Below are positions 1 through 42,710 of a stretch of 42,710 nt of DNA, piece by piece (the stretch's first letter is position 1; every line of letters starts with the position of its first letter). The position numbers and the translations under genes are program-made. Source of the DNA: a virus; IMG/VR virus record IMGVR_UViG_3300005294_000005, positions 1-42,710 of that record. One strand, 5' to 3'. The notes under the pieces were generated by a model that saw nothing but the letters and a program-made list of their open reading frames with translations, searched no databases and had not been told where the DNA came from.

Positions 1-46
1 CCTGCCGTTCGGCCATCAAGTGGTACGAAGCCTCGGTGCTGAAGAA
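1..46. repeat. Terminal direct repeat, left copy
   Basis: The first 46 bases are identical to the last 46 (42665-42710). An open reading frame continues without a shift across the join. This is what an assembled circular or circularly permuted phage genome looks like. A true short physical terminal repeat is less likely, because the repeat lies inside a gene. Confidence 0.95.
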
Positions 47-389
47 GCCCGCTGCAACCTTGGCGCAGAACTCCGGGGCCTATCAGCACGAGATCCAGGA
101 CGGGGAGACGGCACTGCTGTTCAACGACCCCCAGGAGTTCGAAGATAAGCTGGGTCTCCTGATCGAGAATGCCAAGCTGAGGAAGACGCTGGCTTCCAAC
201 GCCAAGGACTGGCTGAGCGAGAACCGCGACGCGATGAAGGAAGTGCCGAAACTGGTCTCCTTCTGGGAGCAGTTGAGAGAAGACAGGAAGAAGGAGCAAC
301 CCCACGTCTCGGACGAGCAGTGGGCAGAGATCGAGGCTGAGGCGAGGGCGGAAGAAGCATCCACCAACGGGGTTCTCCAGCCCGCATAA
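1..389 (+). CDS. GT4-like glycosyltransferase, C-terminal part (continues 41752..42710)
   Basis: This is the 3' end of the gene that starts at 41752. Joined across the terminal repeat, the gene is 1,302 nt and encodes 433 aa. The reading frame enters at base 3 and ends with TAA at 387-389. The segment carries the end of a GT-B Rossmann domain typical of family 4 glycosyltransferases: a conserved run with KWYEASVLKKP, then an invariant-style stretch where the donor sugar nucleotide is bound (QDGETALLF), and a helical C-terminus. The next gene starts 9 bp downstream behind a good AAGGAG site. See the entry at 41752 for the rest. Confidence 0.85.
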   Translation, partial: CRSAIKWYEASVLKKPAATLAQNSGAYQHEIQDGETALLFNDPQEFEDKLGLLIENAKLRKTLASNAKDWLSENRDAMKEVPKLVSFWEQLREDRKKEQPHVSDEQWAEIEAEARAEEASTNGVLQPA

Positions 390-398
390 GGAGCCACG

Positions 399-1316
399 AT
401 GGCTCTTTTCACCCAAAGCACGCTGTCTTGGGTATCGGCAGTGCGACGGATCGCAGACTCGATCGGGGCCTCGGGCGATACCGAGATGCTCAACCGCGCC
501 CACATCTCCCTACGTGCGGCGTTTCAGTTCATGGGTGCCAAGACGCGCTGGAACTTTCTCCGTGGGGAGATGGCACCAGCGGCCGTCATAGCCCCGTTCT
601 CGGTGACTGGGGTGACGGCTTCGGCAGGTCAGGTCTCAGCCGCTGCTCCCGCCGGTCATGGGTTAGCGGTGGACGACAACGTGGTAGCTCCATGCTTCAT
701 CGTCGGGACTCGGGTCTCGGCAACCGCGGCCAGTGGGTTTGGAGTCTTCACCGCTGTGATTACCACGGGCTCGAACGTCTTCAACGTGACGGTCTCGCGG
801 GATATGTACGATGCCCCGTCCGACATGCGAAACGGCTACTCGGTGAGGCTGCTGAGTTCGATGCGGGCGCTGCGCTACATCCAGAGACGTTCGTGGGATC
901 GGGCGATCTCCGACGAGTTCTCAGCCGGCACGGTCGAGGGCTATGACTTCTACCAGTTGGGCGGGAGAAGCAAGATCAGGCTGATCCCCCCTCCCGGCTC
1001 TGCCGATGTCTTGCTCCAGCGCTACTATCGTAGATTCGGCCTGGCCACGTCGTCGGCTTCGACGACTGCCCTGGACATTCCCGAGGACTATGAAGAAGTG
1101 CCTATATCATGGGCCAAGTGGCACTTCCTAACCGACAAGGGTGAGGGACGGAAGGATCAAGCGACGACTTGGCTGAGTCTGGCTCAGGATGGCTTGAAGT
1201 CGATGCTGGCCGAGCAGACCGACCTCCCAGATGAGAACCTAGGCTGGGTGCCGGGGAACCTGCCGTGGGCGGCGGGAGACCGTGCCACCCGCTGGCTGGA
1301 CTGGAACTACGGCTAA
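399..1316 (+). CDS. Putative head-tail adaptor (connector) protein
   Basis: A 305 aa protein with start ATG after AAGGAG. It lies after the head genes and directly before the large tail gene, with which it overlaps by one base (TAATG). The position and length match the adaptor or tail tubular A-like proteins of podoviruses, which form the ring between portal and tail nozzle. The N-terminal 50 residues are helical (repeated AVRRIAD and LRAAFQF segments). A beta-rich, Ala/Ser/Val-rich insertion follows at about 65-140, then a helical C-terminal half (WAKWHFLTDKGEG, about 235-270). There is no catalytic motif. The assignment rests on gene order and fold-like composition, not on a diagnostic motif. 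Confidence 0.6.
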   Translation: MALFTQSTLSWVSAVRRIADSIGASGDTEMLNRAHISLRAAFQFMGAKTRWNFLRGEMAPAAVIAPFSVTGVTASAGQVSAAAPAGHGLAVDDNVVAPCFIVGTRVSATAASGFGVFTAVITTGSNVFNVTVSRDMYDAPSDMRNGYSVRLLSSMRALRYIQRRSWDRAISDEFSAGTVEGYDFYQLGGRSKIRLIPPPGSADVLLQRYYRRFGLATSSASTTALDIPEDYEEVPISWAKWHFLTDKGEGRKDQATTWLSLAQDGLKSMLAEQTDLPDENLGWVPGNLPWAAGDRATRWLDWNYG

Positions 1317-3877
1317 TGGCTCGGCACACAGAACCATTGAATGGTGGTCTGTGGACTTCTGAAGACGCAGGACTGCTAGAGCCGGGCCAACTCACCCGAA
1401 CCCAAAACGCAGTTTATCTTCCTGGGAGCCAGCTTCTCACCCGGGCTCGGGGCAGGGACACTGCTGGCACGGCGACGGGTGCCGCCAACGTCGATGGGCT
1501 GAGAGACATCGAGTTTGATAACGGCGACCACCTGCTGGTTGCGATGGTCTCGGGCCTCTATCGCTACTCGGCAGTGGGCGACACCCTGTCCTTCGTCACC
1601 CTCAGTGCCACCGCCGCCACGGGTGCCAACCAGCTAGAGGTAGTTCACTACCGGAACCGCTTCTTTCTGTTGAACGGTGCCACGGCGGATGCATCGAGCA
1701 CCGGCACCAACTACGTGGTGTACCAGAGCGCCACGGCTGCCTCAGGAACCCCGACCGCACGCCAGCACGGCATGTTGCCAGTCATTGCCGCTCCGAGCGT
1801 TTCTGGGTCAGCCACGGCGTTCTCACAGACGGTCATTGGGTACTACGAGTACTGGACCACCGAAGTCGCCAAGTTCACCCAGGACGGTGCCCTTCAGACT
1901 TTGGAGTCGGCGTTCTCGTCCGACACCAACCCGACCACGATCTATGTTTCCTCGACGGATATGGCCCCGGTGATCCAGATGCCTTCGGTGAGGAACACTG
2001 AGATCATGACCCACTGGCGGGTCTACAGGTCTCCAAAGAAAGACAAGGAGTCAGACCGGAAGTTCCCCTCAGGGTTCATGATCGCCGAGGTAGCAACTGC
2101 CACCGGGGCAGCCACGGGCTGGACCCAGGTGGTGGATAGCTCGACGGTCGCCAGTGCTTCAAGTCTGCCGACCAACGAGAACACCACCGGGTTCTTCTCC
2201 GACTGGCAGGTGGCTTCTGCGTTGCGGGTGTCGGGGGCTGGGTTTGCCTCAGCGACCGCCGTCCTACTCGGGACTCCGAGGAAGCAGGGGACGTATGGTT
2301 ACGGTTTCGGTGGGTTCTCGGGGACGGTGAAGGGTATCCAGGTGCAGTTCTCGGCCTACATTGCCTCGGGGTCGGGGTCGAGTGCTTACCCCCTGACGGT
2401 GACCATAGGCAAGCGTAGAGCGACCGATGGTGGGTTCGTCTCCAGTCTGGCGGAGATTGCCCAGGGCACTCAGAAGATCGCTAGCAAGTCGGCGGTGATC
2501 ACGGCAAGTGCTGTCGGCTCACCCCAGACGGTGACCCTGGGAGCTTCGGCCGATCGCTGGTTCGCCTCCGACAAACCTGGATTGGTGGACTCGGATTTCG
2601 ACGCCACGTTCATGGCGATGGTGGAGTTCAGCAAGCCCGGTGTCTTGGCGGTGGACTACCTGAAGACCTTCGTCTACTACGCCTCGACGGTGGATGGGAC
2701 GGTTCAGTACCCCTCGGTGGTCTACACCTTCGGTGACATCGTGGCTCAGGTGTCGAAGAACCACCCACCTTCTAACGCAAGCACGGGGGATTTGTTCGAG
2801 GACTCACTGGTCATCAACGACACCAGTAATCCGGCACTGATCCGCTGGAGTGCGCCAGGCGAGCCCGAGTACTTTCCCCCAACTTACTTCCTCGACTTCG
2901 AGACTCGCGAGAACGACCAGGTCCGGCTCATCAAGGTCGTCAACTCGGTGCTGATGGTGGGCCTCGACGCCAGCCTGTGGGCGGTGAACTACCTTCCCTC
3001 GGAGCGCGACTCTTCCTTCGATCGGGGCAAGGCACTCAGGGCCATCTCGAAGAACTACGGGGTGGTGAACCCGATGTGTGCCTGCACGTTCTCGACGGAC
3101 GACGCCCCGGAGCTACTGGCCTTCGTCTCGAACCACGGCATCCACGTCACCGATGGCTATAACTTCACCACCCAGACTGACGGCCTCAACTGGGACGGGG
3201 TGATCTCACGGACGGGGAACGGAACTCCCATCTGTCTCATCAACGACCGCGAGAGAGAAGAGATCCTGTTCTACTACCGGAACGACGACCTCACCCCCGA
3301 GACCTTCATGTGCCTCCACCTGAGCTACGCCTCGGATCACATGAACGGCCGCCAGATGAAGATCTCAGGCCCAGTCCACATGCGTAACCTGGATGCAGTA
3401 GGAGGGGGTACAGCGTCCCTGGAGAGCGCCTGGAGCGTTCAGCGCAGCACCGGGGCCACGGACATCTACCTGGGCTATGGGGGTGCCTCTGCTGCTGCGG
3501 GAGCGGGCAGGGTGTACCGCGAGACCGGAACGACGATCCCGGCTGCGGACTCGACGGTCAAATGGTCATCCAGGGTGATGTACCTGGCCGGGATGGGTAA
3601 CGAGTTCGTGGCCGGGGACGTTTACGGCTACTGCGGGACCTACGCCGGAAGCCCGGTCATCACCTACACCGCCCAGAACCGCAAGACCAACGACGCCGGT
3701 CCTACGGTGATCTACTCGAAGGACATCACCCTCGGTGGCCAGAGGCTGCACAAGGTTTCTCCCAGAGCGACTTTCGAGGGCATGCAGGTGACGGCGGTGG
3801 TTACGGCTACGACCTTCAGCCAGGCTAACATCATCATAGACGGTGAAGACTTCGGCGAAGAGGACTCGGGACGCTAA
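1316..3877 (+). CDS. Large tail protein (tail nozzle / tubular B-like)
   Basis: An 853 aa protein. The chosen ATG overlaps the stop of the upstream gene (TAATG), and the stop overlaps the next ATG, so the three tail genes are translationally coupled. The N-terminus (PLNGGLWTSED, LEPGQL, TRARG) resembles the opening of large podovirus tail proteins that form the nozzle: a first strand containing PLNGG, a LxPGQL turn, then an arginine-rich strand. The rest is beta-rich with many Gly/Thr/Ser repeats and the sequence IRWSAPGEPEYFPP near residue 510, typical of beta-propeller tail stabilisation or nozzle proteins. It is expected to sit below the adaptor and to contact the tail fibres encoded next. 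A receptor-binding role for part of it is possible but not shown. Confidence 0.6.
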   Translation: MARHTEPLNGGLWTSEDAGLLEPGQLTRTQNAVYLPGSQLLTRARGRDTAGTATGAANVDGLRDIEFDNGDHLLVAMVSGLYRYSAVGDTLSFVTLSATAATGANQLEVVHYRNRFFLLNGATADASSTGTNYVVYQSATAASGTPTARQHGMLPVIAAPSVSGSATAFSQTVIGYYEYWTTEVAKFTQDGALQTLESAFSSDTNPTTIYVSSTDMAPVIQMPSVRNTEIMTHWRVYRSPKKDKESDRKFPSGFMIAEVATATGAATGWTQVVDSSTVASASSLPTNENTTGFFSDWQVASALRVSGAGFASATAVLLGTPRKQGTYGYGFGGFSGTVKGIQVQFSAYIASGSGSSAYPLTVTIGKRRATDGGFVSSLAEIAQGTQKIASKSAVITASAVGSPQTVTLGASADRWFASDKPGLVDSDFDATFMAMVEFSKPGVLAVDYLKTFVYYASTVDGTVQYPSVVYTFGDIVAQVSKNHPPSNASTGDLFEDSLVINDTSNPALIRWSAPGEPEYFPPTYFLDFETRENDQVRLIKVVNSVLMVGLDASLWAVNYLPSERDSSFDRGKALRAISKNYGVVNPMCACTFSTDDAPELLAFVSNHGIHVTDGYNFTTQTDGLNWDGVISRTGNGTPICLINDREREEILFYYRNDDLTPETFMCLHLSYASDHMNGRQMKISGPVHMRNLDAVGGGTASLESAWSVQRSTGATDIYLGYGGASAAAGAGRVYRETGTTIPAADSTVKWSSRVMYLAGMGNEFVAGDVYGYCGTYAGSPVITYTAQNRKTNDAGPTVIYSKDITLGGQRLHKVSPRATFEGMQVTAVVTATTFSQANIIIDGEDFGEEDSGR

Positions 3878-5508
3878 TGCGCGTTTATCACGGTATCAAG
3901 CCTGAGACGCTTCCACCGCCTGATGCGCCGGACTTCCAAGCACGGACGAGGTCGATGCTCACCGACATCGACTACTTCCTCAGGGACGCATCCTTCGGCT
4001 TTGCACGCATCATCCAGGGCGAGATCCCGGACGGTTCTGGGACTTCGATAGGTGATGTCTCGGGGCTGGATGGGGCTTTCCTTCTGGCGGGACGGTCCGA
4101 GAACCAGATCGGCCACGGTGGCCAGACGGCTCAAGGCTACCTGGCGCTGAGCAGCACCACCCACACGACGAAGGGAAAGATCTACCTCGGCGACGCCATG
4201 ACGCAGGGGGCCTTCGATGAGGCCAACGGGTGGCTCGGGCTCGGGACGATCTCTCCCACTGCCATCCTCACCCTGGCCAACTCGGGCGTGGGTGTCAGTA
4301 ACGCCATCCCTACCACCACCATCTCGGGGCGGGACTCGCTCAACAACCAGTGGGCTGGGTTTGTGGTGGGTGAGGGTGGGGCGGGTTCGACCCCCAACTT
4401 GGCCTCCGAGGTGGATGAGGGGATCGCGGGGGCTGACGACTTCACCACCTACATCCGCAGCAACGGCAACCCGAGTGACAGTTACTCTCGCTGCGTCTTG
4501 GGGTTGAACACCACCATCCCCAGCGTAGCCGCCGTCTACACCATCACCTACCGGGTGACGCTCGACACCAACAGTTCGAGCAACGGCAGCTACTTCTTCC
4601 AGCTTTATCGTGCCGACGGCAACGGGGAGGTCTCGGAGACCATCACCGTTGACTCCACGACCTATACGCCGGGGACCTGGTTCACCAGAACCGCCACGGT
4701 GACGATGGGGGCTTCTCCCAGTCTTTCCGGTGGGACGGCCAACAGCCTCGGCATCCGGCACAACGGCAACAGTGGTGGGACGCGGCGGATCTTGATCACC
4801 GCCATCTCGATCGCAAGTGGTGGGACGGCGGGAGACCTGACTCGCTGGTACACCGTCGGTGGGGCGACGCTCACCAGCATCGTGGACCAGTCTGGACGCT
4901 TTGGAGTCGGCACCACGGGCACGCTGTCCTCGATGCTCAGTGTCACTCAGGCCCCAACCGACACCAACATCATCAGCGGCTTCCTGAGCGTAGGGGATCG
5001 TGTCTTCAACGTAGACAACACCGGCGTCGTGTTCGGGATCAACATGGCCATCGACCAGAACGGCTACGCCGCTGGGACTACGGCTACTTTCTCGACCCCG
5101 GCACTGACGGCGGATCGCTCGATCTTCATCCCTGACGCTACGGGAACCCTGCTGATCCGCACCGGCACCACGGTCAACACCACCGGCCGCACGACCTCGG
5201 TGGCGACGACCAACCTGGTCTCCTCCCCCACCACGCAGATGTACCAGATCAACGCCTTCATGCACTGCTCCACGGCGGGGGACGCTGGTGACAACGTGAA
5301 GCTAAATCTGCTCTGGGACGATGGGAGCGGGGTGAAGACCATCAGCCTGATGACGCTTGACCTCGCGGCAGTCGGGAACTACGCCAGCTACACCATAGCC
5401 GTCTATCACACCACTGGCACCAATCTGCGCTACTCGACCACGTTGGTCTCGCCCGGGGCCGGGACTCCGGCTCACTCGATCCGCCTGCGGGCGACGGCGC
5501 TGGGGTAG
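3877..5508 (+). CDS. Tail appendage / fibre protein with C-terminal knob
   Basis: A 543 aa protein. The N-terminal about 50 residues (IKPETLPPPD, TDIDYFLRD) look like an attachment domain to the tail. A Gly/Thr/Ser/Asn-rich beta region follows, as in trimeric fibres. Near residues 410-430 a pre-knob strand set appears (DRSIFIPDATGTLL), a motif often seen before C-terminal fibre domains. The last about 90 residues form a knob whose end (LRYSTTLVSPG...) resembles the end of the neighbouring protein at 5513-6418. The gene starts on an ATG overlapping the previous stop. It is probably a structural receptor-binding or adaptor fibre; no enzyme motif is visible. Confidence 0.6.
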   Translation: MRVYHGIKPETLPPPDAPDFQARTRSMLTDIDYFLRDASFGFARIIQGEIPDGSGTSIGDVSGLDGAFLLAGRSENQIGHGGQTAQGYLALSSTTHTTKGKIYLGDAMTQGAFDEANGWLGLGTISPTAILTLANSGVGVSNAIPTTTISGRDSLNNQWAGFVVGEGGAGSTPNLASEVDEGIAGADDFTTYIRSNGNPSDSYSRCVLGLNTTIPSVAAVYTITYRVTLDTNSSSNGSYFFQLYRADGNGEVSETITVDSTTYTPGTWFTRTATVTMGASPSLSGGTANSLGIRHNGNSGGTRRILITAISIASGGTAGDLTRWYTVGGATLTSIVDQSGRFGVGTTGTLSSMLSVTQAPTDTNIISGFLSVGDRVFNVDNTGVVFGINMAIDQNGYAAGTTATFSTPALTADRSIFIPDATGTLLIRTGTTVNTTGRTTSVATTNLVSSPTTQMYQINAFMHCSTAGDAGDNVKLNLLWDDGSGVKTISLMTLDLAAVGNYASYTIAVYHTTGTNLRYSTTLVSPGAGTPAHSIRLRATALG

Positions 5509-5512
5509 AACG

Positions 5513-6418
5513 ATGCCAGGCTTCCTGACCAACGAGTTCTACCTCTACGACCCCACCGACCAGAGCAAGCAGCTGAAGTTCGATACCTCGGCGCTGACCA
5601 CGGGGACGTTGCGAACCCTGATTATTCCGGCCTTCGGGACAGCGTCTGAGACGATGGCAACGCTCGGTGGGCTGAATACGTTCACGGCCAACAACGTATT
5701 CAGTGCTACGGCTCCTGTGACTTGTCGCGGCGGGCTTGGCACCAATGCAGCCAGCACCGGAGATACGCCGTTGTTTGTTGCGCAGTTCTCGTCCGGTCAG
5801 GTGAGCGATCTGGCCACATTCACGACTTCAGGTGCGGGAGCGCTGCTTAGGATTAACTATCGCGGCAACTTCACGGATGACTCCTTCGCGATTTGCGAGG
5901 GGCCGATCGATGCGGGTGGCGGAGATTCAACCAAGCGTGTCTATTTCGATGTCTCCGGTATTACCACTGCCACCGATAGGACCCTGACCGTCCAAGATGC
6001 CAACGGGACGATCGCCCTGCTTTCTAGTCGTGGGGACTACGTCACGGTCGGCAACGACCCTCCTGCCGTGGCTGCGGGGGCGATGGGCAAGGTGGACCTC
6101 ACCGCTCAGGCGGCGGCGATTGGCTCGACCAATCTCACCAACGGTGCTGCGGTTGGCTATTACCGAGTGTCCTACTACCTCGAAGACACGACTTCGGACG
6201 TGACGGCAGGAACGATCCAGTTCGGCATTGCCTACACCGACGACATTGGCGCGACCACCCAAGCGGGAGCGGCGCTGGCCCTGACGGCCACCGGTAGGGA
6301 TCGCGGGGCGTTCCAGGTTTACCTGGTGTCGGGGGAGCTTTCCTACAGCACGACGCTGGTGGGGCTCATCGGGGCCGCGCGCTACGCGCTCCACGTCCGC
6401 GTTGAGTTTCTAGGCTAA
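5513..6418 (+). CDS. Second tail appendage protein, knob related to upstream gene
   Basis: A 301 aa protein starting 4 bp after the previous gene. The N-terminus (FYLYDPTDQSKQLKFD) is typical of short phage appendage proteins in which a strand and TG turn precede fibre repeats. A DRTLTVQDANGTIALL segment (about 155-170) parallels DRSIFIPDATGTLL in the upstream fibre. The final 100 residues (YYRVSYYLEDT..., ending SYSTTLVG and RVEFLG) match the upstream C-terminal module in layout: an YxxxxY strand, a DD turn, and a YSTTLV strand. The two genes therefore share a duplicated knob, with different shafts, and may assemble together or present alternative receptor contacts. Confidence 0.55.
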   Translation: MPGFLTNEFYLYDPTDQSKQLKFDTSALTTGTLRTLIIPAFGTASETMATLGGLNTFTANNVFSATAPVTCRGGLGTNAASTGDTPLFVAQFSSGQVSDLATFTTSGAGALLRINYRGNFTDDSFAICEGPIDAGGGDSTKRVYFDVSGITTATDRTLTVQDANGTIALLSSRGDYVTVGNDPPAVAAGAMGKVDLTAQAAAIGSTNLTNGAAVGYYRVSYYLEDTTSDVTAGTIQFGIAYTDDIGATTQAGAALALTATGRDRGAFQVYLVSGELSYSTTLVGLIGAARYALHVRVEFLG

Positions 6419-6427
6419 GGAGGGAGC

Positions 6428-6631
6428 ATGGCTCAGTTCACAGTCCGTATCACCGCCATCGCTACCAACGGTCCTTACTGCTACCTGATCGTCAAAGACG
6501 GGGCGGGGCTCAAGGACGCCAACGCTCTGGCGAATATCTCGGCGGCGCTGGATGCGGTGAAGGCCGACATCGCTGCCAACCTGGCGGGCGAGACGGTGAA
6601 ATCTGTGGCGATGACGGTCAACTCGGCATAG
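6428..6631 (+). CDS. Small virion-region protein, unknown
   Basis: A 67 aa protein behind a strong AAGGAGGGAG site. It has an alternating beta-strand start (FTVRITAIA) and a helix of alanine, aspartate and lysine (about 30-55). No family is recognised. The position between tail appendages and ejection proteins suggests a minor structural or chaperone role. Confidence 0.6.
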   Translation: MAQFTVRITAIATNGPYCYLIVKDGAGLKDANALANISAALDAVKADIAANLAGETVKSVAMTVNSA

Positions 6632-6656
6632 GCTGCTGGTGCACAAGGAGGTGTAA

Positions 6657-7283
6657 GTGGCAAAGTCTTCGGCTCCTGGGGGTGTCACGGCCACGCAGGG
6701 CGCGGGTGCCTTCCTGGGGAACCCGCTCTTTCTGAGCGCGCTGTTGAGCTTTGCCCCGGCTCTTTTTTCCAAGCTTTTCGGCAACGACCCCCAGAAGAAG
6801 CTGCGTCAGGACGTGAGACGCCTGACCGGGGCCCAGAACGTGGGGGCGGAGACCAACAAGTTCTACCAGCAAGGACTAGCGAGTCCGGCCTTCAGTCAGG
6901 CACAGGGCGCAATCGCCGCAGGAGCCAACCAGACCGCCAATCAGGTCCAGGCTAACCTCGGAGCCAGGGGTATAGGAACCAGCGGCACTGGGGCCATCCT
7001 GAGCAGCCTGACACCGTCTCTGGTAGGTAGCCAGCAGGCGGGGTTGAGGACTTCGACCTACCAGGGAGCCCAGAACCAGGCGCAGCAGAGTATCCAGGCT
7101 CAGTTGCAGGCTCTCATGGGGACTCAGGGACCGTCCCAGACCCAGCAACTCTTCGCCGGGGGGTTGGAGGCTTATCTGCCCTATCTCCAGCAGTTGCTCT
7201 CAGGGAGGGCGATGGGGCCGGGGCTGCCGTCCAACGCGCTGAGCCAGGCGAATAGCTACGCACCTCTGCCGGGCCTGAGATGA
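6657..7283 (+). CDS. Putative internal virion (ejection) protein, Gln/Ala-rich
   Basis: A 208 aa protein with a GTG start after a near-perfect AAGGAGGTG site. A hydrophobic stretch (residues about 21-42, FLGNPLFLSALLSFAPALF) precedes a long Gln/Ala/Gly-rich helical region (about 70-160) and a Pro/Gly-rich tail. The order of a short membrane-prone protein followed by two larger helical proteins is what podoviruses use for proteins ejected with DNA to build a channel across the envelope. Its end overlaps the next ATG (ATGA). The function is inferred from order and composition. Confidence 0.5.
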   Translation: MAKSSAPGGVTATQGAGAFLGNPLFLSALLSFAPALFSKLFGNDPQKKLRQDVRRLTGAQNVGAETNKFYQQGLASPAFSQAQGAIAAGANQTANQVQANLGARGIGTSGTGAILSSLTPSLVGSQQAGLRTSTYQGAQNQAQQSIQAQLQALMGTQGPSQTQQLFAGGLEAYLPYLQQLLSGRAMGPGLPSNALSQANSYAPLPGLR

Positions 7284-8500
7284 GTGCGTCGCTCACCGGG
7301 ACGATGGTTGATCCTGACCGCCTGGCTCAGGAGCAGATGGAACTCCAGCGCCAGCGTACCGAGCAGGCCCAGCAGCAGGCCCAGCAGGCACTGAGTCAGT
7401 ACCAAGGTACGGCTCAAGCACCCCCGGCCCAACTGAGCCCGCTCGATACCTTCCTGCCCACCTTGGTGGGGAACATCGCCTCGGTGATCGCCCAGGATCC
7501 GACGTACCGTCAGCACGGCCACGAGGAAGTAAAGCGCCGCCAGTCAGAGTTGCTGAAGAACCGGGCCGATACCCTTCAAGCGCTGCAAGACAACTACAAC
7601 CAGAAGGCCAAAGCCGCTCTAGATGCTGGGGACAACCAGGCCCACGAAGAGGCTCTGCTGGCCAAGGAGAAGGTTTCCAACGCCTACCAGAAAGTCCTCG
7701 ACGCACAGAAAGCCGAGAACGACCGCACTGCTGCCAAGACCAAGCAAGGCTATGACCTTGCGAGAGACAAGGCCAAGTCTGATCTCGATCTCAGGAACGC
7801 CAAGGAACTGGCGAGGATCAAGGCCGAGGCCGACTCCGGGGCGGCGGCCGAGGCACAGCAGGCCACCTTCGAGAACGACACCAAGCAGACCGCTTCAGGA
7901 CGCCAGTACCTGCCTCTGACCAACGTCAAGGGCGTGAAGCCCACCGCTGCGGCGAGGCAGTACGCGGCAACCCATGGGATACCAGTGGTCTCCGCCATCG
8001 ACGATGACAAGTTGACCCGCCTGGATCAGGCACGCCTGAACGCTGACGACATGATCGCGAGCCTCCGGAAGTTCCTGCCTAAGAGCAACAAGGACGTAGG
8101 AACGATGGCGCACAACACCCAGCAGGATTTGATGGGTGGAGACCCTGAGATCCGGAACTATCGTCAGTACTACGACGCCCTGATCGAGCAGCTAGTCGCG
8201 GTCGCTGGAGGTCGTGGCTCGGGTGTCCGCATCAACCGCGACGAGATCAACCGTCAGGTGAAGATTGCCCCGACGATCCGCACCCCGCTACCCATCGCTG
8301 AAGGCTGGGTCCGCAGGGTTCACCAACTGATCGACAACGCCGAAGACCCGGTGCTGGGCCGGGCGAACCTCAAGACTTCAAACCCCAAGGTCATCGCCTT
8401 GAAGGCCGCGAGGCAGGGCGACATCGCCACCTTGAAGCGGATGATCCAGGCCAACCCCGAGTTGAACGACGACGAAGACCTGCTGAGGATCACGCAATAA
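7280..8500 (+). CDS. Putative internal virion protein, long coiled coil
   Basis: A 406 aa protein starting at an ATGA overlap. Residues about 10-40 and 75-190 are rich in Gln, Lys, Glu and Ala in a heptad-like pattern, consistent with an extended coiled coil. The C-terminal half (about 235-406) is helical and charged and has no catalytic signature. It belongs to the three-gene ejection-type block 6657-9698. It could alternatively be a tail-associated tape-like protein, but no long tail genes are present. Confidence 0.5.
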   Translation: MSASLTGTMVDPDRLAQEQMELQRQRTEQAQQQAQQALSQYQGTAQAPPAQLSPLDTFLPTLVGNIASVIAQDPTYRQHGHEEVKRRQSELLKNRADTLQALQDNYNQKAKAALDAGDNQAHEEALLAKEKVSNAYQKVLDAQKAENDRTAAKTKQGYDLARDKAKSDLDLRNAKELARIKAEADSGAAAEAQQATFENDTKQTASGRQYLPLTNVKGVKPTAAARQYAATHGIPVVSAIDDDKLTRLDQARLNADDMIASLRKFLPKSNKDVGTMAHNTQQDLMGGDPEIRNYRQYYDALIEQLVAVAGGRGSGVRINRDEINRQVKIAPTIRTPLPIAEGWVRRVHQLIDNAEDPVLGRANLKTSNPKVIALKAARQGDIATLKRMIQANPELNDDEDLLRITQ

Positions 8501-8501
8501 C

Positions 8502-9698
8502 ATGGGCGTCCTAGAGAATCTTCAGGCCAAGGAAAGCGCCGCCATTGCCACCGGACAGCCTCAAGCCACCCCCGAGGCTATCGGGATGGGAACGGCCAAG
8601 GAGGCGCGCTCTCAGGTGGCTGGCAGGCTTACCCCGCTGATCCCCTACGCCGCAGCCATCGGTGGTGGAGCCTTCGGTCCCGAGGGAGCTATCATCGGCG
8701 GGATGGTGGGCAAGGATATTCAGAGCGGCATCGAGGGCAAAGGCGTACCCACGGCTAGAGAGGCGATCGGCGAAGGGGTCAAGCAAGGAGCCCTTGATCT
8801 GTTCGGCCGTGGCATGGGCAAGGCCGCTCAGCCATTGGCACGAGGCATCTTGAAGGCGGCTGCCAAACTCTCGCCTGAGTCTGCCGATGTGGCGATCAAG
8901 GAAGGTATCACCGCGACCAAGGGTCGGTTTGGGCTGGAGAAACTCAAGGGTCGAATAGAGGAGCAGTCCAAGAATCTGTGGCGACTGATCCGGAGCTATG
9001 AGCAGCGCGGTATCAAGTTCGATCAAGGGCAACTGGCAACTGACATCAACAACAACATCGAGGCCCAACTCGTCGGCCGCGCCATCTCCAAGCCCGAGAT
9101 CGAAGCTGCTGCCACGATGACCAAGCAGTTCTTGGAAGAACACCCCGGACCCATCAGCCCGGTAGACTTGCAACTCATCAAGCAGTCCTCTGACAACATC
9201 GCGACCCCCATCTATGAGGCCATGAAGCGCGCCAAGAAGGGCGGCCCACCCATCCCCTTCGATCAGGTAGTCGAGCATCGCTGGCACAAGGCTATGGCTG
9301 ATGAGGCCAGGAAGCTGCTTGAGTTCGTTGATACGCGCATGAACCCCCAGACTGGCATGATGGAGTCCCCCGCTCGCATGGCCAACGCCGAGACTCAGAA
9401 GCTCATCAACCTCAGAAACGAGCTATTCCCTGAAGTCGAAGGGGCCAACAGCGTGGCCGAGCTTGTGGGGCGTGGTGCTAAGCGTGGCGCAGGGCCTGTC
9501 ATCGGTGCGGCCATCGGGGCGAGTCGAGAAGGTAGCCCGGGCCAGCGAGCCACCCACGGTGCCGAGGGGGCCATCGCCGGGGCGCTGCTCACCTCACCTC
9601 AAGTGCTGACCACCATCGCGATTCACCTGCCCTGGCTCATGCCGCTCTTGGGACAAGCCCCTAGAGCAGCCGGGGCAGCCATCGAGGCTTCGGAGTAG
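8502..9698 (+). CDS. Putative ejection protein with glycine-zipper membrane segments
   Basis: A 398 aa protein starting one base after the previous stop. Two glycine-zipper hydrophobic segments stand out: residues about 44-70 (PYAAAIGGGAFGPEGA, then IIGGMVG) and about 328-378 (GPVIGAAIGAS, GAIAGALLTS), followed by a hydrophobic stretch near the C-terminus (IAIHLPWLMPLLG). The middle is helical and charged. Such segments are typical of phage proteins that insert into the host envelope during DNA delivery. It is the last gene before the lysis region and is separated from it by a 102 bp gap with a folded RNA element. Confidence 0.5.
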   Translation: MGVLENLQAKESAAIATGQPQATPEAIGMGTAKEARSQVAGRLTPLIPYAAAIGGGAFGPEGAIIGGMVGKDIQSGIEGKGVPTAREAIGEGVKQGALDLFGRGMGKAAQPLARGILKAAAKLSPESADVAIKEGITATKGRFGLEKLKGRIEEQSKNLWRLIRSYEQRGIKFDQGQLATDINNNIEAQLVGRAISKPEIEAAATMTKQFLEEHPGPISPVDLQLIKQSSDNIATPIYEAMKRAKKGGPPIPFDQVVEHRWHKAMADEARKLLEFVDTRMNPQTGMMESPARMANAETQKLINLRNELFPEVEGANSVAELVGRGAKRGAGPVIGAAIGASREGSPGQRATHGAEGAIAGALLTSPQVLTTIAIHLPWLMPLLGQAPRAAGAAIEASE

Positions 9699-9699
9699 G

Positions 9700-9778
9700 G
9701 ACCGCGCATCGAGCAGCCCGGAGTGGGCGCAGCAATGCGTGTCGGGTGGCTCACGGATAGGGCCTGCACGGCGCGGTC
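9700..9778 (+). ncRNA. Compact structured RNA element between ejection and lysis genes
   Basis: The only sizeable gap in this part of the late block folds by eye into nested helices. P1 pairs 9700-9707 with 9771-9778 (8 bp, perfect). P2 pairs 9711-9714 with 9749-9752 and 9717-9720 with 9743-9746 around a 2x2 internal loop. P3 pairs 9727-9731 with 9736-9740 and is closed by GCAA, a GNRA tetraloop. Nothing in it is coding. It begins two bases after the stop codon and ends 22 bp before the endolysin start. It could be a processing site, mRNA stabiliser, attenuator or an independent small RNA. Confidence 0.45.
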
Positions 9779-9800
9779 ATAGGACTTCTAGGGGGCAAGG

Positions 9801-10199
9801 ATGCCGAGCTTCGGAAGTGCCAGCGAGCGGCAGCTAGGCACCTGCCACCCTGACTTACAGCGCCTGTTTCGCCGTGTGGTCCTGAACTGGGATTGCCAGA
9901 TCATCGAGGGCAAGCGGAGCGAGGCGCAGCAGCGGGTTTATCTGGCCTCGGGGGCCAGCCGAACCCTCAACTCGAAGCACGTCTACCCCCTCGATGGGCC
10001 GTCTCTAGCCGCTGACGTAGCACCATGGCCCATCAGGTGGAACGACTACTACCGATTCTACGCCTTTGCTGGATTCGTCATTGGCACCGCCACGGAACTG
10101 GGCATCAAGGTACGGTGGGGTGGCAACTGGAGTGGGGACCGGGATGACATCGGACACCAGATCTTCAACGATTTGCCTCACTACGAGTTGGTGGAGTAG
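9801..10199 (+). CDS. Endolysin, M15-type L-alanyl-D-glutamate / D-Ala-D-Ala peptidase
   Basis: A 132 aa zinc peptidase that cuts peptide stems of peptidoglycan. The family signature is present: SKH with His60, AAD with Asp72, and WGGNW followed by DD and GH with Asp115/116 and His119. These are the expected zinc ligands and catalytic acid of VanY/M15_4 enzymes. The length is normal for single-domain endolysins. There is no signal peptide, so it needs a holin, and several small membrane proteins follow immediately. The start is ATG after GGGGGCAAGG. Confidence 0.88.
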   Translation: MPSFGSASERQLGTCHPDLQRLFRRVVLNWDCQIIEGKRSEAQQRVYLASGASRTLNSKHVYPLDGPSLAADVAPWPIRWNDYYRFYAFAGFVIGTATELGIKVRWGGNWSGDRDDIGHQIFNDLPHYELVE

Positions 10200-10236
10200 C
10201 TACCTCACATGACATCAGGGGGAAGGGGTTTCGTGC

Positions 10237-10491
10237 GTGAACCCAGTCCACGTCTGGCTAGCAGCAGGCTCGGTGATCCTGGCGGTGGCGGTGCATCTGG
10301 CAACCTTCGCAGTCAAGTGGGGTCGGATGACGGCCCAGCAAGACGAGCGTCACCGGGAGAACAAGGAGACGATGGAGGAGATCCGTGACGACCAACGCGA
10401 GATCAAGGCCGACATCAAGCATATCAACGGCAGGGTATCGGCCAACTCAGCCGACATCGACTGGCTCAAGGGCCGGCGCAGGACAACGTGA
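10237..10491 (+). CDS. Small membrane protein with coiled coil (lysis region)
   Basis: An 84 aa protein with a GTG start. It has one N-terminal membrane segment (about 6-26, VWLAAGSVILAVAVHLATF) followed by a charged coiled coil (about 35-70) with heptad-like spacing (ETMEEIRDDQREIKADIKH). Its location behind the endolysin suggests a holin-associated or spanin-like role. The topology resembles phage XhlA-like proteins except that the membrane segment is at the N-terminus. It overlaps the next gene by 4 bp (GTGA). Confidence 0.6.
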   Translation: MNPVHVWLAAGSVILAVAVHLATFAVKWGRMTAQQDERHRENKETMEEIRDDQREIKADIKHINGRVSANSADIDWLKGRRRTT

Positions 10492-10730
10492 CCGCTGACC
10501 AGTGGGTTCAGATCATGCTGGCTCTCATTGCCGGATTGCCGGTGACCCTCGCTGTCATCCTGACGGCACGGGCGCAGCACACCAAGGCTGTGGTGTTGGA
10601 GGAGAAAGTGGACGAGGTTCACAAGCTGGCCAACGACCGTCTCACCAAGGCGCTGGATCAGATTGCCGCACTTCAGTTGATGGTCGAACGCCAGCGGGTT
10701 ACAGCACAAACCAAGGAGGCAAAGCCATGA
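10488..10730 (+). CDS. Small membrane protein with coiled coil, second copy type
   Basis: An 80 aa protein with a GTG start overlapping the previous stop. The design is the same as its neighbour: an N-terminal membrane helix (about 6-28, WVQIMLALIAGLPVTLAVIL) and then a C-terminal coiled coil with leucine and valine at heptad positions. It is probably a partner of the upstream protein in the lysis complex. It ends in an ATGA overlap with the holin candidate. Sequence identity with the neighbour is low, so duplication is uncertain. Confidence 0.6.
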   Translation: MTADQWVQIMLALIAGLPVTLAVILTARAQHTKAVVLEEKVDEVHKLANDRLTKALDQIAALQLMVERQRVTAQTKEAKP

Positions 10731-10858
10731 GTCTGCTCGTGGTGCTGGTGATTGTGGACATGGCGTTGGCGATAGGGTCGATCTTCGGCAAGGTGCCAGG
10801 CTGGGCGGTGGACTTTGCCATCTGCGTCACGCTGCTCGTCGCCTTCTGGGGTCGGTGA
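10727..10858 (+). CDS. Holin candidate, two membrane helices, 43 aa
   Basis: This 43 aa protein consists almost entirely of two hydrophobic helices (about 2-20 and 26-42) joined by a short GKVPG turn, with one terminal Arg. The start ATG sits behind AAGGAGG and overlaps the previous stop. Very short two-helix proteins next to an endolysin are often holins or pinholins, which permeabilise the inner membrane. The gene downstream is a second candidate. Confidence 0.6.
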   Translation: MSLLVVLVIVDMALAIGSIFGKVPGWAVDFAICVTLLVAFWGR

Positions 10859-11163
10859 TGGACTTCCTGCCCTGGCTGACTCCGTTGATCATGCTGGCCT
10901 TCGGCATAGCGGTGAAGCGCTGGCCGCTGCTGGCCAAGATCCCCAACCAACTCATCTGGCTCGGCAACCTCATCATCGGCATCGCCGCCAAGTTGCTGGG
11001 TCCAGACGAAGCACATGCAGGCTTCTTCACCACTGCCTGGAATGGGCTCGGATGGTTGTGGCCACCGATTCAGGTCATGCTGGCACGGTTACTGTATGAG
11101 ACGTTTGTGAGACCGACTGAAGAACTGACCGGGCAAGAGGCTCCAGTCAGGAAGAAGAAGTAG
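10858..11163 (+). CDS. Membrane protein, alternative holin candidate
   Basis: A 101 aa protein from ATG 10858 (TGATG overlap); GTG at 10855 is the alternative. It has a hydrophobic helix at about 6-20 (LTPLIMLAFGIAV), another at about 33-48 (LIWLGNLIIGIAAKLL), an aromatic stretch (WNGLGWLWPPIQVM) that may be a third, and a basic tail ending RKKK. The three-helix layout with a basic C-terminus fits class I holins. It lies in one run with the endolysin and the two coiled-coil membrane proteins. Confidence 0.55.
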   Translation: MDFLPWLTPLIMLAFGIAVKRWPLLAKIPNQLIWLGNLIIGIAAKLLGPDEAHAGFFTTAWNGLGWLWPPIQVMLARLLYETFVRPTEELTGQEAPVRKKK

Positions 11164-11184
11164 TCCCCAAGGAGGGAATCCCCC

Positions 11185-11574
11185 GTGAAGAAGTTGCTGC
11201 CGCTGCTGTTCCTGCTGTCGCTAGCCACCATCGTCGAGGCCGCTCCGGCCAAGCACGCCACGCGGTGCAAGCGCTGCGCGCATCCGTGCTCGACGGTGGC
11301 GGTCCCGGCCAAGCCCGAGACCACGTCCTACAACGCCGTGGATGCCTTCCTGGACGCTTTCAGCCTGACCGCTGGGTTCCGCTGGGACCGTGAGTGCGTA
11401 GGCGATCCTGACGCCTCCCACGCTTCCAACAGCGATCCCTTCTTCGTCGGTGGGGAACTCAGACTGCCGCTGAACTCCTGGGCCGACCTGGGTGGCAACA
11501 TCGACCGCGACTTCGTCGAGGCACCGCACTGGAACGCGAGGGTTTTCGTCGCCGCCCACCCTTGGAGGAAGTAG
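11185..11574 (+). CDS. Secreted small protein with signal peptide, unknown
   Basis: A 129 aa protein with a GTG start behind AAGGAGGGAATC. The first about 19 residues form a clean Sec signal (KK, then LLPLLFLLSLATIV, cleavage near VEA-AP). A Cys-rich patch follows (CKRCAHPC, about 28-34). The C-terminal 60 residues alternate as in outer-membrane or periplasmic beta strands (FFVGGELRLPLNSWADLGG, ARVFVAAHPW). It is not recognisable as a spanin, but its place after the holin genes suggests an envelope role in lysis or exclusion. Confidence 0.55.
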   Translation: MKKLLPLLFLLSLATIVEAAPAKHATRCKRCAHPCSTVAVPAKPETTSYNAVDAFLDAFSLTAGFRWDRECVGDPDASHASNSDPFFVGGELRLPLNSWADLGGNIDRDFVEAPHWNARVFVAAHPWRK

Positions 11575-11577
11575 CCC

Positions 11578-12093
11578 ATGCGCCAGACCCAGCGTCCGCC
11601 CCCTCAGCACGAGCACTGGCATGAGTTGATCAAAGCCGTGGGGCACATGGAACGTGCCCTCGGCGGCAAGCTCGACAAAGTCATAGACACCCTGGAAAAG
11701 CACACTCCTGGTCCGAGGAAGGGTCTCGGGCTCTACATCAACACGGTTTACGGAAAGAGGTGCAACATGGCTGTTCTTCCCCCGATCAAGATGCTCGATG
11801 TCGAGAAGGTGTTGCTGTCGGTCGCGCCGCAGAAGGCTGACGGCACGGTCGATGACAGCGTCATCGTTACCTGGTCAAGCTCTGACCCCACGCAGGTGGG
11901 TGTCGAGCCTTCCAGCACCGACAACGGTAGAAGCTGCTTCGCCCTGACCCCGCTGGAGAGTGGCACTGCCATCATCTCGGCGTCGGCCCCGGGCTATGAT
12001 ACGGACACGGTCGAAGTGAGCTATGCGCCGGGAGTTGCTGGCAAGCTCAACCTGTCGGCAGGTACGCCGGTCAGCGACGCACCGACGCCGTAA
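11578..12093 (+). CDS. Ig-like (BIG2-type) domain protein with possible internal start
   Basis: A 171 aa protein. Residues 1-63 are a helical leader (HWHELIKAVGHMERALGGKLDKV). Residues about 64-155 form a bacterial Ig-like domain, with VTWSSSDPTQV and SGTAIISASAPGY giving the typical WSSSD and GTAxIxA strands. An in-frame ATG at 11767 (Met64) has an AAGAGG site 6 bp upstream, so the Ig domain may also be made alone. Ig-like domains on phage proteins usually decorate capsid or tail and bind glycans. The gene ends 5 bp from the end of a convergent minus-strand gene. Confidence 0.6.
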   Translation: MRQTQRPPPQHEHWHELIKAVGHMERALGGKLDKVIDTLEKHTPGPRKGLGLYINTVYGKRCNMAVLPPIKMLDVEKVLLSVAPQKADGTVDDSVIVTWSSSDPTQVGVEPSSTDNGRSCFALTPLESGTAIISASAPGYDTDTVEVSYAPGVAGKLNLSAGTPVSDAPTP

Positions 12094-12098
12094 GCAGC

Positions 12099-12995
12099 CT
12101 AAGGTGCCTTCAGCACTTCATTGCTGGGGGCACTTTCATTTCCATTGGAGTCGGTTGCGGTGACGTAGAACCTCGTAGGTCGGGCGGGGAGCCAGGACCA
12201 GACGAAGGACTTGGGCAGCGAGACGTAAGCGGGCTTGCCTTCGCGGTGAAAAGTCTGCATCGAGAGGAAGAGGCCCCACGTGGCTCCGGTGGTATCGACC
12301 CGGGAGTACATACGTCCAGACTGCAGCCCTCTCTCGGGGAACCCCAGCGCATCCGTCGAAGGCCAGGTCCAGCGCCACACCACGTAGGGTGACGGTAGCG
12401 GGACGGAGAACCCGTTCAAGGCGATGGCGTCCAGTCGAGGCTGGGTGCCCATCGTGACCCCGACCCTCCCCCCACCCTTGGCGTAAGGCCACGAAGCCAC
12501 CGACACCACGCCGATGGAAGCACCGTTCCTGGAGACCGCCACGCCACCGAGAGAGTCACAGGCTGCGGTGACGGTATCCCCTGGGACCAAGGTGCAAGGC
12601 CACTGCGCGTAGTCCACCCAGGCGACGTTATAGGCTGCGACTCGCATGAGGTGGGCATTGGCATCGTACCTGACCTCGATGTGGGCTCCTGGGGCACCCT
12701 GAGCCTTCAGGAGCAAATCCTGCTCTTGCCCTCCGAGCACCTTCCAGATGCCCGAGACTGACTGCTGCTTGCCAAGTACGGAGTCGTAGACGGCGGAGGT
12801 GTAGGCCGTGGCACCGAGGGTGTTGTTGTCGAGGATGAGGAAGGACGACCCCCCGACCCACTTGGGACCCACCGAGGTGCGGTTGAAATCATCCAGGGTG
12901 GCGCAGAAGGTGAAGGTGGCCCACAGGACAAAGGTGATGAAGACCACCACCCCAGCGGCGAGCATCGCACCTCGTTCAAACTGCCTGTCTCTCAC
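12099..12995 (-). CDS. Membrane-anchored LamG/concanavalin-like plus fibronectin-III protein
   Basis: A 298 aa protein with a GTG start behind GGAGGGTGAA. An N-terminal helix (about 10-31, MLAAGVVVFITFVLWATF) anchors or exports it. Residues about 34-195 match the laminin-G/concanavalin lectin fold (DDFNRTSVGPKW, IEVRYDA, GDTVTA, GGGRVGV, LDAI). The last about 70 residues look like a fibronectin-type III strand set (FYVTATDSNGNES). It is transcribed leftward behind the terminator hairpin at 13013-13039 and so probably depends on its own promoter or on readthrough. A surface lectin, adhesin or exclusion factor are possible roles. Confidence 0.55.
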   Translation of the reverse strand: MRDRQFERGAMLAAGVVVFITFVLWATFTFCATLDDFNRTSVGPKWVGGSSFLILDNNTLGATAYTSAVYDSVLGKQQSVSGIWKVLGGQEQDLLLKAQGAPGAHIEVRYDANAHLMRVAAYNVAWVDYAQWPCTLVPGDTVTAACDSLGGVAVSRNGASIGVVSVASWPYAKGGGRVGVTMGTQPRLDAIALNGFSVPLPSPYVVWRWTWPSTDALGFPERGLQSGRMYSRVDTTGATWGLFLSMQTFHREGKPAYVSLPKSFVWSWLPARPTRFYVTATDSNGNESAPSNEVLKAP

Positions 12996-13012
12996 TTCAC
13001 CCTCCTAGAAGT

Positions 13013-13039
13013 AAAGCCGGGGCCTGCCGTCCCGGCTTT
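13013..13039. terminator. Strong hairpin separating the early block from the lectin-like gene
   Basis: A perfect 9 bp stem (13013-13021 with 13031-13039, AAAGCCGGG with CCCGGCTTT) closes a 9-base loop. In either orientation the stem ends in a short T tract. It lies 17 bp upstream of the 12995 start and downstream of the early block, so it can terminate or attenuate leftward transcription before the last gene. Confidence 0.6.
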
Positions 13040-13080
13040 CTCATTGCCCTTGTCAACTGAGCGCTCTGTGGTTGAGGACC

Positions 13081-13245
13081 CTATGCATCGATGGCCTCCT
13101 CTCGCTGAGGTTCTGGCAGGCGGGGTTGAAAGTCACGAATAGTCTGCGCCAGGGTCCAGGCTGAGATCCAGTATCTGGACTCCGGGGTGAGCCAACGCCA
13201 CTTGGACTTCCAGTCGCGGAGCGGGACGCCCAGTCTCAGGATCAT
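13081..13245 (-). CDS. Small hypothetical protein, 54 aa
   Basis: Starts at an ATGA overlap with the stop of the gene at 13242-13478 and ends with TAG at 13081. The protein is rich in Trp and Arg (WKSKWRWLTPESRYW) with a charged C-terminus. No family is recognised. The start/stop overlap, which is the rule in this operon, is the main evidence that it is real. Confidence 0.6.
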   Translation of the reverse strand: MILRLGVPLRDWKSKWRWLTPESRYWISAWTLAQTIRDFQPRLPEPQREEAIDA

Positions 13246-13478
13246 GGCAGCTTCAGTTGAACGAAGACCTCAAGTCTCGCCCGTCCGAGGTCTTGATTGA
13301 GAGTTTTCTGGTGGGAGTCATAGACACCGAGGATGCGTTCGTTATCTGCGGTATATCCCATGGCCGTCGCGGTTGCCCACGACCAGAACAACTCGCGCAA
13401 GTCCTGCTCGACCTTGGCCCTGGTTGCGGGGCTCATGTACTTGAAGAACGTCACGGCGTCCCGGATGTCGTGGCTCAT
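13242..13478 (-). CDS. Small helical hypothetical protein, 78 aa
   Basis: The ATG start overlaps the stop of the AT-hook gene (ATGA). It is a helical, charged protein (SPATRAKVEQDLRELFW). It has no cysteine pairs or membrane segment. It is conserved in style with the other small leftward proteins, and its function is unknown. Confidence 0.65.
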   Translation of the reverse strand: MSHDIRDAVTFFKYMSPATRAKVEQDLRELFWSWATATAMGYTADNERILGVYDSHQKTLNQDLGRARLEVFVQLKLP

Positions 13479-14050
13479 GCCGGTGACTCTGAGCCGTCGA
13501 GGTGCTGACGGACCTTCCGAGGGCGGCCACGTTTCTTCTGAGTTGGCGGTGGAGCAGGAAGGGCATGAGCTACCCCCGCATCCTTGCGGTCTGCGGACTC
13601 CACCGCCTTACGTCTACGCTTCCTCGTCAGTCCCAACTGAGCATAGTGCTCGTCCAGGGTGCGACGCATCGCTCCGAGGACGATTGCCGCTACTCGGGCT
13701 TTCTCCTGAGCGTTCAGTTGAGTCGGTGTCCCTCGGTACATGGCAGAGGAGTCGTGGATCACTAGCTCCTTCTGGCTCAGCAGATCGGCCATGTCCCTGA
13801 TCAACTCAGAAGCCTCCATGACGGGCTCTGAGGTCTGGACAGGCTCAGGGGCCTGGGCGCGATAGATCGTCGGTGCAGGAGGCTCTGGGGCAGGTTCTGG
13901 CTCGTTGTCTGGCAGCATGTCAAACTCGTCAGGGTTCTCCGGCATAGGCTGGGGCCAGGGTTCCTGTCCTGACTCTGGGATCACGGTGCCATCCAGGGGC
14001 GGGAGTCCTTGCATCTGCCGGATACGGGCTAGCTGTTCGTGTAGGGTCAT
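13475..14050 (-). CDS. Acidic/Pro-rich protein with C-terminal AT-hook
   Basis: A 191 aa protein with start ATG after GAGAGGAC. The N-terminal third is Pro/Glu-rich and likely disordered (PEPAPEPPAP). A helical middle (about 78-140) contains ELIRDMADLLSQ and AQEKARVAAIVLGAMRRTL. The basic C-terminus includes KKRGRPRKV, an AT-hook (core RGRP) that inserts into the minor groove of A/T tracts. It is next to the Cas4/RecB-like nuclease and could be its DNA-binding partner or a host-nucleoid protein. That pairing is inference. Confidence 0.6.
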   Translation of the reverse strand: MTLHEQLARIRQMQGLPPLDGTVIPESGQEPWPQPMPENPDEFDMLPDNEPEPAPEPPAPTIYRAQAPEPVQTSEPVMEASELIRDMADLLSQKELVIHDSSAMYRGTPTQLNAQEKARVAAIVLGAMRRTLDEHYAQLGLTRKRRRKAVESADRKDAGVAHALPAPPPTQKKRGRPRKVRQHLDGSESPA

Positions 14051-14059
14051 CCAGTCCTC

Positions 14060-14893
14060 TCAGGGGTGGCAGAGTTTCTTCCAGTCACAGTAGCCGCAGG
14101 GCCACACGGGGTTCTTCAGGTAGGATTCGGGGACTCCTGGGTCGATGCCAACACGGGCGTCCTTCATGGCTTGGCCGAGGATCTTGAGGTCAGACTCGGC
14201 TACTTCCGGGGCGTAGTCCACGAACCACGCATGAAACAGGGGTTCCCCCTTGGTGGCACCGACGGCGGTATAGATCAAACGGCCACGAGCCAAAGTCGGT
14301 GACGGAAATTTTCCCAAAATTCCGGCATGCAGGTAGGTGTTGACCTGTTTGGTGTAGCCGTCGTCCTGCTCCGGCCCGCCTCTCTTGATCACCCAGCCCA
14401 GGGCACGTGAGTTCTTGGTCTTGAGTTCCCACAACTCTCTCTCGTCCAGTCCAGGGATCAGCGCCCGGACTTCCTCCGGGACTTCGATGAGCAAGTCCAG
14501 CTTGCCCACCACCTTCTCGCCGTCCGTCTCTAGCTCGACTCGCTCTTGAGTCAGGATGGTGACCCCGGCCGCTTCGAGGAGTTCGATGTAGAGTTCTTCA
14601 GCCTTCCTGCCGATGTTCAAGGTCATCCACGAGTCCAGAGTCATGACCTCGGTGCGCGGCACGTTGGTCAGTGCGAAGAACAACTGGCGCGGGCACTTGC
14701 CAGCATCGGTGACGTAGGGGTACTCCCTCTTGTCTTTCCCCTCGGCGGCACGCTGGGCCTTCTCCTGCTCCAGCTTGCGGGCTAGGCCGTACTCTAGGAG
14801 TGTTCTGACGGGCTCTGTAGCTTCTCCGGTGCCTGACTCACGGACTATCCCTGAGAGGTGCTGCTGCGGCTTCCAGGAGGGAGGGAGGGTCAC
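14060..14893 (-). CDS. Cas4/RecB-like PD-(D/E)XK nuclease with Fe-S cysteines
   Basis: A 277 aa protein. The preferred start is GTG at 14893, which overlaps the stop of a small membrane protein and follows GAGGA. Motifs, by residue from that start: Cys67 (GKCPRQLFF), Asp133 (GKLDLLIEV), Glu156-x-Lys158 (WELKTK), Gln183 (KQVNTYLHA), and three C-terminal cysteines 266, 269 and 275 (CGYC, CH). One N-terminal plus three C-terminal cysteines is the 4Fe-4S arrangement of Cas4 and AddB-type exonucleases. It probably trims DNA ends in phage recombination or replication. Confidence 0.8.
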   Translation of the reverse strand: MTLPPSWKPQQHLSGIVRESGTGEATEPVRTLLEYGLARKLEQEKAQRAAEGKDKREYPYVTDAGKCPRQLFFALTNVPRTEVMTLDSWMTLNIGRKAEELYIELLEAAGVTILTQERVELETDGEKVVGKLDLLIEVPEEVRALIPGLDERELWELKTKNSRALGWVIKRGGPEQDDGYTKQVNTYLHAGILGKFPSPTLARGRLIYTAVGATKGEPLFHAWFVDYAPEVAESDLKILGQAMKDARVGIDPGVPESYLKNPVWPCGYCDWKKLCHP

Positions 14894-14994
14894 GGCTTCC
14901 TCGTAAACCACCATGCCAGCACGCCCAAGCACCATCCACTTAACGCGCCGATGGTGACGAAGTCGGCGAGTCGCCCGAGTTCTTTTGGATTCAT
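14890..14994 (-). CDS. Single-span membrane microprotein, 34 aa
   Basis: An ATG start overlapping the upstream stop (ATGA) and a stop overlapping the nuclease GTG (GTGA). After a short polar N-terminus (MNPKELGRLADF) a hydrophobic helix spans about 13-30 (VTIGALSGWCLGVLAWWF), ending TRKP. This is a typical one-pass membrane peptide. The double overlap supports that it is translated. Confidence 0.5.
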   Translation of the reverse strand: MNPKELGRLADFVTIGALSGWCLGVLAWWFTRKP

Positions 14995-15185
14995 GGCTCG
15001 TCCTGATAGTGCCCGTAGGCGGCGTAATTGGCGTCGAACTTCTGGTGGCGCTCCCACCACGCCTTGACCGACTCGTCGTAGATGCTCAACTCGCGGCGCA
15101 TGATGGAGCAGAGCAGTGCTGCCCCCTCGCGCATGTGCTTTTCGTGTTCTCTATCGCCGGGCCTCTCATCGGAGCAGGGGCTCAC
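14991..15185 (-). CDS. Small hypothetical protein, 64 aa
   Basis: The GTG start at 15185 overlaps the upstream TGA (GTGA), and the stop overlaps the next ATG. An upstream in-frame GTG at 15194 is possible. It is charged and helical with His/Glu/Arg clusters (REHEKHMREGAALL). No family is recognised. Confidence 0.6.
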   Translation of the reverse strand: MSPCSDERPGDREHEKHMREGAALLCSIMRRELSIYDESVKAWWERHQKFDANYAAYGHYQDEP

Positions 15186-15514
15186 TCCGGCCACCCCTCA
15201 AGAAGGTGCCGTGCAAGCTCCATAGCCTCGCTCACAGCCTCTGAGCCTTGACCTTGGAACAACCTGCCAGCGAAGGTGAGACAGTGGGCGTAGCGGGCAT
15301 CCTTGGAGGTCTGGCGCGGTGCTGGGGCTACCCCGGGGATGGCAGTCTGGACGGGGGTGGCAGAAGCGACGGTGACGCCGTTCTGGGGCTTTTGCTTGCA
15401 CTCCCGGATGGGGCAGGCGATGAACGAGTTATAGGGCTGGCCGGTGGCCTTGTTGACACCAGCGGGAACGACCTTCCATGGCAGGTTGTGGACGGGACAT
15501 AGGGCAGCGCTCAA
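15182..15514 (-). CDS. Putative zinc-binding protein, 110 aa
   Basis: A TTG start overlaps the upstream stop (TTGA). It has Cys-x2-His (CPVH, about 6-9) and Cys-x4-Cys (CPIREC, about 34-39), a likely zinc knuckle. A Pro/Thr-rich linker follows (about 50-70), then a helical C-terminus (SEAVSEAMELARHLLEG). Similar architecture is common in small phage DNA- or RNA-binding proteins. The exact function is not recognised. Confidence 0.6.
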   Translation of the reverse strand: MSAALCPVHNLPWKVVPAGVNKATGQPYNSFIACPIRECKQKPQNGVTVASATPVQTAIPGVAPAPRQTSKDARYAHCLTFAGRLFQGQGSEAVSEAMELARHLLEGWPE

Positions 15515-15720
15515 GGTTTCCTCCCAAGTTCTTCATCGGTGGGCTGGTGGTTGGCCAGATCCCACCATTCATTGTCTTCCTTTTCGACCCGAGCAAGGAT
15601 TTTGCGCGCTAGGTGAGGGTCGCGCTCGATGCGGCGCTCCAGTTCCCAGCAACGGTCGCAGCGTTTGGTGGCCAGCATCGGGGTCGGATCGCCGCAGATG
15701 TCACACGGAACCTCGCTCAT
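15511..15720 (-). CDS. Small CxxC zinc-ribbon protein, 69 aa
   Basis: Starts at ATG 15720 behind AAAGGAGAACAA. CDIC and CDRC (about 6-9 and 21-24) form a four-cysteine zinc ribbon, followed by a long charged helix (ELERRIERDPHLARKIL). An upstream in-frame start exists, but the ribosome site favours this one. It is one of many zinc-ribbon proteins in the leftward block. Confidence 0.65.
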   Translation of the reverse strand: MSEVPCDICGDPTPMLATKRCDRCWELERRIERDPHLARKILARVEKEDNEWWDLANHQPTDEELGRKP

Positions 15721-15908
15721 TTGTTCTCCTTTGGCTCCTTCATTTTCTGGTAGGCATCGAGGATGAGCCGGGCACGTCGCCAACCTCGTCGTCTAGCCCT
15801 AGCCCCTTTGCCGCCGACTCGCTCGCGTTCACGCTCGGCCTCGTGGAGCACGGCCAGATAAACCACCACGTCAGGGTTGTCCCGCAGCCATTGCTCAGTC
15901 GGACTCAT
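15717..15908 (-). CDS. Small basic hypothetical protein, 63 aa
   Basis: Starts at ATG 15908. It has an acidic N-terminal helix and an Arg-rich middle (ARARRRGWRRARL), so nucleic-acid contact is plausible. The 3' end overlaps the zinc-ribbon gene by 4 bp. The family is unknown. Confidence 0.6.
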   Translation of the reverse strand: MSPTEQWLRDNPDVVVYLAVLHEAERERERVGGKGARARRRGWRRARLILDAYQKMKEPKENK

Positions 15909-16047
15909 GCTCGGGCTCGCTCGCCGCCCACTTCCTAAGAGCGACTAGGTGTTCCAGCACTTCCTCCCGGTAGCCCCGCCCGTAGTTGGTAGGCCAGCGG
16001 GGCATCTCATCCAGCCAGGCGTGGAGGCGGTTCAGGTAGTCAGTCAC
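15895..16047 (-). CDS. Small hypothetical protein, 50 aa
   Basis: The GTG at 16047 overlaps the stop of the HTH-like gene (GTGA), and the gene runs 14 bp into the next. The protein is aromatic and charged (LHAWLDEMPRWPTNYG). It is supported by overlap and composition only. Confidence 0.55.
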   Translation of the reverse strand: MTDYLNRLHAWLDEMPRWPTNYGRGYREEVLEHLVALRKWAASEPEHESD

Positions 16048-16358
16048 TTGGACTTCTCTTCTTCTAGCCACGAGTGGACCATCCCAGGAGCTTTTGATTT
16101 ATTCGCGGCATCGAGGAATGGAGTCGGCCAAGGTTCAATCATCTCGATGGCGTGCATCAGGTCGCCGCAGTTCTTGTTGAGCTTGCCGCACTTACAGCGT
16201 CGATTCCCCCAAGCGCGCTGGGCTTTGGCAGCATTACGGGCGCGGCGCTTGAACTCCGCGATGAGGGCCGGTTTTGTGAGCCTGAGTAGTCGCGCAACCT
16301 CGGCGACAGACCATTCCTCAGGGTCGATGTTGGCTTCGATGATTTCGAGTTTGGTCAT
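16044..16358 (-). CDS. HTH-like plus Cys-cluster protein, possible regulator
   Basis: A 104 aa protein. The N-terminal segment WSVAEVARLLRLTKPALIAEF (in two halves) has the spacing of a helix-turn-helix, about residues 16-36. A Cys-rich segment CKCGKLNKNCG follows (about 55-65). It starts at ATG exactly where the promoter at 16365-16393 predicts +1, so it may be translated from a leaderless mRNA. A DNA-binding regulator is likely; a terminase-small-like role is a less likely alternative. Confidence 0.6.
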   Translation of the reverse strand: MTKLEIIEANIDPEEWSVAEVARLLRLTKPALIAEFKRRARNAAKAQRAWGNRRCKCGKLNKNCGDLMHAIEMIEPWPTPFLDAANKSKAPGMVHSWLEEEKSK

Positions 16359-16364
16359 GCCTTT

Positions 16365-16393
16365 AGTCTAAGCCCGAATCCTTCCCGCGTCAA
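16365..16393 (-). promoter_or_regulatory. Internal leftward promoter, TTGACG-N17-TAGACT
   Basis: Leftward -35 TTGACG (16393-16388), 17 bp spacer, -10 TAGACT (16370-16365). The expected +1 falls on or next to the ATG at 16358, leaving no leader. The -35 overlaps the stop of the small zinc-finger gene. It would allow separate expression of the HTH-like protein and the genes after it. Confidence 0.5.
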
Positions 16394-16542
16394 GGGGACT
16401 TCCTTCTTCGTTCCAGGTCTTTCTGGTGGTGGTAGGGGCAGAGGTTGGCCCCCTTCCGCCAGGTTTTGCGGGAGCACTTCTCGCACAGTCCCTTTTTGCG
16501 CTGGCGTAGCTGGTGGAGTCTCTGCCGGGAGACTTTCTTCAC
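16390..16542 (-). CDS. Small CxxC...CPYHH zinc-finger protein, 50 aa
   Basis: The GTG at 16542 overlaps the upstream stop. CEKC (about 20-23) and CPYHH (about 35-39) provide zinc ligands in a Lys/Arg-rich frame. The amino-terminus is VSRQRLHQLRQRKKG-like and strongly basic. A longer frame on the same strand (16355-16627) competes, but this chain of overlaps and the zinc motif make this the better call. Confidence 0.6.
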   Translation of the reverse strand: MKKVSRQRLHQLRQRKKGLCEKCSRKTWRKGANLCPYHHQKDLERRRKSP

Positions 16543-16676
16543 GCTTCAACCAGCGTCCCATCGGGGAAGCGGAGGATGACTTCACTCTTAGGGTAGACTT
16601 CCCCCTGGGGGCCGAGCCATGCTTCATCAGTCTGGCCGCAGATGCCGCGCCAGCAGACGTTTACGATACGCTTCAC
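16539..16676 (-). CDS. Small hypothetical protein, 45 aa
   Basis: The GTG at 16676 overlaps the stop of the 26 aa membrane peptide, and its stop overlaps the next GTG. The composition looks like a compact beta domain (GEVYPKSEVILRFPDG) with two cysteines (CWRGIC). No family is recognised. Confidence 0.5.
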   Translation of the reverse strand: MKRIVNVCWRGICGQTDEAWLGPQGEVYPKSEVILRFPDGTLVEA

Positions 16677-16753
16677 CGTCTCCCATCCTCCGAGTACATG
16701 AGACACGACCCCACCAGCGCCACCACCAGCAGGAAAAACAGGTAGCTCAGCAT
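16673..16753 (-). CDS. Membrane micropeptide, 26 aa
   Basis: ATG 16753 lies inside the end of the zinc-ribbon gene (GATGCTGA) and the stop overlaps the next GTG. The peptide is one hydrophobic helix (SYLFFLLVVALVGSCLM) with a polar tail. It is so short that translation is suggested only by its place in the chain of overlapping genes. Confidence 0.4.
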   Translation of the reverse strand: MLSYLFFLLVVALVGSCLMYSEDGRR

Positions 16754-17037
16754 CGGTCCCTCCGCAGATAGCTCAGGTCGATACGTGGGTACTTGCGCTC
16801 TCTCTCTGGAGGGGGCTCAGGAGCCTCCAGGAGCCCTCTAGGGCTCGAAAGTGGCACTACCTTGACTGGGACTACGTCTTCCTTCGGTGCGGGCTTCTGA
16901 GGCCGCTGGACACCGAAGACGGTGATCTTCTTGGTAGTTCTGACTCGGGACTTACGCACGCAGGTGCTGCAGCGCTTGGAGTTGCCGCCGCACGCAGCGA
17001 GTCGTCCACATGAGATGCAGTAGCGTTGGGCTTTCAG
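16747..17037 (-). CDS. Zinc-ribbon protein with probable CTG start, 96 aa
   Basis: No ATG, GTG or TTG opens the complete ribbon. A CTG at 17037 has GGAG six bases upstream and gives an N-terminus with CISC (7-10), C16 and CSTC (23-26). Starting at the GTG 16959 would remove every zinc ligand. After the ribbon comes a basic segment (RKSRVRTTKKITVF) and a Pro-rich tail. It is expected to be a small nucleic-acid binding protein. The next gene overlaps its stop. Confidence 0.5.
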   Translation of the reverse strand: MKAQRYCISCGRLAACGGNSKRCSTCVRKSRVRTTKKITVFGVQRPQKPAPKEDVVPVKVVPLSSPRGLLEAPEPPPERERKYPRIDLSYLRRDRC

Positions 17038-17169
17038 AGGTGTCTCCGACGAAAACAGGGTGAGAAATCCCCCACGGATCTCCCACCCCCGTGCGTTCTC
17101 GGTTTTCCTACCGTCCTTACCTCATACCGAATCCCCAGTTGAGAAGGAACAGCGTTGCGGCCCATCAAA

Positions 17170-17274
17170 GGGGTGCGGGTCTCCGGACTAGCGCCCTAGT
17201 CCCGCTCACCCAGGTGAACGTACCGCACCCCACAAAGTCTGTTGGAAGTGGGCCTGGGGTCCTTCCAAGCCCAC
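17170..17274 (-). ncRNA. Structured RNA: three-way junction plus two competing hairpins
   Basis: This gap of 263 bp between two leftward genes is highly structured. A perfect 9 bp helix (17170-17178 with 17223-17231) encloses a 7 bp hairpin (17185-17191 with 17196-17202, 4-base loop) and a 4 bp hairpin (17206-17209 with 17214-17217). Just upstream in the transcript, two 6-7 bp helices compete: 17242-17248 with 17262-17268, and 17248-17253 with 17269-17274. Only one of the latter two can form without strain, so a switch is possible. The overall shape is tRNA-like but has no T arm. Confidence 0.45.
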
Positions 17275-17300
17275 ACCCTAACCGCTCCGCTTCCTCCGCT

Positions 17301-17456
17301 CTAGATCCGGAGGATGGCACGCACCGTGAGGAGCGTGTACTCCACCATGCTCTGCCACAGACCGCTACGGGGCATCACGTCGAGGATCACGATCCCGACC
17401 CCGGCGTGAGCCATCGTCGCCACCAGCATCAGTGGCACTGCCAGAAGGCGCTTCAT
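17301..17456 (-). CDS. Small exported protein, 51 aa
   Basis: ATG 17456 sits behind GGAGGTCGCCC. The first 18 residues are a Sec signal (MKRLLAVPLMLVATMAHA), leaving a 33 aa mature peptide with a hydrophobic stretch (VGIVILDVM). It could act at the envelope, for instance in exclusion. It overlaps the upstream gene by 92 bp in another frame. Confidence 0.55.
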   Translation of the reverse strand: MKRLLAVPLMLVATMAHAGVGIVILDVMPRSGLWQSMVEYTLLTVRAILRI

Positions 17457-17628
17457 GGGCGACCTCCGGGTTAGTGGGTGCCTGGGGGATGTCTTTACGC
17501 GGGGCACCCCCGGCCGCGTAACCGGGCAGGGCTCTGACACAAGCCCCCAAGTCCTCTCCGAGGTGAAAGGTATCGCAGACCGGGCAGAAGTAACTCGGAA
17601 TCCGGTGCTCGACCCTGAATCTTGACAT
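17365..17628 (-). CDS. Small protein with CPVC motif, 87 aa
   Basis: ATG 17628 follows GGAGGTCTAGC, a strong site that overlaps the NinG-like stop. The N-terminus has CPVC and then H and C (FCPVCDTFHLGEDLGAC), a partial zinc finger. The C-terminal 30 residues are Arg/Asp/Gly-rich and overlap the signal-peptide gene in another frame, so they may be dispensable. Confidence 0.5.
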   Translation of the reverse strand: MSRFRVEHRIPSYFCPVCDTFHLGEDLGACVRALPGYAAGGAPRKDIPQAPTNPEVAHEAPSGSATDAGGDDGSRRGRDRDPRRDAP

Positions 17629-17629
17629 G

Positions 17630-18049
17630 CTAGACCTCCACTCCAAGGGCCCTGGCTTCCTGTTCTAGCCGCAAACGGATCAGTTTGGGGTCCACCTTCT
17701 GTTTCTGGCTACGGACCATCCTGAGGGCTGTGGCGCGCTCTGGGAAGGTCTTGGACCACCACTCCGCAGCCTCGACTGGACGGTGGTGCCACCACAGGTG
17801 CGCCCCGGCTGAAAGCGTCATCGAGAAACGGGTGTCCCAGCGGGTAGCGGGATAGCGCCTGGATTCGACGTGAGCCCATTGCAGGTTGTCGGTTCTGCCG
17901 GTTTTGACGCACTGGTTGCCGTCCCGGGCAAACACCACCTTGCGGCACAGGTCGTCCAAGGCCTTCCAGTGCTTGGACTTGGCCACCGGCCTCAGTCTCC
18001 CCTTGCGGAGCAGGGAGGACTTGCGGGGGAGGGAGACGGAGCGTTTCAG
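17630..18049 (-). CDS. NinG-like recombination nuclease (HNH-like), probable CTG start
   Basis: A 139 aa protein from CTG 18049; starting at GTG 17986 would give 118 aa. The CTG overlaps the upstream TGA, has AGGAGG seven bases ahead, and adds a Lys/Arg-rich N-terminus (MKRSVSLPRKSSLLRK-like) typical of NinG/HNH phage proteins. The core has FARDGNQCVKTG, QWAHVESRRYPATRWD and a downstream helical part, which fits lambda NinG-type Holliday-junction or HNH nucleases. The second cysteine pair of the usual zinc site is missing, so catalysis is not certain. Confidence 0.65.
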   Translation of the reverse strand: MKRSVSLPRKSSLLRKGRLRPVAKSKHWKALDDLCRKVVFARDGNQCVKTGRTDNLQWAHVESRRYPATRWDTRFSMTLSAGAHLWWHHRPVEAAEWWSKTFPERATALRMVRSQKQKVDPKLIRLRLEQEARALGVEV

Positions 18050-18246
18050 GGGTTGGCCTCCTCGGGCGTCGTGCCGCCGTCCAGCCGCGTCCCATAGGAA
18101 TCTCGTTCGTCCTGGTGAGCCGGCCCCTCCACCTCTACCTCCGGCCGCATCGGCAGCATCCAGATACCGCGCCCCAGGTGGATGCCACCGGGTAGCTCGA
18201 CCCAGCCCTTGGGCACCTTCCTGCCAACGTGAAAGATCGGGCTCAC
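18046..18246 (-). CDS. Small hypothetical protein, 66 aa
   Basis: The GTG at 18246 overlaps the upstream stop (GTGA). It has a beta-rich N-terminus (FHVGRKVPKGWVELPGG) and an acidic C-terminus. The C-terminal codons GAGGAGG also serve as the ribosome site for the following NinG-like gene. No family is recognised. Confidence 0.6.
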   Translation of the reverse strand: MSPIFHVGRKVPKGWVELPGGIHLGRGIWMLPMRPEVEVEGPAHQDERDSYGTRLDGGTTPEEANP

Positions 18247-18923
18247 CGCTTCCTCGCTGCCCGTAGTTCGTCCACGGCGGCCACGAGTGCTTTGGAGGAG
18301 TCTGTCATCCCGACTTTCCGAGCGTCACGCCACACTTCCACTGCAGCCAGCACCTTCTGCTCAGCGGCGCGGACCTCGGCTTTGTCCCAGAGCGCATCCT
18401 CCACTGCTTTGAAACTGTCTACCACCCCCTTGAAACTTTTCATGACGGGGGGCGTCTCTGACTGGGGGCTGGCTCCGCCGTCGATGATTCTCTTTTCGGC
18501 CTCAGTCATCGGGATCTCCGGTGGCCAGTAGGCCCCGTGCTTGGCTTGCTGTTCCCGGGGCGAGAGCGGGGGCTCTTTCAGGGTTCCCAACGATGCGGCC
18601 AGCGCCCGGATGTCGTATTCGATGCTCTGCAGCGTCTCGGCATCCGACTGGCGATGCGAGGCGACGCCTTCTCGCCCAGCCGCCGCAGCCTTGTCCCGCG
18701 CCGCGAGCACTCGATCCCGCACCTCGGAGCATCGGGCCGCCGCTCTCTCCATTCCTTCCCGCTCCCCCTCGGCCTTAGCGGTGGCTAGCCTCACCTCGAA
18801 CGCAGTTTCCAGCCGCATCAATAGCGTGTCGCGGTCATATGGATGGTCCAGGTCCACCGTCGAATCAAGCAGGAAAGCAATCTCGTCTAGCAGCGAACAG
18901 ACTTTAAGCGGCGGCGTGCTCAT
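18243..18923 (-). CDS. Helical hypothetical protein, 226 aa
   Basis: The preferred start is ATG 18923, with an ATGA overlap; an upstream in-frame start would add 21 residues. The protein is almost all helical with Ala/Glu/Arg clusters (ERAAARCSEVRDRVLAARDKA), consistent with a coiled coil at about 60-100, and a second helical block at about 165-226. It has no enzymatic motif. It is one of the larger early-block proteins; its role is unknown. Confidence 0.65.
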   Translation of the reverse strand: MSTPPLKVCSLLDEIAFLLDSTVDLDHPYDRDTLLMRLETAFEVRLATAKAEGEREGMERAAARCSEVRDRVLAARDKAAAAGREGVASHRQSDAETLQSIEYDIRALAASLGTLKEPPLSPREQQAKHGAYWPPEIPMTEAEKRIIDGGASPQSETPPVMKSFKGVVDSFKAVEDALWDKAEVRAAEQKVLAAVEVWRDARKVGMTDSSKALVAAVDELRAARKR

Positions 18924-19129
18924 CTCGTCGGCTCCTCCCCCGCTGACTGAATGCTGACCTTGAGGCCCGGCAGCTTCTTCGTCCACCGTTCAAGCTCGCT
19001 CGCCCAATCGCAGACCATGCAGCCAGGGGTGTCGTCGCCGTCGCAACCGTTCTCCCGGCGCATCCGAGCGGCGAGATCCATCAGCCCATCGCGGATGATC
19101 TCGGGCTCGTCAATCAGGAGCGGGCTCAT
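18920..19129 (-). CDS. Small Cys-containing protein, 69 aa
   Basis: ATG 19129 overlaps the exonuclease stop, and the 3' end overlaps the next ATG. Cys residues sit in a loose pattern (NGCDGD, GCMVCDW), a possible metal site. The rest is helical. The context with the exonuclease suggests nucleic-acid metabolism, but nothing is proven. Confidence 0.6.
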   Translation of the reverse strand: MSPLLIDEPEIIRDGLMDLAARMRRENGCDGDDTPGCMVCDWASELERWTKKLPGLKVSIQSAGEEPTR

Positions 19130-19678
19130 TCGGGCTTCTCGGTGGCCCCGCCCGCGACCGGGGCAAGGTACTTGGCGAACCATCGCGCCTGCTCCTTAGC
19201 ATCGGCGAGGGCGTGATGTGGGCAGGGGTTGGCCTCCTTCTCGATGCGCTCCAGCGCTGGATCAATCGCGCATGCCAACCGCCAGAGGGTGCGGCCATCC
19301 AGGGTGTTCTGCCACTTCCAGGGCACCCGCACGTCGAAGGCTCCGTAGACGCGCGCGATCACCGGGAGGTCGAAGCTGGTCGGATACGCCCACAGCCACG
19401 CCCCAGGCGGGAGCCACTTCGCGAAGCCCTTTGAGGACGCTCTTGGTGGACTTTGGATCACCCACTGCGCCCCGCGCTTCGTCTGATTGCTTGAGCCACC
19501 AGCGGAAGGCGTCGGCGTCCAGGCGCAGGCCCTTCTTCACCTGCTGCCCGATGTCGGGCACGCCGTAGTATTCGGAGGCCGCCTCTCCGGTGCGCGGATC
19601 AAAGGTGCAGGCTCCGAGCGACATCAGCACCTCGCCGCACGCCTCGATGTCTACCGACACATGCGGATCATCAAGCAT
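19126..19678 (-). pseudogene. DEDD 3'-5' exonuclease split by +1 frameshift
   Basis: Two reading frames give the halves of one RNase T/DnaQ-like exonuclease of about 183 aa. The N-terminal half (ATG 19678 after AAGGAGAGGCCG) has DIE (Asp10, Glu12) in VSVDIEAC. The C-terminal half, in the +1 frame, has SFDLPVI and HHALADA, the remaining conserved acidic and His residues. The frames cross near 19427-19436, at CTCAAAGGGC. An intact gene would read CTC AAG GGC. The extra base may be a real mutation, an assembly error in the A3G3 run, or a programmed +1 shift. The family is otherwise well preserved. Confidence 0.75.
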
Positions 19679-20252
19679 CGGCCTCTCCTTTGGGCGGGCT
19701 CTCTCCCAACGGTGGGCTGGCCGCCCCGAGGGAACGGATGCGGTTCGAGACGTAGTGTTTCCCTTGCTTCTCGTGCGGGACCAGCACCGAGTCATGGAGA
19801 GACTCGACGAGCCGCGCACACCTCTCCCGCTCCTCGGCGCGGACTCCTTCCAGGAAGGCCGTCACGTCAGCCTCGCACCCGTGGAGGATGCCGCGCAGCG
19901 CCGAGAGAGCTTCGACCTTTTCGCTGCCACTGACCGCGCCACGCGCCGTCACGAAGTCATCCACCGCTTGCGTGATCCACGCTAGTCTCGCCCCCTCGGA
20001 AGGAGATGCAGTTGCGGCTTGGGGGCGCGAGGGCTCCGACTCGGAGTTCTCCGTCTGGCCCGGCCGGTTTCCAGAGGCCGCATCGTTCTCTGCATCTCCC
20101 TTCGGAGGGCTGACCGCCGCGCGCTCCGCTCTCAACACGTCAAGCGTGGCGACGAGCGACTGCACCACTTCGCCCTTATCGCGATCCCGGTGCCACTTGT
20201 AAAACTGATTCGGCTCCAAGGTCAGCAGCCACTCCACGTGAACGTCACCCAT
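19671..20252 (-). CDS. Hypothetical protein, 193 aa
   Basis: ATG 20252 overlaps the end of the upstream gene by 8 bp. The N-terminus (HVEWLLTLEPNQFYKWHRD) is helical with His/Trp. A Ser/Pro-rich central linker (about 65-90) precedes a helical C-terminal half (ARLVESLHDSVLV). There are no catalytic motifs. The 3' end reaches 8 bp into the exonuclease start. Confidence 0.6.
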   Translation of the reverse strand: MGDVHVEWLLTLEPNQFYKWHRDRDKGEVVQSLVATLDVLRAERAAVSPPKGDAENDAASGNRPGQTENSESEPSRPQAATASPSEGARLAWITQAVDDFVTARGAVSGSEKVEALSALRGILHGCEADVTAFLEGVRAEERERCARLVESLHDSVLVPHEKQGKHYVSNRIRSLGAASPPLGESPPKGEADA

Positions 20253-20655
20253 TTGCCTTCTCCTGGGGCTTCGGAGGGCTGGCCGCGAGTGCCGCGCACG
20301 CAAGGTTCACGCACGCCGCGAGGTGGTCGTAGGCGTCCTGCGCTGGCCCCGCTGTCGGATTCGTGCGGTAACAGCCATGCCCCGCGATCTCCGTCAGGGC
20401 TTCCGCCATCCGTAGGTTGCTGGCCTCGGCGGCTCGCAGGCGGGCTTCCAGCTTCTCGATGTGCGCCTCTGCTTCGACTTCGGTGCCTACGTTGGTGTCG
20501 ATGTCGGAGATGAGTTTGCCCACCATCTCGGCGTTGGCCTTCCCATAGCTCTCGTGGTCGCCGTTGGCCAGTGCGTTGTGCATGAGCCAGAGCAAGGTGG
20601 AGGCGCGGCGCTTCAACTCTCCTGCTGAGTGCAGCCGCTTCACGAGGTCGGTCAT
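20245..20655 (-). CDS. Hypothetical helical protein, 136 aa
   Basis: ATG 20655 overlaps the methyltransferase stop (ATGA). The sequence is helical with a likely coiled coil (AHIEKLEARLRAAEASNLRM, about 63-82). The C-terminal part has two cysteines (CVNLAC) and a Pro/Lys end. No family is recognised. Confidence 0.6.
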   Translation of the reverse strand: MTDLVKRLHSAGELKRRASTLLWLMHNALANGDHESYGKANAEMVGKLISDIDTNVGTEVEAEAHIEKLEARLRAAEASNLRMAEALTEIAGHGCYRTNPTAGPAQDAYDHLAACVNLACAALAASPPKPQEKANG

Positions 20656-21332
20656 CGGGCCTCCTCGGACTCAGAGCCCCGCACGTTACGTGGCTTCGTA
20701 GGAATCTCGTTCGGGTTGCCGCGCCCCTCCGCCCCAAGGGCCAGCATGGCGTAATGGCCGATGTGCTCCGAGTAGGCGGGGGGGATGGCCTGGGCGATCT
20801 CGTCGCGCTTCATCCACTCGATGCCCATGACGCGACGCCAGTCCTCGACGCCGTGGTAGATATGCCCGCCGTGGCCGAACACGCTCACGATGTCATCGGC
20901 GTGGTCACAGGGCTGAGCCATCCCCAGAGGCCGCCACGAGCACTCGAACCAGCGGTGGCGCTTCAGACGGCGCTCGCCGAACTGTGAGCCGCACAGCATG
21001 AAGTCGGCGCGGATAGGCGCTCCCGGCACGTTCTCGATAATCCATGCGCGGCCCGATGACTCCAGCAACGCCCGCGTCTGTGGCACGAGGTTGGGATGCT
21101 CACGGCCATGGATGGCTCGTGCCCGAGTGAACGCCTGGCACGGCGGACTCGCCCAGATCAGATCGAAGTCCGACAACCGCACCGGAGAGTTCAAGGCGTC
21201 CCCCTGGATGAAGCGAAACGGGTAGCGAGGCTGGGGCTTGATGTCTACCCCGGTCACGTCGAAACCCGCTCGATGGAGTCCCATTGCTGCGCCCCCAGCG
21301 CCGCAGAATAGATCCAAGCACTTCGGCCTCAC
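20652..21332 (-). CDS. DNA C5-cytosine methyltransferase
   Basis: A 226 aa protein with a GTG start overlapping the upstream stop. The C5-MTase motifs are clear: motif I DLFCGAGGAAMGL (7-19), motif IV PPCQ with catalytic Cys65 (SPPCQAF), motif VI ENVPG (100-104), a motif VIII-like RRLKRHRWFE (121-130), and a late IPPAYSEHIG (about 200-209) like motif X. The target-recognition region is small, as in compact phage enzymes. No cognate restriction enzyme is nearby, so it most likely protects phage DNA from host restriction. Confidence 0.88.
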   Translation of the reverse strand: MRPKCLDLFCGAGGAAMGLHRAGFDVTGVDIKPQPRYPFRFIQGDALNSPVRLSDFDLIWASPPCQAFTRARAIHGREHPNLVPQTRALLESSGRAWIIENVPGAPIRADFMLCGSQFGERRLKRHRWFECSWRPLGMAQPCDHADDIVSVFGHGGHIYHGVEDWRRVMGIEWMKRDEIAQAIPPAYSEHIGHYAMLALGAEGRGNPNEIPTKPRNVRGSESEEAR

Positions 21333-21634
21333 TCCCCCTCCAGTTCAGCGAGCACCCGCCGCGTAGTTTCGATTTGTTCGCAGAACTCGTCCGATTGCCA
21401 GCTATCGCCGTCCTTGCCGGTGTCGTCGTATTCATGGAACTCGTTGAACCACCAGCGCAGCCTCTCGCGGGCTCTCTCGCAGCGTGCCGTTAGCCTCTCT
21501 ACCTCAGCACGAGAGTCGCGGAGGTCGAGCAGGACATTGCGCCCAACCTCAGTCAAAAGACCGTCCTTCAGGATTTCTTCCAGCTTCTCCGGACTAATCC
21601 TTGGTCTCTCCGGGCTCACTCGGGGCGGATTCAC
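21329..21634 (-). CDS. Coiled-coil hypothetical protein, 101 aa
   Basis: The GTG at 21634 overlaps the upstream stop. A predicted coiled coil runs through most of the protein (about 36-65, DLRDSRAEVERLTARCERA) with a Trp-rich patch (RWWFNEFHEY). Its function is unknown. Confidence 0.6.
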   Translation of the reverse strand: MNPPRVSPERPRISPEKLEEILKDGLLTEVGRNVLLDLRDSRAEVERLTARCERARERLRWWFNEFHEYDDTGKDGDSWQSDEFCEQIETTRRVLAELEGE

Positions 21635-22068
21635 CGCTTGGCCTGCTCCGTGACTCTGACTGCCGTCTCGGCCATGACTTCAGCCTGAGTCATACCCTCG
21701 TAGCGGGCAAAGACTTCCTTGGTGCTCATGGCATGGGCTCTAGAAGCTTCCCAGATGCCCTCAGATTCCTCTTCGTTGGCGTCCCGGCCCAGAGCCTCGC
21801 GCAGACGTGATAGCTCGTCTGAAGCGATAATGAAGGCTCTGGAAGCGATACGCTCAGACTCGGCGAGGATAGCGTCTTCCAGAGTCTCTACCGCCTGACG
21901 TACACCGTCGGCCTTGCCTTGGTAATAGCGTTCTTCTCTTTCGTGGGCTTGGCGGGTGAGAGGGGTGAGGCAGGTTTTGGCTAGAGCTTCGTGCTTGTGG
22001 GCCATGTCTACCCATTGCTTCTGGACGTTCTTCAGGACTTCGAGAGTGAGGCTGATGTTGGCGCTCAT
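21631..22068 (-). CDS. Helical hypothetical protein, 145 aa
   Basis: ATG 22068 follows AAGGAAG; the upstream in-frame ATG lacks a site. It is helical and charged throughout (TLEVLKNVQKQWVDMAHKH, ALGRDANEEESEGIW). The coiled-coil tendency suggests a structural or interaction protein. No enzyme motif is seen. Confidence 0.6.
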   Translation of the reverse strand: MSANISLTLEVLKNVQKQWVDMAHKHEALAKTCLTPLTRQAHEREERYYQGKADGVRQAVETLEDAILAESERIASRAFIIASDELSRLREALGRDANEEESEGIWEASRAHAMSTKEVFARYEGMTQAEVMAETAVRVTEQAKR

Positions 22069-22226
22069 TTGGTTTCTTCCTTGGTTTGGGGGACGGGTGT
22101 CATGGGCAACCATCCAGCCTCGGCGTCGGAAAGCCACATCGTGCCGTCATCGCAGAGCGCCACCACGCGCTCGAAACTGCCCCATTTGATGCCGCAGGCT
22201 ATGGCTATCACCTTGCGCTCGCTCAT
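22065..22226 (-). CDS. Small hypothetical protein, 53 aa
   Basis: ATG 22226 overlaps the HNH stop (ATGA), and the stop overlaps the next ATG. Beta-like alternation (VIAIACGIKWGSFERVVAL) is followed by DDGTMWLSDAEAGW, reminiscent of a small beta domain. No family is recognised. Confidence 0.6.
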   Translation of the reverse strand: MSERKVIAIACGIKWGSFERVVALCDDGTMWLSDAEAGWLPMTPVPQTKEETK

Positions 22227-22729
22227 CTTCCTGCCTTTTCAGGAAACGGCAGTGGCTTCCGCTTGTAGCGCTGCGGGGTGTAGCCGCGCTCGGTGCATCG
22301 CTTCAAATAGGCGTCGTTAGCGCGCTGGCGTTCGCAGATAACGCAGATACGCTCGCCGGGCCACGGGTAAATGTTCTCTGGCGTCAACGGGTGCCCATTG
22401 AGGCAATGCGTTTGTCTCGCGTGGCGAGCCGGGGCTCCATTGCCACGCAAGGCGTTGACGCGGTTTGTAACGGGCTCCAGATGGTCTGGATTGACGCATG
22501 ACCTGACACGGCACAAGTGATCGAGGGTCAGGCCACCAGGGATTGGCCCACGCAATAGCTCATAGCTCACCCGATGCGCCACGCGGAGCCGCGGGTGTTT
22601 CTTGCGTTCCAAGGCCACTTGGCCATAGCCGCTTGTTTGCACACCCTTGAGCCATAGCCAGCATCCGGTATTTGGCTCAGGTACATACCACTCGCCCATC
22701 TTGTCCAACCACCACTCTCGGGTCATCAT
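22223..22729 (-). CDS. HNH endonuclease (homing-type) with C-terminal zinc motif
   Basis: A 168 aa protein. An N-terminal GYG and GxxxAHRVSYELLRG module, then LDHLCRVRSCVNPDHLEPV (His71, Asn80, His83) forms the HNH_3 active site seen in phage homing nucleases. A C-terminal zinc motif (CLNGHPL, CVICERQ) is common in this family. Start codons occur at 22729 and 22726. Its presence inside a run of overlapping small genes, without a recognisable intron, suggests a free-standing homing or exclusion nuclease. Confidence 0.88.
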   Translation of the reverse strand: MMTREWWLDKMGEWYVPEPNTGCWLWLKGVQTSGYGQVALERKKHPRLRVAHRVSYELLRGPIPGGLTLDHLCRVRSCVNPDHLEPVTNRVNALRGNGAPARHARQTHCLNGHPLTPENIYPWPGERICVICERQRANDAYLKRCTERGYTPQRYKRKPLPFPEKAGR

Positions 22730-22890
22730 TCGTTGGCCTTTTCAGGAAAACTGTACAAGCCCGTGGCCCCTGGAAACTGCTCGGCATACCACTGATCGGT
22801 CCCTGGCACGGCTTGAGACTTGGGCTCGGTGAGGATCTGAGCAGCCAGGAGGAAGGCTGCTCCTAGGAGTAAGTCACGGACTAGTTTCAT
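22726..22890 (-). CDS. Small exported or membrane protein, 54 aa
   Basis: ATG 22890 overlaps the previous stop and its own stop overlaps the HNH start. An N-terminal hydrophobic segment (LVRDLLLGAAFLLAAQIL) follows MK, giving a signal or anchor; the remaining 34 residues are polar. A site GGAGGGCAGGAGAC precedes the start. Confidence 0.55.
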   Translation of the reverse strand: MKLVRDLLLGAAFLLAAQILTEPKSQAVPGTDQWYAEQFPGATGLYSFPEKANE

Positions 22891-23135
22891 GTCTCCTGCC
22901 CTCCAGTAGCGGCACCCCCCTCAAGGGAGAACGGGATATTGCCTTCGTTGTCGGCATCGATGAACGCGGCTTCCCAAGACTTCCCGGCCCCGCATATGCG
23001 GCTAGACGAGACGGCGGGGTTGTAGTAGTAGCCGACGCGGTAGCGTGCGAGCGGGGAGCTTCGCGCTCCAACCCACGCGCGGCCCTTGTGGCCCCAACGC
23101 CGCCGCGCCTCTTTCAGCGCTTCCGCCTTGGTCAT
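22887..23135 (-). CDS. Small hypothetical protein, 82 aa
   Basis: ATG 23135 overlaps the upstream stop. A basic helical start (KAEALKEARRRWG) is followed by a beta-rich region with YRVGYYYNPAVS. It may bind nucleic acid, but no family is recognised. Confidence 0.6.
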   Translation of the reverse strand: MTKAEALKEARRRWGHKGRAWVGARSSPLARYRVGYYYNPAVSSSRICGAGKSWEAAFIDADNEGNIPFSLEGGAATGGQET

Positions 23136-23461
23136 TGGCTCCCTCCAGTAGCGGCACGGATGGCCGCTTCGGCACGGTCGAAGGCGAGCGCGAAGGCTTC
23201 GGCGTCCACGTCCTGGCAGCGCCGGTCGCCATGCTCCACCAAGTCCCGCAGCGCCTCCAGCAAGGCAGGGGCTTGGGCAATCAGGCGGGCGTTGGCTTGT
23301 ACGATCTCATCGGTGCGGCCCACAGCAAGGGAGCGACCTACCACGATAGCGACTGCTTCGCGCGTGGCGCGCACCTGCCTAGCGCCATCGTACGAACCAA
23401 TGGAAGGCTCCTCGGTCCACGGTCCTGGCGTGTGTGCACTCTCTCGGCTCTTGGTAGTCAC
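23132..23461 (-). CDS. Ead/Ea22-like phage protein, 109 aa
   Basis: A GTG start at 23461 behind GGAGGTGAAGTC is preferred and overlaps the upstream stop. It contains ANARLIAQAPALLEALRDLV (residues about 60-79), the pattern found in Ead/Ea22-like early phage proteins. The function of that family is not settled. The flanking regions are helical. Confidence 0.65.
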   Translation of the reverse strand: MTTKSRESAHTPGPWTEEPSIGSYDGARQVRATREAVAIVVGRSLAVGRTDEIVQANARLIAQAPALLEALRDLVEHGDRRCQDVDAEAFALAFDRAEAAIRAATGGSQ

Positions 23462-23619
23462 GACTTCACCTCCGCGTCTGCGGTTCCTTTGCGGCGCTTG
23501 TCGGCGCATTCCTCGCAAATGGGCGCGTATCCAGGCCATTGATACGCAGGTCGCCCGCAATCCACGCACGGCCGCTCGCGCGTCGGGGCTTCGGGCAAGA
23601 TTGGCTCATGGCGTTTCAT
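23458..23619 (-). CDS. Small CxxC zinc-ribbon protein, 53 aa
   Basis: ATG 23619 is preferred over an upstream start because of GGGAGGTCAAACC. CVDC and CEEC (about 18-21 and 35-38) give a classical four-cysteine ribbon. The C-terminus is Lys/Arg-rich. It overlaps both neighbours by 4 bp. Confidence 0.6.
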   Translation of the reverse strand: MKRHEPILPEAPTRERPCVDCGRPAYQWPGYAPICEECADKRRKGTADAEVKS

Positions 23620-23828
23620 GGTTTGACCTCCCATGCCTCGTCGCACGTAACGCAGGCCCACAGATTTTCGGGTGGCGCGCTCCGTCCATCCTCCGAATGC
23701 TTGACTTGGCGCAAGTCACGACGGCAAAGCGGGCACGTCTTGAGCGCAAGCAAGGCGTTGTGGAGCGCGGCCTTATCTATTTCATCGAAGCGGCTATTAT
23801 CGAATCCTAGCGGATTCTTGGTAGTCAT
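23616..23828 (-). CDS. CxxC zinc-ribbon protein, 70 aa
   Basis: ATG 23828 overlaps the preceding stop. A helical front (IDKAALHNALLAL) leads into CPLC and CVTC (about 32-35, 59-62), a split zinc ribbon. Its role is unknown; it sits between two other small proteins of the same type. Confidence 0.6.
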   Translation of the reverse strand: MTTKNPLGFDNSRFDEIDKAALHNALLALKTCPLCRRDLRQVKHSEDGRSAPPENLWACVTCDEAWEVKP

Positions 23829-24034
23829 CGGGTGGCCCCTTCCTGCTTGGCGAAGTGGTCGCGAATGGCTTGGGCGACTTCGTGAGACTCGGCCGGTTCC
23901 CATGCCTTCGGATTGTCCAGGAAGTACTTCACGCGATCGGCCACGGCGAAGGACTCGCGGTCGACGGTGCGCTGGCCGTTGACGTACAGGCTCCAATAAC
24001 CATCCTCGCGGCGAATCTCGGTCTTGAGGCTCAT
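23825..24034 (-). CDS. Small hypothetical protein, 69 aa
   Basis: ATG 24034 lies one base from the upstream stop. Beta-rich N-terminal part (GYWSLYVNGQRTVDR) and a helical C-terminal part (EVAQAIRDHFAKQEG). No family is recognised. Confidence 0.6.
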   Translation of the reverse strand: MSLKTEIRREDGYWSLYVNGQRTVDRESFAVADRVKYFLDNPKAWEPAESHEVAQAIRDHFAKQEGATR

Positions 24035-24196
24035 TTATCGGCCTTCCTTCCGGGCTTCGCAACGCTCGCAAATCAAGCGGCCGTCAGAGTCTTTGCCCAC
24101 GCGCTCATGGAGGCTCATAAACTGGACGTGACATGCGGCGCACGCGCCCATATAGGGCGAGGAACCGCGAATATCTCCCAAGGTTCGCAGGTTCAT
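24035..24196 (-). CDS. CxxC zinc-ribbon protein, 53 aa
   Basis: ATG 24196 starts 3 bp after the upstream stop. Cysteine pairs CAAC and CERC (about 19-22, 44-47) make a zinc ribbon within a protein that also has HVQFMSLHERVG. It is one more small metal-binding protein at the start of the leftward block. Confidence 0.6.
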   Translation of the reverse strand: MNLRTLGDIRGSSPYMGACAACHVQFMSLHERVGKDSDGRLICERCEARKEGR

Positions 24197-24199
24197 GGC

Positions 24200-24505
24200 T
24201 CAGGCTTCCTTCCGGGTAGACTCGACTGGGACATACTTCCGCCCATGCTGCACGGCGAGGATCTTGTCGCGCGTGCCCAAGGTCCAAGGCGACCCCATGC
24301 TCCGAGAGGTTCGCATGAGGATGAAGCATGGCTGCCAGCCAGTGGTCACGCTCACGCGGCCGGTTAGGACCATGCCGCATGTCTCGACCTTGATGCGCTG
24401 GCCAGAGTCGAAAAACCGCGCGAAACGCAAGTCAAGTCCCGACTCCGAGAAGCGCGGGCCATACTCTTTGCGTTTCCGCTCCAAAAGCTCCTGGTAGCGG
24501 CTCAT
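24200..24505 (-). CDS. Hypothetical protein, 101 aa
   Basis: ATG 24505 overlaps the upstream stop. A charged helical N-terminus (RYQELLERKRKEYG) is followed by a beta-rich domain with VTTGWQPCFILM and TLGTRDKIL. Its end (HGRKYVPVESTRK) echoes the end of the neighbour at 24502-24696 (KDGMEFVPVHAQEG), suggesting related small domains. Confidence 0.6.
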   Translation of the reverse strand: MSRYQELLERKRKEYGPRFSESGLDLRFARFFDSGQRIKVETCGMVLTGRVSVTTGWQPCFILMRTSRSMGSPWTLGTRDKILAVQHGRKYVPVESTRKEA

Positions 24506-24696
24506 GACTGCCTGCCTTCCTGAGCATGGACCGGGACAAACTCCATCCCGTCCTTCTGGGCACGGATAGCGTCGAGGGTAGAAAGGGCAAAGCGCTCGCC
24601 CGAGTCGAAGCACATGCGGTAGGGAGCTTCGGGCCAGACTTGAAGCTCGTACGCGTTGCTGGGTTCGATCCATCCCTTTTGCGTGGCTTGGCTCAT
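24502..24696 (-). CDS. Small hypothetical protein, 64 aa
   Basis: ATG 24696 follows GGAGGAACAA. It is the first gene fully downstream of the leftward promoter at 24733-24761. It is Trp/Pro-rich at the N-terminus and has a helix (STLDAIRAQKDG). The C-terminal FVPVHAQ motif resembles that of the neighbour. Confidence 0.6.
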   Translation of the reverse strand: MSQATQKGWIEPSNAYELQVWPEAPYRMCFDSGERFALSTLDAIRAQKDGMEFVPVHAQEGRQS

Positions 24697-24732
24697 TTGT
24701 TCCTCCGGGTTGGTTTCCAGTCCAACACTGAC

Positions 24733-24761
24733 AGTATGAGGCAACAGCCCTACCCTGTCAA
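24733..24761 (-). promoter_or_regulatory. Leftward early promoter, TTGACA-N17-CATACT
   Basis: The -35 TTGACA (24761-24756) is perfect, the spacer is 17 bp, and the -10 is CATACT (24738-24733). A TGACAG (24729-24734) and CTGTCA (24755-24760) inverted pair brackets the two boxes, so an operator may overlap the promoter. The predicted start is near 24726, about 30 bp before the first complete downstream gene. It is likely the main source of the leftward transcript. Confidence 0.65.
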
Positions 24762-24872
24762 GGGGTGTTTGAGAGTCAGTGCTTCAGTCAGGGAAGAGGC
24801 GAAGCAAGCATGGCCGTCGGGCCACTGCACGACTAACCCGTAGCGTCCACAGTCCAGCACTCGTGCATTCAT
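24750..24872 (-). CDS. Small hypothetical protein upstream of the main promoter, 40 aa
   Basis: ATG 24872 sits behind GGAGG with a 6-base spacer. The 40 aa product is compact and plausible (RVLDCGRYGLVVQWPDG). Its 3' end overlaps the promoter at 24733-24761, so it must be expressed from farther upstream. The support is the ribosome site and composition. Confidence 0.5.
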   Translation of the reverse strand: MNARVLDCGRYGLVVQWPDGHACFASSLTEALTLKHPLTG

Positions 24873-25362
24873 CTCAGGCCTCCAAGGTTCGAGTCTGAGC
24901 CTAGGTAAGAGCCAGTCTCATGCCAGACCCCAGGCAAAGACTTACAGCCCCTCCTAGGGGAAACCAAGGGCACTACGCAACGTCTGAGCTTGCACTCCGC
25001 AACGCGCTGCCAGGCGGAGGTGGAGAGGGGCCAGCGATGGATCAAGGCTCTCCTGCCTACGCAACACCTTACGGTTCTAGGCGTTGAGTTAGAGGAGGCC
25101 AGATGCGGTGTAGATGGAAACCGATACAGCAACAGCCTCTCATGTGACCACGCTGTCACGTATGCCAAGGCTAGAGGTTATGTGGTTTATCCAACGCTTG
25201 ACCATGCTTGCAGCCGCACCAGCAGCGGCTAGGGTGGCGTACGCACCCCACCACGAAAGCGGGGGTTGCGACAGACCCAAACGCGCTCTATGCCAGATTT
25301 TTGGGAGTAAAACGGCGTACCAGTTATTGAATCTGGCACGTCAATCTGGCATACTGGCACGT
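24873..25362. other. Divergent non-coding control region, about 490 bp
   Basis: No convincing gene lies between the leftward gene start at 24872 and the rightward start at 25363. It holds a short frame with a good ribosome site (AGGAGG at 25093-25098, ATG 25103, 14 codons), a GTGAC/GTCAC palindrome (25143-25158), a 6 bp hairpin AGCCGC/GCGGCT (25212-25230), a DnaA-box-like TTATCCAAC (25187-25195), and the repeat cluster and promoter at its right end. It is a candidate control region or origin. Confidence 0.5.
25327..25355 (+). promoter_or_regulatory. Rightward promoter in repeats, TTGAAT-N17-CATACT
   Basis: The -35 TTGAAT (25327-25332) and -10 CATACT (25350-25355) have a 17 bp spacer and the same -10 as the leftward promoter. 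Predicted +1 falls at the ATG at 25363, so the message may be leaderless. Repeats cover the promoter, as if a repressor or activator binds across it. Confidence 0.5.
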
Positions 25363-25380
25363 ATGGCACGTACCAGATTG
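25330..25380. repeat. Dense short-repeat cluster over promoter and start
   Basis: AATCTGGCA occurs at 25330 and 25343; TGGCACGT occurs at 25334, 25355 and 25364. CCAGATTG at 25373 and TGCCAGATT at 25291 are inverted copies. The TGGCA cores are spaced 13, 8 and 9 bp. Such a compact array fits an operator for a multimeric regulator or an origin iteron set. Confidence 0.6.
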
Positions 25381-25767
25381 AGTATCTGCGACAAGCCGGG
25401 GTGTACGGGGTCGAGCACGTGCAAGGAGTGCCGGGCGATATACCGGCGGATGAAGCGGGCGGGCGCGCAGGGCGTAGACCGGTCTCCAAAACCAGTCGCG
25501 GGAGGTTCGAGTCCTCCGCCCGCCGCCATTCAGGCTGATCCCGAGCCGTTGCCGACACCGCCGCCTGTGGCTAAAACAGCGAGGGAGATCATGGGAGCGA
25601 TAAAACCGAGGAGTGGGGACCCGATCGGGGACTGGAACCGTCTCCAACCTTCCCTAGAGGGGGTGTGCTGTGCGGCGCAGGTGCATGGGGTGCAGTGCGG
25701 GAAGCAGGCGGTGTGGTGGGACGGGCCGTTGGCGCACTGTGAGGAACACAGGTTGGGTGCGTCGTGA
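25363..25767 (+). CDS. Small Cys-rich protein containing a tRNA-like insert, 134 aa
   Basis: The start is uncertain: ATG 25363 has no ribosome site but matches a leaderless promoter; ATG 25591 (Met77) has GGGAG just upstream; and the frame is open back to 25114. The N-terminal part has C residues in CDKPGC and CKEC (about 9-23). The C-terminal part has CCAAQ, QCGKQ and HCEEH. The stretch that overlaps the tRNA-like gene is Pro/Gly/Ser-rich. The next GTG overlaps its stop. Confidence 0.5.
   Translation: MARTRLSICDKPGCTGSSTCKECRAIYRRMKRAGAQGVDRSPKPVAGGSSPPPAAIQADPEPLPTPPPVAKTAREIMGAIKPRSGDPIGDWNRLQPSLEGVCCAAQVHGVQCGKQAVWWDGPLAHCEEHRLGAS
25458..25528 (+). tRNA. tRNA-Trp(CCA)-like gene with a reduced D arm
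   Basis: A perfect 7 bp acceptor stem (25458-25464 with 25518-25524), a discriminator G and encoded CCA (25526-25528) are present. The T arm is perfect, with GGAGG/CCTCC and loop TTCGAGT (25501-25517). The anticodon arm has 4 of 5 pairs and loop CTCCAAA, with anticodon CCA (25486-25488). Only 14 bases separate acceptor and anticodon arm, so the D arm is at most a 4 bp stem with a 3-base loop. It lies wholly within an open reading frame. A functional tRNA, an attachment-site relic or a decoy are all possible. Confidence 0.6.
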
Positions 25768-26114
25768 CTGACTCCCTGAGAGAGCCTCTTAAGGAGGAAA
25801 TCGCTAGGCGCTTGGCCTTTTTCACGGTGCAGCGCTGGCAGGACGAGCGTGCGGAACGGCTCACCTCCAGCGGGGAAGTCACCGAGGAGCAAGCCCGGCG
25901 CACCGAGCCCTACTACGACATGGACAAGGTGGCACGTCAGATGTCGCGGATGGCGTTGGAAGTCCTGCGGCTTATCCGCTGGGCGGAGTGCGCGCACTGC
26001 TCGCCGGACGGTGGGCCGCCGCCTTACCTAGTTGACAGTCTCCCGCCGCCCGAGTGGGAGCCGCCAAAGTACGAGACCTACTCGATGACGACTGGGGAGA
26101 CGACCCATGAATGA
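25764..26114 (+). CDS. Hypothetical protein, 116 aa
   Basis: The GTG at 25764 overlaps the previous stop (GTGA). A helical N-terminus (LREPLKEEIARRLAFF) and a second helix (ARQMSRMALEVLRLI) lead to a C-x2-C pair (CAHC) and a Pro-rich end. A similar order of an RRL helix and a WA helix occurs in the next protein, so the two may be distant duplicates. Confidence 0.6.
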   Translation: MTDSLREPLKEEIARRLAFFTVQRWQDERAERLTSSGEVTEEQARRTEPYYDMDKVARQMSRMALEVLRLIRWAECAHCSPDGGPPPYLVDSLPPPEWEPPKYETYSMTTGETTHE

Positions 26115-26505
26115 GCCGGGCGAGGCGGTGGACCGAGCTAGTAAGCCGCGTCACGAGGCGACCGCGAAAGCGGAGCGAGTGCAAGGCTCGCCGCTCGGCT
26201 CTGACCTGAGAGAGCAGGTAGCGAGGAGGCTGCGAGCGGCGTTTACCAGCACTCCGCCTGGGCCGGACGCGGATGGAGAGCCTACCTCTTGGGGCGAGAT
26301 GGTGCCAGGGGATGAGTGCTTCGAGCGGAACTTGCTCATGTCCGACGAGGTGATCCGGTGCATGGAGTGGGCGCGGCGCTGCGTCTCGACCTCGGGGCCG
26401 ATGACTGAAGAACGCGAGGACCAGCCGGGATGGGTGAAAATCCTCAAGCCCCATGAAATCCACCTAGGGGACCTCACCCTCCCTCCAGAGGACTGGAAGC
26501 CGTGA
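26107..26505 (+). CDS. Hypothetical protein, 132 aa
   Basis: The ATG at 26107 overlaps the previous gene by 8 bp. LREQVARRLRAAF and CMEWARRC resemble LREPLKEEIARRL and LIRWAECAHC of the preceding protein. The C-terminus has a proline-rich tail (LGDLTLPPEDW). No family is recognised. Confidence 0.6.
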   Translation: MNEPGEAVDRASKPRHEATAKAERVQGSPLGSDLREQVARRLRAAFTSTPPGPDADGEPTSWGEMVPGDECFERNLLMSDEVIRCMEWARRCVSTSGPMTEEREDQPGWVKILKPHEIHLGDLTLPPEDWKP

Positions 26506-26741
26506 GTGACACCTACGATCCGGCGACGGGGGTGGAGGAGGACGACTTCAACGCCCAGCGCATCCGGCCCTCAGCCAAGGTGCCGCCGTTCCACATCGGC
26601 CAGAGCTACGACGAGTGGAAGGCCGTCCCCCAGGAGTGCGCCAAGTGCGGTGGGCTGACCTTCCACCTCGGCCGGGGGGACTACTACACCGCCGTGCGCT
26701 GCACCGAGTGCGGACTAGAGCACTGCGTCCACAGCGGGTAG
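26502..26741 (+). CDS. C-terminal zinc-ribbon protein, 79 aa
   Basis: The GTG at 26502 overlaps the previous stop. The acidic N-terminus is followed by a zinc ribbon near the C-terminus (CAKCGG and CTECG, about 46-70). It is the last gene of the short rightward block and overlaps the end of a convergent leftward gene by 27 bp. Confidence 0.6.
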   Translation: MSDTYDPATGVEEDDFNAQRIRPSAKVPPFHIGQSYDEWKAVPQECAKCGGLTFHLGRGDYYTAVRCTECGLEHCVHSG

Positions 26742-26888
26742 CTCTTTCCCCCTAGAAGCCCTCTGGAAGGCCAGTGCAGCCCGCAACAGCGGTGTGTAGC
26801 GGTCTGTACCGTCCCAGGCCATAACCTCGGCTAGGAGGGACTGGAGGGCCTTTTGACGCTCGTCAACCCCATCCTGAAAACTTAACAT
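26715..26888 (-). CDS. Small helical protein, 57 aa
   Basis: ATG 26888 to TAG 26715. The product (helical; SFQDGVDERQKALQSLL then AEVMAWDGTD) is well composed and has no low-complexity bias. The ribosome site is weak (AAGG, 8 bases away). It ends inside the 3' end of the convergent gene at 26502-26741. It is the last gene of the leftward island. Confidence 0.5.
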   Translation of the reverse strand: MLSFQDGVDERQKALQSLLAEVMAWDGTDRYTPLLRAALAFQRASRGKELPAVDAVL

Positions 26889-26948
26889 CTGGGGGCCTTG
26901 ACAGTTTTGGGGGTGCGGAAACAGGTTGTGGGCAGAAGTGAAAGCAGG

Positions 26949-26996
26949 AGCTAAAGACTAGAGTCAAAAGCTAAAACCTAGGACTCTCCTAGGAGA
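26949..26996. repeat. Tandem imperfect repeat followed by a CCTAGG palindrome
   Basis: Two copies of an AGCTAAA...CTAG...CTC element (26949-26965 and 26969-26986) are followed by the 12 bp palindrome TCTCCTAGGAGA (26985-26996). They sit in the 136 bp gap between two leftward genes. This layout suggests an operator. The palindrome lies where a transcript from the TATAAT box at 27000-27005 would start. Confidence 0.55.
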
Positions 26997-26999
26997 AAG

Positions 27000-27005
27000 A
27001 TTATA
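27000..27005 (-). promoter_or_regulatory. Isolated leftward -10 box TATAAT
   Basis: A perfect TATAAT in the leftward sense occurs in the AT-rich end of the gap, but the base sequence 17 bp upstream (GTAGAA) is a poor -35. It might need an activator. The repeats at 26949-26996 lie just downstream. Confidence 0.3.
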
Positions 27006-27024
27006 TTCTAAGCCTTTACTGCTT

Positions 27025-27240
27025 CTACTGCACGAGTGGGGCCAGCGTGAACTTGCCGCGTGAGAGTTCCACCAGGACGTAGCGGTCCCCCGACTTCAGC
27101 GCCTCGGGCTTGAAGCTCCCGTCCTCCTCGTACCACTCCTTGGGTAGCCGCACGATCACCCGACTCTCCTCCTCGGCTAGCTCGTCGCCGAAGCCCCCGG
27201 ACCCAAAGACGCTGACTTGGTAGGCCCTGTCAGTCACCAT
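27025..27240 (-). CDS. Small hypothetical protein, 71 aa
   Basis: ATG 27240 overlaps the end of the upstream gene (ATGGTGA). Beta-rich with a VSVFGSGGFGDEL turn and an RVIVRLPKEWYEEDG segment that reads like a small beta-barrel or swapped-hairpin (AbrB-like) DNA-binding domain. The identification is tentative. Confidence 0.55.
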   Translation of the reverse strand: MVTDRAYQVSVFGSGGFGDELAEEESRVIVRLPKEWYEEDGSFKPEALKSGDRYVLVELSRGKFTLAPLVQ

Positions 27241-27440
27241 GTTTCCCTCGATGAGAGATTTTCGATTTCCACCTCGGTGGGGATTTCGGGTAGCCCGTCA
27301 GCCCACCCGACGTTCGTCGTCTGCGAGTACTTCGACCTGTACCTGGCTAACCAGTTCCCTACCTGCCTTGGAGTTGCGCCGTCGAGGACGCGGTTCAGCA
27401 ACCACGTCCGGAACCTCGCGTATCGGTTCGGCTCGCTCAT
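27234..27440 (-). CDS. Small basic protein, 68 aa, overlapping the next frame
   Basis: ATG 27440 with a GGGAG site 4 bases upstream. A helical, Arg-rich front (RYARFRTWLLNRVLDG) and an acidic C-terminus. It overlaps the gene at 27298-27498 in another frame by 143 bp, so one of the two could be non-coding. Its codon third positions look better in the shared part. Confidence 0.5.
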   Translation of the reverse strand: MSEPNRYARFRTWLLNRVLDGATPRQVGNWLARYRSKYSQTTNVGWADGLPEIPTEVEIENLSSRETW

Positions 27441-27498
27441 AGGGCTCCCAGCCGTGAAGTTCGAGTAGGACTAGCTCGTCCGGATTCAGGACTGCCAC
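27298..27498 (-). CDS. Small acidic/Arg protein, 66 aa, in overlap
   Basis: The GTG at 27498 or the CTG at 27489, which overlaps the upstream TGA, could start it. The acidic, leucine-rich front (LNPDELVLLELHGWEPYE) gives way to an Arg-rich middle and an acidic end. Much of the gene lies over the start of the gene at 27234-27440. It may be real but the overlap makes it uncertain. Confidence 0.4.
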   Translation of the reverse strand: MAVLNPDELVLLELHGWEPYERAEPIREVPDVVAEPRPRRRNSKAGRELVSQVQVEVLADDERRVG

Positions 27499-27725
27499 CG
27501 ATACTTCGCGGCGGAACAGACCACTGAGGCGACTAACGGCGCGGGCGAGGGTTGCAACGAGGCCGTCTGCGCCCTCACCCCCTCTTTTCGACACCCCGAA
27601 CACTCGAACGCCTCCCGTAACGACGACTTGTAAGCCCACTTACCCTTCAACAGCGTGGCCCAGCAAAACTCACACCTTTCCGACTTGTCAAGTCCACGGA
27701 CGAGGTACCAGTACTCTTCAGGCAT
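27486..27725 (-). CDS. CxxC zinc protein, 79 aa
   Basis: ATG 27725 with GGAG upstream is the likely start. The front (YWYLVRGLDKSERCEFCWATLL) and CSGCR supply four zinc ligands (CEFC, CSGC). The C-terminus is Ser/Ala-rich. It is the first gene of the leftward island. Confidence 0.55.
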   Translation of the reverse strand: MPEEYWYLVRGLDKSERCEFCWATLLKGKWAYKSSLREAFECSGCRKEGVRAQTASLQPSPAPLVASVVCSAAKYRWQS

Positions 27726-27879
27726 GCGTGTCTCCAGGGGTTGGAGGCATGGAAAGAGGTTGGTGGGGCCGCCCAGACAGGCCGTTAGTCCAAGCGTTAC
27801 TCGGTGCAAGACGAGCCCCCACCAAGTCTCAGTCTGTGCCCGCGCACCCCAACCCGGCAAGACAAGCCTCTAAGACTTC

Positions 27880-27899
27880 CCCCTAGAAGAGACTAGGGG
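27880..27899. promoter_or_regulatory. Palindrome CCCCTAG-N6-CTAGGGG before the late promoter
   Basis: A perfect 7 bp inverted repeat with a 6-base spacer ends exactly at the -35 of the rightward promoter. It could be an operator site, or a hairpin in a transcript coming from the left. A related CCCCT...AGGGG sequence lies at 24949-24960. Confidence 0.5.
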
Positions 27900-27929
27900 T
27901 TGACTGACTTCCGCACCGCGTCATAGACT
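27900..27929 (+). promoter_or_regulatory. Rightward late-block promoter, TTGACT-N18-TAGACT
   Basis: The -35 TTGACT (27900-27905) and -10 TAGACT (27924-27929) are separated by 18 bp. This is the only good match in the gap ahead of the terminase and structural genes. Transcription would start near 27936 and pass a hairpin before the first gene. The -10 is the same as at 16365-16370. Confidence 0.5.
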
Positions 27930-27965
27930 GACGTCAGCACAGGGACGAGCGATGCGCGTAAAAAA

Positions 27966-28006
27966 GGTGGGTCGGTGCCCCTGAAACCCTGAAAGCCCGG
28001 CCCACC
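27966..28006 (+). promoter_or_regulatory. Leader hairpin before the late genes
   Basis: A 9 bp stem with one G-U pair (27966-27974 with 27998-28006) closes a 23-base loop. A very short frame (ATG 27951, 10 codons) enters it. It ends 20 bp ahead of the ATG at 28026. It could control access to the ribosome site or act as attenuator. Confidence 0.4.
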
Positions 28007-28025
28007 TCCTCCAACTGAGGCGGGG

Positions 28026-28199
28026 ATGCCCTACAAGAGCCGAAGTCAGCAACGCGCCTTCCACGCCAAGTTGAAGCGCCACGAGATAAGCCCCAAGGTG
28101 GTCCAAGAGTTCGACGCTGCCACCAGAGGCCACTTCTCGGAGCTACCTGAACACGCCCCAGCGAGAGGCAAGAAGCCCGTGAGACGCAAGCGTGGCTAA
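28026..28199 (+). CDS. Small basic protein of terminase region, 57 aa
   Basis: ATG 28026 to TAA 28199. Begins PYKSRSQQRAFHAKLKRH, a pattern found in many small phage proteins near terminase genes. Strongly basic, ending RGKKPVRRKRG, so it may bind DNA or RNA. The next GTG overlaps its stop region by 8 bp. Confidence 0.6.
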   Translation: MPYKSRSQQRAFHAKLKRHEISPKVVQEFDAATRGHFSELPEHAPARGKKPVRRKRG

Positions 28200-28401
28200 G
28201 CGGGCGAAGGTCAAGTCAAGGGTGTCCAAGGCCCGTGCGGTATGGGGGCCGGACTTCCAGGACGACCCCATGTACCCGTTCCGAGGCGTACCGCTTCCCT
28301 CGGAAACTGGTGCCCCAGCGGACACCACCACAGCGAAGAAGAGTGGTCGCATCTCTTGGGGCGGTCTCAAGGCCCTCTACCGCCGCAAGGATGACGAGTA
28401 G
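28192..28401 (+). CDS. Small basic protein, 69 aa
   Basis: A GTG start at 28192 inside the end of the previous gene. Very basic N-terminus (KRAKVKSRVSKARAVWG), then a Pro-rich middle and a basic tail. No family is recognised. The stop overlaps the next GTG by one base. Confidence 0.6.
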   Translation: MAKRAKVKSRVSKARAVWGPDFQDDPMYPFRGVPLPSETGAPADTTTAKKSGRISWGGLKALYRRKDDE

Positions 28402-28685
28402 TGGGTAGGCCAGCCGTCCCCCAGCGCAAGCCCCGCGAAGTCAAGGTCGGCGGCACTCCCAGCAAGCCCTACGTCCGCTCCAAGCCCTTCAAACAGTCGT
28501 TACTCGACTACATGGAGCAGCAGAAGGACGAGGACACGAGGAGCCAGAACACGCGCACCCGTAGCACAGGCGAGACGGACGACTACGGTCCTGTCAGCCC
28601 GCCCGAACAGGGCGTGAGACGGCGCAGGCGCAGAGTCGGCGGCATCATGCCCGCCACCTTCCGCAAACCCCCGACTGACGCCTAG
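28401..28685 (+). CDS. Basic protein with MGRPAVP start, 94 aa
   Basis: The GTG at 28401 overlaps the previous stop. The first seven residues (MGRPAVP) and following RKP recur at the start of the gene at 28692. It is Lys/Arg/Gln-rich and likely disordered (GVRRRRRRVGG, about 70-82). Nucleic-acid binding is plausible. Confidence 0.55.
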   Translation: MGRPAVPQRKPREVKVGGTPSKPYVRSKPFKQSLLDYMEQQKDEDTRSQNTRTRSTGETDDYGPVSPPEQGVRRRRRRVGGIMPATFRKPPTDA

Positions 28686-28691
28686 GAGGCC

Positions 28692-28850
28692 ATGATGGGT
28701 CGCCCCGCAGTCCCTAGAAGGAAGCCGATTGTGAAGCAAGTCACCGACGACATCGTCGAAGGCGGCAAGAAACTAATCGACGAGGGCAAGCAAGCCGTCG
28801 GCAAGGTCAAAGAGGGCTTCCGAAAAACCAAGAAGTTCCTGGGAGGCTAG
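28692..28850 (+). CDS. Small basic protein with related MGRPAVP start, 52 aa
   Basis: ATG 28692 (or 28695) behind TAGGAGGCC. The opening MGRPAVPRRKP matches the neighbour at 28401-28685, then a charged amphipathic helix follows (VTDDIVEGGKKLIDEGKQA). The GTG of the next gene overlaps its stop. It is probably a duplicated N-terminal signature. Confidence 0.55.
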   Translation: MMGRPAVPRRKPIVKQVTDDIVEGGKKLIDEGKQAVGKVKEGFRKTKKFLGG

Positions 28851-29398
28851 TGGTAGACGGTCCCAAGGTCCTCTCCCTCGAAGAGATTCTTCACGGCCTC
28901 TCCGACCTCGCCCGTAACGGCGACGGAGCCCAGCAGACTCAAGCCTACCGTATGCTGCTGGCCCAGAAAGGAGGTTCGGCCGCTACCCTGGGTGACTTAC
29001 TCAACGACGAAGACATCGTCGAACGCCTCAGTAGATTGATGAAGCCGGCCGGTAGAGAGTTGTGCAAGGTCGCCTACCACCGCGCCTTCGGCAAAGCACG
29101 AGACGAGATCAGCGCCCAGCCCAACCTCACCGCCGAACTGCTGCACCCCGACCTCATAAAACAGGTGGAAGGCATCGGTTCCCTAAGAGACCTGTACCGG
29201 TTCCGCCCTGAGATCAAGCGTCCCGGTGTCCCCAAGGGCTACCCCATGCACAAGGGCAAGGTGGTCCAGAAGCGCTGGTGCCAGAACCAGGCGATTAAGA
29301 TATTGTTGGACGAAGAAGCGGCACGGATGCAGGAACTCGAAGACAGGGACGAAGATGCCGAGAGCGAGGAGGCTGGTACGCCCTCCCAGACACCATAA
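28850..29398 (+). CDS. Probable terminase small subunit
   Basis: A 182 aa protein with a GTG start overlapping the previous stop. The N-terminal half is helical (LEEILHGLSDLARNG, TQAYRMLLAQKGG), then a basic/aromatic zone (PEIKRPGVPKGYPMHKGKV) and an acidic C-terminus (EDAESEEAG). Its position directly before the large subunit, overlapping its 5' end by 44 bp, and its size fit a terminase small subunit. A helix-turn-helix is not obvious, so the call rests on context. Confidence 0.6.
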   Translation: MVDGPKVLSLEEILHGLSDLARNGDGAQQTQAYRMLLAQKGGSAATLGDLLNDEDIVERLSRLMKPAGRELCKVAYHRAFGKARDEISAQPNLTAELLHPDLIKQVEGIGSLRDLYRFRPEIKRPGVPKGYPMHKGKVVQKRWCQNQAIKILLDEEAARMQELEDRDEDAESEEAGTPSQTP

Positions 29399-31091
29399 CA
29401 AGCCCACCCACTGGGACTACCAGGCCGAGATCGAGCTACTTCGACACTTCTGCCGGGTGGACTTCTGGACTTTCTTCCTCTACGCCTTCGGTGCGGGTCT
29501 TAACCCCAGAGCCAGACGCTGGGTCAAGTACGACCTCCACTACCCCATCGCTCAGTGGTTCCAGGAACACGTCGATCAGTGGTTCCACTGGCGCAGAAAC
29601 GGGGTAGGGCGCAAGAAAAACCTCGCCATTCTGGTCCACCGTCGGATCGGTAAGACGACTCAGATCACCCGCGCCGGCCAGTTATGGCTCCACGTCCGCG
29701 ATCCCGAGTCTGCCACCGCGACAGGTTCTGAAAACCTGATCCTAAGCGGGAAGATGCTGGACGCCATGAAGGCGGTGATCGATGGCTCCGACCCTCACGC
29801 CTTGTTCACCAAGCTGTTCGGCAACTGGGCCACCGATGCGAGAAGCTGGACTGGCAAGCAGGTGGTCCACGTCGCCCGTCGCAACACCTCCAGGCAGGAC
29901 CCCAGCCTTAGCACCTTCGCCGTCGAGACCTCTATAGTCGGCAGTCACCCCGACGCCGTCTTCTACGACGACCCGATCTCTTACGAGGCGATCCAGAAGG
30001 ACACCGGCTGGGTCAGCACGGTGGTGGATCAGGCCAGCTCGCTGTTTCCGGCACTTGAGTCTGACGCCCTGATCGTCTGGATCGGCACCCGCTACTCCTC
30101 GATGGACCACTTTGGCAGCACCATGGTGGATGAGGGGGTGGCAGACGTAACGGGTATGAGCCAGGAGTCCGGATTCGACATCAACCCCGACGGTATCTGG
30201 CACGTCTACTTCCTCGCCGGAAGAGACTCTGAGGGTAAACCCACCACCCCTCATATATGGCCCGAAGGCGAGATGAAGCGCTATGAGAAGTTGAAGCCTC
30301 TGAGGTTCGCCGCCCAGGTCTTGAACAACCCCCAAGAGTCAGAAACCAACCCCATCACCGCCGACCAGATCAGACAGTGCATCGTCAAGAAAGACGAGGT
30401 CCCTTGGGGGATGCTCTCCTATGCCATCACCTGTGACACTGCCTTTGCGACTGGTGCCAAGCAGGTAGGCAAGGACGAGACGGTGATGATCGTCCACGGA
30501 TACCCCAGAGACGGGTCTGGACTTGTGTACGTCATCGAAGGCTACGGCTCCAAGACCTGGCGTGCAGAAGACTTCGCCAAGCTCTTGGTGAGCACGGTGC
30601 AGCGCTACAGACGCCAAGGGAAGAAGATCCTCGCCATCACCGACGAACGCGAGACGAGTAAGCACGGATCTTGGAAGATCGCTCTCGCCAACTACTTCGC
30701 TGAAGCCAACGAGCCGATGCCGGCCTTCCACCAGTTCGACCGCTGGAAGATGCAGTCGAAGCGTGACCGCATCCACGGGGCCACCATGTTCTGGGTGGAC
30801 GGCAGGGTGAAGATCATCGAGAACGCCCCCGGCTCAAGAGAACTCATGGCCCAGCTATCTCAAGTAGGTGAGATTATGAGCAACCCCAAGATGAAGAACG
30901 ACTGGGTAGACGCTCATGCCGATGCGTTCGAGTACCCGATCTACCAACCCGCGAGAAGGCTTCCGAACCAAAGAGCCCCGTGGGAGAGAGGTGCTCAACC
31001 GCTGGATATGGACGGGCTGGATCGCAAGCTATTCTACGACGACGAGTCGAGTCAGTGGGAGAGAGACAACCCCAGGGAGCCTTTAAGATAA
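29355..31091 (+). CDS. Terminase large subunit (packaging ATPase-nuclease)
   Basis: A 578 aa protein from ATG 29355, which lies inside the end of the small-subunit gene. The ATPase has a Walker A-like VHRRIGKTT (Gly99, Lys100) and a Walker B region AVFYDDP (Asp205-Asp206). The RNase H-fold nuclease acids appear at Asp361 (ITCDTAF), Asp430 (AITDERE) and Asp519/Asp523 (DWVDAHADAF). It pumps DNA into the prohead through the portal. It is followed, unusually, by a sugar-gene cluster rather than by the portal. Confidence 0.92.
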   Translation: MPRARRLVRPPRHHNKPTHWDYQAEIELLRHFCRVDFWTFFLYAFGAGLNPRARRWVKYDLHYPIAQWFQEHVDQWFHWRRNGVGRKKNLAILVHRRIGKTTQITRAGQLWLHVRDPESATATGSENLILSGKMLDAMKAVIDGSDPHALFTKLFGNWATDARSWTGKQVVHVARRNTSRQDPSLSTFAVETSIVGSHPDAVFYDDPISYEAIQKDTGWVSTVVDQASSLFPALESDALIVWIGTRYSSMDHFGSTMVDEGVADVTGMSQESGFDINPDGIWHVYFLAGRDSEGKPTTPHIWPEGEMKRYEKLKPLRFAAQVLNNPQESETNPITADQIRQCIVKKDEVPWGMLSYAITCDTAFATGAKQVGKDETVMIVHGYPRDGSGLVYVIEGYGSKTWRAEDFAKLLVSTVQRYRRQGKKILAITDERETSKHGSWKIALANYFAEANEPMPAFHQFDRWKMQSKRDRIHGATMFWVDGRVKIIENAPGSRELMAQLSQVGEIMSNPKMKNDWVDAHADAFEYPIYQPARRLPNQRAPWERGAQPLDMDGLDRKLFYDDESSQWERDNPREPLR

Positions 31092-31100
31092 GGAGCCAGG

Positions 31101-32318
31101 ATGGCAACCGTGTTCAAGGCCAAGGAAGGCGTGCTGGAAACCCGCGAGCAGACAGTTTACAAACCTAGGCTGACGTGCAGGGCCTGCGGGGATGCTGGCC
31201 TTCAGCCCATCCTTTCCCTCGGCGAGCAGTACCTGGTGAGATTTCCCAAGGATATCGACCTCGACCTTCCGCGAGCCCCACTGAACCTGGTGCGCTGCGG
31301 ATTCTGTGGGTTGCTCCAGTTGGGCGAAACCGTCGATCCCGACTTGCTGTTCAAGCGTTTCTGGTACCGGACTTCGATCAACGACTCGATGCGTCTGGCG
31401 ATGAAGGACATCGTCAGGCACGGCTTGGAGTACCACGATGGCGGTAGTTGGCTCGATATCGGGGCCAACGACGGTTATCTGCTCTCCTGCGTCCCCGGAG
31501 CCTTTACCAAGATCGCCTGCGAGCCGGCCCAGAACCTCGAAGACCGGTTGCACGACGTAGCGGACCTGGTGATTTCCGACTACTTCACCCCAGACAAGGT
31601 GGACCGCCAGTGCCAGGTGATCACCTCTGTGGCGATGTTCTACGACCTCGACAACCCGGGCGAGTTCGTGGCTGGGGTGGCCAAGTGCCTGTCTGAGGAT
31701 GGGATCTGGATCAACCAGTTGAACGACTCCCCCACCATGTTGAAGGCCAACGCTTTCGACTCGATCTGCCACGAGCACCTGTGCTACTACGACGTTCACA
31801 CCCTGAAGACGCTCTACGCCGCCCACGGACTCACCCTGACCGAGATCCGGTTCAACGACGTGAACGGCGGAAGTGTCAGGACGATCGCCCGGAAGTCGGG
31901 GATGTCGCTCGGACTCTTGGATGTCCCCAAGGTCAGACTGGAAGACTGTGAAGCCTTCGCCGAACGCACCCAACGCTGGAAGCAGATGGCCACCGACCTC
32001 ATAAGGGGGCCTTTAGCCCTCGGAGGTCCGCTTTGGGTTCTGGGGGCTTCCACCAAGGGCGCAGTCCTACTTCAGTACCTCGACTGCGACGATGCCTTTA
32101 TCGGGGTGGCCGACAGAAACCCCGACAAGGCTGGATGCCTGATGGTGGGCTCATGGCTGCCGATCACCGATGAACTCACCCTGCGGTCGGAGAAGCCCAA
32201 GTACGGCTTGGTGCTGCCCTGGGCCTTCCGGAACGAGATCGTGGCCAGGGAGGCAGCCTTGCGACGCTCAGGCACCACCCTGATCTTCCCGCTGCCGAGC
32301 CTTGAGTTCGTGCTCTAG
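31101..32318 (+). CDS. SAM-dependent sugar C-methyltransferase (TylCIII-like)
   Basis: A 405 aa protein behind AAGGAG. The domains are in the order of NDP-sugar C-methyltransferases: an N-terminal zinc-binding domain (Cys26, Cys29, Cys66, Cys69), a SAM-binding domain with WLDIGANDG (Asp119-Gly125), an active-site HEHLCYY (His224, Glu225, His226, Tyr229-230), and a C-terminal domain with WVLGASTKG. The length matches TylCIII and its relatives. It likely transfers a methyl to a carbon of a nucleotide-activated hexose. It starts the sugar cluster. Confidence 0.85.
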   Translation: MATVFKAKEGVLETREQTVYKPRLTCRACGDAGLQPILSLGEQYLVRFPKDIDLDLPRAPLNLVRCGFCGLLQLGETVDPDLLFKRFWYRTSINDSMRLAMKDIVRHGLEYHDGGSWLDIGANDGYLLSCVPGAFTKIACEPAQNLEDRLHDVADLVISDYFTPDKVDRQCQVITSVAMFYDLDNPGEFVAGVAKCLSEDGIWINQLNDSPTMLKANAFDSICHEHLCYYDVHTLKTLYAAHGLTLTEIRFNDVNGGSVRTIARKSGMSLGLLDVPKVRLEDCEAFAERTQRWKQMATDLIRGPLALGGPLWVLGASTKGAVLLQYLDCDDAFIGVADRNPDKAGCLMVGSWLPITDELTLRSEKPKYGLVLPWAFRNEIVAREAALRRSGTTLIFPLPSLEFVL

Positions 32319-32489
32319 ATGAAAGTCGTGGTGTTCTTGAAGCGCGGGGCCAGTCTGGCCTATGAAGACGCTCGGGTGACTCCGGCCAGCACGGCCACTC
32401 CTTACTACGTGGTTGTCCTGAAGGAAGGGCTGGTCTATTTCGACAAGGACTCGGTTGAACGCATCATGGAACTCAAGGAGGAAGCATGA
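32319..32489 (+). CDS. Small hypothetical protein in sugar cluster, 56 aa
   Basis: ATG directly follows the previous stop. Begins with a strand KVVVFLKRG and has YYVVVLKEGLVYFDK, then a short helix. No family is recognised. The coupled overlap with its neighbours places it in the cluster operon. Confidence 0.5.
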   Translation: MKVVVFLKRGASLAYEDARVTPASTATPYYVVVLKEGLVYFDKDSVERIMELKEEA

Positions 32490-32641
32490 AGAGAAGCCTG
32501 TTCAAGCTGATCACCGAGTTGAAGTCCCGCCCCGCCACCCCGGAAGAGGTCCAGACGCTGATCGAAGCCATCAAGGCCCAGGAGAAGGCAGTCAAGATCC
32601 AGGCGTTGAGATCCCAACTCAAGGCTCTGACCGCCGCGTGA
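32486..32641 (+). CDS. Small helical protein in sugar cluster, 51 aa
   Basis: ATG 32486 overlaps the previous stop and follows AAGGAGGAA. It is an all-helical peptide (SLFKLITELKSRPA, EEVQTLIEAIKAQEKA). The next gene begins with a GTG overlapping its end. It may assist or anchor its larger neighbours. Confidence 0.5.
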   Translation: MKRSLFKLITELKSRPATPEEVQTLIEAIKAQEKAVKIQALRSQLKALTAA

Positions 32642-33282
32642 ACGGTAAGGTTTTGGTGGTCATTCCTAGCCGCGACCGTCCGGTACACGCCTATTCCGCG
32701 ATGGTTTCAGCCAACTCTCCCCAGTCAGACGTGAAGATCTACGTCGATGACGACCAGCGCGACCTCTACAAGGACCTGATCGAGTGTCACGGTGAAGACC
32801 GGGGGTGGTGTGTGGTTGGACCGAGGGTGGGTCCAGTAGCTGCCGCCAACCAGGTTATCGAGCAAAACCCAGAGTATTCGGCCTACGGTCTGATCACCGA
32901 CGACTCCAGGATCACCACCAAGGACTGGGCGACATGGCTGCTCGAAGCCTTTTCCCAGTGCCCCAACCAAGTTGGGGTGGTGAGCCCCTACCACAACCAC
33001 GGGAACCATGTGGACATGCCGTTCGTGTCCCAAGCGTGGTTGAAGGCGGTGGGGTGGTTCGCCTGCCCTGACTGTTACCACTACTGCTGGCCGACCATCA
33101 CCGGACTGATCGGAGAGATGAGCGCCATCGTTCATGCCCCGATGCAGAAGTTCGCCATCGAGCATGCCGACCACGCCCAAGACCACGCCAAGCAGGTAAG
33201 GGACGCCCAGCCGTTCTACGAGTTCGTGAGCCTGAAACTCCCCCCGGTGGTGGAGCGGGTCAGAAGTGCGATGTACTCGTGA
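32638..33282 (+). CDS. GT2-like glycosyltransferase (GT-A fold)
   Basis: A 214 aa protein, GTG overlapping the previous stop. It opens with a strand and a PSRDRP motif, then IYVDDDQ with a DxD-type metal/UDP site, VVGPRVGPVAAAN, TDDSRITTKDW, and a later AVGWFACP...HYC segment. These features fit a GT-A nucleotide-sugar transferase of the GT2 type, although shorter than many. The gene at 34112-34741 is its relative. It probably transfers one sugar of the glycan. Confidence 0.7.
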   Translation: MNGKVLVVIPSRDRPVHAYSAMVSANSPQSDVKIYVDDDQRDLYKDLIECHGEDRGWCVVGPRVGPVAAANQVIEQNPEYSAYGLITDDSRITTKDWATWLLEAFSQCPNQVGVVSPYHNHGNHVDMPFVSQAWLKAVGWFACPDCYHYCWPTITGLIGEMSAIVHAPMQKFAIEHADHAQDHAKQVRDAQPFYEFVSLKLPPVVERVRSAMYS

Positions 33283-34115
33283 ACTTCTGGCTGGCCAAGA
33301 GAGTCCATGTAGCCGGTGCCTCGGGTTTCATCGGTCGGCACTGCGTCAAGGAGTTGCTGGCCCGAGGGGCGGTTGTGGTGGGAGGGATCGATCACGCCGT
33401 GGACATGGTGATCAACCTCGCCGCCAAGACGGCTGGGATCGGTTATGCCTCAAGTCACCACTCGGAGATGCTACGGAAAAACCTGGAGATTTCGACGCAA
33501 GTCATCGAAAGAGCACGGATAGCCAACGTCCCGACCTTCGTCGTGGTGTCCTCAGCCTGTGTCTATTCCGACCAGGCACAGAGCCCGATGCCTGAGAGTC
33601 TGGGGATGGTGGGGAGTCCAGTCGAAGCCTCCAAAGGCTACGGCTGGGCCAAGCGCATTGCCGAGGTCCAGGGGATGATGTACGCCGAGGAGTACGGGAT
33701 GAGAGTCCCCATAGCACGCCCATTCAACGCCTACGGGCCGGGAGATGTTTCCGGGCATGTCATCCCAGACTTGCTGAGGAAGATCGATGCTGGTGGAGCC
33801 TTGGAGGTCTGGGGAGGCGACCAGACGCGCTCGATGACCTATGTTACCGACTGGGTGGACGCTTTGCTGCTGATTGCCGAACATGGCCCTAGTGGTCAGC
33901 CGGTCAACCTGGCGGGGACCGAGTCTGGGGTGCGGATCTCCGATCTAGCCAGGGTTCTGGCCGGAGACGACCGTCCTATCATCTCGCAGCCCGGGGTTAT
34001 AGGCCATCACGACCGCCGACCCGACTTATCCTGGCTCAAGTCCCAAGGCTGGACCCCAAGAGTGGTACTGGAGGATGGATTGAAGATGACCAAGGACTGG
34101 TGGCGCAGCCGATGA
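33279..34115 (+). CDS. GDP-fucose-synthase-like NAD(P)-dependent epimerase/reductase
   Basis: A 278 aa protein, GTG overlapping the previous stop. An extended short-chain dehydrogenase: GASGFIG (Gly13, Gly16, Gly19), SSACVY (Ser91-Ser92), YGWAK (Tyr121, Lys125), FNAYGPGD, and His160 in GHVIP. The order follows GDP-L-fucose synthases, with the AKTAGIG segment like AKVGGI. It is about 40 residues shorter than WcaG (321 aa), with the loss near residues 30-45. It most likely makes an activated deoxysugar for the cluster. Confidence 0.8.
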   Translation: MNFWLAKRVHVAGASGFIGRHCVKELLARGAVVVGGIDHAVDMVINLAAKTAGIGYASSHHSEMLRKNLEISTQVIERARIANVPTFVVVSSACVYSDQAQSPMPESLGMVGSPVEASKGYGWAKRIAEVQGMMYAEEYGMRVPIARPFNAYGPGDVSGHVIPDLLRKIDAGGALEVWGGDQTRSMTYVTDWVDALLLIAEHGPSGQPVNLAGTESGVRISDLARVLAGDDRPIISQPGVIGHHDRRPDLSWLKSQGWTPRVVLEDGLKMTKDWWRSR

Positions 34116-34741
34116 GCTTGGCCATCGTCTGTCCTTCTCGTGGCAGGCCGGTAGTGTTGAAGCGCATGATTGCCTCGGCCCTTTCGACTTCCAGCGCCGA
34201 TGTCCTGATCTACTTGGACTCGGATGACGACGAGACCTATGACCTGATCGACAGCCCCCGGGTCAAGGTGGTGGTCGGGCCGCCGATCGGTAGAGGCAGG
34301 GCGATCAACGCTCTTTGCGACCAGTACCGGGACTACCGCATGTACCTCTTGTTTTCGGACGACGCGGTGTTCGTCAGACAGAACTGGGACTTGGAAGTCG
34401 AGGAGGCGATGGACAGTTTCGGAGACGACATTGGCTTGGTTCACCTCTCGATGGGGATTCCCGAAGCCTGGGTCAACTGGCCGATCGTGAGTCGCAAGTG
34501 GTTGGACGCAGTGGGGTGGTTCAACTTCCCCAAACTCACCCACTACTGCCAGGACACGGTGCTCCAAGCACTAGCTGAGGCGATCGGAAAGATCCGCTAC
34601 ATAGAACCTTTGGTGGTGGGTCACGAAGCTCTATGGCCGGAAGACGGGGCCAAGCGGATCAGCGCCGATGCTCAGCAGTTTCTGTGGTTTTTCGCCAAGG
34701 ACTTCGGTCCCACGTTGAAGAAACTCCGGGCGGCAACATGA
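34112..34741 (+). CDS. Second GT2-like glycosyltransferase, related to 32638
   Basis: A 209 aa protein; ATG 34112 overlaps the previous stop. PSRGRP, IYLDSDDDE (DxD site), VVVGPPIG, SDDAVFVRQNWD, and SRKWLDAVGWFNFP...HYC run in the same order as in the gene at 32638, so they are duplicates, now with an epimerase gene between them. It likely adds a different sugar or linkage. A short basic tail ends the protein. Confidence 0.7.
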   Translation: MSLAIVCPSRGRPVVLKRMIASALSTSSADVLIYLDSDDDETYDLIDSPRVKVVVGPPIGRGRAINALCDQYRDYRMYLLFSDDAVFVRQNWDLEVEEAMDSFGDDIGLVHLSMGIPEAWVNWPIVSRKWLDAVGWFNFPKLTHYCQDTVLQALAEAIGKIRYIEPLVVGHEALWPEDGAKRISADAQQFLWFFAKDFGPTLKKLRAAT

Positions 34742-35373
34742 GCGTCTATCGCGTCAACGCCCCCAAAACCCTGCCCCCGAACAACGAGATCCCCTATCTG
34801 GTGGCTCAGCACTTCCCCCAGGGTTTCAGGGGTTACGCCATCGATGTCGGGGCTTCGGATGGGAAGTACATCAACTCGACTTATCTCCTGGAGCACATGG
34901 GCAAGTGGACAGTGGTATCGGTCGAGGCCAACCCGATGCTGAAGCCCCTGTTGCTGGAAAACCGGGCCTGGGTGGAGATGTGTGCCTGTGGCTCCAAGCC
35001 GAAGGACGATGTGGACTTCCACGTCAACCTCGACAACCTCGAAGCCTTTTCGTCACTCATTCCTCAGAAAACCCATCGGCGCTTCAAAGAAGAGGCCGGG
35101 GACAGGTGGGAGAAGGTCAAGGTCAACGTCAGAACGGTGGATCAACTGATCGAGAAGTGGCAGTTTCCGAGGTTAGACGCTTTGTTCGTGGACGTCGAAG
35201 GCACCGAACGTGACGTGCTCGAAGGCTGCGACTTGGCTAAGTGGAAGCCCAAGGTGGTGGTGGTGGAGTCCTGGGACGAAGGCAGCCATGATGTTTACTT
35301 GGAGTCCTTTGGTTATCGCCGCTACGCCAAGTCAGCCGAAAACGACCTCTATGTGAGGGGAGACGAGATGTGA
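34738..35373 (+). CDS. FkbM-family SAM methyltransferase
   Basis: A 211 aa protein with an ATGA start. The motifs IDVGASDG (36-42), VSVEANP and LDALFVDVEGTERDVLEGCD match FkbM methyltransferases, which add O-methyl groups, often to glycans. The length is usual for a stand-alone domain. In this cluster it most likely caps a sugar with methyl. The next gene overlaps its stop. Confidence 0.82.
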   Translation: MSVYRVNAPKTLPPNNEIPYLVAQHFPQGFRGYAIDVGASDGKYINSTYLLEHMGKWTVVSVEANPMLKPLLLENRAWVEMCACGSKPKDDVDFHVNLDNLEAFSSLIPQKTHRRFKEEAGDRWEKVKVNVRTVDQLIEKWQFPRLDALFVDVEGTERDVLEGCDLAKWKPKVVVVESWDEGSHDVYLESFGYRRYAKSAENDLYVRGDEM

Positions 35374-36263
35374 GCCAGACCGTTATGACCTTCCCAGGGA
35401 AGTTAGGTGACGCCCTCCACCAGTTTCCAGTGGCCTACTGGTGGGCACGGCAGACCGGCAAGAAGTTCACGGTATGGATGGACGAGAAGACCTGTGCTCC
35501 TTTGAAGCCGCTGTTCGAGGCCCAGCCTTGCGTGGAAGGGGTGGAGTTCAAGCCCGGGATCGCCCACTACAACTGTGGCGGTCAGCCTTGGCACTTCGAC
35601 CTTCCGACCTCGGAGTACGAGGGCAAGAACGTCTACCACTTGGGTTTCAGGTCGATGCCGGTCAGGCAGTTGACGCTAGAAACCCTGGAAAGTGCCAAGG
35701 TCCCTTTGGACACCATCACTGAGGACGATCTGGCCAACACCCCATGCCTTGAAGTCGAGCCGGCCGACCAGGTGACGATCCTGAAAGACGGCGCTCCGCT
35801 GGTGATCACCCTGGGGCAGAAGCGCCTGTGTCTACTTCATGGACAGGCAGTCTATGCTCACACCAAGAGCACGCCGGGGTTCTGGAAGTTCCTGGCCGGC
35901 GTTGAGAGCTACCTGACTCGCGAGTTCGACGAGGTGATCTTCATCGGCAACAACCGGGATCGCGAGGTGGCCCTGCGGACCTACCCCCACTGGTCCTCCT
36001 ACGACGACGCTGGAGACTTCCTGAGCCTTGCCAGGCTGATGGTACGGGCCAGCCTGGTGATAGGGGTAGGGTCGAGCCCGATCGCCCTCGCTGGGGCATT
36101 GAAGGTGCCTTCAGTGAGGGTCCACGACCCGATCGGTGAGAACGCCAAGGTGATCTGGAGCAACCTCCAGCCGGCGCATCTCAACGCGACCGAGATCGAG
36201 CTACGCAAGGAGTGGCCAGCCTTCCGCGACCGCTACCTCAAGAGCGAGGTGAGCGTTGTCTGA
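35370..36263 (+). CDS. GT9/heptosyltransferase-like glycosyltransferase
   Basis: A 297 aa protein, GTG overlapping the previous stop. N-terminal FPGKLGDALHQFPVAYWW (8-25) and C-terminal ASLVIGVGSSPIALAGAL (about 226-243) followed by DPIGENAKV are like the two Rossmann halves of ADP-heptose-type transferases, in a shortened form. The substrate may not be heptose. It ends the sugar cluster. Confidence 0.65.
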   Translation: MSQTVMTFPGKLGDALHQFPVAYWWARQTGKKFTVWMDEKTCAPLKPLFEAQPCVEGVEFKPGIAHYNCGGQPWHFDLPTSEYEGKNVYHLGFRSMPVRQLTLETLESAKVPLDTITEDDLANTPCLEVEPADQVTILKDGAPLVITLGQKRLCLLHGQAVYAHTKSTPGFWKFLAGVESYLTREFDEVIFIGNNRDREVALRTYPHWSSYDDAGDFLSLARLMVRASLVIGVGSSPIALAGALKVPSVRVHDPIGENAKVIWSNLQPAHLNATEIELRKEWPAFRDRYLKSEVSVV

Positions 36264-36498
36264 AACCCTGGGAGGGCTGGTGGATAAGCTGATCACCAAC
36301 AACACCAAGTTGTGGTTCACCCAGGCCAAGGCCCATGATGCCGCTCAGAAGGGCGAAGGGCTGGATGCGGAGACGGTGGCTCGGCTTCACAGCCTGAACC
36401 TGATGCGGAACGAGTTGATGTCTGAGATCGACGTACTTCTGGCTAAGGCGGTAGAAAGTGGCCAAGCAGATGTGGACCCCCGCATCAAGATTGTGTAG
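36256..36498 (+). CDS. Small helical protein before portal, 80 aa
   Basis: A TTG at 36256 overlaps the previous stop. The sequence is helical and charged (LVDKLITNNTKLWF, LHSLNLMRNELMSEI). It lies 27 bp ahead of the portal gene, which has its own AGGAGGGTC site. Its role in head assembly is likely but unproven. Confidence 0.55.
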   Translation: MSETLGGLVDKLITNNTKLWFTQAKAHDAAQKGEGLDAETVARLHSLNLMRNELMSEIDVLLAKAVESGQADVDPRIKIV

Positions 36499-36525
36499 CC
36501 TAGCCGCTTAGGAGGGTCGCCAAGG

Positions 36526-38442
36526 ATGGCGCAAGGCAAACTACCTGACGGCAGGATCGAGCGCCCGCGTGAGTACCCCTCGTGGGAGCGGGTCATCGAG
36601 TTGGTCGATAGCCGCAGGCAGGATAGTCTCCGGTATAACTCCGCCCTCTTCAACAAACTCTCCGACTATTACCGCGCCTACCGTGGAGTCTGGCAGGGTC
36701 GTTTAGCCCAGTTCCGTAACAACATCTCGATCCCCTTCACCTTTGCCATGATCCAGTCGGATGTGGCGAGAAAGGTCCAGACTTCCTTCGGAGCCTGGCC
36801 GATTGTGGGATTCGAGGGCTACGCACCGGAAGACGCATCAAGGGCCAAGAAGAACGAAGTCCTGATTTCGGCCCAGATGCAGGACTGTGACTCCGCCACC
36901 AAGGCGGTGGACTTCTTCCTCCAGGCGGACATCTGTGGAACTGCGATCGCCCGCTGGGGATGGAAGAACCTCACCCGCAAGAACCGCTACCGCAAACTGG
37001 AGCAGATCGGCCCTGGTTTCTCGATTCCCGTGGTCTATACCGAGGAGTCGGAGATTTTCAACGGTCCCAACTGGGAAGTGGTGGACCGTCTAGATTTTTG
37101 GCAGCAGCCGGCACGCAAGTCGATCGACGAGATGGACTGGGTGATCCACAGGTACTGGGCCGACCTCGACAACCTGATGGACGACGCCAACGGGGACTAT
37201 CCTTACTTCGATCCCTCATCGGTGAGGATGCTCAAAGACTTCCCGATGACGGGGACTCAGTCAGCCGACTTCATGCAGAGGAAGCTCACCTTCCGAAACG
37301 ACTATGACTACATGGAGCGCTTGAAAGAGCGCTTCGCCAAGCCGGTCGAGATCTGGGAGATGCACGGCCTGGTGCCGAGCGAGTTCGCCACTGACGGTCT
37401 CCGGCACCGCTGCATCGCCGTCGCCAACGAACGGGTAGTGCTGAAGAACCGCGAAGGCCCGATGGCCAACCAGCAAAAGCCCTTCGCTTCCTACTCTCCC
37501 ATGAGAGATCCCTACGGGTTCGACGGCATCGGCAAGGCGGAGATCGCCTACGGCCCTCAGAGGACGGCCGATCGGCTCAACAACCAGAAACTCGACGCCA
37601 TCGATCTCTTGATCGACAACCAGTGGGTGGTGAGCAACACCGCTAACATCAACACCCAGAACCTGTTCAGCCGCACCGGGCGCATCATTATGGTGGATGG
37701 CCCGGCCGACGACACCACCATCCGGCCGTTGAGCCCGGACATGCGTAACGTCCAGATCGGCAACCAGGAGATCGGCGAACTCTTCAACTTCATGCAGCTA
37801 GGAACCGGCGAGACCGACTCTCTGCTCGGTGTGGGCACGAGTTCGAGGGAGACGGCGAGAGGCTTCCTGGGGCGACAGGAGAACGCCCTGACGCGCCTGA
37901 GCATGGAGTCGCGACTGGCGGATATCTGGGTCGAGACGATCGCCAACGCTTTCCGCCACATGGACAAGCTGTGGCTGCCGCTTCCCCAGGAGAGGAAGAT
38001 CCTGGGTTCAGTAGCGACGGTCGATCCCATCACTGGGCTCCCCTACCCCGAACAGGTGACCGAGATCGACTACGACGACCTGGCCCCCGACTACACCGCC
38101 CGCGCGGTGGGGTCGAGCCAGATGACGGGCAGGAACGTCAGGCAGCAAAACTGGATGCAGCTACTCCAGGTGCTGTCAGCCAACCCAGCGATGATGCAGT
38201 TGGTCAACTGGGCCAACTTCGCGCGCCAGACCTTCGAGTTGTTCGACTTCAAGAACGTCAACGACCTCCTGGTGACTCAGGTTCCCTTGGTGAACCAGCT
38301 AGCCACTGAGAACGGGATGAACCCCCAGGCGGTGGCCGGGGCAGTCTCGCAGCCGCTCAACCAACTCAACCCTGAAGTCTTGGGGCAGTTGATGCAGACC
38401 CAGCAAACCAGCCCGATTTCCATGGCGGGCATGACGGGGTGA
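36526..38442 (+). CDS. Portal protein
   Basis: A 638 aa protein behind AGGAGGGTC. Long helical sections with a beta-rich middle and motifs typical of podovirus head-tail connectors (NNISIPFTFAMIQSDVARK, about 65-83; DFFLQADICGTAIARWGWK, about 127-145). The C-terminus is Gln/Asn-rich. Portal dodecamers form the DNA channel and bind the terminase. The order portal, small protein, scaffold, capsid is standard. Confidence 0.8.
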   Translation: MAQGKLPDGRIERPREYPSWERVIELVDSRRQDSLRYNSALFNKLSDYYRAYRGVWQGRLAQFRNNISIPFTFAMIQSDVARKVQTSFGAWPIVGFEGYAPEDASRAKKNEVLISAQMQDCDSATKAVDFFLQADICGTAIARWGWKNLTRKNRYRKLEQIGPGFSIPVVYTEESEIFNGPNWEVVDRLDFWQQPARKSIDEMDWVIHRYWADLDNLMDDANGDYPYFDPSSVRMLKDFPMTGTQSADFMQRKLTFRNDYDYMERLKERFAKPVEIWEMHGLVPSEFATDGLRHRCIAVANERVVLKNREGPMANQQKPFASYSPMRDPYGFDGIGKAEIAYGPQRTADRLNNQKLDAIDLLIDNQWVVSNTANINTQNLFSRTGRIIMVDGPADDTTIRPLSPDMRNVQIGNQEIGELFNFMQLGTGETDSLLGVGTSSRETARGFLGRQENALTRLSMESRLADIWVETIANAFRHMDKLWLPLPQERKILGSVATVDPITGLPYPEQVTEIDYDDLAPDYTARAVGSSQMTGRNVRQQNWMQLLQVLSANPAMMQLVNWANFARQTFELFDFKNVNDLLVTQVPLVNQLATENGMNPQAVAGAVSQPLNQLNPEVLGQLMQTQQTSPISMAGMTG

Positions 38443-38443
38443 C

Positions 38444-38776
38444 ATGCTTACTGCGGGGCAGGTAGAGAAGGTCAAGTTCACGCTTGCTGGGTCTGGTTGG
38501 AACGACGTGATGCGTCCCGCGATTCAGCAGCGCGCCAACGAAGCCCTGAAAGCCCTTGCCCTCGACCCCAGCGAGCGGGCTAAGATAGGTGGCGAGTTCA
38601 AAGACTTGGAAGACAAGGACCTAAGAGCCATCATCCGCGAGTGTCAGTGGATGCTCGTGGTGTGGGTGAACGAGGTCAACGTCTTCGAGATGAATCGGCG
38701 TTCGGAGGAAATCCAGCGCCAGCAGAACGGCCCCGGCATGGAGCCGGATGCCCACCAGGCTGGCCTAACCCGCTAG
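38444..38776 (+). CDS. Small head protein, 110 aa
   Basis: ATG 38444 is one base after the portal stop. It is helical (NDVMRPAIQQRANEAL, DKDLRAIIRECQWMLV). Its position between portal and scaffold suggests a head assembly factor. No family is recognised. Confidence 0.6.
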   Translation: MLTAGQVEKVKFTLAGSGWNDVMRPAIQQRANEALKALALDPSERAKIGGEFKDLEDKDLRAIIRECQWMLVVWVNEVNVFEMNRRSEEIQRQQNGPGMEPDAHQAGLTR

Positions 38777-38794
38777 CCGGAAGAGGAACCAAGG

Positions 38795-39517
38795 ATGGAC
38801 GAGAACCAGGTCGATCCGGCTGCCGATAACAAGGAGCCCAACGCCGACCAGCGTATTGCTGACCTCGAAGCTCGACTGGCAGATACCCAACGGCGCTACG
38901 CCGCCTCCTCGGAAGAGGGCAAACGGCTCGCCCAGTTGAACCAGCAGTTTCAGCAGCAAGCATTCGAGTCGCGCCAAACCGTCCCGCAACGCAGTCCCAG
39001 CCCCTACCAGTCGCTGATCGACTCGGGGGTGGACGCAGCAGCGATCGACGCCATCGTGGATGAGCGTGTGAACACCAAGATCGCAGCGGCGTTCGAGCCG
39101 ATTGCCAAGGGATTCCAGGCCCGCACCCAGATGCTCGCCTCCTACCCCGAATACGGGAAGTACGAGGCCGATATCGCGGCCTTTGTCCAGTCCGACCCGA
39201 CCGTCAACGAGCGCTACCAGCGGATCTTTTCATCCGATCCCATCGCTGCCAACGAGTACGCCTACCTGAAGTACGGGGAGACGACCAAGCGGAGCCACAA
39301 GAACGGTACTCAACGCGAAGCCCGCGAGGAGACCGCTCACGCCCAGATCCCCTCGGGGAGAAGCGGCGACGCCCGCCGGCAGCCTCAAGGCAACGAAGCC
39401 GCCCTCCATGAAGCAAGGAGAGCGGTGATCGAGTCTGGATACAACAAGGGAGCGGTGAACAACTTCGCACGGCAGCGCCTGCGTCAAGTGATTACCGACG
39501 AGTTCCTGAACCAGTAG
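38795..39517 (+). CDS. Scaffold (capsid assembly) protein
   Basis: A 240 aa protein. The N-terminal half is a charged coiled coil (ADQRIADLEARLADTQRRY, about 25-43). The middle has a helical region (ASYPEYGKYEADIAAF) and the C-terminus is basic/helical (NNFARQRLRQVITDEF). Such proteins guide the capsid and are removed before packaging. It is directly ahead of the capsid gene. Confidence 0.72.
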   Translation: MDENQVDPAADNKEPNADQRIADLEARLADTQRRYAASSEEGKRLAQLNQQFQQQAFESRQTVPQRSPSPYQSLIDSGVDAAAIDAIVDERVNTKIAAAFEPIAKGFQARTQMLASYPEYGKYEADIAAFVQSDPTVNERYQRIFSSDPIAANEYAYLKYGETTKRSHKNGTQREAREETAHAQIPSGRSGDARRQPQGNEAALHEARRAVIESGYNKGAVNNFARQRLRQVITDEFLNQ

Positions 39518-39542
39518 GGGCTCTTGGAGGGGGCATAAGGAC

Positions 39543-40517
39543 ATGCCGACCGCACCAGGTACAGTATCTGATGCTGGTTTGTTTTCGACCATCGACAGTG
39601 GCTATCTCAACACCGTCACCGGAGCGGGGCATCACGAGGATCTGACCGACATCGTCACGATTCTCGACAGCTACCAGACCCCGTTCTTCTCCTCGGCCCC
39701 GAAGATGCGGGCCTACGACGTGATGCATAGCTGGGCGGTGGACTCGCTGGCGGCAACGGCGACGGCGGGCCTGGCGGAAGGCATCGACTTCGGTGGTGAC
39801 ACCATCACCGGGCCGGCGCGACTGAGCAACGTCACGCAGATCTTCGCCCGTCACGTCATCGTCTCCGACCGCGAACGTGCCGCACGAGTGGCCGGTATTC
39901 GTGATATGTACGAGTACCAGACCATGAAGGCGTTCAAGGAGATCGCGAGAAACTTCGAGTCGCGTTCCTTCAACTCCGGCACTGGTGTGGCAGCGAGCGC
40001 CACGGGTGCTGAAGCCACCACGGCTCCCTTGATGAAGGGGTTCCGTGGGCTGGGTATCAGCACCGCCTCCAGCGCCTCGGGTGGGTTCGCAACCGCCGAC
40101 CTGATCACCATGACGCAGGTGCTGTTCCAGGCCGGAGCCGAGCCGGACTCGATCTGGTTCGCGCCCGACACCAAGCGTCAGTTCACCGTTGCGACCCTGG
40201 CGACCACCTTCAACACCAGGAACATCGCCGCGTCGGATATGCGGATCGTGGCCAACATCGACGTATTCGAGACCCCGTTCAGCCAGTTGCTGGCGGTGAT
40301 CACCGACCGATTCATCCCCTGCTCGACTTCGAGTGCGGTGGGGGCGTACTACATCGGTGATCGCTCGATGGCCAAGGTGGCGTTCTACCGCCCGCCTCAG
40401 CATAAGCCGATGGGCAAGGGTGGCGATCATACAAGAGGAATCTGCCTCATGGAGGCAACGATTCAGCTCGACCACCCAAGCTCGTGGTACGCCATGACTG
40501 GTGTCACCAACGGCTAG
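39543..40517 (+). CDS. Major capsid protein, SU10 type
   Basis: A 324 aa protein behind TAAGGAC. The N-arm and the E-loop-like region (DVMHSWAVDSLAATATAG, about 58-75) and the TQIFARHVIVSDRERAARVAG helix/strand (about 99-119) match the HK97-fold SU10-type (DUF5309) major capsid proteins. The C-terminal part has KVAFYRPPQHKPMGKGG. It is expected to form the icosahedral shell. A hairpin follows the gene. Confidence 0.85.
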   Translation: MPTAPGTVSDAGLFSTIDSGYLNTVTGAGHHEDLTDIVTILDSYQTPFFSSAPKMRAYDVMHSWAVDSLAATATAGLAEGIDFGGDTITGPARLSNVTQIFARHVIVSDRERAARVAGIRDMYEYQTMKAFKEIARNFESRSFNSGTGVAASATGAEATTAPLMKGFRGLGISTASSASGGFATADLITMTQVLFQAGAEPDSIWFAPDTKRQFTVATLATTFNTRNIAASDMRIVANIDVFETPFSQLLAVITDRFIPCSTSSAVGAYYIGDRSMAKVAFYRPPQHKPMGKGGDHTRGICLMEATIQLDHPSSWYAMTGVTNG

Positions 40518-40527
40518 GTAAGGGGAT

Positions 40528-40552
40528 GGGGGCTGGGTGCTGCCCGGCCCCC
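40528..40552 (+). terminator. Strong hairpin after the capsid gene
   Basis: A 10 bp GC-rich stem (40528-40537 with 40543-40552; one G-U) with a 5-base loop. The following T tract is poor (TACCTT). It is likely a partial terminator or mRNA stabiliser that keeps the capsid transcript more abundant than downstream genes. The next gene starts 18 bp on, behind AAAGGAGGA. Confidence 0.55.
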
Positions 40553-40570
40553 TACCTTAAAGGAGGACTC

Positions 40571-40876
40571 ATGCTCGGCCAGGCAGTGAAGGCACAGCGG
40601 ATCGTGGCTGAGAACAAGGGTTGGAGCACCACCAAGATCGTTGGCAAGGACGGCGACAACGTCGATATCGCCAACTGGAACAAGCAACCCGAGTCGCAGA
40701 TCATCGGCACGCCGTCGGTAGGGAAGTTCACCGAGAGCATCCCTGAGCGTCAGAAGGACTTTCCTGGCTCAGTACCTGACAAGGTGGGTCAGGGCGTGGC
40801 GTGGAACCAGCCGGAAGATCCTCGTGGCTACGAGGACCATCACACCGTCCACGCCGATCCCGAGGCGGGTAAGTAG
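40571..40876 (+). CDS. Head-region protein, 101 aa
   Basis: ATG 40571 behind AAAGGAGGACTC is preferred over the long upstream frame that would pass through the capsid hairpin. The protein is basic and mixed (VAENKGWSTTKIVGKDG) with a beta-like C-terminus. It is probably a decoration or head completion protein; no family is recognised. Confidence 0.6.
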   Translation: MLGQAVKAQRIVAENKGWSTTKIVGKDGDNVDIANWNKQPESQIIGTPSVGKFTESIPERQKDFPGSVPDKVGQGVAWNQPEDPRGYEDHHTVHADPEAGK

Positions 40877-41227
40877 ATGTTCTACGTCGCCAAGAACGAG
40901 AGTCCGGCTGACGTGATGATGGACCCCAAGCTCCTGATGGCGGTCAACCCGGACTACTACGGTCCGAGGTTCGACGGCATCGCCGAGTTGCGGAAGATCG
41001 ACGACGGCAGTCTTCATCGGGGAAACGAGTTCAGGCGAGTGGCGAGTTTCGTCAACGTACCACTGTTCGCGGCGATGGAAACGCTGCTCGACCCCAACTG
41101 GCTGAAGGACAAGAAGATTTTCTACGACTTCTTGGACCGCAACCCGGAGTACTGCACTTACGATCGCCGTAAGGCACGGAGAAACAACAGCGTGACGGTG
41201 ATCGACGGCAAGGAGGTGCTGAAATGA
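40877..41227 (+). CDS. Head-region protein, 116 aa
   Basis: ATG 40877 follows the stop immediately. It is Asp/Lys/Arg-rich (FYVAKNESPADVMMDPKLLM, FLDRNPEYCTYDRRKARRN). The next ATG overlaps its stop. It may be a head-completion or head-tail protein. No family is recognised. Confidence 0.6.
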   Translation: MFYVAKNESPADVMMDPKLLMAVNPDYYGPRFDGIAELRKIDDGSLHRGNEFRRVASFVNVPLFAAMETLLDPNWLKDKKIFYDFLDRNPEYCTYDRRKARRNNSVTVIDGKEVLK

Positions 41228-41532
41228 CGGTCCAGTTCAAGGGTGGCACGAGTGGCGACCGCTACGACTATAAGCCCAGCGTCCCGGGAAGTCAGTCGCT
41301 TCCGATCCAGTTGACGGAGACTGGAGACAGAAACCCCAGCACCGTGGTCTGCAAGGGTGGGCCGAAGGGCGACCACTACAGCAACCCGATCACGGCGACC
41401 CAGGACGATCTGCCGACCTTCATGCCGGCCGGCGGCACCAACGGAACAGGCACGGACATCGAAGACCCCGACACGCCTTACAGCCAGGCATCTCCGGGAG
41501 ACATCTTCAAGGGCAGTAAGTCCGATGGCTAG
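41224..41532 (+). CDS. Small head-region protein, 102 aa
   Basis: ATG 41224 overlaps the previous stop. It is Gly/Thr/Asn-rich with repeats of the GGxxGD type (FKGGTSGDRYDYKP, CKGGPKGDHYSNP), so it is a likely small beta or disordered protein. It overlaps the following gene by 8 bp. Confidence 0.6.
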   Translation: MTVQFKGGTSGDRYDYKPSVPGSQSLPIQLTETGDRNPSTVVCKGGPKGDHYSNPITATQDDLPTFMPAGGTNGTGTDIEDPDTPYSQASPGDIFKGSKSDG

Positions 41533-41752
41533 GGTAGCGCCGAAGAAGAGGATGCCCATGGCCCGGGCGGGGAACTACGTCGCCCCAGTGGACACGGTGG
41601 GGATGGACCCGGAGATGAAGTCCAGCCTGACCGGCACGCCGATGAACAAGGTGGAGAAGGCATACGTCCAGGGCACAGGGAGAAAGTCGGCGGTAGAGGC
41701 TGTGAGACGCGCCAGGCGCGCAAACAAGGCACCACTCCTCAAGGAGGATTAG
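41525..41752 (+). CDS. Small basic protein, 75 aa
   Basis: ATG 41525 within the end of the preceding gene is the most plausible start; a longer frame is open upstream. It is Lys/Arg/Ala-rich (EAVRRARRANKAPLLKED at the end), and likely binds nucleic acid or capsid. Its stop overlaps the glycosyltransferase GTG. Confidence 0.55.
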   Translation: MARVAPKKRMPMARAGNYVAPVDTVGMDPEMKSSLTGTPMNKVEKAYVQGTGRKSAVEAVRRARRANKAPLLKED

Positions 41753-42710
41753 TGGCGAAGCCGCTGACCATCTACACCGTTTGGCCGCCCAAGGCGACGG
41801 CAAGTTTCTACTACCGGATCGGTGTCCCGGTTTCGACCGCCCAGGATCTTGGACTCAACGTCAGGTCGATCATCGACCAGAACCTGGTGGACGTGTCGCC
41901 GATGGACCGTATCCGAAACTTCTGCGAGTCGGACTTGATCATCCTCTACCAGCCGGTGGGTGAGTCGGTGATCCAGCAGATTCGCGGAGTGCAGTCGTTC
42001 CTGGTATCGAGACGTGACGATGGCTGGAAGTGGCCGCCCTCGGTGATGCTGGAGACTGACGACAACCTGTTCAACGTCAGCCCCCTGAACCAAGCCTTCA
42101 AGAACCTCGGCATCCGCGACATGAACGGCACCATGATCCCTCCCGGCCACCATATCGGTGTGATCTCCAACGGCGAGAAGAAGGTGCTATGGCGTGACGG
42201 GGAGGCTGACTTCTCGATTCTCCGTAACCGCCAGACGCTGGGGACGTGGAAGTCCTTGCTGGAGATGGCGGATGCGGTGGGGTGTTCGACCCCGGCGGTG
42301 GCCAAGGCAATCGAGAAAGAGGCCAACGTCAAGCGCGTCAAGATCCATCCCAACCTGGTCCGGTTCGACCACTACGAGCAAGTGGACTTGAAGGAAACCG
42401 ACAAGATCAAAATCCTGTGGCAAGGCGGCATCGCTCACTACGAGGACTTCTATCCTCTAAGAGAGGCGTTCGGGAATGTCACTCGCAAGTACCCTGAGGT
42501 TCACTGGATCATCTGGGGGGCGCAGTTCCCCTGGGTGAAAGAGTTGATCCCCGCCCATCGTTACACTTTCAAGGACTGGTGCCCTTACCCCGAGTACAAG
42601 CTGAGACTGGCGATGGTGGGGCACGACATCGCGATCGCCCCACTCCAGGAAAACGTCTTCAACACCTGCCGTTCGGCCATCAAGTGGTACGAAGCCTCGG
42701 TGCTGAAGAA
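41752..42710 (+). CDS. GT4-like glycosyltransferase, N-terminal part (continues 1..389)
   Basis: GTG 41752 overlaps the previous stop (TAGTG) and follows AAGGAGG. Joined with 1-389 it is 433 aa. The N-terminal half opens with a strand (PLTIYTVWPPKATASFYY) and includes LETDDNLFNV. The acceptor half has KILWQGGIAHYEDFYPL and PEVHWIIWGAQFPW (about 225-260). The C-terminal half has HDIAIAPLQEN (about 291-301), IKWYEA and DGETALLF, the GT4 signature. It is a second sugar transferase in the late block, far from the cluster at 31101, and likely works with it. Confidence 0.85.
   Translation, partial: MAKPLTIYTVWPPKATASFYYRIGVPVSTAQDLGLNVRSIIDQNLVDVSPMDRIRNFCESDLIILYQPVGESVIQQIRGVQSFLVSRRDDGWKWPPSVMLETDDNLFNVSPLNQAFKNLGIRDMNGTMIPPGHHIGVISNGEKKVLWRDGEADFSILRNRQTLGTWKSLLEMADAVGCSTPAVAKAIEKEANVKRVKIHPNLVRFDHYEQVDLKETDKIKILWQGGIAHYEDFYPLREAFGNVTRKYPEVHWIIWGAQFPWVKELIPAHRYTFKDWCPYPEYKLRLAMVGHDIAIAPLQENVFNTCRSAIKWYEASVLK
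42665..42710. repeat. Terminal direct repeat, right copy
   Basis: Identical to 1-46. Together they close the circle; see the entry at 1. Confidence 0.95.

Follow-up and report, generated by a model that had tools for sequence, protein, structure and literature searches.

Why does a small phage keep sugar-modifying enzymes between two of its packaging genes? In the window, i.e., the whole stretch of 42,710 nt analyzed here, positions 31101 to 36263 lie between the genes for the large terminase subunit (terL) and the portal protein and hold six intact sugar enzymes and two small ORFs (Table 1). The sequence-only reading had taken the terminase-portal order to be normally fixed, which holds in distant cultured relatives: the two genes are adjacent in Lsp-JY17 and Venkman, and one small gene separates them in phiM5. 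All the enzyme genes that it had named were found present and intact, and their types were borne out by Pfam, PHROGs, and AlphaFold folds. What it missed were the small ORFs orf56 and orf51, which stand between the C-methyltransferase (CMT) and GT2a genes, and the DUF4254-like orf80. The proposed coupling by overlapping stop and start codons is real from orf56 through the GT9-like gene, where each neighboring pair overlaps by 4 nt, whereas the CMT gene only abuts orf56. terL ends at 31091, and a Shine-Dalgarno-like AAGGAG precedes the CMT gene; promoter and terminator scans gave results no better than chance. The layout supports the idea of a shared operon with the late genes. The cluster is not a recent island, since its GC content (58 to 61%) is like that of the remaining window and it is common to the relatives. 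The window also carries a cytosine methylase gene, far from the cluster and on the opposite strand.

Table 1. Genes of the sugar enzyme cluster and its flanks, in window coordinates
Feature	Coordinates	Strand	Evidence
Terminase large subunit (terL), upstream flank	29340..31091	+	PHROG 38 terL E 6.9e-41
CMT, NDP-sugar C-methyltransferase, first cluster gene	31101..32318	+	Pfam Methyltransf_13/23/14; PDB profile matches
orf56, small ORF without assigned function, few relatives	32319..32489	+	
orf51, small ORF without assigned function, few relatives	32486..32641	+	
GT2a, predicted GT-A fold glycosyltransferase, variable middle gene	32638..33282	+	PHROG 14945 E 1e-9; AF2 model
EPI, GDP-sugar 3,5-epimerase/GDP-fucose-synthase-like SDR, Rossmann half shortened	33279..34115	+	Pfam Epimerase 1e-41
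GT2b, GT2-like glycosyltransferase, variable middle gene	34112..34741	+	Pfam GT2 E 1e-3; PHROG 14945 E 8e-19
FkbM-type sugar O-methyltransferase	34738..35373	+	Pfam Methyltransf_21 E 3.6e-17
GT9-like glycosyltransferase, heptosyltransferase fold, last cluster enzyme	35370..36263	+	AF2 model, fold search
orf80, DUF4254-like small protein	36256..36498	+	Pfam DUF4254 E 2e-3
Portal protein, SU10 type, downstream flank	36526..38442	+	Pfam SU10_portal E 3.9e-15
GT4-like glycosyltransferase, 5' part; 3' part 47-389 across record ends	41752..42710 + 1..389	+	Pfam Glycos_transf_1 E 9e-5

To place the cluster in its lineage, we compared 27 nonredundant contigs found by their portal protein alone, with the GT4 position scored in 22. 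Both the CMT and the GT9-like gene lie between terL and the portal gene in 27/27, and the GT4-like gene, already suspected to belong to the same set, follows the capsid gene, between the capsid and adaptor genes, in all 22; every relative has the cluster at its late-operon site. The sequence-only reading had named decay of the cluster to a broken island in relatives as evidence against its proposal; no such decay was seen, the frame being intact and universal. Given that these frames stay open over dozens of contigs with dN/dS values of 0.04 to 0.33 (purifying selection), the cluster genes cannot be chance ORFs. In contrast to the fixed end genes, the middle of the cluster changes fast: turnover of GT2 and FkbM genes is seen even where portal genes are ~95% identical, as between L033 and L050 (portals 94.6% identical at the nucleotide level), the latter of which has an extra GT2 and an extra FkbM. 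The CMTs of the lineage form one clade (support 100/99), and CMT and GT9 distances track those of terL, portal, and capsid (rho 0.38 to 0.62; Mantel p 0.001 to 0.002); the phage-encoded soluble glycosyltransferases are inherited together with the structural genes. Inteins typically occupy conserved sites of indispensable genes, and one relative (L041) carries an intein exactly at the catalytic CHEH motif of its CMT, while another intein is found in the terL of L061.

These observations bear on whether the cluster is passing cargo (morons) that is tolerated at a hotspot without benefit to the virion. The coming and going of the middle genes, the related modules in unrelated large phages, and the different history of the CMT in L172 could be read in this way. 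In L172, the GT9 is nearest to this lineage, yet a single clade of its CMT with those of the lineage is rejected (AU p 0.017), so that its cluster is a mosaic and simple common descent is ruled out for it. However, every relative has the CMT, GT9, and GT4 frame, on which purifying selection acts, and this makes mere cargo very hard to credit.

The lineage itself is a little-known phage group that keeps sugar genes between two packaging genes in every genome checked. A scan with a portal-alignment profile extended this lineage by a few members and brought in nothing below ~60% identity, and the L172 portal as a query found only itself. Searches of 50,697 phage records with portal, CMT, and GT9 returned distant matches or none. 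The lineage has no close cultured relative. Among 84,980 bacterial and archaeal genomes, profile scans with portal and CMT found no relative and hence no prophage and no named host, the CMT scan being sensitive to close kin only, as plasmids do carry CMTs of ~35% identity. Our literature search turned up no description of FkbM or glycosyltransferase genes between terminase and portal.

Next, we asked what the conserved enzymes are likely to do. The CMT holds, in order, a Methyltransf_13 zinc domain, a SAM domain, and Methyltransf_14, all over the Pfam cutoff (E 1.7e-24, 6e-12, and 3.2e-11 for Methyltransf_13, 23, and 14), and its profile matches in the PDB span E 1e-38 to 2e-55, with 4rv9 at 2e-55 and 3ndi at 2e-44. 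On these matches, it is assigned to the TylCIII/TcaB9/MycMIII family of NDP-sugar C-methyltransferases. Residues C26, C29, C66, and C69, as well as E225 and H226, are invariant in the 23 aligned phage rows; the three-domain architecture, the Zn-binding cysteines, and the Glu-His pair are common to the phage CMT and the antibiotic-sugar C-3' methyltransferases TcaB9 and MycMIII (PDB 3ndi and 4rv9). Unlike those two, which belong to antibiotic pathways, the phage CMT is encoded without such a pathway, and in all 23 rows the active-site Tyr of TcaB9, which opens its YxEH motif, is replaced by Cys223 (Val in one row) and the His upstream of that motif by Asp182. Because two active-site positions are replaced, the chemistry of the phage CMT may differ from that of TcaB9.

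As for the substrate, the earlier suggestion that the phage makes the sugar itself does not hold for the whole pathway: lacking a dehydratase gene, the phage must obtain the 4-keto sugar from its host, and only this phage and one identical fragment carry the epimerase. That the likely product is a methylated (deoxy)sugar is, in turn, supported. In the Synechococcus phage DSL-LC02, GMD, CMT, GDP-fucose synthase, GT, GT4, and FkbM stand in one row, L174 has the order GT9-DUF4254-FkbM-CMT-FCL-MT-GMD, and GMD- or FCL-like genes are often near other phage CMTs. The presence of GDP-mannose dehydratase and GDP-fucose synthase beside related CMTs in distant phages points to a C-methylated GDP-6-deoxyhexose.

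The glycosyltransferases were less accessible to Pfam, which gave no match for GT2a and the GT9-like protein and only E 1e-3 for GT2b. Both GT2s, which form one BLAST family, matched the PHROGs glycosyltransferase family listed in Table 1. The AF2 model of GT2a (pLDDT 94) has as its best match WrtF, a fucosyltransferase that uses GDP-fucose (Z 17.3, rmsd 2.7, 187 aligned), the top rows of its fold search are GT-A enzymes, and D88 and D89 (DD/DXD motif) are invariant; by its model, GT2a is a GT2-type enzyme of GT-A fold. For the GT9-like protein (pLDDT 91), the closest folds are a Veillonella GT9 (Z 18.1) and WaaC (Z 18.0), over ~256 residues at rmsd 3.7 to 3.8, while epimerase folds go down to Z 10.5. 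A sequence search of the PDB gave chance matches only, so that structure settled the family call, and we write "GT9-like" rather than GT9 because the Pfam signature is missing in all 26 members of the family. For GT4, a 46-nt repeat shared by the record ends, counted once, yields a frame of 433 aa with a subthreshold Glycos_transf_1 match. The cluster enzymes in the window have no strong hydrophobic segment.

The remaining genes are of uneven standing. The epimerase matches GDP-mannose 3,5-epimerase (E 2e-29) and GDP-fucose synthase (E 1e-22) and keeps the SDR motifs (GxxGxxG as GASGFIG, Y-xxx-K125, and the SSAC cysteine). Past the second strand, however, it lacks ~39 alignment columns that are at least partly filled in all nine others, leaving its NAD(P)-binding half incomplete (~40 residues of the Rossmann half lost); its activity is doubtful, and it may be inactive. 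The FkbM family is present in 26 of the 27 relatives. The homologue of orf80 in L172 reaches 41.5 bits for DUF4254, over the cutoff, and a DUF4254-like gene adjoins GT9 in both L172 and L174; orf80 travels with the sugar module.

Taken together, we consider it moderately probable that this is a late-operon phage glycosylation locus that puts a methylated glycan with a conserved core and a variable periphery on the virion. We infer the following steps. The host would supply a nucleotide-activated 4-keto-6-deoxysugar, for which GDP-4-keto-6-deoxymannose is the likeliest candidate, and the CMT would methylate it on a carbon, probably C3. The product may next be epimerized or reduced, in this phage by the GDP-fucose-synthase-like epimerase, a step that elsewhere would fall to a host enzyme. 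In the cytoplasm, the soluble glycosyltransferases, i.e., the universal GT9-like and GT4 and the variable GT2s, would assemble a short glycan, whose hydroxyls the FkbM enzymes would cap with methyl groups. The conserved core would thereby come from the fixed frame of CMT, GT9, and GT4, and the variable periphery from the fast-changing middle genes. Attachment to one or more virion proteins appears most likely because the genes share a strand with the terminase, portal, and capsid genes.

Alternatively, the enzymes could act late in infection on a glycan of the host envelope (LPS or capsule), e.g., to keep released phage from readsorbing to debris or to shut out other phages. The enzyme kinds (GT9, GT2, FkbM, C-methyltransferase) are those of O-antigen clusters, plasmids of rhizobia and Azospirillum commonly carry bacterial CMT relatives at ~35% identity, lipid-linked precursors could be reached by soluble glycosyltransferases from the cytoplasmic face, and late coexpression would suit this target as well. 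Nevertheless, the late-operon position is kept in every relative, and integrase (PF00589; 0/13), GtrA flippase (PF04138; 0/13), and Wzx-type flippase matches are missing in the 13 near-complete genomes on which absences were judged, which disfavors serotype conversion of the Gtr type and leaves an envelope target unlikely. Another target might be a nonvirion phage or host protein, such as a defense or translation factor, as EarP rhamnosylates EF-P; the GT-B relatives in the fold search do include the protein glycosyltransferases TibC and EarP. This appears quite improbable, since a many-enzyme, fast-diversifying cluster exceeds the needs of a single regulatory modification and the gene position follows the packaging and capsid genes. 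Phage glycosyltransferases can also hypermodify DNA (Pyle 2024, as cited in PMC12619734), and sugars on phage DNA could block restriction. However, the thymidylate-synthase/hydroxymethylase family (PF00303) has no match in the same 13 genomes, which disfavors T4-type DNA glucosylation, the enzyme set is of the polysaccharide type, and the cytosine methylase is distant and on the other strand. We therefore regard DNA as a highly improbable target, in agreement with the original preference for virion decoration.

To our knowledge, no C-methyltransferase frame is associated with mycobacteriophage virion glycosylation. Those phages, of other phage and enzyme families, are likewise tailed and encode glycosyltransferases, and glycans have been demonstrated on their capsid and tail tube proteins (Che8 and Rita; Freeman 2023, as cited in PMC12619734 and PMC11256854). 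The related Maravista has its glycosyltransferase genes close to the 3' end of the genome (PMC11256854) rather than between terminase and portal. A closer likeness is to chloroviruses such as PBCV-1, which synthesize their capsid glycans themselves, around a conserved core (PMC5408694, PMC7826918), and have virus-encoded glycosyltransferases and methyltransferases, a GDP-6-deoxysugar pathway, and variable outer sugars. They are, however, large eukaryotic viruses (about 290 to 350 kb, as given in PMC3602175), while this 42-kb phage encodes no dehydratase and carries its genes within and close to the packaging operon. Among phages, DSL-LC02 (OR032571; PMC10611076) and L174/L177 have a homologous CMT adjoining GDP-sugar enzymes, glycosyltransferases, and FkbM but differ in encoding GMD and GDP-fucose synthase and in their large genomes (105 to 125 kb for L174/L177); the DSL-LC02 authors read a glycosyltransferase as DNA glycosylation, and the relevant sections of their report do not discuss the CMT (PMC10611076).

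It is tempting to speculate, with rather less confidence than for the locus itself, that a whole lineage of small podophages builds a methyl-branched glycan, its core fixed by CMT, GT9, and GT4 and its periphery exchangeable, as a strain-specific virion coat, resembling that of chloroviruses in 42-kb phages and made by a CMT with a changed active site. This divergent family of sugar C-methyltransferases is directly assayable. Few systems with glycosylated phage virions have been demonstrated, and what such glycans do where animal antibodies play no part is an open question; the lineage studied here, which has no shown animal link, has the machinery throughout, built into the packaging and capsid operon. 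The lineage thus offers a natural experiment, in which the conserved core would say that the coat is needed and the variable periphery that something selects for change, candidate selectors being the host receptor, binding to debris, host defenses that sense capsids, and competing phages.

The sugar-enzyme cluster that the sequence-only reading placed between terminase and portal is borne out in the window, where it runs from an NDP-sugar C-methyltransferase (CMT) of the TylCIII family to the small gene orf80. After the terminase genes, the plus strand carries the CMT, orf56, orf51, GT2a, the epimerase, GT2b, FkbM, the GT9-like gene, orf80, and the portal gene. The start of orf56 abuts the end of the CMT, and from orf56 onward each gene overlaps the next as far as orf80, at seven junctions in a row, by 4 nt except at GT9/orf80 (8 nt); a scan for promoters and terminators gave none that stands out. 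A GT4-like gene (433 amino acids) spans the ends of the 42,710-bp IMG/VR virus record, downstream of the capsid genes and upstream of the tail adaptor gene. Since its frame is open only when the identical 46-nt terminal repeat is counted once, the record represents a genome, circular or permuted, that was opened within GT4. Portal, capsid, and adaptor are of the SU10 type, making the phage podovirus-like; no close cultured kin was found. The window has one tRNA gene and a minus-strand half full of small ORFs. Among the window ORFs scanned nonexhaustively with Pfam, none matched a DNA polymerase, primase, helicase, or integrase; the scan showed only a PD-(D/E)XK nuclease-like, an exonuclease-like, an HNH, and a short C5-cytosine methylase gene.

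Coordinates of features in the window and in compared loci
Feature	Location	Strand	Remark
Terminal repeat	1-46; 42665-42710		46 nt, identical
Small-ORF half	12099-25045	-	
tRNA-Trp	25454-25528		only tRNA gene
Terminase genes	28850-31091	+	upstream of cluster
CMT	31101-32318	+	
GT2a	32638-33282	+	
Epimerase	33279-34115	+	
GT2b	34112-34741	+	
FkbM	34738-35373	+	
GT9-like	35370-36263	+	
orf80 (DUF4254)	36256-36498	+	3' of GT9-like gene
Portal	36526-38442	+	
DUF4254 protein	L172:4240-4527		3' of GT9-like gene
DUF4254 protein	L174:10782-11066		3' of GT9-like gene
CMT with intein	L041:4119-6344		
terL with intein	L061:2075-5044		

The earlier observation understated the cluster, which is a fixed feature of the lineage: its frame is conserved and its middle varies. 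Relatives came from a portal-only scan (58 loci) and a few from a profile scan, and sites were counted in 27 contigs spanning terL to portal, with duplicates removed. The proposed interruption of the terminase-portal order is real but not peculiar to one phage, the CMT and GT9 being present in 27/27; GT4 occurs in all 22 contigs spanning capsid to adaptor. The CMT opens the set and GT9 closes it, apart from a few contigs with a GT2 behind GT9 and one with a GT2 ahead of the CMT. FkbM is found in 26/27 (for some, upstream of terS rather than in the gap), GT2 in 20, orf80 in 14, and the window's epimerase in none of the 27. In the four most divergent members (L038, L042, L045, and L047), additional GT2/FkbM genes lie upstream of terS; most of their GT2/FkbM genes are found there, so the gap holds a nearly bare CMT-GT9 pair. 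In distant cultured phages with a related portal or capsid, terminase adjoins portal or one small gene intervenes.

Lineage CMTs are monophyletic (support 100/99), and CMT and GT9 distances track those of terL, portal, and capsid (rho 0.38-0.62, Mantel p 0.001-0.002), comparable to the range among these three genes themselves (rho 0.28-0.53); dN/dS is 0.04-0.33. The middle of the cluster turns over quickly: the portals of L033 and L050 are 94.6% identical in nucleotides, yet gene content differs by one GT2 and one FkbM, and L012 and L013 (92%) differ by one GT2. The gap of the phage contig L172 (portal 37% identical) again contains GT9, DUF4254, FkbM, and CMT, in a different order. Its GT9 is closest to the window lineage, whereas its CMT is closest to that of the large phage L174 (47%); a single clade of the L172 and lineage CMTs was rejected (AU p 0.017).

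The TylCIII architecture is complete in the CMT, whose profile matches MycMIII (4rv9, E 2e-55) and TcaB9 (3ndi, E 2e-44). Zinc cysteines, SAM motif, and Glu-His pair are invariant in the aligned phage CMTs. In 23/23 aligned phage rows, however, the TcaB9 active-site Tyr is replaced by Cys (Val in one) and an upstream His by Asp, taking as active-site residues those assigned partly from mutant chains in the PDB. The L041 CMT contains an intein of ~335 amino acids immediately ahead of the Cys in the catalytic CHEH motif, so that its +1 residue is the phage-specific Cys; the LAGLIDADG_3 match exceeds its cut-off, and that of Intein_splicing (E 1e-7) falls short of its own. In another relative, L061, terL has an intein including a homing endonuclease domain.

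C3 methylation by TylCIII-type enzymes needs an adjacent 4-keto group. No dehydratase was found in 13 near-complete genomes, where the sole GDP_Man_Dehyd-type match is the window's epimerase. A homologous CMT lies between GDP-mannose dehydratase (GMD) and GDP-fucose synthase (FCL) in DSL-LC02, shares a module with both in L174/L177, and is near either GMD or FCL in other phages. From these points, we infer that the host would supply GDP-4-keto-6-deoxyhexose as substrate for C-methylation by the CMT; a host enzyme, or in the window phage perhaps the epimerase, would then reduce the product. The epimerase is a relative of GDP-sugar 3,5-epimerase/GDP-fucose synthase without ~39 alignment columns in its nucleotide-binding half.

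Regarding transfer, the GT2a model (pLDDT 94) has a GT-A fold and best matches WrtF, a GDP-fucose-using fucosyltransferase (Z 17.3, the next enzyme ~1 behind). FkbM exceeds its Pfam cut-off. The GT9-like gene had a Pfam match in 0/26 homologues, and its model (pLDDT 91) matches GT9/WaaC over nearly the whole length (Z 18). We grouped orf80 with DUF4254 because its L172 homologue passes that cut-off; in three phage settings that differ greatly, this small protein recurs behind the GT9-like gene, which suggests that it is a partner of the transferase.

The glycan may be destined for the host envelope or a non-virion protein. However, the cluster lies in the late operon in all relatives, its enzymes are soluble, and integrase, GtrA, Wzx-type flippase, and thymidylate-synthase family had no match in 13 genomes. 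Together with precedents in mycobacteriophages (PMC12619734, PMC11256854) and chloroviruses (PMC5408694, PMC7826918), this argues that the cluster probably decorates the virion. Phage virion glycosylation is already known as a kind, and the cluster would, on balance, be a fresh form of it.
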